A stretch of 64,000 nt of DNA, taken from assembly GCA_034336665.1 (NCBI GenBank), contig CM067589.1, forward strand, positions 2,365,720 through 2,429,719. Reading direction: 5' to 3'. Every line of letters begins with the position of its first letter. Position 1 is the first letter of the stretch. Shown here piece after piece: positions 1 to 64,000 of this stretch. Under the pieces are notes generated by a model. The model did no database searches and was not told the DNA's origin. It worked only from the letters and a program-made list of their open reading frames with translations. The position numbers and the translations under genes are program-made. Source of the DNA: Luscinia megarhynchos (lineage: Eukaryota; Chordata; Aves; Passeriformes; Turdidae).

Positions 1-208
1 CCGGCTGATCCCTCTGCGCTGTCACCCTCGCTCGCGGGGTGTCCCCACTTGTCCCCACCATGCTCTTGTGGCACGGCCAGCCCGAGCACGGCCCCGGGGA
101 CACGCACACTCGCCCAGCTGCGGGGGCTCAGGTACCCCGCATCCTCCGCGGCCGGGGAAACTGGAGGCACGGCCGAGCCGCCACCCTTTGGGGGGTGTTT
201 TCCCGCAG
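1..208. other. GC-rich sequence upstream of first recognised CP2 exon
   Basis: Very GC-rich sequence with several overlapping open frames on both strands, none with recognisable protein similarity. It ends in a pyrimidine tract and AG (207-208) that can serve as the acceptor of the first recognised CP2-gene exon. The 5' exons and promoter of that gene are probably left of the window. No exon is supported here. Confidence 0.4.
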
Positions 209-337
209 GGACCCCCCGCGCCGCCCTGCCCTGAAGCAGGAGGGAGCCCCCGCCCCGCCTTCCCGGTACGTGCTGGGCGCGCCACCTCCCGGCCGTGCGG
301 CGCCACCACGGGAGACCCTCACCTACCTCAACCAGGG
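209..337 (+). CDS. CP2 gene exon: linker ending ETLTYLNQG
   Basis: The exon follows a CCCGCAG acceptor and ends at AACCAGG|GTGAGT. Its frame contains LKQEG, then RYVLGAPPP, then ETLTYLNQG. This parallels the FKQEE ... QYVLCAA ... ETLTYLNQG stretch just before the DNA-binding domain of TFCP2-type proteins. The left part is uncertain, because the expected ALP-FKQE order needs a small indel. Confidence 0.7.
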
Positions 338-3300
338 GTGAGTCGGGGCGCCGGGGAGGGACCCCGGCCGGGGCTCAGTCCCGCTCGGGCCTCAGGCCAG
401 TCTACGAGATCCCAGCATGGCAGGGAGCAGAGCGTGGGGACGAGCCGAGGCGCTGGGGCGAGTCACAAGGTGGCGGGCGGGACGGGCGGAGGCTCCGGGC
501 GGGGTCGCTTCAGCCAGTCGAGCCAGTTTGCCCCCAGTTCGGGGAGCAGTTTGCCCCAGTTCACACCCAGTTTTCCCCAGTTCAGACCCAGTTTTCCCCA
601 GTCCACACCGCGTTTTCCCCAGTCCAGACCCAGTTTTCCCCCAGTTCAGACCCAGTTTTCCCCAGTCCACACCGCTTTTCCCCAGTCCAAAACCCAGTTT
701 GCCCCAGTCAAACAGTTCCTAAAGTTCACACCCAGTTTTTCCCCAGTACAGACCCAGTTTTGCCCCAGTCAAACGGCAGTCCTACCCCAGTCGCTCAGCT
801 TTGTGCCCCAGTCAAACCCAGTTTTCCCCAGTCCACACCGTTTTCCCAGTCCACACCGTTTTCCCAGTCCAGACCTCCAGTGCCAGTCCCGACCCAGGTT
901 TTTGCTAGTCCGTCCAGCGTTTTGCTCCCAGTCCAGACCAGCTTTGCGTCTCCAGAGTACCCAGTTTGCCACAATGAGGGTCCAGCCCCAGTCTTTGGGC
1001 AGTCCGTCCACGTCTCAGTCCCTCACAGCGTTTGCCCCAGTCCAGGCCCCTGGTTAGTCCCAGTCCAGCTCCCAGCGTGCCTCTACAGCTCTGCCCCAGT
1101 TCAGCTTCATTTCCAGTCCAGCTCGCTCCGGTTTCGGGTCCAGATCCGTTCTGCCAGTCTATTCAGCTCATTCTGGTCCTTAGTTCTGCTGCCAGTTCCT
1201 TGGTCCCTCGTTCTGCTGCCGTTCCTTAGTCCTGGGGTTGTAGTTCTCAGTGCCTATCTCCTTGGTCCTTACGTTCTGGCCGTCCTGGTCTGTGTCCCAG
1301 TAGTCCCATGGTCTGTGGCAAGTCCTGACAGTTCAGCCGGTCTGGGTTCTGCGCCAGTTCCATAGCTGCAGTCTGCGCCCTAGTTCTCACCCCAGTCTGG
1401 GCTGAGTTCATGCCCCAGTCCAAGCCGCTGCTCAGCCCCCAGTCTGGCTGGTTCACGTGAGTCTGGCTGAGTCCGTGCTCGAGCTCAGCCCTGGTTCTGC
1501 GTCATGTTTCAGAGCCTCCTGCATTTCTGCCCCCGTGCCCTGTTCGTGCTCCACTGCTCCACGTCCACTCTGCCTCGCCTGTGTCCACTCTGCGCTGCCC
1601 TACCGCGTTGTCCGCGTTACCCTGTGCCTGTGTCCACCCTGCCCTGCCCTGCCCCACACTGCCCTGCGTGTCCTGCCCTGCCCTGCCCTGCCCTGCCCGT
1701 GCGCTTCCCTGCCTGCCCGTGCCCTGCCCTGCCCTGCCCTGCGCTTCCTGCCTGCACGCACGCGTGTCCCTGCGCTGCCACCGCCCTGCCCTGCCCTGCC
1801 CTGCCCCGCCCTGCCTGCCCTGCCCTGCGCGTGTCCCATGCCCTGCCCGTTGCCCTGCCCTGCGTGCCCTGCCCGTGTCCACCCTGCTGCGTTGCCCTGC
1901 CCTGCCCGTGTCCCTGCTGCCCTGCCCTGCCCATGTGTCCCTGCCGCCCTGCCCTGCCCCTGCCTGCCCTGCCCTGCCCGTGCCCTGCCCGTGTCCCTGC
2001 CCTGCCCTGCCCTGCCCTGCCCGCTGCCCTTCCCCTGCCCTGCCCGTGTCCCTGCCCTGCCCTGCCCTGTGTCCTGCCCTTCCCGTGCCCTTCCCGTGCC
2101 CTTCCCGTGCCCTTCCCGTTCCCCTGCCCTGCCCTGCCCTGCCCTGCCCGTGCCTGCCCGCGGCTCTGTCCCCGCTCAGGGCGTGCTCCGCGTGGTTTTT
2201 CCACGACCGGCGGCTCCGGTGCTCGAGCAGCAGCAGCTCGAGGGGTGGCGCTGGAGCCGCCCGGGCGATCGGATCCTGGACATCGGTGGGTGCCGGGGCT
2301 GGAGGGGCTGGGGGAGCTGCAGGGCCGATGCTGAAGCCCCCTCCCGCGAGACATCCCGCTCTCCGTGGGGTCCTGGAGCCCCAAATCCCCCCACGCTGCT
2401 CAACACGGTGGGAATTCCTCTGGGGACCCCCTCCAGGCGCGTCGTGTTCGTGCAGGTGGGAGCCGCGCCTGGGGGGTTTGGGGGGTTCTGGGGGGTTTGG
2501 GGGGTTCTGGGGGTTCTGGGGGGTTCTGGGGGGGGTTCTGGGGGGTTCTGGGGGGTTCTGGGGGAGGGTTTTGGAGTTTGGGGGTTCTGGGGGGTTTGGG
2601 GGTTTGAGGGGGTCTGGAGGAGTTCTGGGGGGTTCTGTTTTGGGGGTTCTGGGGGGGGTCACGGAGCCCGGTCCCGACCCCCGCTGTCCCCCGCGGCAGG
2701 GTTCACTGCATCAGCACCGAGTTCACGCTGCGGAAGAGCGGGGAGAGTCCCGTTCCCGCCTCAGATCGACACCTTCGGGGGCTGGGGCAGCCCCCGAGCA
2801 CCTGCACTCGGCCAGCTGCCTGGTCAGGGTGTTCAAGGTATGCCGGGGGAGGGGACCCAGTGCCACCAGTGCCACCAGTGCCACCAGTGTGAGCAGTGCC
2901 ACCAGTGTGAGCAGTGCCACCAGTGTGAGCACTGCCACCAGTGTGACCAGTGTTCCCAGTGTGACCAGTGCCCCCAGTGCCCCCAGTGCCCCCAGTGCCC
3001 CCAGTGCCTCCTCATCACTGGGAGGTCCAGCTCGGAGCGTGGGGCAGCGCAGGGGGTTGGGGGGATGCACGGGGGGCTCTGGGCGCCCCAAGGGTCCGGG
3101 TGCCTCGGGGGTCCCGGGGGGTCCCGGCTGTCCCGGGGTGTCTCGGGGTGTCTCGGGGTGTCTCGGGGTGTCCCGGGGGGTCCCGGGGTGTCGCGGCTGT
3201 CGCGGGTGTCCCGGGGTGTCCCGGGGTGTCCCGGGGGTCCCGGGGTGCCGCGGGGGTCCCGGGCCGCGCTCACGCCCCGCGCAGCCCAAGGGCGCCGACA

Positions 3301-6300
3301 GGGAAGCAGAAGACGGACCGGGAGAAGGTGAACAAGCAGCCGGCGGCGGAGCGGGACCGGTTCCAGCCGTCCCGCGAGAGCACCGTGCTGGCCGAGGTGG
3401 GGCGGGCCTGGCGCCCCGCGGGCCGGGGGGACCCCCGGGACCCCGCGCCCATCGCCCCCTCCCCCCGCAGTGCGCCCCGTGGCCGGACGCGCTGGGCGCC
3501 CCCCTGAGCCCCCCGGGGCTGCCGTCCCCGCACCCCGGAGAGCTGCTGAGCCCCCGAGAGGTGAGCGGGGACCCCTGGACCCCCAAATATTCCCCGTGAG
3601 CAGGGACCCCTGGACCCCCAAATATTCCCCGTGAGCGGGGACCCCTGAACCCCCAAATATTCCCCACTTTGGGGTCCCCGCTCATCCCGCCGCCCCGCAG
3701 GGTGTGCGTGTCCCCGAGGGGGCCCGAGGAGAGTCCTGGCGAGGTGAGCGACCCCCCAGAGCCTCCCCCGGCCCCGCGGAGGGGCTGAGATGTGCCCCCC
3801 TGAGCCCCCCGAGCTCCCCGGGCGCTGAGCCCCCTGAGCCCCCTGGGCCCCTGAGCCCCCGAGGCTCCCCAGGCGCTGAGCCCCCCTGAGCCCCCGAGGC
3901 CCCCCAGGGCGCTGAGCCCCCGAGCCCCCCTGGGCCCCGAGCCCCCCGAGCCCCCCTGAGCCCCCCCCCCTGGGCCCCCCGAGGGCCCCCCTGAGCCCCC
4001 TGAGCCCCCTGGGCCCCCCTGAGCCCCCGAGGCCCCCCAGGCGCTGAGCCCCGGCGCGTCCCCGCGGGACACGCAGCAGTGGCTGCTCCGGCGCCGCTTC
4101 GCCTCCCTGCGCCCGCGCGTTCGCCAACTTCAGCGGTGAGAGCCGGGGCAGAGCCGGGACCCTCCTCACCCCTGAGCCCCTCCTCACCCCTGAGCCCCTC
4201 CTCACCCCTGAGCCCCTCCTCACCCCTGAGCCCTCCTCACCCCTGAGCCCCCTCCTCACCCCTGAGCCCCCTCCTCACCCCCTGACCCCCCTTCTGCACC
4301 CCCTGGGCCCCTCCTCACCCCCCTGAGCCCTTCTCACCCCTGAGCCCCTCCTCACCCTGAGCCCTCCTCACCCCTGAGCCCCTTCTCACCCCCAGAGCCC
4401 CTCCTCACCCTGAGCCCCCTCCTGCACCCCTGAGCCCCTTCTGCCCCCTGAGCCTCCCTCCTCACCCTGAGCCCCCTCCTGCCCCTGAGCCCCCCTTCTC
4501 ACCCCTGACCCCCTCCTGCCCCTTGCTTGCACCCCTGAGCCCCCTCCTGCCCCCCTGCACTCCCTGAGCCCCTCCTGCTCCCCCGAGGCCCCCTTCTGCC
4601 CCCCTCCTGCTCCCCCGAGGCCCCTCCTGCCCCCTGAGCCCCCTGTCCGCAGGGGGCCGATCTGCTGAAGCTCTCCCGCAGGGACCTGATCCAGATCTGC
4701 GGGAGCCCCCGACGGCATCCGCCTGTGCCACGCCCCTGGCGGGCAGGGTGCAGCTCCCGCCCCCCCGCCTCTTTTTTGGGGACCCTCTGGAGGTTCCGTG
4801 GGGTTCGGCCGCATCCTGCGCCCCCCCAGACCCTTCTGTGCCCCCCAGGTGCCCGCGGCCCCGGCTGACCCCTGCACGTGGCGCTGGGGAGCTGGCGGGG
4901 CTGAGGCGCAGGAGGAGGCGAGGAGCAGGTGGGGAGGGCTCAGGTGTGTCAGAGGGGGCTCAGGTGTGTGAGGAGGGGCTCAGGTGTGTGAGGAGGGGGC
5001 TCAGGGTGTGTGGGGAGGGGCTCAGGTGTGTGAGGAGGGGAGCTCAGGTGTGTAAGGAGGGCTCAGGTGTGTCAGGAGGGGCTCAGGTGTGCGGGGAGGG
5101 GCTCAGGTGTGTCAGGAGGGCTAAGGTGTGCGGGGAGGGCTCAGGTGTGCGGGGAGGGGCTCAGGTGTGTCAGGAGGGGGCTCAGGTGTGTCAGGAGGGG
5201 CTCAGGTGTGTGAGGGAGGGGCTCAGGTGTGTCAGGAGGGGCTCAGGTGTGTGAGGAGGGGGCTCAGGTGTGTGAGGAGGGGCTCAGGTGTGTCAGGAGG
5301 GGGCTCAGGTGTGCGGGGAGGGGCTCAGGTGTGTGGGGAGGGGGCTCAGGTGTCAGGGAGGGGCTCAGGTGTGTCAGGAGGGGGCTCAGGTGTGTGAGGA
5401 GGGGGCTCAGGTGTGTAAGGAGGGCTCAGGTGTGCGGGGAGGGCTCAGGTGTGTCAGGAGGGGGCTCAGGGGTGTCAGGAGGGGGCTCAGGTGTGCGGGG
5501 GGCTCAGGTGTGTGGGGGAGGGGCTCAGGTGTGTGAGGAGGGGCTCAGGGGGTGTCAGGAGGGGGGCTCAGGTGTGTGGGGGAGGGGCTCAGGTGTGTCA
5601 GGAGGGGCTCAGGTGTGTCAGGAGGGGCTCAGGTGTGCGGGGAGGAGCTCAGGTGTGTGAGGGAGGGGGCTCAGGTGTGCGGGGAGGGGGCTCAGGTGTG
5701 TGAGGAGGGGGCTCAGGTGTGTGAGGAGGGGCTCAGGTGTGCGGGGAGGGGGCTCAGGTGTGCGGGGAGGGCTCAGGTGTGTGAGGAGGGGCTCAGGTGT
5801 GCGAGGGGGAGGGCTCAGGGTGTGTGAGGAGGGGCTCAGGTGTGTAGGGGAGGGGCTCAGGTGTGCGGGGGAGGGGGCTCAGGTGTGTCAGGAGGGGCTC
5901 AGGTGTGTCAGGGAGGGGGCTCAGGTGTGCGGGGAGGGCTCAGGTGTGTAAGGAGGGGCTCAGGTGTGCGGGGAGGGGCTCAGGTGTGTCAGGAGGGGCT
6001 CAGGTGTGTGGGGAGGGGCTCAGGTGTGTGAGGAGGGGGCTCAGGTGTGTAAGGAGGGGGCTCAGGTGTGTCAGGAGGGGGCTCAGGTGTGTGGGGAGGG
6101 GCTCAGGTGTGCGGGGGAGGGGCTCCAGGTGTGTAAGGAGGGCTCAGGTGTGCGGGGAGGGGCTCAGGTGTGTCAGGAGGGGGCTCAGGTGTGTCAGGAG
6201 GGGGGCTCAGGTGTGTGAGGAGGGGGCTCAGGTGTGCGGGGAGGGGCTCAGGTGTGCGGGGAGGCTCAGGTGTGTGGGGGAGGGGGCTCAGGTGTGTGAG

Positions 6301-8120
6301 GGAGGGGGCTCAGGTGTGTCAGGAGGGGCTCAGGTGTGTGAGGAGGGGAGCTCAGGTGTGTGAGGAGGGGGCTCAGGTGTGTCAGGAGGGGGCTCAGGTG
6401 TGCGGGGAGGGGCTCAGGTGTGTGGGGAGGGGGCTCAGGTGTGTCAGGAGGGGGCTCAGGTGTGTCAGGAGGGGGCTCAGGTGTGTGAGGAGGGGGCTCA
6501 GGTGTGTGAGGAGGGGCTCAGGTGTGCGGGGAGGGGCTCAGGTGTGTCAGGAGGGGGCTCAGGGGGTGTCAGGAGGGGCTCAGGTGTGCGGGGGGCTCAG
6601 GTGTGTGGGGGAGGGGGCTCAGGTGTGTGAGGGAGGGGCTCAGGGGGTGTCAGGAGGGGGCTCAGGTGTGTGGGGGAGGGGGCTCAGGGTGTGTCAGGAG
6701 GGGGCTCAGGTGTGTCAGGAGGGGGCTCAGGTGTGCGGGGAGGGCTCAGGTGTGTGAGGAGGAGGGGGCTCAGGTGTGCGGGGAGGGGGGCTCAGGTGTG
6801 TGAGGAGGGGGCTCAGGTGTGTGAGGAGGGGCTCAGGTGTGCGGGGAGGGGCTCAGGTGTGTGAGGGAGGGGGCTCAGGTGTGCGGGGAGGGCTCAGGTG
6901 TGTGAGGAGGGGCTCAGGTGTGCGGGGAGGGCTCAGGTGTGTGAGGAGGGGGCTCAGGTGTGTGTGAGGAGGGGGCTCAGGTGTGTCAGGAGGGGGCTCA
7001 GGTGTGTCAGGAGGGGGCTCAGGTGTGTGAGGAGGGGAGCTCAGGTGTGCAGGAGGGGCTCAGGTGTGTGAGGAGGGGGCTCAGGTGTGTCAGGAGGGGC
7101 TCAGGTGTGGGGAGGGGGCTCAGGTGTGTGAGGAGGGGGCTCAGGTGTGTCAGGAGGGGCTCAGGTGTGTGAGGAGGGGCTCAGGTGTGCGGCAGTGCAA
7201 GGACGGAGGGTGGCACTCACAGCCCTGTCCCCATCCCAGTATCCCATCCCATCCCAGTATCCCATTACCCCAGTATCCCATCCCATCCCAGTATCCCGTT
7301 ACTCCCAGTATCCCAGTATCCCAGTATCCCGTTACTCCCAGTATCCCATCCCACCCCAGTATCCCGTTACCCCCAGTATCCCATTACCCCAGTACCCCAT
7401 TACCCCAGTATCCCAGTATCCCTTTACCCCAGTATCCCAGTACCCCAGTATCCCAGTATCCCATTACCCCATTACCCCATTACCCCATTATCCCAGTACC
7501 CCATTATCCCAGTATCCCATTATCCCAGTATCCCAGTATCCCAGTATCCCGTTACCCCAGTACCCCAGTATCCCATTACCCCAGTACCCCAGTATCCCAT
7601 TACCCCAGTATCCCAGTATCCCATGATCCCATTACCCCAGTATCCCAGTATCCCAGTACCCCATTACCCCAGTACCCCAGTATCCCAGTATCCCAGTATC
7701 CCAGTACCCGCCATCCCGCCAGGGCTGTACCAGGAGCTGCACCTGCAGCACCTGACGGTGCCCGAGCTCTCGGCCAGGCTGGCGGAGCTGCTGGCGCTGC
7801 CCCCGGCGCAGATCCTGCGCCTCTCCCGGCGGGGACCCGGCGGCATCCAGGTGCTGCTCAGCGACGCGGTGAGGACACGGGGACCGCGGGGCGGGGAGGG
7901 ACAGACCCCCGAGCCCCCCGAGCCCCCCCCCCGAGCCCCCGCTCTGCCCCGCAGATGATCAGGAACCTCCAGGACGGGACGAGTTTCGTGGTGGCGATCG
8001 GCAGAGGTAGCGCGGTGGCCGCGGGCGAGCGGGGCCGGGCTGGGGGCGATCGGCGGCCCCGGCTGAGCCGCGCTGCCCGCAGCCCCCGGCCCCGAGGGCT
8101 TCCAGCTGCTGCTGCGGTAG
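209..8120 (+). CDS. CP2/LSF-family transcription factor gene (TFCP2/UBP1-like), multi-exon, 5' end outside window
   Basis: Grainyhead/CP2-family transcription factors bind DNA as oligomers in the nucleus. About fourteen exons are recognisable: 209-337, 396-469 (weak), 2180-2285, 2351-2455, 2700-2837, 3285-3396, 3471-3560, 3701-3743 (weak), 4041-4135, 4653-4747, 4849-4928, 7723-7868, 7955-8006 and 8083-8120. In order they give the N-terminal linker (ETLTYLNQG), the CP2 DNA-binding domain (LEGWRWSRPGDRILDI, then STEFTLRKSG), a SAM-like domain (DTQQWLLRRRFASL, then ADLLKLSRRDLIQICG) and the C-terminal domain ending FQLLLR-stop. Most introns are short and filled with tandem repeats. Several exons carry 1-bp indels, mostly in G or C runs, so the frame is not clean. 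Either the assembly has consensus errors or the gene is decaying; three intact terminal exons and good splice sites favour a real gene with errors. It lies tail to tail with FBXL20, as UBP1 lies with FBXL2 in human. It may be a fourth CP2 paralogue or a divergent TFCP2 or UBP1 orthologue; similarity alone does not decide. Confidence 0.8.
396..469 (+). CDS. CP2 gene exon (weak): VYEI start of DNA-binding domain
   Basis: After a CTCAG acceptor the frame reads VYEIPAWQG, comparable to the SYEIRMLDN that follows LNQG in the family. The CAAG|GTGGCG at 466-475 is a possible donor. Similarity fades after five residues, so the exon end and frame are tentative. Confidence 0.4.
525..1460 (+). repeat. 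Degenerate CCAGTCCAGACC / CCAGTTTTCCC minisatellite
   Basis: Irregular tandem units of roughly 14-20 bp based on CCAGTTCAGACCCAGTTTTC, decaying into a TC-rich tail after about 1100. It fills the first half of the 1.7-kb intron before the LEGWRW exon. The long open frames here simply follow the repeat. Confidence 0.85.
1622..2160 (+). repeat. CCCTG pentanucleotide array
   Basis: About 540 bp dominated by CCCTG units interrupted by CCCGTG and CCTGC variants. The strand asymmetry is strong (C and T on the + strand). It fills the second half of the same CP2 intron and stops about 20 bp before the next exon's acceptor. Confidence 0.9.
2180..2285 (+). CDS. CP2 gene exon: DNA-binding domain, RVVFHDRRL ... 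LEGWRWSRPGD
   Basis: The acceptor is CCCCGCTCAG and the donor ATCG|GTGGGT. Reading across two frames gives [11 protein letters not shown] and EQQQLEGWRWSRPGDRILDI, nearly the family signature ([20 protein letters not shown]). The HDRRL part is displaced by an extra base in the T run at 2196-2200 and restored by a missing base before EQQQ, so the two indels compensate. Confidence 0.85.
2351..2455 (+). CDS. CP2 gene exon: DIPLSVG ... LLNTV ... RRVVFVQ
   Basis: The pieces DIPLSVG, LLNTV and RRVVFVQ match DIPMSVG, QLNTV and KRTSVFIQ of the CP2 domain. The segment that should read VEFLWDP is broken by single extra bases in GGG (2410-2412), GGGG (2422-2425) and CCCCC (2427-2431). Together these add three bases and restore the frame. 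The donor is GTGCAG|GTGGGA. The acceptor, GCGAG, is weak. Confidence 0.75.
2456..2670 (+). repeat. G-rich TTCTGGGGGG array filling a CP2 intron
   Basis: Tandem GGGGGGTTTGGGGGGTTCTG units start about 15 bp after the donor at 2456 and occupy most of the 244-bp intron. Closely spaced G runs give strong G-quadruplex potential on the coding strand. Confidence 0.9.
2700..2837 (+). CDS. CP2 gene exon: HCISTEFTLRKSG ... EHLHSASCLVRVFK
   Basis: HCISTEFTLRKSG, then QIDTF, then APEHLHSASCLVRVFK parallel the family's HCISTEFTMRKHGG, VQIDTF and TEHLHSASCQIKVFK. Three reading frames are needed. An extra base at the acceptor (CAGGGTTCAC), an extra C in TTCCCGCC, a missing C in CCTCAG and one further shift after TTCGGGGG break the frame. 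The donor TTCAAG|GTATGC is good. Confidence 0.8.
2860..3010 (+). repeat. 9-bp CAGTGCCAC / CAGTGTGAG array
   Basis: About 17 copies of a 9-bp unit (GTGCCACCA, GTGTGAGCA, GTGCCCCCA variants), starting about 20 bp after the donor at 2838. It is open in all frames because the unit length is a multiple of three and contains no stop. Confidence 0.9.
3100..3260 (+). repeat. 10-bp TGTCTCGGGG / GTCCCGGGG array
   Basis: GC-rich tandem 9-10-bp units lie in the second half of the intron between the VRVFK and PKGADR exons. Confidence 0.85.
3285..3396 (+). CDS. CP2 gene exon: PKGADR-KQKTDREK ... RFQPSRESTVLAE
   Basis: The acceptor is CCGCGCAG and the donor GCCGAG|GTGGGG. The translation PKGADR, then KQKTDREKVNKQ, then RFQPSRESTVLAE matches PKGADRKQKTDREKMEKR and YQPSYETTILTE, the basic end of the CP2 DNA-binding region. 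One extra G in the GGG at 3301-3303 breaks the frame between ADR and KQK. Otherwise the exon is conserved. Confidence 0.9.
3471..3560 (+). CDS. CP2 gene exon: CAPWPDALGAPLS ... LLSPRE
   Basis: A clean 30-codon exon between CCCCGCAG and GTGAGC. It begins CAPWPD, matching the family's CSPWPE, and continues as a Pro/Ser-rich linker, as expected between the DNA-binding and SAM-like domains. No indel is visible. Confidence 0.85.
3561..3665 (+). repeat. Three tandem 38-bp units, each starting with a GTGAGC donor motif
   Basis: The intron after the CAPWPD exon begins with three near-identical units, GTGAGCGGGGACCCCTGGAC followed by CCCCAAATATTCCCC. The first unit supplies the real 5' splice site; the other two repeat the GTGAGC motif at 3596 and 3632. 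Confidence 0.9.
3701..3743 (+). CDS. CP2 gene exon (weak): short linker exon
   Basis: The stretch is bounded by CCCCGCAG and GAG|GTGAGC and reads VCVSPRGPEESPGE in one frame, a Ser/Pro/Glu-rich linker with no diagnostic similarity. It is supported only by its splice sites and position. Confidence 0.45.
3785..4040 (+). repeat. CTGAGCCCCC array
   Basis: Tandem units of about 10-20 bp based on CTGAGCCCCCGAGGCCCCCC fill the intron up to the acceptor of the next exon. Confidence 0.85.
4041..4135 (+). CDS. CP2 gene exon: SAM-like domain, DTQQWLLRRRFASL ... FANFSG
   Basis: SPRDTQQWLLRRRFASL corresponds to TPQEAQQWLHRNRFSTF, the start of the SAM-like domain. The final TTCGCCAACTTCAGCG gives FANFSG (family FTNFSG) but needs a frame change near GCGCCCGCGCG. 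The donor AGCG|GTGAGA is good; the acceptor is placed at CCCCCCAG. Confidence 0.8.
4145..4640 (+). repeat. CTCCTCACCCCTGAGCCC minisatellite
   Basis: About 25 units of 18-20 bp (CCCCTGAGCCCCTCCTCA), with TTCTGC and CTCCTGC variants towards the end. It fills the intron inside the SAM-like domain. Confidence 0.9.
4653..4747 (+). CDS. CP2 gene exon: ADLLKLSRRDLIQICGSPDGIRLCHAL
   Basis: Following CTGTCCGCAG, the exon reads ADLLKLSRRDLIQICG then DGIRLCHAL, matching [28 protein letters not shown] of the SAM-like domain. Extra C bases in CCCCC (4706-4710) and CCCC (4733-4736) break the frame. The donor is placed at GGCAGG|GTGCAG. Confidence 0.85.
4849..4928 (+). CDS. CP2 gene exon: RPRLT ... basic/Gln-equivalent linker
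   Basis: After CCCCCCAG the exon gives PRPRLT, like VRPRLTIYVCQE of the family, but one extra C (4869-4872) shifts the rest. It then runs into an Arg/Glu-rich stretch where relatives have a Gln-rich linker. It ends GAGCAG|GTGGGG, exactly where the large minisatellite starts. Confidence 0.65.
4929..7192 (+). repeat. 2.26-kb G-rich minisatellite, GGGGCTCAGGTGTGTGAGGA
   Basis: About a hundred units of 20-23 bp (CTCAGGTGTGTGAGGAGGGG, with TGTCAG, TGCGGG and TGTAAGG variants) occupy the intron from its first base. Every unit contains CAG|GTGTG, a donor-like motif, and a run of 4-6 G. The many short open frames here follow the repeat and are not genes. Confidence 0.97.
7213..7712 (+). repeat. CCCAGTATC / CCCATTACC array
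   Basis: About 500 bp of 8-9-bp units (CCCAGTAT, CCCATTAC, CCCAGTAC) end about 10 bp before the acceptor of the next CP2 exon. With the preceding minisatellite, this one intron is 2.8 kb of almost pure repeat. Confidence 0.95.
7723..7868 (+). CDS. CP2 gene exon: C-terminal domain, LYQELHLQHLTVPELSARL
   Basis: An intact exon between CCCGCCAG and GACGCG|GTGAGG. LYQELHLQHLTVPELSARL, then RRGPGGIQVLLSDA, aligns along its length with VYHAIYLEELTAVELTEKI and KQGPTGIHVLISDE, the C-terminal oligomerisation domain of TFCP2/UBP1. The frame is continuous and the substitutions are mostly towards GC-rich codons. Confidence 0.92.
7955..8006 (+). CDS. CP2 gene exon: MIRNLQDGTSFVVAI
   Basis: The exon starts after CTGCCCCGCAG in phase with the previous one and reads MIRNLQDGTSFVVAIGR. 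The family has MIQNFQEEACFVLDTMK and MVQNFQDESCF. It is intact and ends GGCAGAG|GTAGCG. Confidence 0.92.
8083..8120 (+). CDS. CP2 gene terminal coding exon: PGPEGFQLLLR-stop
   Basis: After GCCCGCAG, the split codon and PGPEGFQLLLR-TAG match the family C-terminus (SNDGYHIILK-stop or TNDSYHIILK-stop), including the hydrophobic triplet before a basic last residue. The stop is at 8118-8120. Confidence 0.92.
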
Positions 8121-8275
8121 GAGCTGCCACACCCCGGGAGGGACAGCGGGGACATCGCTGGAGCCGCGCGGGGAGCGAGAGGGGAGCCCGAGGGTGGCCC
8201 AGCCCCGGAGCCCCCCCTGTCCCCGTGTCCCCCTGTCCCCGTGTCCCCGTGTCCTTTCCCGTGTCCCCGCTTTGC

Positions 8276-8281
8276 ATTAAA
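8276..8281 (+). promoter_or_regulatory. ATTAAA polyadenylation signal of the CP2 gene
   Basis: ATTAAA (TTTGCATTAAAGGAG) lies 156 bp after the TAG in an otherwise GC-rich 3' UTR. It is the first polyadenylation-like hexamer downstream. Confidence 0.7.
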
Positions 8282-8329
8282 GGAGGGAGAGCGGCCCCGA
8301 GCGCGGCCTCGTCCCTGCGGCACCGCCGG

Positions 8330-8420
8330 GGTTTGGGGTCCCCGGGGCGGGTTTGGGGTCCCCGGGGCGGGTTTGGGGTCCCCAGGGCGGGTTTGGGGTC
8401 CCCGGGGCGGGTTTGGGGTG
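8330..8420 (+). repeat. Five tandem units of about 21 bp, GGGTTTGGGGTCCCCGGGGC
   Basis: A short GC-rich tandem array just after the presumed polyadenylation site of the CP2 gene. Confidence 0.9.
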
Positions 8421-8784
8421 CGAGGACAGTTGCTGGTCCCCAGCAGGGACAGGGCGGGTCCGGAACCGCCGGCACCGAGCCCGGGGCAGCCTCAATCCGG
8501 TCAGGAACGGGTTAATTTTAACACCGAGTCCTCCCCCGAGCGGGGACGTCCTTGGGAGGGAATTCCCGGGGCTGGGAGCGGGGTTGGGATAAACGAACCG
8601 GGAACGGGAGGGGAAGGGACGGACCCGGAGCGGGGACAACATCCCAGACACGGGGACAAGGAGCGGACACGGGAACATCCCCGACCCTCCCAAAAACGCT
8701 CCGAGGGCATCCAGAGCCCGGCCCAGCAGCGCTTTCCTGACCGCCCTGTCCCCGCCGCAGGGAGCAGGGCCACCCTCACCACCC

Positions 8785-9590
8785 GTATTTCTATATTTCT
8801 GTATATTTCTATATATTTCTATATCATTTCTATATTATTTCTATATATTTCTATATTATTTCTATATATTTCTATATATTTCTATATATTTCTATATTAT
8901 TTCTATATATTTCTATATTATTTCTATATCATTTCTATATTATTTCTATATCATTTCTATATAATTTCTATATCATTTCTATACAATTTCTATATTATTT
9001 CTATATAATTTCTATATTATTTCTATATATTTCTATATTATTTCTATATATTTCTATATTGTTTCTATATAATTTCTATATAATTTCTATATAATTTCTA
9101 TATATTTCTATATTATTTCTATATTATTTCTATATCATTTCTATATATTTCTATATCATTTCTATATTATTTCTATATTATTTCTATATAATTTCTATAT
9201 AATTTCTATATAATTTCTATATAATTTCTATATAATTTCTATATAATTTCTATGTATTTCTATATCATTTATATATTATTTCTATATATTTCTATATAAT
9301 TTCTATATTATTTCTATATTATTTCTATATATTTCTATATATTTCTATATAATTCCTATATTATTTCTATATTATCTCTATATCATTTCTATATATTTCT
9401 ATATTATTTCTATATAATTTCTACATTATTTCTATATTATTTCTATATATTTCTATATCATTTCTATATCATTTCTATATCATTTCTATATTATTTCTAT
9501 ATTATTTCTATGTAATTTCTATATTATTTCTATATATTTCTATATCATTTCTATATAATTTCTATATTATTTATACATTATTTCCTCCCA
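8785..9590. repeat. AT-rich array ATATTATTTCT / ATATATTTCT
   Basis: About 800 bp of 9-12-bp units (TTTCTATATTA, TTTCTATATCA, TTTCTATATAA) lie between the two convergent genes. It switches abruptly from more than 65% GC to extreme AT. No coding content. Confidence 0.97.
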
Positions 9591-9593
9591 GTT

Positions 9594-10890
9594 CTTGGCA
9601 CTGTCGCACCCGCAGCGCCAGCACGAGCACACACGTCACCACTGCCACATTTCCCAGCTCTGTCCCCCCGGGCCAGCACCGGGTCCAGCTCCTGCCCGGC
9701 CCCCGCAGCCCCGAGTTAAAACCCCCGAGGGGCCCGGGGGGGACACAGGGACGGGGATGGGGGGTCGCAGCCCCCGGGGACCCCCGGGTGGGCTGGGCTG
9801 CAGTTTGGGGACAGAGGATGAGGCACTGCGGGCACAGGGATAGGGAGCAGGGGATGGATTAAAACATCCCTAAAAATCTCAGCTCCCAATTGCCGTGAGA
9901 GCCCCGGGGCGGTGGCACGGACAGGGAGGGGGTGGCACTGCAGTGTCCCCGCTGGTGGCACTCCCGGGACGGGTCCTCGGGCAGGACAAAGGGCAGGAGA
10001 GGCTCGGACCGAGCGGCTTCTCCTCGATTTTCTCCTTCCCTCTGGCCCCGAGGCGCTGCAAGGAGCCTCTGCCACGTTTGGCACAGAGGGAGAGCAGAAA
10101 CCTTGAGCTGGATGCCAGAAGAGGAAGCAAAAAGGAATAAACCCCCCAAACACCCCTCAAGCACAAAAACCTTCACCAGAATAAGACAAAATGTTTTAAA
10201 ACTCGTTTCCCAGGACACTGCAGTCAGGAACTTTGTCACAAATCCACCCCGTCCTGCCAAAAAACCCAACACTACCCCAAAACCCACAACAGCAGTGGCC
10301 AGCCATGAACAACACAGAAAAAAATCCACCAGAAATACAAAAAATAGTGCAAAAAATAGGAATTTGTTGGTCTGACATGACGCCTGTGACCTCCCAGCTG
10401 CCCCAGTGTCACCCTCTGTGCAGGGGAGCAGCCGTGGGATTGGGATAAAGGTGCTGCAGTGTCCCCAAAGCCCAGAAAATCTTTTTTTTTGTGGCACTGG
10501 ATCTGCTCAGCCTGGCTGGAGGATCTCCCACCCCAGGAGGGGCCAGGCTGTTTCTGCTGGTCCCTGCTCCTGTCAGGAGCCCAGGGAAAGCTGGAATTGG
10601 GCATTGGGAAGGTGCTGGAAGGTAAATCCAGAAAAAACTCAGCTGGGAGGTGGGGACGGCGCAGCCTCCAGGGGACACAGTTCACAATTCCAGGATTCCA
10701 GGAGAGGGAACAGCTCAGGGATGGGATCCTGCCCCAGAGCCCCCCAAAAACCCCAGGAGGCAGCAACTCCTCATTCTGGGCTCTGACTCCCACCCAGAGC
10801 ATCCCAGGGATCCCCAAACCACCCCAGAGCACCTGAACCCCCAATTTTCCTGTGCCCAGTGATTCTCCCAGCGAGACACAGCTTGGAAAA
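9594..10890. other. Intergenic sequence, no gene seen
   Basis: Complex sequence between the AT-rich array and the presumed FBXL20 polyadenylation signal. Open frames up to 216 codons occur on both strands, but none shows a protein motif or plausible splice structure. Confidence 0.5.
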
Positions 10891-10895
10891 CGGTG

Positions 10896-10901
10896 TTTAT
10901 T
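10896..10901 (-). promoter_or_regulatory. FBXL20: Candidate AATAAA polyadenylation signal for FBXL20
   Basis: TTTATT on the + strand reads AATAAA on the - strand, followed by a T-rich stretch. It would give a 3' UTR of about 3.4 kb containing the two minisatellites at 11.5-12.2 and 13.15-13.95 kb. Other AATAAA motifs could be used, so this is a candidate only. Confidence 0.4.
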
Positions 10902-11464
10902 GGTATTTATAAATATAAACATCAGGAAGAGTCCATTTGAAGACGGATAATTGACTTAAAAGGACACTGTCAAGAAGTTTGAGCTACCTTAATGCTGTCA
11001 CCCTGGTCTGCAAACAGAAAATAAAATTGCTTTGGGTTCTGTGTTCTGGAGTTTTCCCTGGAAAACTCTGCTCTGGTACAAAGGGATCAGTCAGCCAACT
11101 ATGCCAAAAATCCCCAAAATCCTGCTCTTCACTCTCCCCTGCCACGGTAGGAACTAAACAAAAGTGTTTTTTTGTTTTTCATTTTCCCAGAGTTGTGCAA
11201 ATCCTGTGATTGCTGGGTGACCCCTGGTCCACTCTGTGCCACCACCATCTTCTGCCACCCTGAAACCTGGAGAAAAGTTCTGGAAATGAAGGAGAGGGGG
11301 AGAATCCACAGCTAAAGAGGATTTGAATAAATACGAGGGGTTAAAAGCCACCTAGAGGAGGGCATTGACAGTATCCTTTTAACCACTGCAGCTGCTCCCA
11401 GCACTGAGCACAGACTGGGGGGCTGGGGGAGATCCGGGGGGCAGCTCTGGGGACAGCAGCAGGT

Positions 11465-12200
11465 GAGGAAATTCCCTCCCCAGACCCCAAATCAGCCAGT
11501 CCTGGGGGAAATTCCCACTCCAAACCCTAAATCAGCCATTCCTGGGGGAAATTCCTTTTCCAGACCCTAAATCAGCCAGTCCTGGGGGAAATTCCCACTC
11601 CAAACCCTAAATCAGCCATTCCTGGGGGAAATTCCTTTTCCAGACCCTAAATCAGCCACTCCTGGGGGAAATTCCCACTCCAAACCTTAAATCAGCCATT
11701 CCTGGGGGAAATTCCCACTCCAAACCTTAAATCAGCCACTCCTGGGGGGAAATTCCTCCCCCAGACCCCAAATCAGCCATTCCTGGTGGGGAATTCATTC
11801 CCCAGACCCTAAATCAGCCACTCCTGGGGGAAAATCCCCTTTTCCAGACCCTAAATCAGCCACTCCTGTTGGGAATTCCCTTCCCAGACCCCAAATCAGC
11901 CACTCCTGGGGGAAAATCCCCTTTCCAGACCCTAAATCAGCCATTCCTGGGGGAAATTCCCTCCCCTGACCCTAAATCAGCCATTCCTGGGGGAAAATCC
12001 CCTTTTCCAGACCCTAAATCAGCCATTCCTGGTGGGAAATTCCCTCCCCAGACCCCAAATCAGCCACTCCTGGTGGGAATTCATTCCCCAGACCCCAAAT
12101 CAGCCACTCCTGGGGGAAAATTCCCTCCCCTGACCCCAAATCAGCCACTCCTGGTGGGGAATTCCCTTCCCAGACCCCAAATCAGCCACTCCTGGTGCTG
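11465..12200. repeat. 40-bp minisatellite (CCTGGGGGAAATTCC ... CCTAAATCAGCC)
   Basis: About 18 units of 40 bp; the CCTGGGGGAAATTCC motif recurs at 11501, 11541, 11581 and 11621. Units alternate between TTTTCCAGACC, CACTCCAAACC and CTCCCCAGACC versions, a simple higher-order pattern. It probably lies in the FBXL20 3' UTR. Confidence 0.95.
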
Positions 12201-13149
12201 CAGCTGCTCTTCCCCCAGCAGGAGATTCCCCAGCACCCAAACTTTTTGGGAAGCATCCCTGGGATGTGTGAGCTCCCTGCAGGAAGGACAGACAGAGCTC
12301 CCACAGCCCTGCCCCAGTCTGACCAGTCCTGCCCCATTAACCCTTTGGGATCTGCCCAGCAGTTCCACACTGGGCCCTGCAGTCCAGTCTGTGCAGATTT
12401 TGCTTTAAACACCCCCCAAAAAAAGCAGCCACTGCCCCCCCTGGCCTCCCCCAGAGCACATCCAAGCCCACCCTGGGCTCCTGCCAGGGCAGCACTTACC
12501 TGTGCAGGTGGGGAGGGTGGGAGGAGCCCCAGCACCCACAGGGATCCCAGCCCTGCTCCAGCAGGGAATCCTGAATTCTTCACCAGGGCAACAAGCAAAA
12601 AACCCTCAGCTTTGCTTTTCCTTGGGGAAAGGATGGAGGGGACTCACAGGACGTGGATCAGGAATTCCCCCCTGTACTGAGAATTATATATTTGTATGTG
12701 TAGCATTCCCTGTATGGGGAATTCTATCCTTGTCATTGGGATAAAAGCTGGATTTGGGATAAATCTGGGACACCCAATCCCTGATCACACAGGTGAGGGA
12801 GCCCAGGAGAGCCCAGCCTGGGGGGCAGCTCCCTGTGCTCCTTTCAGATCTTCCTGACAGCTCAGCACAGGCTCAGGCTTCTCCTGAGGAAAAAAAAATT
12901 CCTTATGGATTCGTGGCTTTGGGCTGGGAAATATCAAGAAATTACTAAATCAGAAATTTGGAAAAAAATTAAAAACAAAAAACAAAAAAAAAACCCCTAA
13001 AAACCAGAGAAAACTGCCTCCCCAGGATTTGGGGAGGGTAAAATTTGTGGCATTAGAATCTCCAAGCTCTACCACAACCATCTGGGGAGAATCTGGGAAT
13101 TCTCTGAGCTGGATGCCACAGACACAGGAATAAAGGTGAGCCTTCATGT

Positions 13150-13950
13150 GAGCATGCTCAGGGAAGCTCAGGGGAATCCTGACCCCAGGGGAATCCTGAT
13201 CCAAGGAAATCCTGATCCCAGGGGAATCCTGATCCCAGGGGAATCCTGATCCCAGGGGAATCCTGGACCCCAGGGCAATCCTGGACCCCAGGGCAATCCT
13301 GGATCCCAGGGGAATCCTGGAGCTCAAGGAAATCCTGATCCCAAGGAAATCCTGATCCCAAGGAAATCCTGATCCCAGGGGAATCCTGGAGCTCAGGGGA
13401 ATTCTGGATCCCAAGGAAATCCTGGAGCTCAGTGGAATCCTGGAGCTCAAGGAAATCCTGATCCCAAGGAAATCTTGGATCCCAGGGCAATCCTGGAACC
13501 CAGGGAAATCCTGATCCCAGGGAAATCCTGGATCCCAGAGAAACCCTGGATCCCAGCGGAATCCTGATCCCAAGGAAATCCTGGAGCTCAGGGGAATTCT
13601 GGATCCCAAGGAAATCCTGGAGCTCAGTGGAATCCTGGAGCTCAAGGAAATCCTGATCCCAAGGAAATCCTGGACCCCAGGGAAATCCTGGATCCCAGGG
13701 CAATCTTGATCCCAGGGAAATCCTGACCCGAGGAAATCCTGGATCCCAGAGAAATCCTGGAGCTCAGGGGAATCCTGGATCCCAGGGAAATCCCTGGATC
13801 CCAGAGAAATCCAGATCCAAGGAAATCCTGACTCAGGAAATCCTGATGCAAGGAAATCCTGGATCCCAGAGAAATCCTGGAGTTCAGGGGAAACCTGGAT
13901 CCCAGGGAAATCCTGATCCCAGGGGAATCCTGACCCCAGGGGAATCAGCA
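13150..13950. repeat. GGAATCCTGATCCCAGG minisatellite
   Basis: About 45 units of 16-18 bp (AATCCTGGATCCCAGGG, AATCCTGGAGCTCAGGG, AATCCTGATCCCAAGG). It contains larger repeated blocks: the segments near 13321-13460 and 13565-13660 are almost the same. The long - strand open frame follows the repeat. Confidence 0.95.
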
Positions 13951-14312
13951 GCTGCTGCTTCATCCCTCCCTGACAGACAGACATGGAACTCGTTGGGGTT
14001 TTCAGGTCTGTTGGGATTTTAGGGTTCGAGCATGTTCCTCTCCTCTCCTCTCCCCATTCCAAGGATCTCAGTTCCTTCCCAGCCTCACCAGCAGCATCAG
14101 TCCCCGGGCTGGGAGCCCCCCTGCCTCCATGAGGGTTTTTCCGGGACGCCAGCAGGGAGCGGCTGGGGACGGGCCGTGCCGGGCAGGGAGGAGGCGAGCC
14201 AGCCCTGCTCACTGGCTCCTGCCGCGACGCTGAAGCTTTTCCTCCGAGCTCGGGCCGTGCCGGGCTGGCTCGGCGTGGTCCAGCCCCGGAGCGCAGGGAG
14301 GAGCTGCCGGGG

Positions 14313-14420
14313 TCATAGGATGATGCAGCATCTGCAGAAGCGCTGGCGGCTGCCGCCCACCGAGGGCGGGGGGGTCACCGGCGCGAAGTAGGCGTGGACT
14401 TTGATGTTGGGCAGGTGGGT
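14313..14420 (-). CDS. FBXL20: FBXL20 last exon: THLPNIKVHAYF ... CRCCIIL-stop
   Basis: The acceptor is TTTGCCCTTGCAG. The 35 codons begin THLPNIKVHAYFAPVTPPPS and end CRCCIIL, with TGA at 14313-14315. They match the FBXL20 C-terminus, including the CaaX box (CIIL). Confidence 0.97.
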   Translation of the reverse strand, partial: THLPNIKVHAYFAPVTPPPSVGGSRQRFCRCCIIL

Positions 14421-17400
14421 CTGCAAGGGCAAACACCCGAATTGGGAGCGGGCAGGGACCTGCCCCGAGCTCCTGGGGCAGCCAGAAGTGACGGGAACAG
14501 GCGGGTCACACCCCAGGGGATGGGCACCGACCGGGAAGTGGTGGGGAAATGGGAGAATCCTCATCCCTGGGAGTGTCCAAGGCCGGGCTGGGAGGGTTTG
14601 GAGCAAGCTAGGGTGCTGGAAGGTCCCTGCCCACAGCAGGGGGTGCGACTGGATGGGTTTCCCAACCCAACCACTCAAAAACTCCATAATTCCATGGTGT
14701 AACTTTACAGATCCATTATTCTCTTTGCAAGAAAGATGTTACTATTCTTTCACACCTGGAGACACAGACTCGGGAGGGGACACTGGGAAGGAATTCCTGC
14801 CTGTGAGGGGGGTGAGGCCACAGGGACACTCCTGGATTCATCCCAAGCCATGGAAACCCCATGGGATGGGCAGGCTGGGTGAGGATGGAGCTGGGAACCT
14901 GGCACAGATTTCCAGGTTTGCTGGGGCTGCCCCTGGATCCCTGAGGTGCCCAAGGCCAGGTTGGACACTGGGTTTGGAGCAGCTGGGACGGTGGGAGGTG
15001 TCCCTGCCATGGCAGGGGAGGCACTGGGTGAGCTTTGAGGTTCTCCCAAACCATTCCCTGATTCCGTGTCTGACTCCAGTGAGGGATTTCCTGACGGGTT
15101 CTGGGCTTGGCTCCACTGGGAGCTGCTGCTTGGAGCAACCCAGGGCAGTGCTAAGTGCCCAACCCAACCCACTGCAGGCTCCCACGACCCCAAATCCACC
15201 TCTGCTGACTCTCCCAACTCTGAGGAGCACGAGCAGCAGCCGATGGGCACGGTGCCAGCTCAGCCCTCCCTCCTCCTCCTCCCCAGGGATGAGCCCTGCC
15301 CAGCCCTGCTCACCCTGAGTCTCTTGATCCCGGCCCGTGTGATCTGCTGGCAGTCGTACAGCTCTATCCTCTCCAGGCTGTGGCAGCTCTTGAGGTGCTC
15401 CAGGGAGGCATCAGTGATCAGGGGGCAGTTGTCCAGCTCGATGACCTCCAGCCGGTCGTGGGCGCAGGCGCCGTTGCCCAGGTGACGGATCCCGTCGTCC
15501 GTGATCAGCTCGCAGTGGGACAAGCTCTGTGCCCGGACACAGGGGTCACACCCAGCTCTGAGAGCCCCAAAACCTGCCAGCACCTCGCTGGGGATGGGAC
15601 AGCATGGTGGCTGGCTCCTTGCACTGGAGCTCTGTGGGGCTCTGATGTGTTTGTGCGTTGGTTGATGTGGCCAGAAATGTGGATTCGGGTGGGGCAGTGA
15701 CCCTGATCTCCTGGCACATATTATCTGCTAATGGGCATCTTTAAACCAGCTGGGGCAATCATCTTTATCTTTCCCATGATCCACCCTCCCTCCAGGAGAT
15801 ATCTCCTGTTAATGGGCCAGGTGTTGAACCAGGTGGGCAGTGATCCTTATCTCTGTGGGATATCTCCTGTTAATGGGCCAACTGTTAAAAACCAGCTGGG
15901 GCAATCATCTTTATCTTTCCACAGCCCATCCTCCCTCCAGGAGATATCTCCTGTTCATGGCCATTGAGTCCCAGGGCATGACTGATAAAATTACATCATC
16001 CCACTGGGAGATGCTCCAGCCAGGGGGAGGAGCCAAACATTTCCTACCCAGATAAAAACTGAGATTTTGGACAGCAAGTTTCATTTTTCCACTGGATTCC
16101 AGAGGAAAACCAGACCTTTCCACATCATCCCTGGACCTTCAGAGGAAACTGCACCTTCTCCAGGAGCACTGCTCCAGCTGAACCACATCTGCCACTGCAG
16201 GAGGATGCAGCCACCATTGAATGGGACTGCTGCCAACACCCTGCCTGACTGACGGGTGTCAGCTTGGATTCTGACTCTGGCAGTGTTTTGGGATTGTTCT
16301 TTGTAATACTGCATTTCTATTTTAATTTTCCTAGTAAAGAACTGTTATTTTTAATTCCCATATCTCTGCCTGAGACCCCCTTAATTTCCAAATTATAATA
16401 ATTTGGAGGGAGGGGGTTTACATTCTCCATTTCAAAGAGAAGCTTCTGTCTTTATTGGCAGACCCCTGTCCTTCAAACCAGGAGAGTGTGCAAGGGTAAA
16501 ACCCGCAGCTGGAAGGGGAAAATTCCCCCCTGGGAGGGTGGGCAGGGGGTGCCCAGAGCAGCTGCACCCCTGAGGTGTTCAAGGTCAGGCTGGGAGCACC
16601 TGGCACAGTGGGAGGGGTCCCTGCCATGGGAACAGGATGATTTTAGGGTCCCTTCCATGGCTCCAGGGGAAGGCAGTTTTAGAGGGATGAACCCCAGAGT
16701 GGCACAGAACTTCCAGCACACCTGACTTATCAGAATTCACCTTTGGCCTCACTGTGGGAAGAACCTTTGGTGCAAAAAGCAGCAGGAACACGATACCCCT
16801 CCCCTCAATGTGGATTTCTGGGGGGCTCAGCTGGGAATTCCTCCAGGAGGAGGAGCTGGCCCTGACTTTCCTGGGGGATGACTGCACTGGAGAACTCACA
16901 TTTCCACACCCCCCAGCACAGGACACCAAGTCAGGGGTGACAGGACCAAATTCCCAGAGATTCAGCCCCAGAAGGGATCCTGGCTGCCCTGCAGCTCCCT
17001 CCCCTCAGATGGACTGACAGCTCCTGTGAGGCACATCCCAGCTGGAATTCTGCTCCCAGGAGAAAACCCACAGCCCTCTTCCCTCTCTCCACAGGAAAAC
17101 CAAACCTCAGGGTCAGCTTTCCAGCAGAATCCTTCCAAACTGGGAAGTTTAAGATCCATTTTTTGGGAGAAAGGAAATGCTGGAAGCATCCTTGGAATAC
17201 TCACCAGGACCTGCAGCCGTGGACAGTGTATGGAAAGCTGGATTAGTGTGCTGTCTGTTATCTGCAAAAGGAAAAACCTTCCAGGTTGGTGCTGGGCACA
17301 AGGATTTGAGGTTTTTTTTTTCCCTCCTACTAAAGCAAAACTGCAGGACTTTCCCTAATCCATACTGGAAATGCCTTCCATATCCCATTGAGGATATTTA

Positions 17401-19942
17401 ATGGGATATTTGTATGGATTGAGGGAATATTTGTATGGATATTTGAGATTTGCCCACAGCCTCTCATCTCCTCATGGAAATCATCTGAATTGTTTTTTAA
17501 CTTCCTGAAATCAGCTCCCAAACATCCTGTGGATTGCCCAGCTCCTGTTTTGTTTTTTTTCAGGAAGAAGGAATCCTCCACAAAGGTTCCCAATCCCAAA
17601 CCCCCAAGTAAACTGTTTTTTTTCTCCTCCTACCAAAGCAAAACTGCAGGATTTTCCCTAATCCATATTGGAAATGCTTCCCATATCCCATTGAGGATAT
17701 TTAATGGGATATTTGTATGGATATTTGAGATTTCCCCACGTATCTCCTCTTGGAAATCATCTCCTGGATGAAGAATTGGGATGCAGAGACATCACTGGAG
17801 TGTTTTTAATTTCCTGAAATCAGCTCCCAAATGTGGCTCAGATTCCCTCAATCCCAGCACCCTGTGGATTGCCCAGCTCCTGGTTTTCCTCAGGAAGAAG
17901 GAATCCCCCACAAAGGTTCCCAATCCTAACCCCCACCTGAGCTGCTGGGATGGATTTGAGCCCTGGCTCAGTTTTGCTTCTTCTTTTTTAGGGTTAATTC
18001 CCAACCCCTTCCTGCCTGGGCTGGGGCCATTCCCTCTTTATGTCCCAAATTTCTGCTCAGGAAGTGCAGGACAGCAGGTCCAGGTATTCCCAGGAACCCC
18101 AATCCCATCCCAATCCCATTCCCTTCCCAATCCCTTTCCTTTTTCCATCCTAATCCCATTCCCTTTTCCATCCCATTTTCCATCCCAATCCCATTCCTTT
18201 TCCCATCTCAATCCCAGTCCCATTCCCTTTCCCATCCTATTCCCATTCCATTTTCCATCCCATTCCCATTCCATTTTCCATCCCAATCCCATTCCCTTTC
18301 CAATCCCATTCCCATTTCAATCCCATTCCCTTTCCATCCCAATCCCAATCCCAATCCCAATCCCAATCCCAATCCCACCCCAATCCCACCCCAATCTCAT
18401 TCCCCTTCCATTCCCATTCCATTTTCCATCCCAATCCCATTCCCATTTCAATCCCAATCCCATTCCCATTTCAATCCCAATCCCATTTCCATTCCCTTGG
18501 TCTCAGGCTCAACCCATTTCCAATCCACCCTCAGGTTTGGAGGTTTTTTTCATGGAATTTTGACTCAATCCCTCCCTCTCCCTGTAAATGCTTCAGCCCA
18601 ATTTGATTCCAACCCCCCAAAATCTTTGCTGCTTCACCATTTCCCCCATGGTTTTCCAAAATCCCATTATTTTTAGGAAGATAAGATTTTTCTCTGGGAT
18701 TTTCTCTCTCAAATCCATCATCTCTCACTATTAAATATTTCTTATTTCCAGCACTGCTCTCACAGAATCCAAACCAAGGATAAAACCTCATTCCCAACAT
18801 TTCTCTCTCCAAATCCTGCCACTCTTCCCACTCAGGATTCCACATGAAGTTCTGATTTGCAGAAAATCTGATTTTCCACCAATTTTCCACAGCAGCCTGA
18901 GGTGGCATTTCCTACCTGGACACACTCTTCCAGATCCATTTTTTCAAGCTCATGGCAATTCTAGGAATAAAGAGAATTCCAAAAAGCCACGGTGAGTGTG
19001 AAGTCCAGACAGCAAATAATAATTAAATAAAACAACAAAAAAACCACAAACCCACAAAGAAAGAGGAAAGAAAAAAAAAAGTTAAAAAAAATTATAAATA
19101 TAAATACATAATATTGTAAATATAGATAAATAGTTATTTTAAACATATTAAATATTTTAATATTAAATATATACAGAAGATAAATAGAATATTATTATAA
19201 AATAAATATATTAATATTTAAATATTAAGGATAAGTTAAATATAAATATAAATCATTATATATAAATTAAATATTAATTTTGTAGATAGAAACAGAAATA
19301 TAAATAAAAATACGAACAAATATATAAATATATATTTAAATATGTAAGATTACAAAATATGTACAGTTATAAATATTATAAATATTATAAAAATTATTAA
19401 AACATAGAAATATAAACAAAATATAAATATATATTTAAATATGTAAAATTATAAAAATGTATAATTTATATATTAAAAATATATAAATATATAAATATAT
19501 ATATAAAACAAATACAAAACCACATATAAAGATATACCAAATCTAAATCTAAACAAATTAAAAATAAACCACCACAAGAACAGTTTGTTTTAAAAATTAA
19601 GGGGTTTCTCCATAAAATATCACAACTGGAAGGAGAATCTGTCACTTTTTTGTGAAGCATAATAAAGGAAATTTCACTCATTTAAAGGGTTTTTTAATCA
19701 TGAAAAGTAAAGGGTGTTAGTTAAATTCAGGGTCACTTGTAGACAAACAGTAAATTTATAACTAAAATATTTCACATTTCTGTGCTTTGGATGCAAATCT
19801 TCCCAGGTTTGTGAGCCAAAGATCCCATAAAAATGAATTTTTGAACCTTAAGCTTCCACCCAAATTTAAAAAACTTTCCAATTTTTTTTTGCCTTTTTTT
19901 TTGCCTTTTTTTTGGGTGGCTTTTTTGTTTGTTTGTTTTTAG

Positions 19943-19973
<31 letters not shown>

Positions 19974-22900
19974 TCTTTTTTTGTTTGTTTTTGATTTTTT
20001 CTCTCTTTTATTTTGTTTTTTGTTCTTTTTGTTTTTGGTGGTTTTTGTTTGTTTTCCTTTTTTTTTCTTTTTTTTTTCTTTTTTTGTTTGTTTTTCTTTT
20101 TTTTCTTTGTTTTTTAATTTCTTTGTTTGTTTGTTTGTTTGTTTTTTTGCCATGCAAAGGAAAGAGAAGCAGGAGAGGAAGCAGCTCTTACCCTGGCCAG
20201 GGTGGTGAAGCCCACGTCAGTCAGCTGGGAACACCTTGCCACTTCCAATATTCTGTAGGACACAAGGAAAGAACATTGCTGGAACCCCAAAAATCCAGGA
20301 GAAAATTTGGGAATGAGCCCTGGATACCCCAGGAGCTGCTCTGGGATCCCCAAGGGAAGGAATTCCTGCTCTGGAATTTGGGATTTGTCCTGGCTGGGTC
20401 TCTGCTCCTCATCCTCTGGAAGGGTCTGGCACCATCCTCTGAGAGCCCCTGGAGGTGAGTGTGTGGATTGGGGGATATTTAGTGGGATATTTGTATGGAT
20501 TTGGTGATATTCAGTGGGATATTTGTATGGATATTTAGGATATTACTATGGATATTTAGGATATTCCTATGGTTTGATGAGATATTTGTATGGATTTGGA
20601 GTATTTGTATGGATTGGGGGATATTTAGTGGGATATTTGTATGGATTTGGGGATATCCCTATGGATATTTAGGATATTCCTATGCATATCAGAGATATTC
20701 CTATGGATTTGGGGAATTTGTATGGATTTGGGGATATTTAGTGGGATATTTGTATGGATTGAGGGGTATTTGTATGGACTGGGGATATTTAGTGGGATAT
20801 TTGTATGGATTTGGGGTATTTGTATGGATTGGGTGATATTTAGTGGGATATTTGTATGGATTGATGGGGTATTTGTATGGATTTGGGGATATCTAGTGGA
20901 ATATTTGTATGGATTTGGGGTATTTGTATGGATCTGGGGATATCTAGTGGAATATTTGTATGGATTTGGGGTATTTGTGTGGATATTTAGGATATTCCTA
21001 TGGATTGATGAGATATTTGTATGGCTTGATGGGGTATTTGTATGGATTTGGGGATATTTGTATAGATTTGGGGTATTTGTATGGACTGGGGGATATTTAG
21101 TGGGATATTTGTATGGATTTGGGGTATTTGTATGGATTGGGGGATATTTAGTGGGGTATTTGTATGGATTTGGGGTGTTTGTATGGATCTGGGGATATCT
21201 AGTGGGATATTTGTATGGATTGATGGGGTATTTGTATGGATATTTAGGATATTCTTATGGATATTTAGGATATTCCTATGGATTGATGAGATATTTGTAT
21301 GGCTTGATGGGGTATTTGTATGGATTGATGGAATATTTGTATGGATTGAGGGATATTTGTAAAGATTTGGGGATATTTAGTGGGATATTTGTATGGATTT
21401 GGGGACATCCCTATGCATATTTAAGATATTCCTATGGATATCAAAGATATTCCTATGGACTGATGAGATATTTGTATGGATTGGGGGATATTTATGGATT
21501 GAGGGATATTTAGAGGAATAGTTGTATGAATTTGAGGGATATTTGAATAAAATTGGGATATTTGTATGGATTTGGAGTATTTGTATGGATTTGGGGTATT
21601 TAGTGGGATATTTTATGGATTGATGGGGTATTTGTATGGATATTTAGGATATTCCCATGGATATTTAGGATATTCCTATGGATTAATGGGATATTTGTAA
21701 GGATTGGGGGGGGATCTCCTCTCAGATGAGGTATTGCTATAGATATTTGAGATAATTGGTTGGATTGATGGGATATTCCCATGGATATCTGAGATATTCC
21801 CATGGATATCTGAGATATTCCCACGGATATCTGGATAAAAGGACCTAACCTCACTCTCCCTGCAGAATTTCTAGTTTTAAAAGCTGCATTATGTCATAAA
21901 TCTCTGGGCTCCACTAATCCCATGACTGCACGTTTCTTTGTGAAACTCTTCTCCCAAATATCCCAATTTTTTTCCCAATTTTCTCCACCACCACGCTGAG
22001 ATCTCTTTCACCCAACTTTAAACCCCAAGAATTTTACAACACTAAAAAAAATCACCCTGTTCCAAACACCTGGAAAAAAAAAAAACTCAAAATGAAGAGG
22101 GAAGGGATAAAAGCTGTGAAAACCTTTTGGGGTGCAGGGGCTCAGGCAGCACCTGGAGGCCGTGCTGGGCTGTTCCCCGGGGGAAATGGAGGGATATTCT
22201 GGGATGTCTCACACAGGCGAGGGCAGTTCTGGCCCAGGGCGTTGAGGATGGCGTCGGTGATGTTGGAGCAGCCCGAAGCACACAGGGATTGCAGCTTGTG
22301 GCAGCCCCTGCAGATGGTGATCAGCCCATCGTCCGTGATTTGCTGCCGGGGGAGAGCACAACAACCTCGTGACATCGTGTCAAGTCGTGATAGTGGAGAA
22401 TAAACAAGGTTGGTATGAATGAAATAAATAAGAAAACTCAGAAACTAAAGAGAGGAGCGGGGAGGAAAAGGACGTTGTTTCATCACAGCATTGTGACGTC
22501 CAGCAAAAGAAAGGCAGCCCGAATTAACAATTAAATAGACAAATTAACAATTCAATAGACGAATTGACAAGTAAATAGACGAATTAACAAGTAAATAAAC
22601 GAATTAACAATTAAATAGACGAATTAACAAGTAAATAGACGAATTGACAAGTAAATAGACAAATTGACAAGTAAATTGACAAATTAACTATTAAATAGAC
22701 GAATTAACAATTAAATAGACGAATTAACAATTAAATAGACGAATTGACAAGTAAATAGACGAATTAACAAGTAAATAGACGAATTGACAAGTAAATAGAC
22801 GTGGCCCAACCTCGATAATCACCCATTTCACCACTGGGAAAATTTCCCAATTTTCCCCTTACATTTCTCCTTTTTCCTTCAGGGTTTTTCACATTTTTCC

Positions 22901-25900
22901 CTCTCGATTCTCTCTCTTTTTTTTTCTTTAATGTGGCATAGTTTTCTCTCCATTTCCTCCTTTTTTTCTTTCTCCTTTCCTTCACGTTTCCCTCCATTTT
23001 TTTTTTGCCACGATTTTCCCTCAGCTTCTCAATTTTCCTTCTCACTTTTCCCCTTTTCCCTCTTCTTTCACTCACATATTTTTTTCCTTCCTTTTTCCCC
23101 ATTCTGGCCCTTTCCTCATCACACTTTTCCCCTCACGCATTTCCCTCCATTCTCCTCAAAATTTCACACGTTTGTCTTTTCACTTTTTTTCAATCATCTT
23201 CTCCACTCTTCTCCCAATTTCTCCTCACACTTTTCTTTTTTATTATTTTAACCTCATTTCCCACTTCTCACCCTTTCCCCTCATTTTCCTCCTCCCACTT
23301 TTTCCCCCCTTTCTTTAATTTTTTTTTTGTCATGTTTTCCCTCCATTTCCCATTTTCCTTCCATCTCCCCTCACGCTCAGGCCGGGCTCGGGAATGGCAG
23401 CAGGATCCGAATCCTCAAAGCGGCCCCAAAATCGCCTCAGAAACGAGTTTTTGTAATAGCAGCGCCTGTGTCTGTCCCTCTGTCTGTCCCTGTGTCTGTC
23501 CGTCCTGTCCCTCTGTCTGTCCCTCTGTCTGACCCTGTGTCTGTCCCTCCTGTCCCTCTGTCTGTCCCTCTATCCATCCCTGTCCCCCGTCTGTCCCTGT
23601 CTGTCCCTCCTGTCCCTGTGTCTGTCCCTCTGTCTGTCCATCCTCTGTCAGTCCCTCCTGTCCCCTGTCTGTCCCTCTGTCTGTCCCTCTGTCTGTCCCT
23701 CTGTCTGTCCCTCCTGTGTCTGTCCCTGTGTCTGTCCATCCTCTGTCTGTCCCTCCTGTCCCTGTGTCTGTCCCCCTGTCCCTGTGTCTGTCCCCCTGTC
23801 TCTGTGTCTGTCCATCCCTGTCCCTCTGTCCATCCTGTGTCTGTCCCTCTGTCTGTCCCTGTGTCTGTCCCTGTGCCTGTCCCTGTGTCTGTCCCTCTGT
23901 CTGTCCATCCTGTGTCTGTCCGTGTGTCTGTCCCTCCTGTCCCTGTCTGTCCCTCTGTCTGTCCCTGTGTCTGTCCATCCTGTGTCTGTCCCTGTGTCTG
24001 TCTCTGTTTCTGTCCATCCTGTCCCTCTGTCTGTCCATCCTGTCCCTCTGTCTGTCCATCCTGTCCCCCGTCTGTCCCTCTGTCTGTCCCTGTGTCTATC
24101 CATCCCTGTCCCCCCTGTCTGTCCCCGTGTCTGTCCCTGTGTCTGTCCCTCCTGTCCCTGTGTCTGTCCCCATGTCTCTCCCTATGTCTGTCTCTGTGTC
24201 TGTCCCTCCTGTCCCTGTGTCTGTCCCTGTGTCTGTCCCTGTGTCTGTCCATCCCTGTCCCCCTGTCTGTCTCTCCTGTCCCTGTGTCTGTCCCTGTGTC
24301 TGTCCATCCCTGTCCCCTGTCTGTCCCTCCTGTCCCTGTGTCTGTCCCTGTGTCTGTCCATCCCTGTCCCCCTGTCTGTCCCTCTGTCTGTCCCACTGAT
24401 GGCACACACACACAGCCCATGCCAATCTATTTTTTTGACACAAGCCCTTTTTTATATTTTTTTGCACACCCATTTTTTGGGCACAAAACCACTTGTTTTT
24501 CTGGTTTTTTGTTTTTGTTTTTTTTGGCACAAACACCCATTTTTGGCACTGCAGAGCTGGCAGGTGACCCTCCCGTGCAGCCCAGTGCCTTTGTGGGCTC
24601 AGCTCTGCACAGCCTTAAACCAGGTTTAACCAGGTTTAACACATTTTAAACATGTTTAACCACGTTTAAACCATGATTAACCACATTTAACCACGTTCAA
24701 ACCATGTTTAACCACGTTTAACCATGTTTGACCATGACTAACCTCATTTAACCAGGTTTAACCACATTTAACCACGTTTAAACCATGATTAACCACGTTC
24801 TAACCATATTTAACCACGTTTAATCACGTTTAACCACCTTTAAACCATGATTAACCATATTTAACCACGTTCAACCACATTTAACTACGTTTAACCAAGT
24901 TTAACCACGTTTTAACCAGGTTTAACCATGATTAACCACGTTCAACCATGTTTAAGCATGTTTAATCACATTTAACCAAGTTTAACCACATTTTAAACAT
25001 GTTTAACCACGTTTAAACTATGATTACCCATATTTAACCATGTTCAACCACATTTAAACAATGTTTAACCACGTTTAAACCATGCTGAACCATGTTTAAC
25101 CACATTTAACCACATTTAAACCCTGTTTAACCACATTTAAACCATGTTTAACCACATTTAACCATGTCAAACCATGTCTAAACCATACTTAACCACGTTT
25201 TACCACATTTAAACCACGTTTAAACCATGATTAACCATATTTAACCATGTTCAACCACATTTAACCATGTTTAACCATGTTCAAACCATGCTTAACCACA
25301 TTTTAACCATGTTTAACCATATTTAACCACATTTAACCATGTTTAACCAGGTTTAACCATGTTAAACCACATTTAACCAGGTGTAACCACGTTTTAACCT
25401 TTTTAAACTATGTTTAACCACGTTTAAACCACATTAAATCACGTTTTAACCATGATTAACCAGGTTTAACCACATTTAACCACATTTTAACCAGGTTTAA
25501 CCATGTTAAACCAAGTTTAACCAGGTTTAACCAGGCGTAACCACGTTTTAACCATTATTAACTATGTTTAACCATGTTTAAACCACATTAAATCACATTT
25601 TAACCAGGTTTAACCACATTTTAACCAGGTTTAACCCCATTTTAACCAGGTTTAACCAGGTTTAACCACATTTAACCAGGTTTAACCCCATTTTAACCAG
25701 GTTTAACCAGGTTTAACCCCGCTCAAAGCCGAGGAGAGCCCTGGCAGCAGCAGCTGCAGTGCCAGGCAGGGTTTCCCGGAGAGCTCCGGGCCAAAGCCCT
25801 GTCCCAGCCCAGGCTGGGGCCCCGGGGCAGCAGGGCAGCCTGGCACTCACCAGGCAGGTCTGCAGGTTCAGGGTCACCAGCTCAGGACAGTGGGCACCGA

Positions 25901-28900
25901 TGAACTTGAGGGCCTCGTCCTCCAGCTGGAAGGGAAAACACTGGGATGGAACTGGGAGCACTGGGAATGATTCAGTGGGGCTGCTGCCCACACCCTGAGT
26001 GACTGACGGGTGTCAGCTTGGATTCTGACTCTGGCAGGGTTTGGGATTGTTCTGTGTAATGCTGCATTTCTATTTTAATTTTCCTAGTAAAGAACTGTGA
26101 TTCCCAATTCCAATCTCTTTGCCTGAGAGCCCCTTAATTACAAAATTATAATAATTAGGAGGGAGGGGGTTTACACTCTCCATTTCAAGAGAGGCTCCTG
26201 CCTTTATTGCAGACACCTGTCCTTCCAACCAGGACAGTTTGCAAGGGGAAAGCCTGCAGCCCAGCCTCTGGGGAGCAGCAGGAGCCCCCAGGTGTGCCCA
26301 GGAGCCCCCAGGTGTGCCCAGGAGCCCCCAGCCGTGCTCAGGGCACCCCAAGACCCTCCAGGACCCTCTAGCTGTGCCCAGAACCCCCCAGCCGTGCCCA
26401 GAACATCCCAGAACCCCCCCAGATGTGCCCAGGACCTCACAGCCATGTCCAGGACACCCCAACCACGCCCAGAACATCCCAGAACCCGCCAGATGTGCCC
26501 AGACACCCCAGTCATGCCCAGATGTGCCCAGGACCCCCCAGTTGTGCCCAGCCCCCCCAGAACCCCCCCAGCCATGCCCAGAACACCCCAGAACCCCCAG
26601 ATGAGCCCAGGACACCCCAGCCATGCCCAGATGTGCCCAGGACCCCCCTCCAGCTGTGCCCAGGACACCCACAAGACCTCCCCAGAACCCCCCCAGATAT
26701 GTTCAGGAGCCCCCAGCTGTGCCCAGATGTGCCCAGGACCCCACAGCCATGCCCAGATGTGCCCAGGAAACCCCAGCCATGCCCAGAACCCCCAGATATG
26801 TTCAGGACCCCCCAGCTGTGCCCAGGACCCCCCAGCCATGCCCAGCCCCCTTCCCAGAGCCTCACCTGGGTGCAGCCCTTGAGGGACAGGGCCCTGAGCC
26901 CCCCACAGCCCCTGACCAGGGCCTGGATCCCGTCCTTGGTCACTTGGTCACACCAGGAGATGATGAGCTGTTCCAGCAGCGGGCATCCCTCGCTGCCACA
27001 GGGACACAGGGGGTGCTCAGGGGGCAGGAAAACCCTGCAGTGCCCCAGAATTCTGGTATTCCCACTGCTGGGACACCCAGCTCCAGGGGGAGGAGCAGGA
27101 GGATCTTTTCCAGCCTTAAAAATTCTAAAATTCCATGGAACATCCCTGCTTTGAGCCAGAATTCTGGTATTCCCATAGCTGGGACACCCAGCTCCAGGGG
27201 GAGGATCAGGAGGGAATGCTGCCTTGGCTGGAGGATCTTTTCCAGCCTTAATAATTCTAAAATTCCATGGGAAAATCCCTGCTCTGAGCCAAAATTCTGA
27301 TATTCTCATTGCTGGGACACTCAGGGTACACCCAGCTCCAGGGGGAATCCTGCCTTGGCTGGAGGATCTTTTCCAGCCTTAATAATTCCAAAATTCCATG
27401 GGAAAATCCCTGCTCTGAGCCAAAATTCTGATATTCTCATTGCTGGGACACACAGGGGACACCCAGCTCCAGGGGGAGGATCAGGAGGAAATGTTGGCAT
27501 GGCTGGAAGATCTTTTCCAGCCTAAATAATTCTAAAATTCCATGGGAAAATCCCTGCTCTGAGCCAAAATTCTGACATTCCCATTGCTGGGACACACAGG
27601 GGACACCCAGCTCCAGGAGAGGATCAGGATGATCTTTTCCAACATTAATAATTCTAAAATTCCATGGAAAATCAGGACCCCCATGGAAATACTCCCTCCC
27701 AGCCACAGGGGAGGATCAAGAGGATCCTTTCCAGCATTAATAATTCCAAAATTCCATGGAAAATCCCTGCTCTGAAACCAGAATTCTGATATTCCCATTG
27801 CTGGGACCCACAGGGCACACCCAGCTCCAGGGGGAATCCTGCCTTGGCTCAAGGATCTCTTCCAGCCTTAATAATTCCAAAATTCCATGGGAAAATCCCT
27901 GCATTAACTCAGAATTCTGATATTCCCATTGCTGGATTCAACAGGGGACACCCAGCTCCAGAGGGAGGCTCTGGAGGAAATGTTGGCATGGCTGAAGGAT
28001 TTTAGACATAATTTTCAACCTTAATAATTCCAAACTTCCATGGAAAATCTGGACCCCCAGGGGAGGACCAGGAGGATCCTTTCCAACATTAATAATTCCA
28101 AAATTCCATGGAAAATCTGGACCCCCAGGGGAACACTCCCCCCCAGCCCCAGGGGAGGATCAGGAGAACCTTTCCCAGCATTAATAATTCCAAAATTCCA
28201 TGGAAAATCCCTGCATTAACTCAGAATTCTGATATTCCAATTTCTGGGACACTCAGGGGACACCCAGCTCCAGAGGGAGGATCAGGAGGAAATGCTGGCA
28301 TGGCAGGAGGATCCTTTCCAACTTTAATAATTCCAAAATTCCATGGAAAATCTGGACCCCCAGGTGAACACCCCCCCCCAGCCCCAGGGGAGGATCAGGA
28401 TGATCTCTTCCAACTTTAATAATTCCAAAATTCCACAGAAATCTGGACCCCCAGGGGAGGAGCAGGAGGACCTTTCCCAAATTCCACGGAAATCTGGACC
28501 CCCAGGGGAGGAGCAGGAGGATCCTTTCCAACTTTAATAATTCCAAACTTCCACGGAAATCTGGACCCCCAGGGGAGGAGCAGGAGGATCCTTTCCAACA
28601 TTAGTAATTCCAAAATTCCATGGAAAATCTGGACCCCCAGGGGAACACTCCCTCCCAGCTCCAGGGGAGGATCAGGATGATCTCTTCCAACATTAATAAT
28701 TCCACAATTCCACAGAAATCTGGACCCCCAGGGGAGGATCAGGATGATCTCTTCCAACATTAATAATTCCACAATTCCACGGAAATCTGGACCCCCAGGG
28801 GAGGATCAGGATGATCTCTTCCAACATTAATAATTCCACAATTCCACGGAAATCTGGACCCCCAGGGAAGGACCAGGATGATCTCTTCCAACTTTAATAA

Positions 28901-31900
28901 TTCCAAAATTCCATGGAAAATCTGGACCCCCAGGTGAACACCCCCCCCCAGCCCCAGGGGAGGATCAGGAGGACCTTTCCCAGTCTAAATAATTCCAAAA
29001 TTCCATGGAAAATCTGGACCCACAGGGGAGGACCAGGAGGATCCTTTCCCAGTCTAAATAATTCCAAAATTCCATGGAAAATCTGGACCCCCAGGGGAGG
29101 ACCAGGAGGATCCTTTCCAACATTAATAATTCCAAAATTCCACAGAAATCTGGACCCCCAGGGGAGGACCAGGAGGATCCTTTCCAACATTAATAATTCC
29201 AAAATTCCACGGAAATCTGGACCCCAGGGGAGCAGCAGGACCCTCCCAGCTGTGCCCTCCAGGCTCCCTGGCTGCTCACCTGAGTGCCTTCAGGGACAGG
29301 TTGGTGATGGAGGTGCACGAGGCCAGGTCCAGGTGCCTGAGTTTGGAGCAGAACTTGCTGAGGCTGGTGCAGGTGCTGCAGGAGACAAAATCCTGCACTG
29401 GATCCTTCCCCAGCCATGGGAATCCCACGGGACTGGGGCTGGCAGTAAAAAACCTGAGTTCTGAAGTTTCTGGTTTTTCTGGGAACACTGCTTGTGAGCT
29501 GGGCTTTGGGGAAAGCTCCACATTTCAGTGATGGAGTTAAAAAATTGGAATTAAAATCATGGGTGTGTAGTTAAATAAAAGTGGGTGATTTCACATGGTG
29601 AAGGGAGTGGAATTTGGGGTTTTAGAATTTAAATAGAATAGAGTAATATAGGTATGGGATAATATAGAATGTAAAAGAATATAAAATGCAGAAGACAGAA
29701 TATAGAAAATAAAATGTAGTAATGTAGAATATAAAAGGTAGAATACAGAATATAAAAGATAGAATATAGAATATAAAATAGATTATATAATATATAATAT
29801 AGTAATATAGAATATAAAAGGTAGAATACAGACTGTAAAAGGTAGAATAGAGAATATAAAATAAAAAAGATAGAATATAGAATCTAAAATATAAAAGAAT
29901 ATAGAATATAGTAATGTAGGTATGGGACAATATAGAATACAGAATATAAAAGAATATAGAATACAGAATATAGGAAATAAAATATAGTAATATAGAATAT
30001 AAAAGGTAGAATACAGAATATAGAATATAAAAGATAGAATACAGAATATAAAAGAAAAAATAATACAGAATATAAAATAAAAAAGGTAGAATATAGAATA
30101 TAAAATATAAAAGAATATAGAATATAGTAATATAGGTATGGGACAATATAGAATACAGAATATAAAAGAATATAAAATACAGAATACAGAATATAGGAAA
30201 TAAAATATAGTAATACAGAATATAAAAGGTAGAATACAGAATATAGAATATAAAAGATAGAATACAGAATATAAAAGAAAAAATAATACAGAATATAAAA
30301 TAAAAAAGGTAGAATATAGAATATAAAATATAAAAGAATATAGAATATAGTAATATAGGTATGGGACAACATAAAATATAGAATAAAGAAAATAGAAATA
30401 CAGGTATGGGATAATATAGAATATAAAAAATAGAAATATAGGTATGGACAATATAGAATATAGAATATAAAATAATATAAAATACAGAAGACAGAATATA
30501 GAAAATAAAATATAGTAATATAGAATAGAAAAGGTAGAATAGAGAATATAAAATAAAAAAGAATATAAAATATAAAAGAATATAGAATATAGTAATATAG
30601 GTATGGGACAACATAAAATATAGAATAAAGAAAATAGAAATACAGGTATGGGATAATATAGAATATAAAAAATAGAAATATAGGTATGGACAATATAGAA
30701 TATAGAATATAAAATAATATAAAATACAGAAGACAGAATATAGAAAATAAAATATAGTAATATAGAATAGAAAAGGTAGAATAGAGAATATAAAATAAAA
30801 AAGAATATAAAATATAAAAGAATATAGAATATAGTAATATAGGTATGGGACAACATAAAATATAGAATATAAAAATAGGTATGGGACAATATAGAATATA
30901 AAATATAAAATTTAGAAGATAGAATAGAAAAGGTAGAATATAAAAGGTAGAGCACAGAATATAGAATATAAAATACAGAATATGAAATTTAGAATATAGA
31001 ATATAAAATACATATTATAAAATATAGATTATAGAAATATAGATTATAGAAATATAGATTATAGAAATACAAATTATAGTAATAAAGGTATGGGACAATA
31101 TAGAATATAAAATATAGACTACAGAAATAGGTATGGCACAAAATGGAAATTTTTGGGTGTTTTCTCTTTCTGTTTTTTTCCTTCTTCCTGGTTCCAGGCA
31201 GCATTTTTGGTTGGATACTTAGTGCTGCACTGAGGGTCACAAAAATTTGGTTATTGAGCCAAAAGTATAAATAATATTTTAATTTTTATAACAAATAAAA
31301 AAGATATTATTTAATAATCTATGATAAATATATTATTTTATAATGAATAATTTTACAATAAATAATTTTATAATAAATAATTTCATAATAAATAATTTTC
31401 ATAATAAATAATTTTCATAATAAATAATTATTTAATGGACTTTTTAGCATGGAAAAACCCCAAACCTGTTTTTATTTTATTTTTTTTTTGGGAGGAGTTT
31501 TACTCACGTGTCTGTGATCTTGGTACAACCATTGAGGTTCAACACTTCAATGTTCCTGCAGTTCTGGGCAAAGGTCCTTGGGGGAAGGAAAGGGAAAAAA
31601 AAAATTGGATTTGTCAAAAAATGGAATTTCAGGTGGTTAAAAATGTGGCAGATTCAAGTTTTTAACCAATCTCCAATCTCAAATAGGTTAAAGAAGGAAA
31701 CAGAGAAAATTAAGAAGGAAACCAAGAAAATCAAAAGAATCAAGAGAGAAGAAAGGAATAAAGAAAATCAAGTAGAAAATCAGGGTGAAAATCAAGAAAG
31801 AAGAAAATCAGGATGAAAATCCAGAAGGATCAAGAAAGAAGGAAATAATCAAGAATAAAAGAATCAAGAAAAATCAAGGAGAAAATCAGGAAGAAAATCA

Positions 31901-34900
31901 GGAAAGAAGAAAGGAATGGAGAAAAAAAATCAAGAAAATCAAGAAGAAAACCAAAAAGAAAACCAAAGGCAAATTAAATGGTAAAAAATGGCAAATTAAA
32001 TGGTGAAAATTGGCAAATTAAAGGGTAAAAAATGGGAAATTAAATGGTAAAAAATGGCAAACTAAATGGTAAAAAAAGGGAAATTAAATGGTAAAAAAAA
32101 TGGGAAATTAAATGGTAAAAAATGGGAAATTAAATGGTAAAAAAAGGGAAATTAAATGGTAAAAAATGGCAAATTAAATGGTAAAAAATGACAAATTAAA
32201 TGGTAAAAAATGGGAAATTAAATGGTAAAAAAATGGGAAATTAAATGGCAAAAAATGGCAAATTAAAGGGTAATAAAGGGCAAATTAAATGGTAAAAATT
32301 GGCAAATTAAAGGGTAGAAATGGCATAGTAAATGGACATCCTGAGTGTCCCCCATCCAAAATGGGGATAAATTCTGGATTTGCAGGATTTCAAAATGGGG
32401 ATAAATTCTGGATTTGCAGGATTTCAAAGTAGGGATAAATTCTGGATTTGCAGTAGTTGAAAATGGGGATAAATTCTGGATTTGCAGGATTTCAAAATGG
32501 GGATAAATTCTGGATTTTCAGGAGTTATAATGGATATAAATTCTGGATTTTCAGGAGTTATAATGGGGATAAATTCTGGATTTTCAGGATTTCAAACTGG
32601 GGATAAATTCTGCATTTGCAGGAGTTATAATGGATATAAATCCTGGATTTGTAGGATAAAATCTGGATTTTCAGGATTTCAAAGTAGGGATAAATCCTGG
32701 ATTTTCAGGAGCTATAATGGATATAAATTCTGTTTTTTCAGGAGTTTAAACTGGGATAAATTCTGCATTTTCAGGAGTTATAATGGATATAAATCCTGGA
32801 TTTCCAGGAGTTACAATGGATATAAATTCTGTATTTTCAGAAGTTTAAACTGGGATAAATTCAGGATTTTCAGGAGCTCTAATGATTATAAATCCTGCAT
32901 TTTCAGGAGATCTAATGGATATAAATGCAGGATTTTCAAGAGTTATAATGGATATAAATCCTGCATTTCTAGAAGCTCTATATAATGGATATAAATGAAG
33001 GATTTTCAGGAGCTATAGTGGATATAAATCCTGCATTTTCAGGAGTTTAAACTGGGATAAATTCTGGATTTCCAGCAGTTCAAAATGGGGATAAATTCTG
33101 GATTTTCAGGAGCTATAATGAATATAAATGCAGGATTTTCAGGAGTTATAGTGGATACAAATGCAGCATTTCCAGGAGCTCTAGTGGATATAAATGCAGC
33201 ATTTTCAGGAGCTCTAGTGGATATAAATTCTGGATTTTCCGGAGTTATAGTGGATATAAATGCAGCATTTCCAGGAGCACTAGTGGATTCAAATCCTGCA
33301 TTTCCAGGAGTTTAAACTGGGATAGATTCTGGATTTTCAGGAGCTCTAATAGATACAAATCCTGCATTTTCAGGAGCTCTAGTGGATATAAATGCAGCAT
33401 TTCCAGGATCTCTAGTGGATATAAATCCTGCATTTCCAGGAGCTATAATGGATATAAAGGCAGGATTTTCAGAAGTTATAATGGGTATAAATTCTGGATT
33501 TTCAGGAGCTCTAGTGGATATAAATCTTGCATTTTCAGGAGTTACAATGGATATAAATGCAGGATTATCAGGATCTATAATGGATACAAATCCTGCATTT
33601 CCAGGAGCTATAGAGGATGCAAATCCTGCATTTCCAGGATCTCTACTGGATACAAATCCTGCATTTCCAGGATTTCTACTGGATACAAATCCTGCATTTC
33701 CAGGATCTCTACTGGATACAAATCCTGCATTTCCAGGATCTCTACTGGATACAAATCCTGCATTTCCAGGATCTCTACTGGATACAAATCCTGCATTTCC
33801 AGGAGCTCAGTGGATATAAATTCTGGATTTCCAGGAGCTCTAGTGGACACAAATCCTGCATTTCCAGGAGCTCTAGTGGATATAAATTCTGCATTTCCAG
33901 GAGCTATAGTGGATACAAATGCAGCATTTCCAGCAGCTATAGTGGATATAAATTCTGGATTTCCAGGAGCTATAGTGGATACAAATCCTGCATTTCCAGG
34001 AGCACTAGTGGATACAAATGCAGCATTTCCAGGAGCTCTAGTGGATACAAATGCAGCATCTCCAGGAGCTTAAAGTGGGATAAATCCTGCATTTCTAGGA
34101 GCTCTAGTGGATACAAATCCTGCATTTCCAGGAGCTCTAGTGGATACAAATCCTGCATTTCCAGGAGTTTAAACTGGGATAAATGCAGCATTTCCAGGAG
34201 TTATAGAGGATACAAATGCAGCATTTCCAGGAGCTCTAGTGGATACAAATGCAGCATTTCCAGGAGCTCTAGTGGATACAAATGCAGCATCTCCAGGAGC
34301 TTAAAGTGGGATAAATCCTGCATTTCTAGGAGCTCTAGTGGATACAAATCCTGCATTTCCAGGAGCTCTAGTGGATACAGATGCAGCATCTCCAGGAGCT
34401 CTAGAGGATACAAATCCTGCATTTCCAGGAGCTATAGAGGATACAGATGCAGCATCTCCAGGAGCTCTAGTGGATACAAATGCAGCATCTCCAGGAGCTC
34501 TGGTGGATACAAATCCTGCATCTCCAGGAGCTCTAGAGGATACAAATTCTGCATTTCCAGGAGCTCTAGTGGATACAGATGCAGCATCTCCAGGAGCTCT
34601 AGGCAGACTCTAGAGAGAATACAAATGCAGCATTTCCAGGAGCTCTAGAGGATACAGATGCAGCATCTCCAGGAGCTCTAGAGGATACAAATCCTGCATC
34701 TCCAGGAGCTCTAGTGGAGCTCTAGAGGATACAGATGCAGCATCTCCAGGAGCTCTAGAGGATACAAATCCTGCATTTCCAGGAGCTCTAGCGAAGCTCT
34801 AGTGGATACAGATGCAGCACCTCCAGGAGCTCTAGTGGATACAAATGCAGCATCTCCAGGAGCTCTAGAGGGATACAGATGCAGCACCTCCAGGAGCTCT

Positions 34901-37900
34901 AGTGGATACAAATGCAGCACCTCCAGGAGCTCTAGTGGATACAGATGCAGCACCTCCAGGAGCTCTGGTGGATACAAATGCAGCACCTCCAGGAGCTCTG
35001 GTGGATACAGATGCAGCACCTCCAGGAGCTCTAGCAGAGCTCCAGTGGACACAAGCTCAGGCCGTACCTCAAGGCGTTGTCCCCCACGCCCTGGCAGCCC
35101 CGCAGGCTCAGCTTGCGCAGGAAGCCGCCGCAGCGCTTGGAAATGTTCTCCACCACTCGGCCCTGGGGAGACACAGAGCCCTGAGCACCCAAACTGCACA
35201 GATCAGCACCCATCTCAGCACTGCACTCCAGCCACCCTGCTGGAAGTCACTGGAGTTGGGAGTTCCAGACAGGGAGTTGGCTGGAAGTGAAATCGTTGAT
35301 TTGCTGTCATTTTCTGTTTGCTCAGCTGGGCTTACAGTGGGAAAAGATGGAACTAGTGAGAAATAGAAATAAAAATAAATAACTGGGCTATCCCCAGAAA
35401 TCATTTGTATGGTCATTGATAGAAAATGTCAAAAGTTCAGGGTGAGGAAGACTCACTTTACTTCCTCCTATTAAGACCCCTCCCCAGGAAAACGACCCCA
35501 GACTTAATTAAAGAAGTCAATCAATGCTTAATAGCTAATCAAGCTAATTACCATAAGGTAATTATGGGAGGGGCTGTTATTATAAACATGTATTGCTTGA
35601 ATCCTTTAATAAATATAAATATAACTATAAATATAAATATAACTATAAATATAACCATAACTATAAATATAAAACAATTACAAATATATAAATACAAATA
35701 CAAATATAAATACAAATATAAATGCAAATACTAATATAAATGCAAATATAAATATAAATACAAATACAAATATAAATACAAATACAAGTACTAACACAAA
35801 TACTAACACAAATACTAGCACAAATACAAATGCAAGATATAAATAATAATATAAATATAAATACAAATATAAATATAATGAAATGTTTAATACGTTTAAA
35901 GGAATTTAATAAGACTTCATAATCGGTTGTGATTTTTGCGGTGTGTATTGAGGATTACCTCACACTGAATAAACATTCCTTTCTAACTTTAAATTTTTAG
36001 AGTCTTTTGTCCCTCACAGTTGGTATCAGTGTTAGACCAATATTTTTATTTTTTGTAAATCACTGATTCATATTTTGTTATTTGAGGGGTGCTTTAAAGG
36101 GAATAAAAATGATAGAAGGGAAAAAGAGGGAGAATTATTCAGCTTCTGAAGATGGAGAGACAAGGAGTCACCTAAAGCAAATCACCTAAAGAATTTTGAG
36201 AAATTTTCTCAATTTTGGAGCTCCTGGACATGGGCACAGAGTCCCCAGGGAAGGGGAGAGGAGCTGCACCCCAGATTTCCCAGCAGAGCCAGGGAAAAAC
36301 TCCAATTTCTACTCAAAACAGAGATGAGCAGAACAGCCCACGAGTTTTGTTCCTGCAGGAAAAGGGATTCAACCATTTATTCTCCAGAGTTCCAGAAAAT
36401 TTCAATTTTTACATTTCAAATCTGGATCCAAAGAGCCCATCAGAGAATTTGCCTTTCCCCTGGGACCAAGGGGTAAAATCACCAGAAAATTTCAATTTTT
36501 ATATTTCAAATCTGGATCCAAAGAGCCCATTACAGAATTTATCTTTCCCCTGGGATCAAACTGTAAAACCACCAGAAAATTTCAATTTTAAAATTTCAAA
36601 TCTGGATCCAAAGAGTCCATTACAGAATTTATCTTTCCCCTGGGACCAAGGGGTAAAACCACCAGAAAATTTCAATTTTTATATTTCAAATCTGGATTCA
36701 AAGAGCCCATTACAGAATTTATCTTTCCCCTGGGATCAAACTGTAAAACCACCAGAAAATTTCAATTTTAAAATTTCAAATCTGGATCCAAAGAGCCCAG
36801 TGCAGGATTTACCTTTCCCCTGGGATCAAAGTGTAAAACCACCAGAAAATGTCAATTTTTACATTTCAAATCTGATCCAAAGAGCCCATTAGAGAATTTA
36901 CCTTTCCCCTGGGACCAAAGGGTAAAACCACCAGAGTGGTTTGGTATTTATTTAAAATATTTGTACCAGAAACTCAGAAACCCCCCTGCACTTCCCCAGC
37001 CCTGAAAAAAGCTGGAAAAGCTGAAATCCTCCTTCATTTTGCAATTTCTCAAGCAAGCCTAAAAATTCTGCTGGAATTAGAGGAGCCAAAGGTGTTTTGA
37101 TCAAGAATTTACATGGATTTAACTCTGGAACAGCAGAGCCTGGGGATGCCCAGCAGGAATTTGGGAGTGAGGTAAAACAAACAAAAAAACCCAAATTTTG
37201 TTTTCAGAGGGGAAGCCTGGGGTTGGGCAAGAACATGGGTTTGATGGGCAGGGACAGGAAAATCACCCAAAAACCTGGTTTTATTCCCAGGAACCCTGAG
37301 AACTCCACTCTAAAACAAGAATTCCATGGTTTTAAACTGGAATTTCTGAGGTTTTTAGGGCATGTGATGAGGTGAAGGATTTATTCTGAACCCAAAATCC
37401 CCCAATTCCTCCCCTCAGACCCTGCTGAGGTGACAGTGCCACCTCCTGCTCCTCATCCCTGACTCTCAGCTGCACAAAGGGATTATTTCAACAATTTCCT
37501 GCAGAATCAGGGGTGGATTTGCCACCAGGTGGGAACTTTCACTCTGTGCACCACAAGTTAAAGCCACACATTCCCCATTTCCCTCCCCAAATATGAAATA
37601 TTCCAAATCTCCCTCCTCCAAAGTGTTTTAAACAGGATAAAACATCCTGATAAGAGACTTAAAGATTGGTTTTTTTTCCTCATCCCTTTTCCTGCTTAAG
37701 GCAATTTGAATTTTCAGCTCCATCCTCACCATTGGAGCAGCTGCATCTTTTAGGGACAATTTGGACCTTGTCCTTCCCAAATCACCTCAAATTTCAATTT
37801 TTGGTGTTAAAGACACAAATTTTTCAGACATTCAGTTCTCATGTTCTAATCTGAGAGCAAGGAGCAGCAGCTTAAATTCTCTTCCATGCAAGCAGCAGTT

Positions 37901-39560
37901 TCCCCAAAAATTTTCTACTAATTCTACTAATTTCTACTTTTCTACTAATTTTTCTTTCCAGACCAGACAAAATCTACTTTCCTTCCATTACCACCTTTAA
38001 GTCTTGCTGGGGATATACAGAATTCTGTCCATTTTTCAAAAGCTGAATGGATTGCCAAGAGTTTCAAAGACTCCCTGAAGCTGAAGGACTGAAATTAATG
38101 ATTTCAGTCTCCAGGGAATGTAGAAAGGGTTACACTGGGAGTATTAATTTATTCTAGGCTGTAATTACATTTTAACAAGAAAAAAAAAAAAAAGGGTTTG
38201 TATGTCACTTAATTATACCTCAATATCCCTCTGGAAATCAAACAGGTCAATTCTCTGCCAGTTGCTGCCATCCAGGGCCAGAACATTCCATGCCTTTATT
38301 GGGGGAAAAAAATGCAAATGTGTGGTTAATATGAAAGAAAAAAAAAATCAGTGAGGATTTAGGCACAGGTTGTTCCTTTGAGAAAACAACATTGTGTCCT
38401 AGGTGGGAGAGGAACAGGTAATTCCAGGCAGCAGGGAGAGATGGGCAGGGTCCCTCAGAATTCAGAATTCCAAATTTCCAAATCCCCCAAAGCTGCCCTG
38501 GTTGTTTCCACCCCCTGGATTTCAGCTGGGAGCTTTTCCCTGCACAATTTGGGTTATTCAGGTGACAACTGCAATGCCCACACACCACACAGGGGATTTT
38601 AAAATGCAATTTAATGATGTTAAAGCAGCATTTTTTAAAAATTCCAATGTTGTTCTTGGGATATAAGAAAAGCAAAAGTAAGCAAAGATGTCAAAACTGG
38701 GATCTCAGAATTTCCTGAATTACAAATGCATGTGAATTTTGTTCTTCAAGATCTTTCACCCCATGCATTCTCAGTATGGCATATGCCAGGGATTTGAAAT
38801 TACAGTAGTTTTCTCAAGTTCATAAAGGATGTTTAAGCAACTTTTTAAAAATTTTCTTTAAATTCCAATGTGTTTAGAGTAATTCAATCAGTGGTGGCTG
38901 AGGTTTTTAGGCAGGACTGTGCAGGTGTCACCCAGCCAGGATGGTGAACACTCCAACACCTTCCCTGGGTCACCACCCCACCCTTGCTGTCACCAGACAT
39001 TGGCAGGAAAAAGCACCTGAATAAATCTGGCAGCTCCAGCTAAACCTTCCAGTGGAGCTGGAGGAATTGTCCCAAGCAAATATTCCCAGTTGGGTTTCAT
39101 TAATTGAAGGCAGCAAAGGATTAGAACAACCCTTCACTTTATTTCCATGCTTACTCCAACTACATCTAAGGAGAAAATGAACTTTCATTGATTGTGCAGC
39201 ATCTCTGTGAATCAAAATTCCTGAATTTCCAACAAAACCCACAGGGTTTGTTGGGATTTCAGCAGGGTGAGCTCTCAGAATGAGGGGAGAGTTCTGGGCA
39301 AAATATCAACCCCCTTCCCTTTGTACCTGGGACACTGGAAAATGCAATTCCAGCCTGGAATTCCCCTGGAGTGGTGCTATGGGAATTTTCCAGGACTTCC
39401 AGGGGACAATAAATAAACACAAAGCTCCCTGGGCCAACCCCCCTGGGATTGGCACCCAAGTCCAACCCCGTGCTAAAATCCACCAGCAAGGAGGAAAGTT
39501 CTTACCCTGGAAACTTGAGCACAACGACACAGAGTGACCACATCCAGGAAAGAGAAAATT
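14313..39560 (-). CDS. FBXL20: FBXL20, LRR F-box protein (exons from mid F-box to stop; first exons outside window)
   Basis: FBXL20 is a substrate-recognition subunit of SCF ubiquitin ligases: an F-box binds SKP1 and leucine-rich repeats bind substrates. Fourteen exons in 5'-to-3' order are 39506-39560, 38219-38293, 35068-35162, 31508-31576, 29280-29375, 26866-26992, 25851-25925, 22213-22342, 20192-20252, 18916-18960, 17205-17261, 15314-15526 and 14313-14420, plus the missing start. Joined, they give about 401 codons of a protein of about 436 residues. They begin within the F-box (IFSFLDVVTLCRCAQVSR), run through a continuous series of cysteine-type LRRs, and end VGGSRQRFCRCCIIL. That tail (PPPSVGGSRQRF) fits FBXL20 rather than FBXL2. 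The CIIL end is a CaaX box with terminal Leu, predicting geranylgeranylation and membrane attachment, as known for FBXL2. Phases agree at all junctions except the donor at 22212. The middle seven exons recur at 42.6-56.4 kb. Confidence 0.95.
14565..14695 (+). mobile_element. CR1 LINE 3'-end fragment
   Basis: GGGAGTGTCCAAGGCCGGGC ... GGTCCCTGCCCACAGCAGGG ... CCCAACCCAACCACTC follows the conserved 3' UTR of avian CR1 elements (GTGTTCAAGGCCAGGCTGG ... CCCTGCCCATGGCAGGGG ... CCAACCCAAACCATTC). Diverged and 5'-truncated. Confidence 0.8.
14930..15068 (+). mobile_element. CR1 LINE 3'-end fragment
   Basis: CCTGAGGTGCCCAAGGCCAG ... GGGAGGTGTCCCTGCCATGG ... CCCAAACCATTCCCTGATTC is a CR1 3' end including a decayed terminal ATTCTATG-type motif. 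It lies in the last FBXL20 intron, in antisense to the gene. Confidence 0.85.
15314..15526 (-). CDS. FBXL20: FBXL20 exon: SLSHCELITDDGIRHLGNGA ... AGIKRLR
   Basis: Seventy-one codons in phase 0 at both ends, covering about 2.7 LRRs (CELITDDGIRHL, NCPLITDASLEHL, DCQQITRAGIKRL). The acceptor is CCGGGCACAG and the donor CTCAGG|GTGAGC. The frame is intact. Confidence 0.97.
15652..16485 (+). mobile_element. Solo LTR of an endogenous retrovirus (same family as 59702-60538)
   Basis: It aligns along its length with the LTR at 59.7 kb, from GTTGATGTGGCCAGAAATG to ATTTGGAGGGAGGGGGTTTA and CCTGTCCTTCAAACCAGG. It lacks about 20 bp near 15685 and ends ...CCAGGAGA instead of ...CCAGGACA. The flanks GTGTT (15647-15651) and GTGTG (16486-16490) may be a decayed 5-bp target duplication. 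The AGTAAA near 16333 is a polyadenylation-signal candidate. The LTR lies in an FBXL20 intron, 126 bp from an exon, in the opposite orientation to the gene. Confidence 0.8.
16555..16665 (+). mobile_element. CR1 LINE 3'-end fragment
   Basis: CCCTGAGGTGTTCAAGGTCA ... CACAGTGGGAGGGGTCCCTG ... TTTTAGGGTCCCTTCCATGG matches the CR1 3' UTR. It lies just after the LTR. Confidence 0.8.
17205..17261 (-). CDS. FBXL20: FBXL20 exon: ITDSTLIQLSIHCPRLQVL
   Basis: A 19-codon exon, phase 0 to 0, with acceptor TTCCTTTTGCAG and donor GTCCTG|GTGAGT. It is identical, as I remember the human protein, to the LRR segment ITDSTLIQLSIHCPRLQVL. Confidence 0.97.
17330..17730. repeat. Duplicated segment of about 300 bp with TGGGATATTTGTATGGATAT motifs
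   Basis: The block ACTGCAGGACTTTCCCTAAT ... TTTGAGATTTGCCCAC at 17340-17456 recurs at 17645-17740, and AGGAAGAAGGAATCC ... AAGGTTCCCAATCC recurs at 17562 and 17893. This is an imperfect tandem duplication inside an intron. Confidence 0.7.
18090..18505. repeat. CCCAATC / CCCATTCC array
   Basis: Short 6-12-bp units (CCCAATCCCATTCCCTTTCC) over about 400 bp in an FBXL20 intron. The open frame on the + strand follows the repeat. Confidence 0.9.
18916..18960 (-). CDS. FBXL20: FBXL20 exon: NCHELEKMDLEECVQ
   Basis: A 45-bp exon with acceptor TTTATTCCTAG and donor GTCCAG|GTAGGA. It reads NCHELEKMDLEECVQ in phase 0 and is too short to show as a separate open frame. Confidence 0.95.
19065..19560. repeat. 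AT-rich low-complexity tract (TATAAATA)
   Basis: About 500 bp of A/T with ATATAAATATAT and TAAATATTA motifs and no coding content. Confidence 0.9.
19880..20150. repeat. T-rich low-complexity tract with TTTGTTTG
   Basis: Runs of T interrupted by TTTGTTTG and TTTTCTTTT end 41 bp from the donor of the exon at 20192. The open frames encode only Phe/Leu or Lys homopolymers. Confidence 0.95.
20192..20252 (-). CDS. FBXL20: FBXL20 exon: ILEVARCSQLTDVGFTTLAR
   Basis: The acceptor is TGTCCTACAG and the donor GCCAGG|GTAAGA. The first base (A) completes a codon begun in the preceding exon, expected to be the Arg of PRLRILEVA. The remaining 20 codons are conserved. Confidence 0.95.
20465..21850. repeat. 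GGGATATTTGTATGGATTTG minisatellite, 1.4 kb
   Basis: Units of about 20-50 bp combine ATTTAGTGGGATATTTGTAT, GGATTTGGGGTATTTGTAT and GGATATTTAGGATATTCCTA. The order varies, giving a higher-order mosaic. The same motif begins at 17400, so the array may have been seeded from there. The long open frame (MDWGIFSGIFVWI periodicity) is a by-product. Confidence 0.95.
22213..22342 (-). CDS. FBXL20: FBXL20 exon: QITDDGLITICRGCHKLQSL ... QNCPRL, donor damaged
   Basis: The acceptor is CCCCCGGCAG, and 43 codons (QITDDGLITICRG ... NITDAILNALGQNCPRL) are intact. The exon should end CTGAG or similar before GTGAGAC, but the sequence is CTGTGTGAGAC. Splicing at the visible GTGAGAC leaves one base too few and makes CTG-TAA with the next exon. 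An AG-to-T change (one deletion and one substitution), or an assembly error, would explain it. Confidence 0.95.
22526..22800. repeat. 20-bp minisatellite AATTAACAAGTAAATAGACG
   Basis: About 14 clean units of 20 bp, varying only as CAATTAAATAGACG or CAAGTAAATAGACG. It is one of the most homogeneous arrays in the window. Confidence 0.95.
22840..23390. repeat. Pyrimidine-rich low-complexity tract (TTTTCCCTC)
   Basis: Polypyrimidine sequence on the + strand (CTTTTTCCCTCC) without a fixed unit. Any purine-strand transcript would be poly(GA), and open frames are uninformative. Confidence 0.85.
23460..24395. repeat. CTGTCTGTCCCTGTGT array
   Basis: About 930 bp of 12-16-bp units (TGTGTCTGTCCCTGTGTC, CTCCTGTCCCTCTGTC). 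All frames are open on both strands (DRDRGTDTG-like). A short piece of its right end is repeated directly after the N gap (41071-41125). Confidence 0.95.
24610..25722. repeat. GTTTAACCAC array (copy 1)
   Basis: About 105 units of 10-11 bp (TTTAACCACG, TTTAACCATG, TTTAACCAGG). It ends 130 bp from the exon at 25851. It is not a telomeric motif. Confidence 0.95.
25851..25925 (-). CDS. FBXL20: FBXL20 exon: LEDEALKFIGAHCPELVTLN (copy 1)
   Basis: The acceptor is TTCCCTTCCAG and the donor TGCCTG|GTGAGT. Its 25 codons, phase 0 to 0, include LEDEALKFIGAHCPELVTL and NLQTCL. Identical in copy 2 at 42619-42693. Confidence 0.97.
25977..26236 (+). mobile_element. 3' part of an endogenous-retrovirus LTR (copy 1)
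   Basis: It shares GACTGACGGGTGTCAGCTTG ... CCTAGTAAAGAACTG ... GGAGGGAGGGGGTTTACA ... CCAACCAGGACA with the last third of the LTRs at 15.7 and 59.7 kb, but lacks the first 560 bp or so. Similarity to the 15.7-kb locus seems to continue about 24 bp beyond the LTR end (GTTTGCAAGGGGAAAGCC against GTGTGCAAGGGTAAAACC). Confidence 0.8.
26285..26850. repeat. CCCCCCAGCCATGCCCAGGA minisatellite (copy 1)
   Basis: Units of about 18-20 bp based on GTGCCCAGGACCCCCCAGC end about 15 bp from the donor of the exon at 26866. Copy 2 of this array is nearly twice as long. Confidence 0.9.
26866..26992 (-). CDS. FBXL20: FBXL20 exon: EGCPLLEQLIISWCDQVTKD ... LKGCTQ (copy 1)
   Basis: The acceptor is CTGTGGCAG and the donor CCCAG|GTGAGG. 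A split Ser codon is followed by 42 intact codons. Ile replaces the Asn I remember in human EQLNISW. Copy 2 at 44075-44203 carries indels, so copy 1 is the credible version. Confidence 0.97.
27040..29240. repeat. Minisatellite of about 65-130 bp units, TTCCAAAATTCCATGGAAAA (copy 1)
   Basis: A mosaic array whose units join AATAATTCCAAAATTCCATG, GAAATCTGGACCCCCAGGGG and AGGATCAGGAGGATCCTTTC. The longer early units add TTCTGATATTCCCATTGCTG and CACCCAGCTCCAGGGGG. It ends about 50 bp from the donor of the exon at 29280. Confidence 0.93.
29280..29375 (-). CDS. FBXL20: FBXL20 exon: TCTSLSKFCSKLRHLDLASC ... LSLKAL (copy 1)
   Basis: The acceptor is GTCTCCTGCAG and the donor CACTCAG|GTGAGC. It has 31 codons flanked by split codons whose phases fit both neighbours. 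Identical in copy 2 at 47639-47734. Confidence 0.97.
29640..31130. repeat. GAATATAAAATATAG AT-rich array (copy 1)
   Basis: About 1.5 kb of units such as TAGAATATAAAAGGTAGAATACAG and ATAGGTATGGGACAATATAG. Larger blocks of about 240 bp also repeat (for example 30340-30560 and 30580-30800). The - strand open frames (FYILYSIFYIL) are by-products. Confidence 0.93.
31508..31576 (-). CDS. FBXL20: FBXL20 exon: TFAQNCRNIEVLNLNGCTKI (copy 1)
   Basis: The acceptor is CTTCCCCCAAG, ending AAG rather than CAG, and the donor ACAGACAC|GTGAGT. It has 22 codons with split codons at both ends that fit the neighbouring exons. Identical in copy 2 at 49416-49484. Confidence 0.95.
31680..31975. repeat. Purine-rich AAGAAAATCAAGA tract (copy 1)
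   Basis: Imperfect AAGAAAATC and GAAGAAAGG repeats, A/G-rich on the + strand. It encodes Lys/Glu-rich open frames by composition only. Confidence 0.85.
31976..32335. repeat. GGTAAAAAATGGGAAATTAAAT array (copy 1)
   Basis: About 17 units of 19-22 bp, with GGCAAATTAAAT and GGGAAATTAAAT variants. Confidence 0.93.
32340..35038. repeat. 33-bp minisatellite CCAGGAGCTCTAGTGGATAC (copy 1)
   Basis: A 2.7-kb array. Units grade from AAATTCTGGATTTTCAGGAG at the left to CCAGGAGCTCTAGTGGATAC plus AAATCCTGCATTT (33 bp) at the right, where they are most homogeneous. It ends 30 bp from the donor of the exon at 35068. The unit is a multiple of three, so 11-residue peptide repeats appear. Confidence 0.95.
35068..35162 (-). 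CDS. FBXL20: FBXL20 exon: GRVVENISKRCGGFLRKLSL ... GDNAL (copy 1)
   Basis: The acceptor is TGTCTCCCCAG and the donor GCCTTGAG|GTACGG. It has 31 codons plus two bases and covers the first LRR after the F-box. Identical in copy 2 at 51953-52047. Confidence 0.97.
35427..36018 (+). mobile_element. Probable LTR with internal AT-rich expansion (copy 1)
   Basis: The segment starts TGTCAAAAGTTCAGGG and ends CTTTTGTCCCTCACA. It has an AATAAA (CTGAATAAACATTCC) about 50 bp before the end and is followed within two bases by TGGTATCAGTGTTAG, which resembles a tRNA primer-binding site. An AAATATAAATAC array at 35600-35880 has grown inside it. Copy 2 is at 52312-52897. No target duplication was identified. 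Confidence 0.45.
36391..36935. repeat. 90-bp tandem repeat, six units (copy 1)
   Basis: CCAGAAAATTTCAATTTT recurs at exactly 90-bp steps (36392, 36482, 36572, 36662, 36752, 36842). The unit continues with CAAATCTGGATCCAAAGAGC and TTTCCCCTGGGACCAAG. Copy 2 has only about three units. Confidence 0.95.
36940..38215. other. FBXL20: Unique intron sequence, no exon seen (copy 1)
   Basis: Complex, non-repetitive intron DNA between the 90-bp array and the exon at 38219. It is almost identical to 53550-54825. No exon or RNA gene is recognised. Confidence 0.6.
38219..38293 (-). CDS. FBXL20: FBXL20 exon: AWNVLALDGSNWQRIDLFDF ... QRDIE (copy 1)
   Basis: The acceptor is CCCCAATAAAG, ending AAG, and the donor ATTGAG|GTATAA. 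Its 25 codons, phase 0 to 0, encode the end of the F-box (AWNVLALDGSNWQRIDL). Identical in copy 2 at 54827-54901. Confidence 0.97.
39506..39560 (-). CDS. FBXL20: FBXL20 exon: IFSFLDVVTLCRCAQVSR, F-box core (copy 1)
   Basis: The acceptor is TTCTCCTCCAG and the donor TCCAGG|GTAAGA. One base completes an Arg codon from the missing upstream exon; 18 F-box codons follow. Identical in copy 2 at 56342-56396. It is the most 5' exon found. Confidence 0.97.
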
Positions 39561-39879
39561 CTGGAGGAGAAATGAGAGATACCTTCAATATTGGTTATTG
39601 ACATTTCAAACAAAGAGATGTGAAAAACAAAGAGGGGGAAGAAAAAAAAAAAAAAAGACTGGGACAGCAAAACTGCTTTGTGATTGAAAGCTGAAGTGTG
39701 AAAGGAAGTGCAGAGGCAGCAGTTCCCAAATGGAAACAAAACAGGGCCATGGAAACAAAGCCCCCACCTGGGAGGGGTCCTGAGCCAAACCTGGCCCTGC
39801 TCACCCCAAGTGACCCTGGGGAGCCCCAGAGAGCCGGGACAGGAGGGAGCCAGACCCCCAACACTGCAGCAGCAGCTCC

Positions 39880-40830
39880 CAAAAGGGGCAGTGCCACCCC
39901 TCACTGCCAAATCCCAAAATGGGCAGTGCCACCCCTCACTGCCAAATCCCAAAAATTGTCAGTGCCACCCCTCACTGCCAAATCCCAAAATGGGCTGTGC
40001 CACCCCTCACTGCCAAATCCCAAAATGGGCAGTGCAACACCTCACTGCCAAATCCCAAAATGGGCAGTGCCACCCCTCACTGCCAAATCCCAAAATGGGC
40101 AGTGCCACACCCTCACTGCCAAATCCAAAAACTGTCGGTGCCACACATCACTGCCAAATCCCAAAGGGGCAGTGCCACACCTCACTGCCAAATCCCAAAA
40201 TGGGCAGTGCCACACCTCATTGCCAAATCCCAAAATGGGCAGTGCCACATCACCAAATCCCAAAATGGGCAGTGCCAACCCTCACTGCCAAATCCCAAAA
40301 ATTGTCAGTGCCACACCTCAGTGCCAAATTCCAAAATGGGCAGTGCCACACCCATCACCAAATCCCAAAATGGGCAGTGCCACACCCATCACCAAATCCC
40401 AAAATGGGCAGTGCCACACCTCACTTCCAAATCCCAAAATGGGCAGTGCCACACCCATCACCAAATCCCAAAATGGGCAGTGCCCCATTATCAGATCCCA
40501 AAAATGGGCAGTGCCATCCCCCATGAACAAATCCCAAAGTGGGAAGTGCCCCATTGCCAAATCCCAAAAATTGTCAGTGCCACCCCCATTATCAAATCCC
40601 AAAAATGGGCAGTGCCACACCCATCACCAAATCCCAAAAATGGGCAGTGCCACACCCATCACCAAATCCCAAAATGGGCAGTGCCATCCCCCATAATGAG
40701 ATCCCAAAATGAGCAGTGCCCTGTTACCAACTCCCAAAATGGGCAGTGCCACACCCATCACCAAATCCCAAAATGGGCAGTGCCCCATTACCAGATTCCA
40801 AACTGGGCAGTGCCACCCCTCAATCCATGG
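39880..40830. repeat. 35-bp minisatellite CCCAAAATGGGCAGTGCCAC (copy 1)
   Basis: About 27 units of 30-35 bp (CCCAAAATGGGCAGTGCCAC plus CCCTCACTGCCAAAT). CCCATCACCAAAT, CCCATTATCAGAT and AATTGTCAG variants occur to the right. All three + frames stay open, so the long open frames are not genes. Confidence 0.95.
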
Positions 40831-40960
40831 AATTGTATAGAATTCAATGGGATTATAAATTTCAATGGGATTATACAATTCAATGGGATTATAATTTTCA
40901 ATGGTATTATAATTTTCAATGGGATTATAAAATTCAATGGGATTATAAATTTCCAATGTC
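40831..40960. repeat. AATTCAATGGGATTATAA array (copy 1)
   Basis: Seven units of 17-18 bp (TTCAATGGGATTATAAA) follow on directly from the 35-bp array and end close to the assembly gap. Confidence 0.9.
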
Positions 40961-40970
40961 ATTTTATGGT

Positions 40971-41070
40971 NNNNNNNNNNNNNNNNNNNNNNNNNNNNNN
41001 NNNNNNNNNNNNNNNNNNNNNNNNNNNNNNNNNNNNNNNNNNNNNNNNNNNNNNNNNNNNNNNNNNNNNN
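40971..41070. other. Assembly gap, 100 N
   Basis: Exactly 100 undetermined bases, the usual placeholder for a gap of unknown size. It lies precisely at the junction of the two copies of the 16.6-kb duplication. Confidence 1.
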
Positions 41071-41339
41071 GTCCCCGTGGTCTGTCCCTCCTGTCCCTGT
41101 GTCTGTCCCTCTGTCTGTCCCACTGATGGCACACACACACACAGCCCATGCCAATCTATTTTTTTGACACAAGCCCTTTTTAATATTTTTTTTTGCACAC
41201 CCATTTTTTGGGCACAAAACCACTTGTTTTTCTGTTTTTTGGGGTTTTTTTCCACAAACACCCATTTTTGGCACTGCAGAGCTGGTAGGTGACCCTCCCG
41301 TGCAGCCCAGTGCCTTTGTGGGCTCAGCTCTGCACAGCC

Positions 41340-42487
41340 TTAAACCAGGTTTAACCAGGTTTAACACATTTTAAACATGTTTAACCACGTTTAAAACCAT
41401 GATTAACCACATTTAACCACGCTCAAACCATGTTTAACCACGTTTAACCATGTTTGACCATGACTAACCCTCATTTAACCAGGTTTAACCACATTTAACC
41501 ACGCTTTTAAACCATGATTAACCACGTTCTAACCATATTTTAACCACGCTTTAATCACGCTTAACCACCTTTAAAACCATGACTAACCATATTTAACCAC
41601 GTTCAACCACATTTAACTACGTTTAACCAAGTTTAACCTAATGCTTTTTAACCAGGGTTTAACCATGATTAACCACGTTCAACCATGTTTAAGCATGTTT
41701 AATCACATTTAACCAAGTTTAACCACATTTTAAACATGTTTAACCACGCTTTAAACTATGATTACCCATATTTAACCATGTTCAACCACATTTAAACAAT
41801 GTTTAACCACGCTTAAAACCATGCTGAACCATGTTTAACCACATTTAACCACATTTAAAACCCTGTTTAACCACATTTAAAACCATGTTTAACCACATTT
41901 AACCATGTCAAACCATGTCTAAAACCATACTTAACCACGCTTTTTACCACATTTAAAACCACAAGCTTAAAACCATGATTAACCATATTTAACCATGTTC
42001 AACCATTATTTAACCATGTTTAACCATGTTCAAAACCATGCTTAACCACATTTTAACCATAAGCTTAACCATATTTAACCACATTTTAACCATGTTTAAC
42101 CAGGTTTAACCATGTTAAACCACATTTAACCAGGTGTAACCATCGCTTTTAACCTTTTTTAAACTATGTTTAACCACGCTTAAACCACATTAAATCAATG
42201 CTTTTAACCATGATTAACCAGGTTTAACCAATATTTTAACCACTATTTTAACCAGGTTTTAACCATGTTAAACCAAGTTTAACCAGGTTTAACCAGGCTT
42301 AAATCCACGCTTTTAACCATTATTAACTATATGTTTAACCATGTTTAAACCACATTAAATCACATTTTAACCAGGGTTTAACCACATTTTAACCAGGTTT
42401 AACCCCATTTTAACCAGGTTTAACCAGGTTTAACCACATTTAACCAGGTTTAACCCCATTTTAACCAGGTTTAACCAGGTTTAACCC
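41340..42487. repeat. GTTTAACCAC array (copy 2) with dense indels
   Basis: It follows copy 1 unit by unit but with recurrent changes. ACGTTT becomes ACGCTTT, TTAAACC becomes TTAAAACC, and TGTTTAACC or CGTTTAA becomes AAGCTTAA. The changes are concentrated and systematic, unlike the flanking unique DNA. Confidence 0.93.
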
Positions 42488-42618
42488 CGCTCAAAGCCGA
42501 GGAGAGCCCTGGCAGCAGCAGCTGCAGTGCCAGGCAGGGTTTCCCAGAGAGCTCCGGGCCAAAGCCCTGTCCCAGCCCAGGCTGGGGCCCCGGGGCAGCA
42601 GGGCAGCCTGGCACTCAC

Positions 42619-42693
42619 CAGGCAGGTCTGCAGGTTCAGGGTCACCAGCTCAGGACAGTGGGCACCGATGAACTTGAGGGCCTCGTCCTCCAG
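42619..42693 (-). CDS. FBXL20: FBXL20 exon, duplicate: LEDEALKFIGAHCPELVTLN
   Basis: Identical in sequence and splice sites to 25851-25925. Confidence 0.85.
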
Positions 42694-42744
42694 CTGGAAG
42701 GGAAAACACTGGGATGGAACTGGGAGCACTGGGAATGATTCAGT

Positions 42745-42988
42745 GGGGCTGCTGCCCACACCCTGAGTGACTGACGGGTGTCAGCTTGGATTCTGACTCT
42801 GGCAGGGTTTGGGATTGTTCTGTGTAATGCTGCATTTCTATTTTAATTTTCCTAGTAAAGAACTGTGATTCCCAATTCCCATCTCTTTGCCTGAGAGCCC
42901 CTTAATTTCCAAATGATAATAATTAGGAGGGAGGGGGTTTACACTCTCCATTTCAAGAGAGGCTCCTGCCTTTATTGGCACCAGGACA
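42745..42988 (+). mobile_element. 3' part of an endogenous-retrovirus LTR (copy 2)
   Basis: Counterpart of 25977-26236, with a deletion of about 20 bp before the terminal CCAGGACA. Confidence 0.8.
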
Positions 42989-43034
42989 GCTTGCAAGGGG
43001 AAAGCCTGCAGCCCAGCCTCTGGGGAGCAGCAGG

Positions 43035-44055
43035 AGCCCCCCAGGTGTGCCCAGGGAGCCCCCAGCCTGCTCAGGGCACCCCAAGACCCCTCCAGGACCC
43101 TCTAGCTGTGCCCAGAACCCCCCCAGCCGTGCCCAGAACATCCCAGAACTCCCCCAGATGTGCCCAGGACCTCACAGCCATGTCCAGGACACCCCAGAAC
43201 CCCCCAGATGTGCCTAGGACCCCCCAGCCATGCCCAGGACCCCCCAGCTATACCCAGGACACCACAAAACCTCCCCAGAACCCCCCAGATATGTTCAGGA
43301 CCCCCCAGCCATGCCCAGGACCCCACAGCCATGCCCAGAACACCCCAGAACCCCCAGCTGTGCCCAGGACACCCTGTGCCATGCCCAGCTGTGCCCAGGA
43401 CCCCACAGCCATGCCTAGGACTCCCCCAGATGTGCCCAGGACCCCCCAGATGTACCCAGGACACCACAAGACCTCCCCAGAACCCCCCAGATATGTTCAG
43501 GGACCCCCAGCCATGCCCAGGACCCCACAGCCATGCCCAGAACACCCCAGAACCCCCAGCTGTGCCCAGAACACCCCAGAACCCCCAGCTGTGCCTCCAG
43601 GACCCCACAGCCATGCCCAGGACCCCCAGATGTGCCCAGGACCCCCAGATGTACCCAGGACACCACAAGACCTCCCCAGAACCCCCCAGATATGTTCATA
43701 GGACTCCCCCAGCTGTGCCCAGATGTGCCCAGGAAACCCCAGCCATGCCCAGGACCCCCAGAACCCCCCAGATGTGCCCAGCACCCCCTAGCCATGCCTA
43801 GGACCCCCCAGCTGTGCCCAGGACCCCACAGCCATGCCCAGGACCCCCCAGATGTGCCCAGGACACCACAAGACCTCCCCAGAACCCCCCAGATATGTTC
43901 AGGACCCCCCAGCTGTGCCCAGATGTGCCCAAGACCCCCCAGCCATGCCCAGATGTGCCCAGGAAACCCCAGCCATGCCCAGAACCCCCCAGAACCCCCC
44001 CCAGATATGTTCAGGGACCCCCCAGCTGTGCCCAGGACCCCCCAGCCATGCCCAC
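43035..44055. repeat. CCCCCCAGCCATGCCCAGGA minisatellite (copy 2)
   Basis: Counterpart of 26285-26850 but about 1.0 kb against 0.57 kb, so the copies differ in unit number. Confidence 0.9.
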
Positions 44056-44074
44056 CCCCTTCCCAGAGCCTCAC

Positions 44075-44203
44075 CTGGGTGCAGCCCTTTGAGGGACAGG
44101 GCCCTGAGCTCCCCCACAGCCCCCTGACCAGGGCCTGGATCCCGTCCTGGTCACTTGGTCACACCAGGAGATGATGAGCTGTTCCAGCAGCGGGCATCCC
44201 TCG
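44075..44203 (-). pseudogene. FBXL20: FBXL20 exon, duplicate with frame-breaking indels
   Basis: Counterpart of 26866-26992 but 129 bp instead of 127. Against copy 1 it has an extra T in CCCTTTGAG, two extra bases around GAGCTCCCCCACAGCCCCCTG, and one T lost in CCGTCCTGG. The start (EGCPLLEQLIISWCDQVT) is readable and the rest is out of frame. Splice sites are intact. The changes sit in homopolymers, suggesting consensus errors. Confidence 0.9.
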
Positions 44204-44269
44204 CTGCCACAGGGACACAGGGGGTGCTCAGGGGGCAGGAAAACCCTGCAGTGCCCCAGAATTCTGGTA

Positions 44270-47200
44270 CTCCCACTGCTGGGACACACAGCTCCAGGGG
44301 GAGGAGCAGGAGGACCTTTCCCAGTATTAATAATTCCAAAATTCCATGGAAAATCTGGACCCCCAGGGGAGGACCAGGAGGATCCTTTCCAACATTAATA
44401 ATTCCAAAATTCCACGGAAATCTGGACCCCCAGGGGAGGACCAGGAGGATCCTTTCCAACATTAATAATTCCAAAATTCCACGGAAATCTGGACCCCCAG
44501 GGGAGGACCAGGAGGATGCTTTCCAACATTAATAATTCCAAAATTCCATGGAAAATCTGGACCCCCAGGGGAATATTCCCTCCCAGCTCCAGGGGAGGAT
44601 CAGGAGGATTCTTTCCAACATGAATAATTCCAAAATTCCATGAAAAATGTGGACCCCCAGGGGAGGACCAGGACGATCCTTTCCAACATTAATAATTCCA
44701 AAATTCCATGGAAAATCCCTGCTCTGAGCCAAAATTCTGATATTCCCATTGCTGGGACACACAGGGGACACCCAGCTCCAGGAGAGGATCACGATGATCT
44801 TTTCCAACATTAATAATTCTAAAATTCCATGGAAAATCAGGACCCCCAGGGAAATACTCCCTCCCAGCCACAGGGGAGGATCAGGAGGATCCTTTCCAGC
44901 ATTAATAATTCCAAAATTCCATGGAAAATCCCTGCTCTGAAACCAGAATTCTGATATTCCCATTGCTGGGACCCACAGGGCACACCCAGCTCCAGGGGGA
45001 ATCCTGCCTTGGCTCAAGGATCTCTTCCAACCTTAATAATTCCCAAATTCCAGGAAAAATCCCTGCATTAACTCAGAATTCTGATATTCCCATTGCTGGA
45101 TTCAACAGGGGACACCCAGCTCCAGGGGGAGGATCAGGAGGGAATGTTGGCATGGCTGAAGGATTTTAGACATAATTTTCAACCTTAGTAATTCTAAAAT
45201 TCCATGGAAAATCCCTGCATCAAACCAGAATTCTGGTATTCCCATTGCTGGGACACACAGGGCACACCCAGCTCCAGGGGGAGGCTCTGGAGGATCTTTT
45301 CCAGCCTTAAAAATTCTAAAATTCCATGGAAAATCCCTGCTTTGAGCCAAAATTGTGATATTCCCATGGCTGGATTCAACAAGGGACACCCAGCTCCAGA
45401 GGAAATGCTTGCATGGCTGGAGGATCTATTCCAGACTAAATAACTCTAAAATTCCATGGAAAATCTGGACCCCCAGGGGAATATTCCCTCCCAACTCCAG
45501 AGGGAATGCTGCCTTGGCTGGAGGATCTTTTCCAGCCTAAATAATTCCAAAATTCCATGGAAAATCTGGACCCCCAGGGGAACACTCCCTCCCAGCTCCA
45601 GGGGAGGATCAGGAGGATCCTTTCCAACATTAATAATTCCAAAATTCCATGGAAAATCTGGACCCACAGGGGAGGACCAGGACGATCCTTTCCAACATTA
45701 ATAATTCCAAAATTCCATGGAAAATCCCTGCATTAACTCAGAATTCTGATATTCCAATTTCTGGGACACTCAGGTGACACCCAGCTCCAGAGGGAGGATC
45801 AGGAGGAAATGCTGGCATGGCAGGAGGATCTTTCCAGCCTAAATAATTCCAAAATTCCATGGAAAATCTGGACCCCCAGGGGAACACCCCCCCCCAGCCC
45901 CAGGGGAGGACCAGGATGATCTCTTCCAACTTTAATAATTCCAAAATTCCACGGAAATCCGGACCCCTAGGGGAGGACCAGGAGGATCTTTCCAGCCTAA
46001 ATAATTCCAAAATTCCACGGAAATCTGGACCCCCAGGGGAACACTCCCCCCCAGCCCCAGGGGAGGATCAGGATGATCTCTTCCAACATTAATAATTCCA
46101 CAATTCCACGGAAATCTGGACCCCCAGGGAAGGACCAGGATGATCTCTTCCAACTTTAATAATTCCAAAATTCCATGGAAAATCTGGACCCCCAGGGGAA
46201 CACTCCCTCCCAGCTCCAGGGGAGGATCAGGAGGATCTCTTCCAACATTAATAATTCCACAATTCCACGGAAATCTGGACCCCCAGGGGAGGACCAGGAC
46301 GGACCTTTCCAACATTAATAATTCCAAAATTCCATGGAAAATCCCTGCATTAACTCAGAATTCTGATATTCCAATTTCTGGGACACTCAGGTGACACCCA
46401 GCTCCAGAGGGAGGATCAGGAGGAAATGCTGGCATGGCAGGAGGATCTTTCCAGCCTAAATAATTCCAAAATTCCATGGAAAATCTGGACCCCCAGGGGA
46501 ACACCCCCCCCCAGCCCCCAGGGGAGGATCAGGATGATCTCTTCCAACTTTAATAATTCCAAAATTCCACAGAAATCTGGACCCCCAGGGGAGGATCAGG
46601 ATGATCTCTTCCAACTTTAATAATTCCAAAATTCCACAGAAATCTGGACCCCCAGGGGAGGACCAGGAGGACCTTTCCCAAATTCCACGGAAATCTGGAC
46701 CCCCAGGGGAGGAGCAGGAGGATCCTTTCCAACTTTAATAATTCCAAAATTCCATGGAAAATCTGGACCCCCAGGGGAACACTCCCCCCCAGCTCCAGGG
46801 AAGGACCAGGATGATCTCTTCCAACATTAATAATTCCACAATTCCACGGAAATCTGGACCCCCAGGGGAGGACCAGGACGATCCTTTCCAACATTAATAA
46901 TTCCAAAATTCCATGGAAAATCCCTGCATTAACTCAGAATTCTGATATTCCAATTTCTGGGACACTCAGGGGACACCCAGCTCCAGAGGGAGGATCAGGA
47001 GGAAATGCTGGCATGGCAGGAGGATCCTTTCCAACATTAATAATTCCAAAATTCCATGGAAAATCTGGACCCCCAGGGGAACACCCCCCCCCCAGCCCCA
47101 GGGGAGGATCAGGATGATCTCTTCCAACATTAATAATTCCACAATTCCACGGAAATCTGGACCCCCAGGGGAGGACCAGGAGGACCTTTCCCAAATTCCA

Positions 47201-47580
47201 CGGAAATCTGGACCCCAGGGGAGGACCAGGAGGACCTTTCCCAAATTCCACAGAAATCTGGACCCCCAGGGGAGGACCAGGAGGACCTTTCCCAAATTCC
47301 ATGGAAATCTGGACCCCAGGGGAGGAGCAGGAGAACCTTTCCCAGCCTAAATAATTCCAAACTTCCACGGAAATCTGGACCCCCAGGGAAGGACCAGGAT
47401 GATCTCTTCCAACTTTAATAATTCCAAAATTCCACGGAAATCTGGACCCCCAGGGAAGGACCAGGATGATCTCTTCCAACATTAATAATTCCAAACTTCC
47501 ACAGAAATCTGGACCCCCAGGGGAGGAGCAGGAGGATCCTTCCCAGTATTAATAATTCCACAATTCCACGGAAATCTGGA
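44270..47580. repeat. TTCCAAAATTCCATGGAAAA minisatellite (copy 2)
   Basis: Counterpart of 27040-29240 but about 3.3 kb against 2.2 kb, with a different order of long and short units. Confidence 0.93.
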
Positions 47581-47638
47581 CCCCAGGGGAGCAGCAGGAC
47601 CCTCCCAGCTGTGCCCTCCAGGCTCCCTGGCTGCTCAC

Positions 47639-47734
47639 CTGAGTGCCTTCAGGGACAGGTTGGTGATGGAGGTGCACGAGGCCAGGTCCAGGTGCCTGAG
47701 TTTGGAGCAGAACTTGCTGAGGCTGGTGCAGGTG
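47639..47734 (-). CDS. FBXL20: FBXL20 exon, duplicate: TCTSLSKFCSKLRHLDLASC
   Basis: Identical in sequence and splice sites to 29280-29375. Confidence 0.85.
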
Positions 47735-47989
47735 CTGCAGGAGACAAAATCCTGCACTGGATCCTTCCCCAGCCATGGGAATCCCACGGGACTGGGGCTG
47801 GCAGTAAAAAATGTGAGTTCTGAAATTTCTGGTTTTTCTGGGAACACTGCTTGTGAGCTGGGCTTTGGGGAAAGCTCCACATTTCAGTGATGGAGTTAAA
47901 AAATTGGAATTAAAATCATGGGTGTGTAGTTAAATAAAAGTGGGTGATTTCACATGGTGAAGGGTGTGGAATTTGGGGTTTTAGAATTC

Positions 47990-49060
47990 AAATAGAATAG
48001 AGTAATATAGGTATGGGATAATATAGAAAAGAATATAAAATGCAGAAGACAGAATATAGAAAATAAAATGTAGTAATGTAGAATATAAAAGGTAAAATAT
48101 AAAAAGTAGAATACAGAATATAAGATATAGAATACAGAATATAAAATAAAAAAGATAGATTATATAATATATAATATAGTAATATAGAATATAAAAGGTA
48201 GAATACAGACTGTAAAAGGTAGAATAGAGAATATAAAATAAAAAAGATAGAATATAGAATCTAAAATATAAAAGAATATAGAATATAGTAATATAGGTAT
48301 GGGACAATATAGAATACAGAATATAAAAGAATATAAAATACAGAATACAGAATATAGGAAATAAAATATAGTAATACCGAATATAAAAGGTAGAATACAG
48401 AATATAGAATATAAAAGATAGAATACAGAATATAAAAGAAAAAATAATACAGAATATAAAATAAAAAAGGTAGAATATAGAATCTAAAATATAAAAGAAT
48501 ATAGAATATAGTAATATAGGTATGGGACAACATAAAATATAGAATAAAGAAAATAGAAATACAGGTATGGGATAATATAGAATATAAAAAATAGAAATAT
48601 AGGTAGGGACAATATATAATATAGAATATAAAAGAACATAAAATACAGAAGACAGAATATAGAAAATAAAATATAGTAATATAGAATATAAAAGGTAGAA
48701 TACAGAATATAAAATAAAAAAGATAGAACATAAAATATAAAAGAATATAGAATATAGTAATATAGCTATGGGACAACATAAAATATAGAATATAAAAATA
48801 GGTATGGGACAATATAGAATATAAAATATAAAATTTAGAAGATAGAATATAAGATATAGAATAGAAAAGGTAGAATATAAAAAGTAGAGCACAGAATATA
48901 GAATATAAAATACAGAATATGAAATTTAGAATATAGAATATAAAATACATATTATAAAATATAGATTATAGAAATATAGATTATTGAAATACAGATTATA
49001 GTAATAAAGGTATGGGACAATATAGAATATAAAATATAGAATATAGAAATAGGTATGGCA
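47990..49060. repeat. GAATATAAAATATAG AT-rich array (copy 2)
   Basis: Counterpart of 29640-31130, about 400 bp shorter. Confidence 0.93.
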
Positions 49061-49415
49061 CAAAATGGAAATTTTTGGGTGTTTTCTCTTTCTGTTTTTT
49101 TCCTTCTTCCTGGTTCCAGGCAGCATTTTTGGTTGGATACTTAGTGCTGCACTGAGGGTCACAAAAATTTGGTTATTGAGCCAAAAGTATAAATAATATT
49201 TTAATTTTTATAACAAATAAAAAAGATATTATTTAATAATCTATGATAAATATATTATTTTATAATGAATAATTTTACAATAAATAATTTTATAATAAAT
49301 AATTTCATAATAAATAATTTTCATAATAAATAATTATTTAATGGACTTTTTAGCATGGAAAAACCCCAAACCTGTTTTTATTTTATTTTTTTTTTTGGGG
49401 AGGAGTTTTACTCAC

Positions 49416-49484
49416 GTGTCTGTGATCTTGGTACAACCATTGAGGTTCAACACTTCAATGTTCCTGCAGTTCTGGGCAAAGGTC
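49416..49484 (-). CDS. FBXL20: FBXL20 exon, duplicate: TFAQNCRNIEVLNLNGCTKI
   Basis: Identical in sequence to 31508-31576. The next intron bases differ by small A-run changes only. Confidence 0.85.
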
Positions 49485-49864
49485 CTTGGGGAAAGGAAAG
49501 GGAAAAAAAAAAAATTGGATTTGTCAAAAAATGGAATTCCAGGTGGTTAAAAATGTGGCAGATTCAAGTTTTGAACCAATCTCCAATCTCAAATAGGTTA
49601 AAGAAGGAAATAGAGAAAATTAAGAAGGAAACCAAGAAAATCAAAAGAATCAAGAGAGAAGAAAGGAATAAAGAAAATCAAGTAGAAAATCAGGGTGAAA
49701 ATCAAGAAAGAAGAAAATCAGGATGAAAATCCAGAAGGATCAAGAAAGAAGGAAATAATCAAGAATAAAAGAATCAAGAAAAATCAAGGAGAAAATCAGG
49801 AAAGAAGAAAGGAATGGAGAAAAAAAAATCAAGAAAATCAAGAAGAAAACCAAAAAGAAAGCCA

Positions 49865-50265
49865 AAGGCAAATTAAATGGTAAAAAAGGCAAATTAAATG
49901 GTAAAAAATGGCAAATTAAATGGCAAAAAAGGCAAATTAAATGGTAAAAAATGGGAAATTAAATGGTAAAAAAAGGCAAATTAAATGGTAAAAAATGGCA
50001 AATTAAATGGCAAAAAAGGCAAATTAAATGGTAAAAAATGGGAAATTAAATGGTAAAAAAATGGGAAATTAAATGGTAAAAAAGGGCAAATTAAATGGTA
50101 AAAAAATGGGAAATTAAATGGTAAAAAAGGGCAAATTAAATGGTAAAAAAATGGGAAATTAAATGGTAAAAAATGGGAAATTAAATGGTAAAAAAGGGCA
50201 AATTAAATGGTAAAAAAGGCAAATTAAATGGGAAATTAAATGGTAAAAAAGGGCAAATTAAATTG
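49865..50265. repeat. GGTAAAAAATGGGAAATTAAAT array (copy 2)
   Basis: Counterpart of 31976-32335, with a different order of GGCAAATT and GGGAAATT units. Confidence 0.9.
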
Positions 50266-50284
50266 ACATCCTGAGTGTCCCCCA

Positions 50285-51930
50285 GCCAAAATGGGGATAA
50301 ATTCTGGATTTGCAGGAGTTATAATGGATATAAATTCAGGATTTTCAGGAGTTTAAACTGGGATAAATGCAGGATTTTCAGGAGTTACAATGGATATAAA
50401 TTCTGGATTTGTAGGAGTTTAAACTGGGATAAATTCTGGATATTCAGGAGTTTAAACTGGGATAAATCCTGGATTTGTAGGGGTTATAATGGGGATAAAT
50501 TCTGGATTTGCAGGAGTTATAGTGAGGATAAATTCTGGATTTGTATGAGCTATAATGGGGATAAATTCAGGATTTACAGGAGTTCAAACAAGATAAATTC
50601 TGAATTTGCAGGAGTTATTATAGGGATAAATCCTCGATTTACAGGGGTTTAAACTGGGATAAATTCTGGATTTTCAGGAGTTTAAACGGGGATAAATCCT
50701 GGATTTTCAAAAGTTACAATAGATATAAATTCTGGATTTGTAGGTGTTTTAATGGTGATAAATTCTGGATTTTCAGGAGTTTAAACTGGGATAAATCCTG
50801 CATTTCCAGGAGCTCTAGTGGATATAAATCCTGCATTTCCAGAAGTTTAAACTGGGATAAATTCTGGATTTTTCAGGAGTTATAATGGATATAAATGCAG
50901 CATTACCAGGAGCTCTAGTGGATACAAATCCTGCATTTTCAGGAGCTATAATGGATATAAATCCTGTATTTTCAGGGTTTTAAACTGGGATAAATCCTGG
51001 ATTTGTAGGAGTTTAAACTGAGATAAATCCTGGATTTGCAGAAGTTTAAACTGGGATAAATCCTGGATATTCAGGAGTTTAAACTCGGATAAATGCAGCA
51101 TTTCCAGAAGCTCTAGTGGATATAAATCCTGCATTTCCAGGAGTTTAAACTGGGATAAATTCTGGATTTTCAGGAGTTACTATGGATATAAATCCTGCAT
51201 TTCCAGGAGCTCTAATGGATACAAATCCTGCATTTCCAGGAGCTATAGTGAACACAAATCCTGCATTTCCAGGATCTCTAGAGGATACAGATGCAGCATC
51301 TCCAGGAGCTCTAGTGGAGCTCTAGAGGATACAGATGCAGCATTTCCAGGAGCTCTAGAGGATACAAATCCTGCATCTCCAGGAGCTCTAGTGGATACAA
51401 ATGCAGCACCTCCAGGAGCTCTAGTGGATACAGATGCAGCATTTCCAGGAGCTCTAGAGGATACAAATCCTGCATCTCCAGGAGCTCTAGTGGATACAAA
51501 TCCTGCATCTCCAGGAGCTCTAGAGGATACAAATCCTGCATTTCCAGGAGCTCTAGTGGATACAGATGCAGCATCTCCAGGAGCTCTAGTGGATACAAAT
51601 GCAGCATCTCCAGGAGCTCTAGTGGAGCTCTAGAGGATACAGATGCAGCATCCCCAGGAGCTATAGAGGATACAAATCCTGCATCTCCAGGAGCTCTAGT
51701 GGATACAGATGCAGCATCTCCAGGAGCTCTAGAGGATACAAATCCTGCATCTCCAGGAGCTCTAGTGGAGCTCTAGAGGATACAGATGCAGCATCTCCAG
51801 GAGCTCTAGTGGAGCTCTAGAGGATACAGATGCAGCACCTCCAGGAGCCCTAGTGGATACAGATGCAGCATTTCCAGGAGCTCTAGAGGATACAAATCCT
51901 GCACCTCCAGGAGCTCTAGTGTAGCTCTAG
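50285..51930. repeat. 33-bp minisatellite CCAGGAGCTCTAGTGGATAC (copy 2)
   Basis: Counterpart of 32340-35038 but 1.65 kb against 2.7 kb. It ends about 25 bp from the exon donor, as in copy 1. Confidence 0.95.
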
Positions 51931-51952
51931 TGGATACAAGCTCAGGCCGTAC

Positions 51953-52047
51953 CTCAAGGCGTTGTCCCCCACGCCCTGGCAGCCCCGCAGGCTCAGCTTG
52001 CGCAGGAAGCCGCCGCAGCGCTTGGAAATGTTCTCCACCACTCGGCC
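51953..52047 (-). CDS. FBXL20: FBXL20 exon, duplicate: GRVVENISKRCGGFLRKLSL
   Basis: Identical in sequence and splice sites to 35068-35162. Confidence 0.85.
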
Positions 52048-52311
52048 CTGGGGAGACACAGAGCCCTGAGCACCCAAACTGCACGGATCAGCACCCATCT
52101 CAGCACTGCACTCCAGCCACCCTGCTGCAAGTCACTGGAGTTGGGAGTTACAGACAGGGAGTTGGCTGGAAGTGAAATCGTTGATTTGCTGTCATTTTCT
52201 GTTTGCTCAGCTGGGCTTACAGTGGGAAAAGATGGAACTAGTGAGAAATAGAAATAAAAATAAATAATTGGGCTATCCCCAGAAATCATTTGTATGGTCA
52301 TTGACAGAAAA

Positions 52312-52897
52312 TGTCAAAAGTTCAGGGTGAGGAAGACTCACTTTACTTCCTCCTATTAAGAACCCTCCCCAGGAAAACGACCCCAGACTTAATTAAAGAA
52401 GTCAATCAATGCTTAATGGCTAATCAAGCTAATTACCATAAGGTAATTATGGGAGGGGCTGTTATTATAAACATGTATTGCTTGAATCCTTTAATAAATA
52501 TAAATATAACTATAAATATGACTACAAATATAACCATAACTACAAATATAAAACAAATACAAATATATAAATACAAATGCAAATATAAATACAAATATAA
52601 ATGCAAATACTAATATAAATGCAAATACAAATATAAATACAAATACAAATATAAATACAAATACAAGTACTAACACAAATACTAACACAAATACAAATAC
52701 TAACACAAATACAAGTATAAATATAAATAATATAAATATAAATACAAATATAAATATAATAAATATTTAATACATTTAAATATTTAATAAGACTTCATAA
52801 TCAGTTGTGATTTTGCAGTGTGTATTAGAGGATTACCTCACACTGAATAAACATTCACTTTCTAACTTTAAATTTTTAGAGTCTTTTGTCCCTCACA
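52312..52897 (+). mobile_element. Probable LTR with internal AT-rich expansion (copy 2)
   Basis: Counterpart of 35427-36018, with a slightly different internal AAATACAAAT array. The same TG...CA ends, AATAAA and following TGGTATCAG-like motif are present, the last altered to TGAGTATCAG. Confidence 0.45.
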
Positions 52898-53266
52898 GTT
52901 GAGTATCAGTGTTAGACCAATATTTTTGTTTTTGTAAATCACTGATTCATATTTTGTTATTTGAGGGGTGCTAAAGGGAATAAAAGTGATAAAAGGGAAG
53001 AAGAGGGAGAATTATTCAGCTTCTGAAGATGGAGAGACAAGGAGTCACCTAAAGCAAATCAGCTAAAGAATTTTGAGAAATTTTCTCAATTTTGGAGCTC
53101 CTGGACATGGGCACAGAGTCCCCAGGGAAGGGGAGAGGAGCTGCACCCCAGATTTCCCAGCACAGCCAGGGAAAAACTCCAATTTCTACTCAAAACAGAG
53201 ATGAGCAGAACAGCCCACGAGTTTTGTTCCTGCAGGAAAAGGAATTCAACCATTTATTCTCCAGAG

Positions 53267-53545
53267 TTCCAGAAAATTTCAATTTTTACATTTCAAATCT
53301 GATCCAAAGAGTCCATTACAGAATTTATCTTTCCCCTGGGACTAAAGGGTAAAACCACCAGAAAATTTCAATTTCTCCATTTCAAATCTGATCCAAAGAG
53401 GCCATTAGAGAATTTACCTTTCCCATGGGACCAAAGGGAAAAACCACTAGAAAATTTCCTTTTTAAAATTTCAAATCTTGATCCAAACAGCCCACCAGAG
53501 AATTTATCTTTCCCCTGGGACCAAAGGGTAAAACCACCAGAGTGG
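53267..53545. repeat. 90-bp tandem repeat, about three units (copy 2)
   Basis: Counterpart of 36391-36935 with three instead of six units. Confidence 0.93.
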
Positions 53546-54826
53546 TTTGGTATTTATTTAAAATATTTGTACCAGAAACTCAGAACCCCCCCTGCACTTT
53601 CCCAGCCCTGAAAAAAGCTGGAAAAGCTGAAATCCTCCTTCATTTTGCAATTTCTCAAGCAAGCCTAAAAATTCTGCTGGAATTAGAGGAGCCAAAGGTG
53701 TTTTGATCAAGAATTTACATGGATTTAACTCTGGACCAGCAGAGCCTGGGGATGCCCAGCAGGAATTTGGGAGTGAGGTAAAACAAACAAAAAAAAAACC
53801 AAATTTTGTTTTCAGAGGGGAAGCCTGGGGTTGGGCAAGAACATGGGTTTGATGGGCAGGGACAGGAAAATCACCCAAAAACCTGGTTTTATTCCCAGGA
53901 ACCCTGAGAACTCCACTGTAAAATAAAAATTCCATGGTTTTAAACTGGAATTTAAGAGATTTTTAGGGCATGTGATGAGGTGAAGGATTCATTCTGAATC
54001 CAAAATCCCCCAATTCCTCCCCTCAGGGCCTGCTGAGGTGACAGTGCCACCTCCTGCTCCTCATCCCTGACTCTCAGCTGCACAAAGGGATTATTTCAAC
54101 AATTTCCTGCAAAATCAGGGGTGGATTTGCCACCAGGTGGGAACTTTCACTCTGTGCACCACAAGTTAAAGCCACACATTCCCCATTTCCCTCCCCAAAT
54201 ATGAAATATTCCCAATCTCCCTCCTCCAAAGTGTTTTAAACAGGATAAAACATCCTGATAAGAGACTTAAAGATTGGTTTTTTTTTCCTCATCCCTTTTC
54301 CTGCTTAAGGCAATTTGAATTTTCAGCTCCATCCTCACCATTGGAGCAGCTGCATCTTTTAGGGACAATTTGGACCTTGTCCTTCCCAAATCATCTCAAA
54401 TTTCAATTTTTGGTGTTAAAGACACAAATTTTTCAGACATTCAGTTCTCATGTTCTAATCTGAGAGCAAGGAGCAGCACCTTAAATTCTCTTCCATGCAA
54501 GCAGCAGTTTCCCCAAAAATTTTCTACTAATTCTACTAATTTCTACTTTTCTACTAATTTCTCTTTCCAGACCAGACAAAATCTACTTTCCTTCCATTAC
54601 CACCTTTAAGTCTTGCTGGGGATATTCAGAATTCTGTCCATTTTTCAAAAGCTGAATGGATTGCCAAGAGTTTCAAAGACTCCCTGAAGCTGAAGGACTG
54701 AAATTAATGATTTCAGTCTCCAGGGAATGGAGAAAGGGTTACACTGGGAGTATTAATTTATTCTAGGCTGTAATTACATTTTAACAAGAAAAAAAAAAAA
54801 AGGGTTTGTATGTCACTTAATTATAC

Positions 54827-54901
54827 CTCAATATCCCTCTGGAAATCAAACAGGTCAATTCTCTGCCAGTTGCTGCCATCCAGGGCCAGAACATTCCATG
54901 C
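54827..54901 (-). CDS. FBXL20: FBXL20 exon, duplicate: AWNVLALDGSNWQRIDLFDF
   Basis: Identical in sequence and splice sites to 38219-38293. Confidence 0.85.
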
Positions 54902-55530
54902 CTTTATTGGGGGAAAAAAATGCAAATGTGTGGTTAATATGAAAGAAAAAAAAAAAAGTCAGTGAGGATTTAGGCACAGGTTGTTCCTTTGAGAAAACAA
55001 CATTGTGTCCTAGGTGGGAGAGGAACAGGTAATTCCAGGCAGCAGGGAGAGATGGGCAGGGTCCCTCAGAATTCAGAATTCCAAATTTCCAAATCCCCCA
55101 AAGCTGCCCTGGTTGTTTCCACACCCCCTGGATTTCAGCTGGGAGCTTTTCCCTGCACAATTTGGGTTATTCAGGTGACAACTGTAATGCCCACACACCA
55201 CACAGGGGATTTTTAAATGTAATTTAATGATGTTAAAGCAGCATTTTTTAAAAATTCCAATGTTGTTCTTGGGATATAGGAAAAGCAAAAGTAAGCAAAG
55301 ATGTCAAAACTGGGATCTCAGAATTTCCTGAATTACAAATGCATGTGAATTTTGTTCTTCAAGATCTTTCACCCCATGCATTCTCAGTATGGCATATGAC
55401 AGGGATTTGAAATTACAGTAGTTTTTTCAAGTTCACAAAGGATGTTTATGCAACTTTTTAATTTTTTTTTTTAATTCCAATGTATTTAGAGTAATTAAAT
55501 CAGTGGTGGCTGAGGTTTTTAGGCAGGACT

Positions 55531-55754
55531 GATGGGTCTGTGCAGAGGAGCTGCCCTGGCTGCTCCCACCCCCTGGATTTCAGCTGGGAGCTTTTCCCTG
55601 CACAATTTGGGTTATTCAGGTGACAACTGTAATGCCCAGACACCACACAGGGTATTATAAGTGCAATTAATGATGTTTAAGCATCCATTTTTTAAAAATT
55701 CCAATATGCTCAGAGTAATTAAATCAGTGGTGGCTAAGGATTTTAGGCAGGACT
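55531..55754. repeat. 224-bp insertion present only in copy 2
   Basis: Copy 1 at about 38914 lacks this segment. Its content (CCCCCTGGATTTCAGCTGGG ... TTATTCAGGTGACAACTGTA ... TGGTGGCTAAGGATTTTAGG) is a diverged second copy of nearby sequence at 55110-55530. It is therefore a local tandem duplication and not a mobile element. Confidence 0.75.
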
Positions 55755-56341
55755 GTGCAGGTGTCACCCAGCCAGGATGGTGAACACTCCAACACCTTCC
55801 CTGGGTCACCACCCCACCCTTGCTGTCACCAGACAGTGGCAGGAAAAAGCACCTGAATAAATCTGGCAGTTCCAGCTAAACCTTCCAGTGGAGCTGGAGG
55901 AATTGTCCCAAGGAAATATTCCCAGTTGGGTTTCATTAATTGAAGGCAGCAAAGGATTAGAACAACCCTTCACTTTATTTCCATGCTTACTCCAACTACA
56001 TCCAAGGAGAAAATGAACTTTCATTGATTGTGCAGCATCTTTGTGAATCAAAATTCCTGAATTTCCAACAAAACCCACAGGGTTTGTTGGGATTTCAGCA
56101 GGGTGAGCTCTCAGAATGAGGGGAGAGTTCTGGGCAAAATATCAACCCCCTTCCCTTTGTAGCTGGGACACTGGAAAATGCAATTCCAGCCTGGAATTCC
56201 CCTGGAGTGGTGCTATGGGAATTTTCCAGGACTTCCAGGGGACAATAAATAAACACAAAGCTCCCTGGGCCAACCCCCCTGGGACTGGCACCCAAATCCA
56301 ACCCCCTGCTAAAATCCAGCAGCAAGGAGGAAAGTTCTTAC

Positions 56342-56396
56342 CCTGGAAACTTGAGCACAACGACACAGAGTGACCACATCCAGGAAAGAGAAAATT
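56342..56396 (-). CDS. FBXL20: FBXL20 exon, duplicate: IFSFLDVVTLCRCAQVSR
   Basis: Identical in sequence and splice sites to 39506-39560. Because this copy is contiguous with the single-copy DNA at 57.8-64 kb, it may be the version truly joined to the upstream FBXL20 intron. Confidence 0.85.
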
Positions 56397-56704
56397 CTGG
56401 AGGAGAAATGAGAGATACCTTATTGGTTATTGACATTTCAAACAAAGGGATGTGAAAAACAAAGAGGGGGAGGAAAAAAAAAAAAAAGACTGGGACAGCA
56501 AAACTGCTTTGTGATTGAAAGCTGAAGTGTGAAAGGAAGTGCAGAGGCAGCAGTTCCCAAATGGAAACAAAACAGGGCCATGGAAACAAAGCTCCCACCT
56601 GGGAGGGGTCCTGAGCCAAACCTGGCCCTGCTCACCCCAAGTGACCCTGGGGAGCCCCAGAGAGCCGGGACAGGAGGGAGCCAGACCCCCAACACTGCAG
56701 CAGC

Positions 56705-57680
56705 AGCTCCCAAAATGGGCAGTGCCACCCCTCACTGCCAAATCCCAAAATGGGCAGTGCCCCACATCACTGCCAAATCCCAAAATGGGCAGTGCCACCC
56801 CTCACTGCCAAATCCCAAAATGGGCAGTGCCCCACATCTCAGTGCCAAATCCCAAAATGGGCAGTGCCACCCCTCACTGCCAAATCCCAAAATGGGCAGT
56901 GCCACCCCTCACTGCCAAATCCCAAAATGGGCAGTGCCACCCCTCACTGCCAAATCCCAAAAATGGGCAGTGCCACCCCTCACTGCCAAATCCCAAAATG
57001 GGCAGTGCCCCACATCACTGCCAAATCCCAAAATGGGCAGTGCCACACCCTCACTGCCAAATCCCAAAATGGGCAGTGCCCCACATCTCAGTGCCAAATC
57101 CCAAAATGGGCAGTGCCACCCCTCACTGCCAAATCCCAAAAACGGGCAGTGACACACCCATCACTGCCAAATTCCAAAATGGGCAGTGCCACACCCTCAC
57201 TGCCAAATCCCAAAATGGGCAGTGCCACACCTCACTGCCAAATCCCAAAACGGGCAGTGCCACCCCTCACTGCCAAATCCCAAAATTGTCAGTGCCACCC
57301 CTCACTGCCAAATCCCAAAATGGGCAGTGCCACCCCTCACTGCCAAATCCCAAAATGGGCAGTGCCACACATCACTGCCAAATCCCAAAATGGGCAGTGC
57401 CACACATCACTGCCAAATCCCAAAATGGGCAGTGCCCCATTATCAGATCCCAAAAATGGGCAGTGCCATCCCCCATGAACAAATCCCAAAAGTGGGAAGT
57501 GCCCCATTGCCAAATCCCAAAAATTGTCAGTGCCACCCTCATTATCAAATCCCAAAAATGGGCAGTGCCATCCCCCGTTACCAAATCCCAAAAAATGTCT
57601 GTGCAACACCCATCACCAAATCCCAAAATGGGCAGTGCCCCATTACCAGATTCCAAACTGGGCAGTGCCACCCCTCAATC
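56705..57680. repeat. 35-bp minisatellite CCCAAAATGGGCAGTGCCAC (copy 2)
   Basis: Counterpart of 39880-40830, with a different order of unit variants (more CCCCACATCACTGCC units). Confidence 0.95.
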
Positions 57681-57787
57681 CATGGAACTGTATAGAATTC
57701 AATGGGATTATAAATTTCAATGGGATTATAAATTTCAATGGGATTATACAATTCAATGGGATTATAAAATTCAATGTCATTTTATGG

Positions 57788-59697
57788 TTTATGGTTGCTC
57801 AAACAATTGTGTCCCAAAACAGATGAGGTCAAGCAGAGGGTGGGAGGACATCAAGGTCTTGTTCCCTTTGGGAACAATTATAAAACAATTTGAAAAAAAG
57901 TTTTTGCACAGATAATGCAAGAGTTCAACCACAAGATGCTTTAATATTTTAATTTTATATTTTCAACTTGAAGGTAAATGTTGTCAGCCACAAGGAACCT
58001 GAGAAGCAGGGATGGAAAAAACCCCTCAGAAACACCAGTACTGGGGGAAAAGGGTGTTCCTGCAGATTATTAATCAGATTATTAATCAGATTATTTATCA
58101 GAATGCAGATTATTGATCAGAACTCTGATGCTGAAGGACTCACACAGCAGCACTCAGCTAAATCAGGATGAGCAGCCACGTTCCCTCCTGTGCTCATGCA
58201 CCTCCCAGGGACACTCATGGACCAAGGAGCTAAAATGTTAAAATCCAAGGAGTTCAAGGCACTTTTGATCTTTATCATGAGATAAATCTGAGTGATGTGC
58301 TGGGGAAAAGCTCTGGAGAAGAGCCCAGTGCACTTTAACTCTGCCTGGAACCCCAAATTCTGCATTTCACAGCAGTTCCATCCTCCCTGCCTACAGACAA
58401 GGCTCCCCCTGAGCCACAGGTCATTTTTCTTTTTGGTGTCCAAAGATTTATTCAGCACCATGTCCAGCAAAGCCTGGGAATGAGAGAAGCTGGGGAAAAT
58501 TCTTATTATGGAAATTCTTGTCATAGGAGTAAATAAAACATCCAATTCTGCAGGTCACTCACTATGGAAGGTTTCTCTATTTTCATTAAAATTCCCTACT
58601 CCATGGGAATCCCAGATTGTTAATGACAACCTCATCCCTCTATCAGGGCTGGGGGATCTGGAATAAATTATAAATTATAAATTATAAATTATAAATTATA
58701 AATTATAAATTATAAATTATAAATTATAACTTATAAATTATAAATTCTCTTCCACTTCCTGCTCCTCCCTTCCCAGCCTGCCCACACACCACAGGGATTC
58801 ACCAAACCCTCACCCATCCCTGCCCCAGCACAGAGATCTCAGCTCTGAGGAGCTCCAGAGACTTTTCCAGAGTTCCCTCAGCTCCTCCTGCACTTCCCCA
58901 AGACCCTGAGTCCACAACTCAGCAGAATCAGGCTGCAAAAAAGGATTTTTCACAGCAGGCTTTCCTCGCTCGTGGATTTTCACCATTTCAGAACTGGATC
59001 CAGGAAGAGCAGCAGGACACAGGTAAAGAAAGTCCTGCCTGAGAATTCCCCTGAGGATGGCATTTTCCCTCTCCAAGGAACTGCTGGACACCACTAAAAT
59101 ACCCCAAACCTCACAAAAAAAGTGGCTGAGCAGCAGCAGAAGGTTGATCAGCACTCCTTGAATGATTTTTCCCAATTCTGCATTAACAGGCCCAAGGGCA
59201 CCGTGCTGGGACATTTATTTTTTCCACCCAAACAGGATCCCTGTCCTGCCCACAGCTGCCTGATGAGCCATTTTACATCAATCTTTTTATTCTTCAGAGT
59301 CAACAGTGGAGGAAATAATCCACAAAATTAACTTTATCATCAAACAGTGATCACAGATGAAGGCAGTCTGAGCTTCCCAAACAAGAATTAAACTGGAATT
59401 GCAGCAGATTAAATTGTCTCACTGCAAAGGGATTCCCTGTGTGGATGATTTTGTCTGAAGAGCTCAGCTCTGCACGATTTGGGTAAAACACAGTCACTTT
59501 GAGCAATTTGCAGGTTTCAACCTCTTAATCCACTCAGGGGTTTCTAGGACTCCTCACTTTCCCACTGCTGCCTTAATTAGATTAGGGTCAGGACTCTCAT
59601 GAAATCCCTGCATGCTGCAGGCTCCAGCAGTGAGGAGCTTTAAATCTCCAACCTTCTAAAATTATCCACACCCATTTCTGCCAGTGACCCTCCCACC
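57788..59697. other. FBXL20: Unique sequence, probable FBXL20 5' intron, no exon seen
   Basis: Complex AT-rich DNA to the right of the duplication. I looked on the - strand for the missing FBXL20 N-terminal exon (expected to end KLPKELLLR before a GT donor) and did not find it. A perfect (AATTATAAATTAT)n tract lies at 58665-58745. Confidence 0.5.
58660..58745. repeat. AAATTATAAATT microsatellite
   Basis: About nine copies of ATAAATTATA (10 bp), nearly perfect. Confidence 0.95.
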
Positions 59698-60543
59698 ATC
59701 CTGTGTTGGGTTGATGTGGCCAGAAATGTGGATTCTGTCACCAGCTGTTGAAGCCAGGTGAGGCAGTGACCCTGATCTCCTGGCACATATTATCTGCTAA
59801 TGGGCATCTTCAAACCAGCTGGGGCAATCATCTTTATCTTTCCCATGATCCACCCTCCCTCCAGGAGATATCTCCTGTTAATGAGCCAGGTGTTAAACCA
59901 GGTGGGCAGTGATCCTTATCTCTGTGGGGATATCTCCTGTTAATGGGCCATCTGTTAAAAACCAGCTGGGGCAATCATCTTTATCTTTCCACAGCCCATC
60001 CTCCCTCCAGGAGATATCTCCTGTTCATGGCCATTGAGTCCCAGTGCATGAATGATAAAATTACATCATCCCACTGGGAGATGCTCCACCCAGGGGAGGA
60101 GCCAAACATTTCCTACCCAGATAAAAACTGAGATTTTGGACAGCAAGTTTCATCTTTCCACTGGATTCCAGAGGAAAACCAGACCTTTCTACATCATCAC
60201 TGGAGCTTCAGAGGAAAACTGCACCTTCTACAGGAGCACTGTTCCAGCTGAACCACACCTGCCACTGCAGGAGGATGCAGCCACCATTGAATGGGACTGC
60301 TGCCAACACCCTGCCTGACTGACGGGTGTCAGCTTGGATTCTGACTCTGGCAGTGTTTGGGATTGTTCTTTGTAATACTGCATTTCTATTTTAATTTTCC
60401 TAGTAAAGAACTTTTATTCCTTTGCCTGAGAGCCCCTTAATTTCAAAATTACAATTTGGAGGGAGGGGGTTTACATTCTCCATTTCAAAGAGAAGCTGCT
60501 GCCTTTATTGGCAGCCACCTGTCCTTCAATCCAGGACACATCC
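59697..60543 (+). mobile_element. Solo LTR with perfect 5-bp target-site duplication
   Basis: The 837-bp LTR (59702-60538) begins TGTGTTGGGTTGATG and ends CAATCCAGGACA. It is flanked by CATCC at 59697-59701 and CATCC at 60539-60543. A GATAAAAA motif near 60120 may be the TATA element and AGTAAA near 60404 the polyadenylation signal. There is no internal retroviral sequence, so this is a solo LTR left by recombination. The 5-bp duplication fits an ERVL-like (class III) element; the family name is an inference from memory. Confidence 0.9.
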
Positions 60544-60762
60544 CAGCTCAGCTGCAGCTCAGCCCTGCTCCCAGGGGCTGGGCAGGGGCACAGACAGCAC
60601 AGCTCTGCTGCCAGCTCAGCTCAGCTGGGCACAGCTCCAGCTGCCCAGGGATAAAGCAGCACGTGGGCATGGGCTGGGCAGGTGTTGGAGTCAGTGAGTC
60701 AGGGGTCTGTCTGGATTCTTCAGAGAAATCAGAGTGCAGGGATTGAATTAAAGCCTTTGGAT

Positions 60763-61250
60763 GGACTGAAGCACATGAAGCCACTCACACATAAAGTAGA
60801 CATTTAAGTAGAAGTCAGTCAGTAATTTTAGGGTGAGTTCTAATGCTTTGAGTAAGTGAAAGTTTTCAAATGCCAGAGTAGCAGAGTTTCAGTGAAGGTT
60901 GAAATACACTGATATCTTCAACAGAGGCTCCAAGCCCACAATTGCAGACAGGACTTTAACATAATAGAGCTCTAGTAAGAATATTGCTGACATTTTTCAG
61001 ATAGAACAAGACAGACTGTATACATAGTTCTGTACATAACCTGGTGTGCTAAGAAACTGGAATTCTAATAGGTTGAAGAGTGGTGGTCTGAGTTTGCATC
61101 TCAGCTTGTTGGAAAAATCCTATATAAGAGTTTGTATTGGGAGAGCTGTTGCTTTTAGCCACAGGCTCTGCATGGGCAGAGCACGGAGTCAAAGCTGCTC
61201 AGGCCAGGAGAGCTGCAGACTGCCTGAGCTGCTGGGACCCAGCAGGGACA
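60763..61250 (+). mobile_element. Possible second LTR type: U3 with TATA box
   Basis: CCTATATAAGAGTTTG near 61120 is a strong TATA context. The following TTGCTTTTAGCCACAGGCTC and the preceding TTCTAATAGGTTGAAGAG resemble the U3/R region of an avian endogenous-retrovirus LTR. The boundaries are not defined, and the 31-bp minisatellite follows at once and may lie within the same LTR. Confidence 0.35.
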
Positions 61251-61680
61251 GCTGAATTCTGCACTGAACTCTGGGCAAGAACCGAATTCTGTATGTGAAC
61301 TCTGGGCATGAACTGAATTCTGCATGTGAACTCTGGGCATGAACTGAATTCTGCATGTGAACTCTGGGCAAGAACTGAATTCTGTATGTGAACTCTGGGC
61401 ATGAACTGAATTCTGCATGTGAACTCTGGGCATGAACTGAATTCTGTATGTGAACTCTGGGCAAGAACTGAATTCTGCATGTGAACTCTGGGCAAGAACT
61501 GAATTCTGCATGTGAACTCTGGGCAAGAACTGAATTCTGCATGTGAACTCTGGGCAAGAACTGAATTCTGCATGTGAACTCTGGGCATGAACTGAATTCT
61601 GCATGTGAACTCTGTGCATGAACTGAATTCTGCATGTGAACTCTGGGCAAGAACTGAATTCTGCACTGAACTCTGAATTC
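61250..61680. repeat. 31-bp minisatellite GAATTCTGCATGTGAACTCT
   Basis: About 13.7 units of 31 bp; each has an EcoRI site (GAATTC) and ends GGGCAAGAACT or GGGCATGAACT. Two positions vary (GCATG/GTATG and GCAAG/GCATG), giving at least three unit types in a non-random order. The - strand is open in all three frames. Confidence 0.95.
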
Positions 61681-62059
61681 CTGCAGCCTGAGCTGCTCCA
61701 GGCCAAGCAGCATGTGCAGCAGCCCCACATCACACTGGCAGTGCCACCTTCTTCAGGAGGGCAGCAGAGACCCCTCTGGCAGGGGAAATGCAGGTTTTGG
61801 GGCTGGGGAATGCAGGGAAATGGGGACAGGCTGCACCTCTGGGGCCACAGGCACAGCTGGAGCCACCAGGGATTCACCACTGGGAGTCACTGAGGCAGAC
61901 CCTGCCCCAGGAGGAGAGGCAGGGGAGGGAATTCTGCTTTTTGCTGTGGGTGTCTGAAGGGACAGCAGCTCCACAAGTGTCCCTGCTGGCTCTCAGGTGG
62001 CAGGGGACAAAGCTGGAGCAGTGCCAGGACATGCACTGGTCACCAGGGGCTGGGGCAGT

Positions 62060-62175
62060 GCCCAAGGACAGGGCATGGGACAGCCTGGGACAGTGGGAGG
62101 TGTCCCTGCCATGGCAGGGGTGGCACTGGATGGGCTTTAAAGCCTGTCCCAACCCAAACCATTCCATGAGTGCTG
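62060..62175 (+). mobile_element. CR1 LINE 3'-end fragment
   Basis: GGGAGGTGTCCCTGCCATGG, then TGGATGGGCTTTAAAGCC, then CCCAACCCAAACCATTCCAT is a clear CR1 3' terminus, with the last ATTCTATG repeat decayed. Confidence 0.9.
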
Positions 62176-64000
62176 CTGGACAGTTGGAGAAGAATTTGTA
62201 GCAGGAAGGAGGGAAGGTCCTGCACAGAGCAGGGAATTCCACCAGGACAAACCCCTGTCCTGTGGGAATCTGTGTCCTGCTGTTCCTGCTCATCTCAAGC
62301 TGCTGCAGAGCAGGGAATTGCTCAGGGTGAGGGGGAATCAGGAGTTGATAAATGTTTAAAGCTCATAAGTAATGGTTTGGAGAGCTGGAATTCACTGTTA
62401 GCATACTGCAAAAATTAATTACTGTGCATTGACAGTGCAGCCTTTGACAGAGAGGCCTGGATGGGTTTTCTGTGGGAATCTCCTGTAAATGGGTGTCACT
62501 GTGTGCAGGACAAAGGCTGGTGTGTTTGGGCACTGCTCTGTGAAGTCCTGTCCCTGCTCCAGGCACTCTCACACAGCTTTGGGGTCCCCTGGGCATGGAG
62601 TGAAAGCTGCACTTGGGGAAAATAAAGAGGAGGAGGGTGTGAAGGAGGAGGGCAGCAGCCTTTGGAGGTGCTGTACCCTCACACACAGCAATGAGCCAAA
62701 CCTCAGCCTCTGGCTGCACTCAGGATCATTCCTCTTCCACCTTCTCAGAAACCTCACCCTGGCTCTGCTCCTGGGAGCCCAATGCCCTCACACTCCTCCT
62801 TCCCCTGAAATCCATTTACAAAACCAAATTACAAATTTACAAAATTTTTATAAAATCCCATTTGCATTCCATCACCCTTTTTTCTCCCTACCCTGCTCCC
62901 CACATTCCCAGTGCCACAAACACACTCCCTGCCTCACCCATCAGGGCTCTTCACAACCTGTCCCCAACCCACCCCTGTCTTGTCACTTCTGCACAGGGAC
63001 AAACCCCAGGCTTGTTGCTCCCATCAGAAAAATCGTATCAGAAAAAAAAAAATCATCTCAGAAAGACAATTTTTTGCCACTTCACATCCCAGCCATGGCT
63101 CAGGACAAGCACAGCAGCTGCCACCTGCAAATTCCTGTGCAAACTCCTCCTGTGGAGGTTGTGACTCCATCCTGCCCCTCATTCCCAGGTTCTGGTTTCA
63201 CACAGGGATCTCCACACCCATGGACAATCATTTCCTGTGTCCCAATCCCAAATATCCACCCTGGCAGCAGTGAGGGCTCTAACAGGCACACACTGTGCTC
63301 TGGGGTGAGGAAATATGGGAATAAAAGAAATGGAACCAGGTGGGAACAGGAGGCTTCCAGAGGAGGCAGGGCACTGAAAATGAGAGACCCTCATCCCTTT
63401 TCCCTGCTCCTTTCATTCCAGTGAGCCAGCAGCACTTCCCTGGGTCACACTCCCCTCCCCAGACTTCACTGTCACTGAGTGCTGACAGAACCAGTTTCCT
63501 GCAGTGTAACAAGGTTGTTGCTGTTAATAATTCAAGCTTCCACCTGCCTCTGCTTTCCCCATTTCTGAGCTCAAAGCACTGACAAACTCAGCTCTGCTTC
63601 CAGAGCCCAAAATGAGGGACAACCACCCCCACAGGGGCAGCAGGAGAGGGCAGAATTATCCACAGAGACCTTACAGGACTTTTGAACCCTGACAATCCCC
63701 AAAGTCTGATGTGTTTGGTGTTTGCCATCCTGCCAGAAGCTGAACATCTGGCTCCTATTGACAAGGGACAGCACAAAGTCCACTGGAGTGTTACTGGAGC
63801 AGAGGGATTCACTTTTGCTTTAAACTCAACCCCTCAGAGAAGCAGAATCCTGTTTTCCACATCAGCTCATCCTCACCAGGAGGATTAATGAGAGAATCCT
63901 CACTCTCATTAAGGACCTGATTCAAAATTCCTCCATTCACCAAGCAGACAAATCATTTAAAACCCCAAAACTTCATCCCATTTAGCACAAACTGCTGACA
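62176..64000. other. Unique sequence, no gene recognised
   Basis: Complex sequence to the right edge. Open frames up to 311 codons on the + strand (62489-63424) lack recognisable domains or conserved composition and span polypurine or polypyrimidine stretches. The likeliest identity is FBXL20 intron DNA. Confidence 0.5.

Follow-up and report, generated by a model that had tools for sequence, protein, structure and literature searches.

A songbird CP2-family gene tail to tail with FBXL20, very likely a fourth member of the LSF subfamily

The closest described relatives of the gene reported here are the LSF-type members of the CP2 family. An excerpt of PMC6213935 counts three such genes, and the part of PMC2873413 drawn on here lists human CP2, LBP1a and LBP9 as the family, with a SAM domain separating LSF from grainyhead. 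Human UBP1 and FBXL2 are placed at one shared locus in an excerpt of PMC2715105. A further point of comparison is offered by hidden GC-rich bird genes (excerpt of PMC4539667), which the gene resembles in its very high GC content and in G/C stretches on which sequencing fails, but unlike them it figures in the annotations of many birds, where it bears the name of a sister gene.

With TFCP2 (CP2c, LSF) the gene shares the CP2, SAM and C-terminal domains, although its N-terminus is different; with UBP1 (LBP-1a) it shares the CP2 fold and a convergent gene of the FBXL2/FBXL20 type; and with TFCP2L1 (LBP-9, CRTR-1) it shares exon order, domains and an MLFWH-type start. It nevertheless belongs to a clade separate from all three, referred to below as clade 4, most of whose proteins carry the name TFCP2L1. 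The human sisters lie at 12q13, 3p22 and 2q14 and FBXL20 at 17q12, and UBP1 and FBXL2 are oriented tail to tail; such positions would fit the four HOX-bearing paralogous regions. We suggest, with a probability of roughly 85%, that the locus holds a songbird copy of a fourth LSF-subfamily CP2 gene of jawed vertebrates, partnering FBXL20 as UBP1 partners FBXL2. No description of a fourth CP2 paralogue was recognised in the open-access literature searched.

The CP2-family gene and its neighbour

The window, that is, the whole stretch of 64,000 nucleotides analysed, carries on its + strand a gene of the CP2 family with ~15 exons, from an ATG at 60 to a TAG at 8118-8120, followed by FBXL20 on the - strand. 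The features, in window positions, are as follows.

60..131, + strand: exon 1, MLLWHGQPEH..., start codon at 60
209..339, + strand: exon 2, ...YVLGAP...ETLTYLNQG; by alignment
397..470, + strand: exon 3, ..YEI.., conservation poor; by alignment
2180..2284, + strand: exon 4, RVVFHDRRL...QQLEGWRWSRPGDRILDI, DNA-binding domain; by alignment
2350..2455, + strand: exon 5, DIPLSVG..., DNA-binding domain; by alignment
2699..2837, + strand: exon 6, VHCISTEFTLRK...HLHSASC, DNA-binding domain; by alignment; Pfam CP2 0.15, below cutoff
3285..3396, + strand: exon 7, PKGADRKQKTDREKV...; by alignment
3471..3561, + strand: exon 8, CAPWPDALGAP...; by alignment
3700..3743, + strand: exon 9, short and uncertain; by alignment to P0001
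4041..4137, + strand: exon 10, SAM domain part 1; by alignment; Pfam SAM_3 0.055, below cutoff
4653..4746, + strand: exon 11, SAM domain part 2; by alignment; Pfam SAM_3 0.0022, below cutoff
4851..4928, + strand: exon 12, RPRLTLHV; by alignment to P0001
4936..7189, + strand: intron array, 21-bp unit, about 110 copies; by repeat search
7725..7868, + strand: exon 13, C-terminal oligomerisation domain, without frameshift; Pfam GRHL1_C 3.6e-7
7955..8006, + strand: exon 14, without frameshift; by alignment
8084..8120, + strand: exon 15 and stop, TAG 8118-8120
8276..8281, + strand: ATTAAA, possible poly(A) signal; by eye
14313..39562, - strand: FBXL20, convergent neighbour, 3' end at 14313; exons go on in a second copy to 56398

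Exon-by-exon alignment to human TFCP2L1 recovered most exons in proper order on the + strand (positions 60 to 7996); three short regions (~3690, ~4840 and ~8070) gave no sensible match to it, and the exons there were positioned using the protein of the songbird Camarhynchus (P0001). Searched in intervals of 6 nt, GT was present at all 14 expected splice donors (background 0.36) and AG at 13 of 14 expected acceptors (background 0.42), the AG of the 14th (4039-4040) lying one base beyond its interval. A processed copy is ruled out by the 14 introns.

When eight exon pieces were searched against Pfam, one scored above cutoff for GRHL1_C (3.6e-7), three scored below the cutoffs for SAM_3 (0.0022 and 0.055) and CP2 (0.15), and four matched no family. 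Because these scores fall mostly below cutoffs, the assignment to the CP2 family rests on alignment to relatives and not on Pfam alone. Exons 4-7 can be aligned with TFCP2L1 and with clade-4 proteins that carry the CP2 DNA-binding domain (PF04516), exons 10-11 align to relatives across the SAM domain, whose scores stay below the curated cutoff because it is divided between two exons, and exon 13 holds the C-terminal oligomerisation domain.

The introns of the gene are arrays. By eye, the 21-bp unit GGGCTCAGGTGTGTGAGGAGG found just 3' of exon 12 contains CAG/GTGTGT, a word resembling a splice donor, so that the ~110 copies furnish this intron with roughly a hundred decoy donor sites. Two annotated clade-4 proteins, from Strix uralensis (P0018) and Morphnus guianensis (P0019), include proline-rich repeats at the junction of exons 3 and 4, the place of an intron array in the window; these repeats are probably intron sequence annotated as coding, which would make the array an old feature of birds.

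FBXL20 was identified by comparison with the human protein (C-terminus THLPNIKVHAYFAPVTPPPSVGGSRQRFCRCCIIL, stop at 14313-14315, - strand). The two genes stand tail to tail on one gap-free stretch, and neither reading nor a repeat search revealed another gene between 8120 and 14313; no Rfam family was found in the window. An earlier note on this DNA, which described CP2-family exons on the + strand ending at 8120, FBXL20 on the - strand ending at 14313 and nothing else in between, is borne out on these points. It was right to see a CP2 gene in the span beginning at 209 but overlooked the first exon upstream, and its label 'TFCP2/UBP1-type' does not hold, since MLLWHGQPEH is a start of the kind found in TFCP2L1 and clade 4.

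Part of FBXL20 is present twice. A block at 24344-40970, containing seven of its exons, recurs at 41071-57788 around a gap of 100 N, the two being 92-97% alike in their best stretches; in all probability the assembly has falsely included both haplotypes here. In one exon of 66% GC, the second copy (44060-44225) differs from the intact first (26850-27010) by four internal 1-bp indels and zero substitutions, which shows that this assembly can introduce 1-bp indels into GC-rich exons; the other three exon pairs that were compared are free of internal indels. Outside the duplicated block, an 800-bp repeat (15688-16483 and 59757-60536, 94.6% identical) may be a mobile element, for instance an LTR.

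Condition of the songbird copy

As assembled, the reading frame of the CP2 gene is broken. A frameshift-tolerant alignment to Camarhynchus P0001 spans 425 codons, 345 identical and 80 different with zero stops, and takes 28 frameshift steps, ~19 of them away from manually set exon ends; more lenient scoring gave 346 identical and 72 different codons with 34 frameshift flags. Third codon positions are 92% G or C (GC3 = 0.92). The earlier picture of a GC-extreme gene with array introns and apparent indels is thus accurate.

It may be that Luscinia megarhynchos carries a decaying pseudogene, in which neither the frameshifts nor the many replacements are artefacts, and we regard this as unlikely but deserving of serious weight. 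It would account for the number of frameshift steps and changed residues, as well as for a branch of 0.51 in the main tree (see below), where Camarhynchus has 0.015 and Agelaius 0.082. Furthermore, exon 13, which is indel-free, still differs from Camarhynchus at 8 of 48 residues, and only one in four of the compared FBXL20 exon pairs has internal indels. Against decay stand the high GC3 and the presence of 27 of the 28 splice words; at a divergence of ~0.09 changes per site, 56 splice bases would all be kept with a chance near 0.004, although the intervals used tolerate shifts. The lack of stops in the aligned codons points the same way but weakly, as simulations of free drift also ended without a stop at rates between 5 and 37%, according to the GC bias applied. 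Finally, the GC-rich FBXL20 exon with indels and zero substitutions demonstrates that this assembly makes such errors.

The replacements themselves are skewed in composition: at mismatched positions, the residues G, A, R and P together number 48 in the window and 19 in Camarhynchus, and the residues F, Y, M, I, N and K together number 1 and 16, respectively. GC-biased change can explain the substitutions, and relaxed constraint on the songbird copy is possible. We conclude that most of the frameshifts are probably assembly errors and the GC-raising substitutions probably real, and on balance we favor an intact songbird copy of the fourth CP2 gene.

The evidence that FBXL20 is the gene's neighbour comes from this single window of the songbird genome. 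An artefactual join of the two genes is very improbable: the duplicated block on either side of an N gap indicates that misassembly does happen in the region, but that gap (40971-41070) is the only N run of the window, no N occurs from 1 to 40970, and the gene order mirrors that of UBP1 and FBXL2.

Placement among CP2 genes and distribution

Three protein searches supplied the comparison, the best 120 matches being used from each. A composite window protein retrieved 2235 proteins at E up to 1e-10, human TFCP2L1 retrieved 2508, and a lungfish protein (P0086) retrieved 2280 and contributed sharks and UBP1. Among the best 120 of the 2235, the first 20 are all from birds (58-72% identity), mostly under the name 'transcription factor CP2-like protein 1'. 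The human query gave other bird proteins among its best 120 of 2508 (e.g., Ara P0135 at 91% and Agelaius P0143 at 90%), which indicates that birds possess both TFCP2L1 and the clade-4 gene. The clade-4 gene is therefore already in databases, mostly filed as 'TFCP2L1' or 'UBP1-like', and had not been missed by them as supposed.

In the main tree, an unrooted one of 68 rows chosen from the 289 fetched proteins plus the window, the window groups with Camarhynchus and Agelaius (support 100/96) among birds, although its long branch and deviating composition leave us unsure of its exact position there. Beyond the birds come reptiles, mammals, amphibians and lungfish, joined by four shark or ray proteins (P0245, P0247, P0271 and P0281). 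Clade 4 is a clade of its own: together with these four rows it is split from lamprey, UBP1, TFCP2 and TFCP2L1 at 100/99, the tree being unrooted, so that the shark proteins might not be its orthologues if the root lay elsewhere. Approximately unbiased (AU) tests rejected placing the window inside TFCP2L1 (p = 7.7e-6), UBP1 (p = 4.9e-10) or TFCP2 (p = 1.6e-7), and orthology to any of the three is ruled out by tree and tests together (p <= 8e-6). The proposal of a fourth CP2 gene apart from the known sisters thus survived the test set for it beforehand, namely grouping inside TFCP2 or UBP1.

A FastTree of all 289 fetched proteins agrees, with 115 joining the window, or 119 counting sharks and rays; five of the best 120 rows of the composite search fell outside clade 4 (P0027, P0108, P0113, P0115 and P0120). 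The motif RKNGGEK is present in 83 of the 119 clade-4 rows and in 0 of 170 others, and T[PM]RKHGGEK in 0 of 119 and 159 of 170, respectively. An N-terminal pattern matched 85 of the 94 clade-4 rows that have a start and 0 of 70 others; the nine it missed all have WP by eye.

Several species hold the clade-4 gene and TFCP2L1 at separate places, on different contigs: Agelaius (P0003/P0143), Aptenodytes (P0016/P0180), opossum (P0044/P0153), Protopterus (P0086/P0160) and Xenopus tropicalis (P0118/P0155), while Spea has clade-4 P0088, TFCP2L1 P0170 and UBP1 P0274. The notion that the songbird gene is bird TFCP2L1 itself, relocated or recently copied, has database names and a TFCP2L1-like N-terminus in its favor but can be dismissed in view of the AU test, the separate TFCP2L1 of Agelaius and Aptenodytes, and the extension of clade 4 to lungfish and amphibians.

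Mammalian clade-4 rows in a tree of 79 rows include platypus, opossum, possum, cat, walrus, elephant, golden mole, mole, whale, two bats, rhino, horse, lemur, colugo and tree shrew. This rules out a bird-only gene and overturns the earlier idea that birds retained what mammals lost. Among the best 120 matches of each search (of 2235, 2508 and 2280), no clade-4 row is named for a simian or rodent, and no row from a ray-finned fish or coelacanth falls in clade 4. Since the names are those of clusters, which may include members from other species, an absence from simians and rodents is only suggested; human and mouse are taken to be without clade 4 because the excerpts of PMC6213935 and PMC2873413 count three LSF-type genes. 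Two clade-4 proteins (P0036 and P0089) are full-length frames on contigs shorter than 2 kb, which look like transcripts.

That this is a fourth CP2 gene is very likely, and its probable status as a fourth CP2 ohnologue is supported by the tree, by presence in lungfish and, probably, sharks, and by the human UBP1-FBXL2 neighborhood (PMC2715105, in excerpt, for the locus). The gene would then have arisen in the early vertebrate genome duplications. By homology with its sisters, the protein may bind DNA sequence-specifically via the CP2 domain and assemble through its SAM and C-terminal domains. A fourth gene found from lungfish (probably sharks) to lemurs, yet filed as TFCP2L1 or UBP1, would mix up orthology tables and likewise confuse expression atlases and transfers of function within the family.

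A possible counterpart in frog ionocytes

An excerpt of PMC12768278 describes a Xenopus gene, ubp1, which is enriched in beta-ionocytes, is reported to induce ionocytes when overexpressed and is said to work with Foxi1 in subtype differentiation; its authors remark that the mammalian kidney relies on Tfcp2l1 instead. The cloning primers printed there encode MLFWHSQ and FHCILR*, with the asterisk denoting the stop. The start is shared with Xenopus TFCP2L1 (P0155), leaving the C-terminal primer, six residues long, as the only diagnostic one. HCILR ends 7 of the 289 fetched proteins, all of them in clade 4 (P0076, P0087, P0088, P0089, P0095, P0099 and P0103), while other clade-4 proteins end in something near it; frog UBP1 proteins end in H[IV]IMK (four rows) and frog TFCP2L1 proteins in YHIILK. 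The residue before HCILR is Y in all clade-4 ends printed and F in the Xenopus primer. Judged from the primer ends alone, the cloned frame thus matches frog clade-4 proteins save for one residue, and not UBP1, despite the printed name, and Xenopus ubp1 appears to be the fourth CP2 gene.

If so, the clade-4 gene would act with Foxi1 to make beta-ionocytes (pendrin cells), contributing in the frog to the formation of ion-transporting skin cells, and its likeliest job would lie in ion-transporting epithelia. We give about even odds to a function in the differentiation of ion-transport cells, an analogy drawn through the frog. Comparisons of frog 'Ubp1' with mammalian UBP1 or TFCP2L1 would in that case pit different genes against each other. 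More tentatively, and we think this somewhat doubtful, the gene could be an old ionocyte factor of jawed vertebrates, known in the frog as ubp1; in species that no longer have it or have it in weakened form, mouse and human among them, TFCP2L1 would serve the kidney instead. Such a history would account for the frog-mammal difference noted in the excerpt of PMC12768278, and birds and reptiles, with both genes, would represent an intermediate state.
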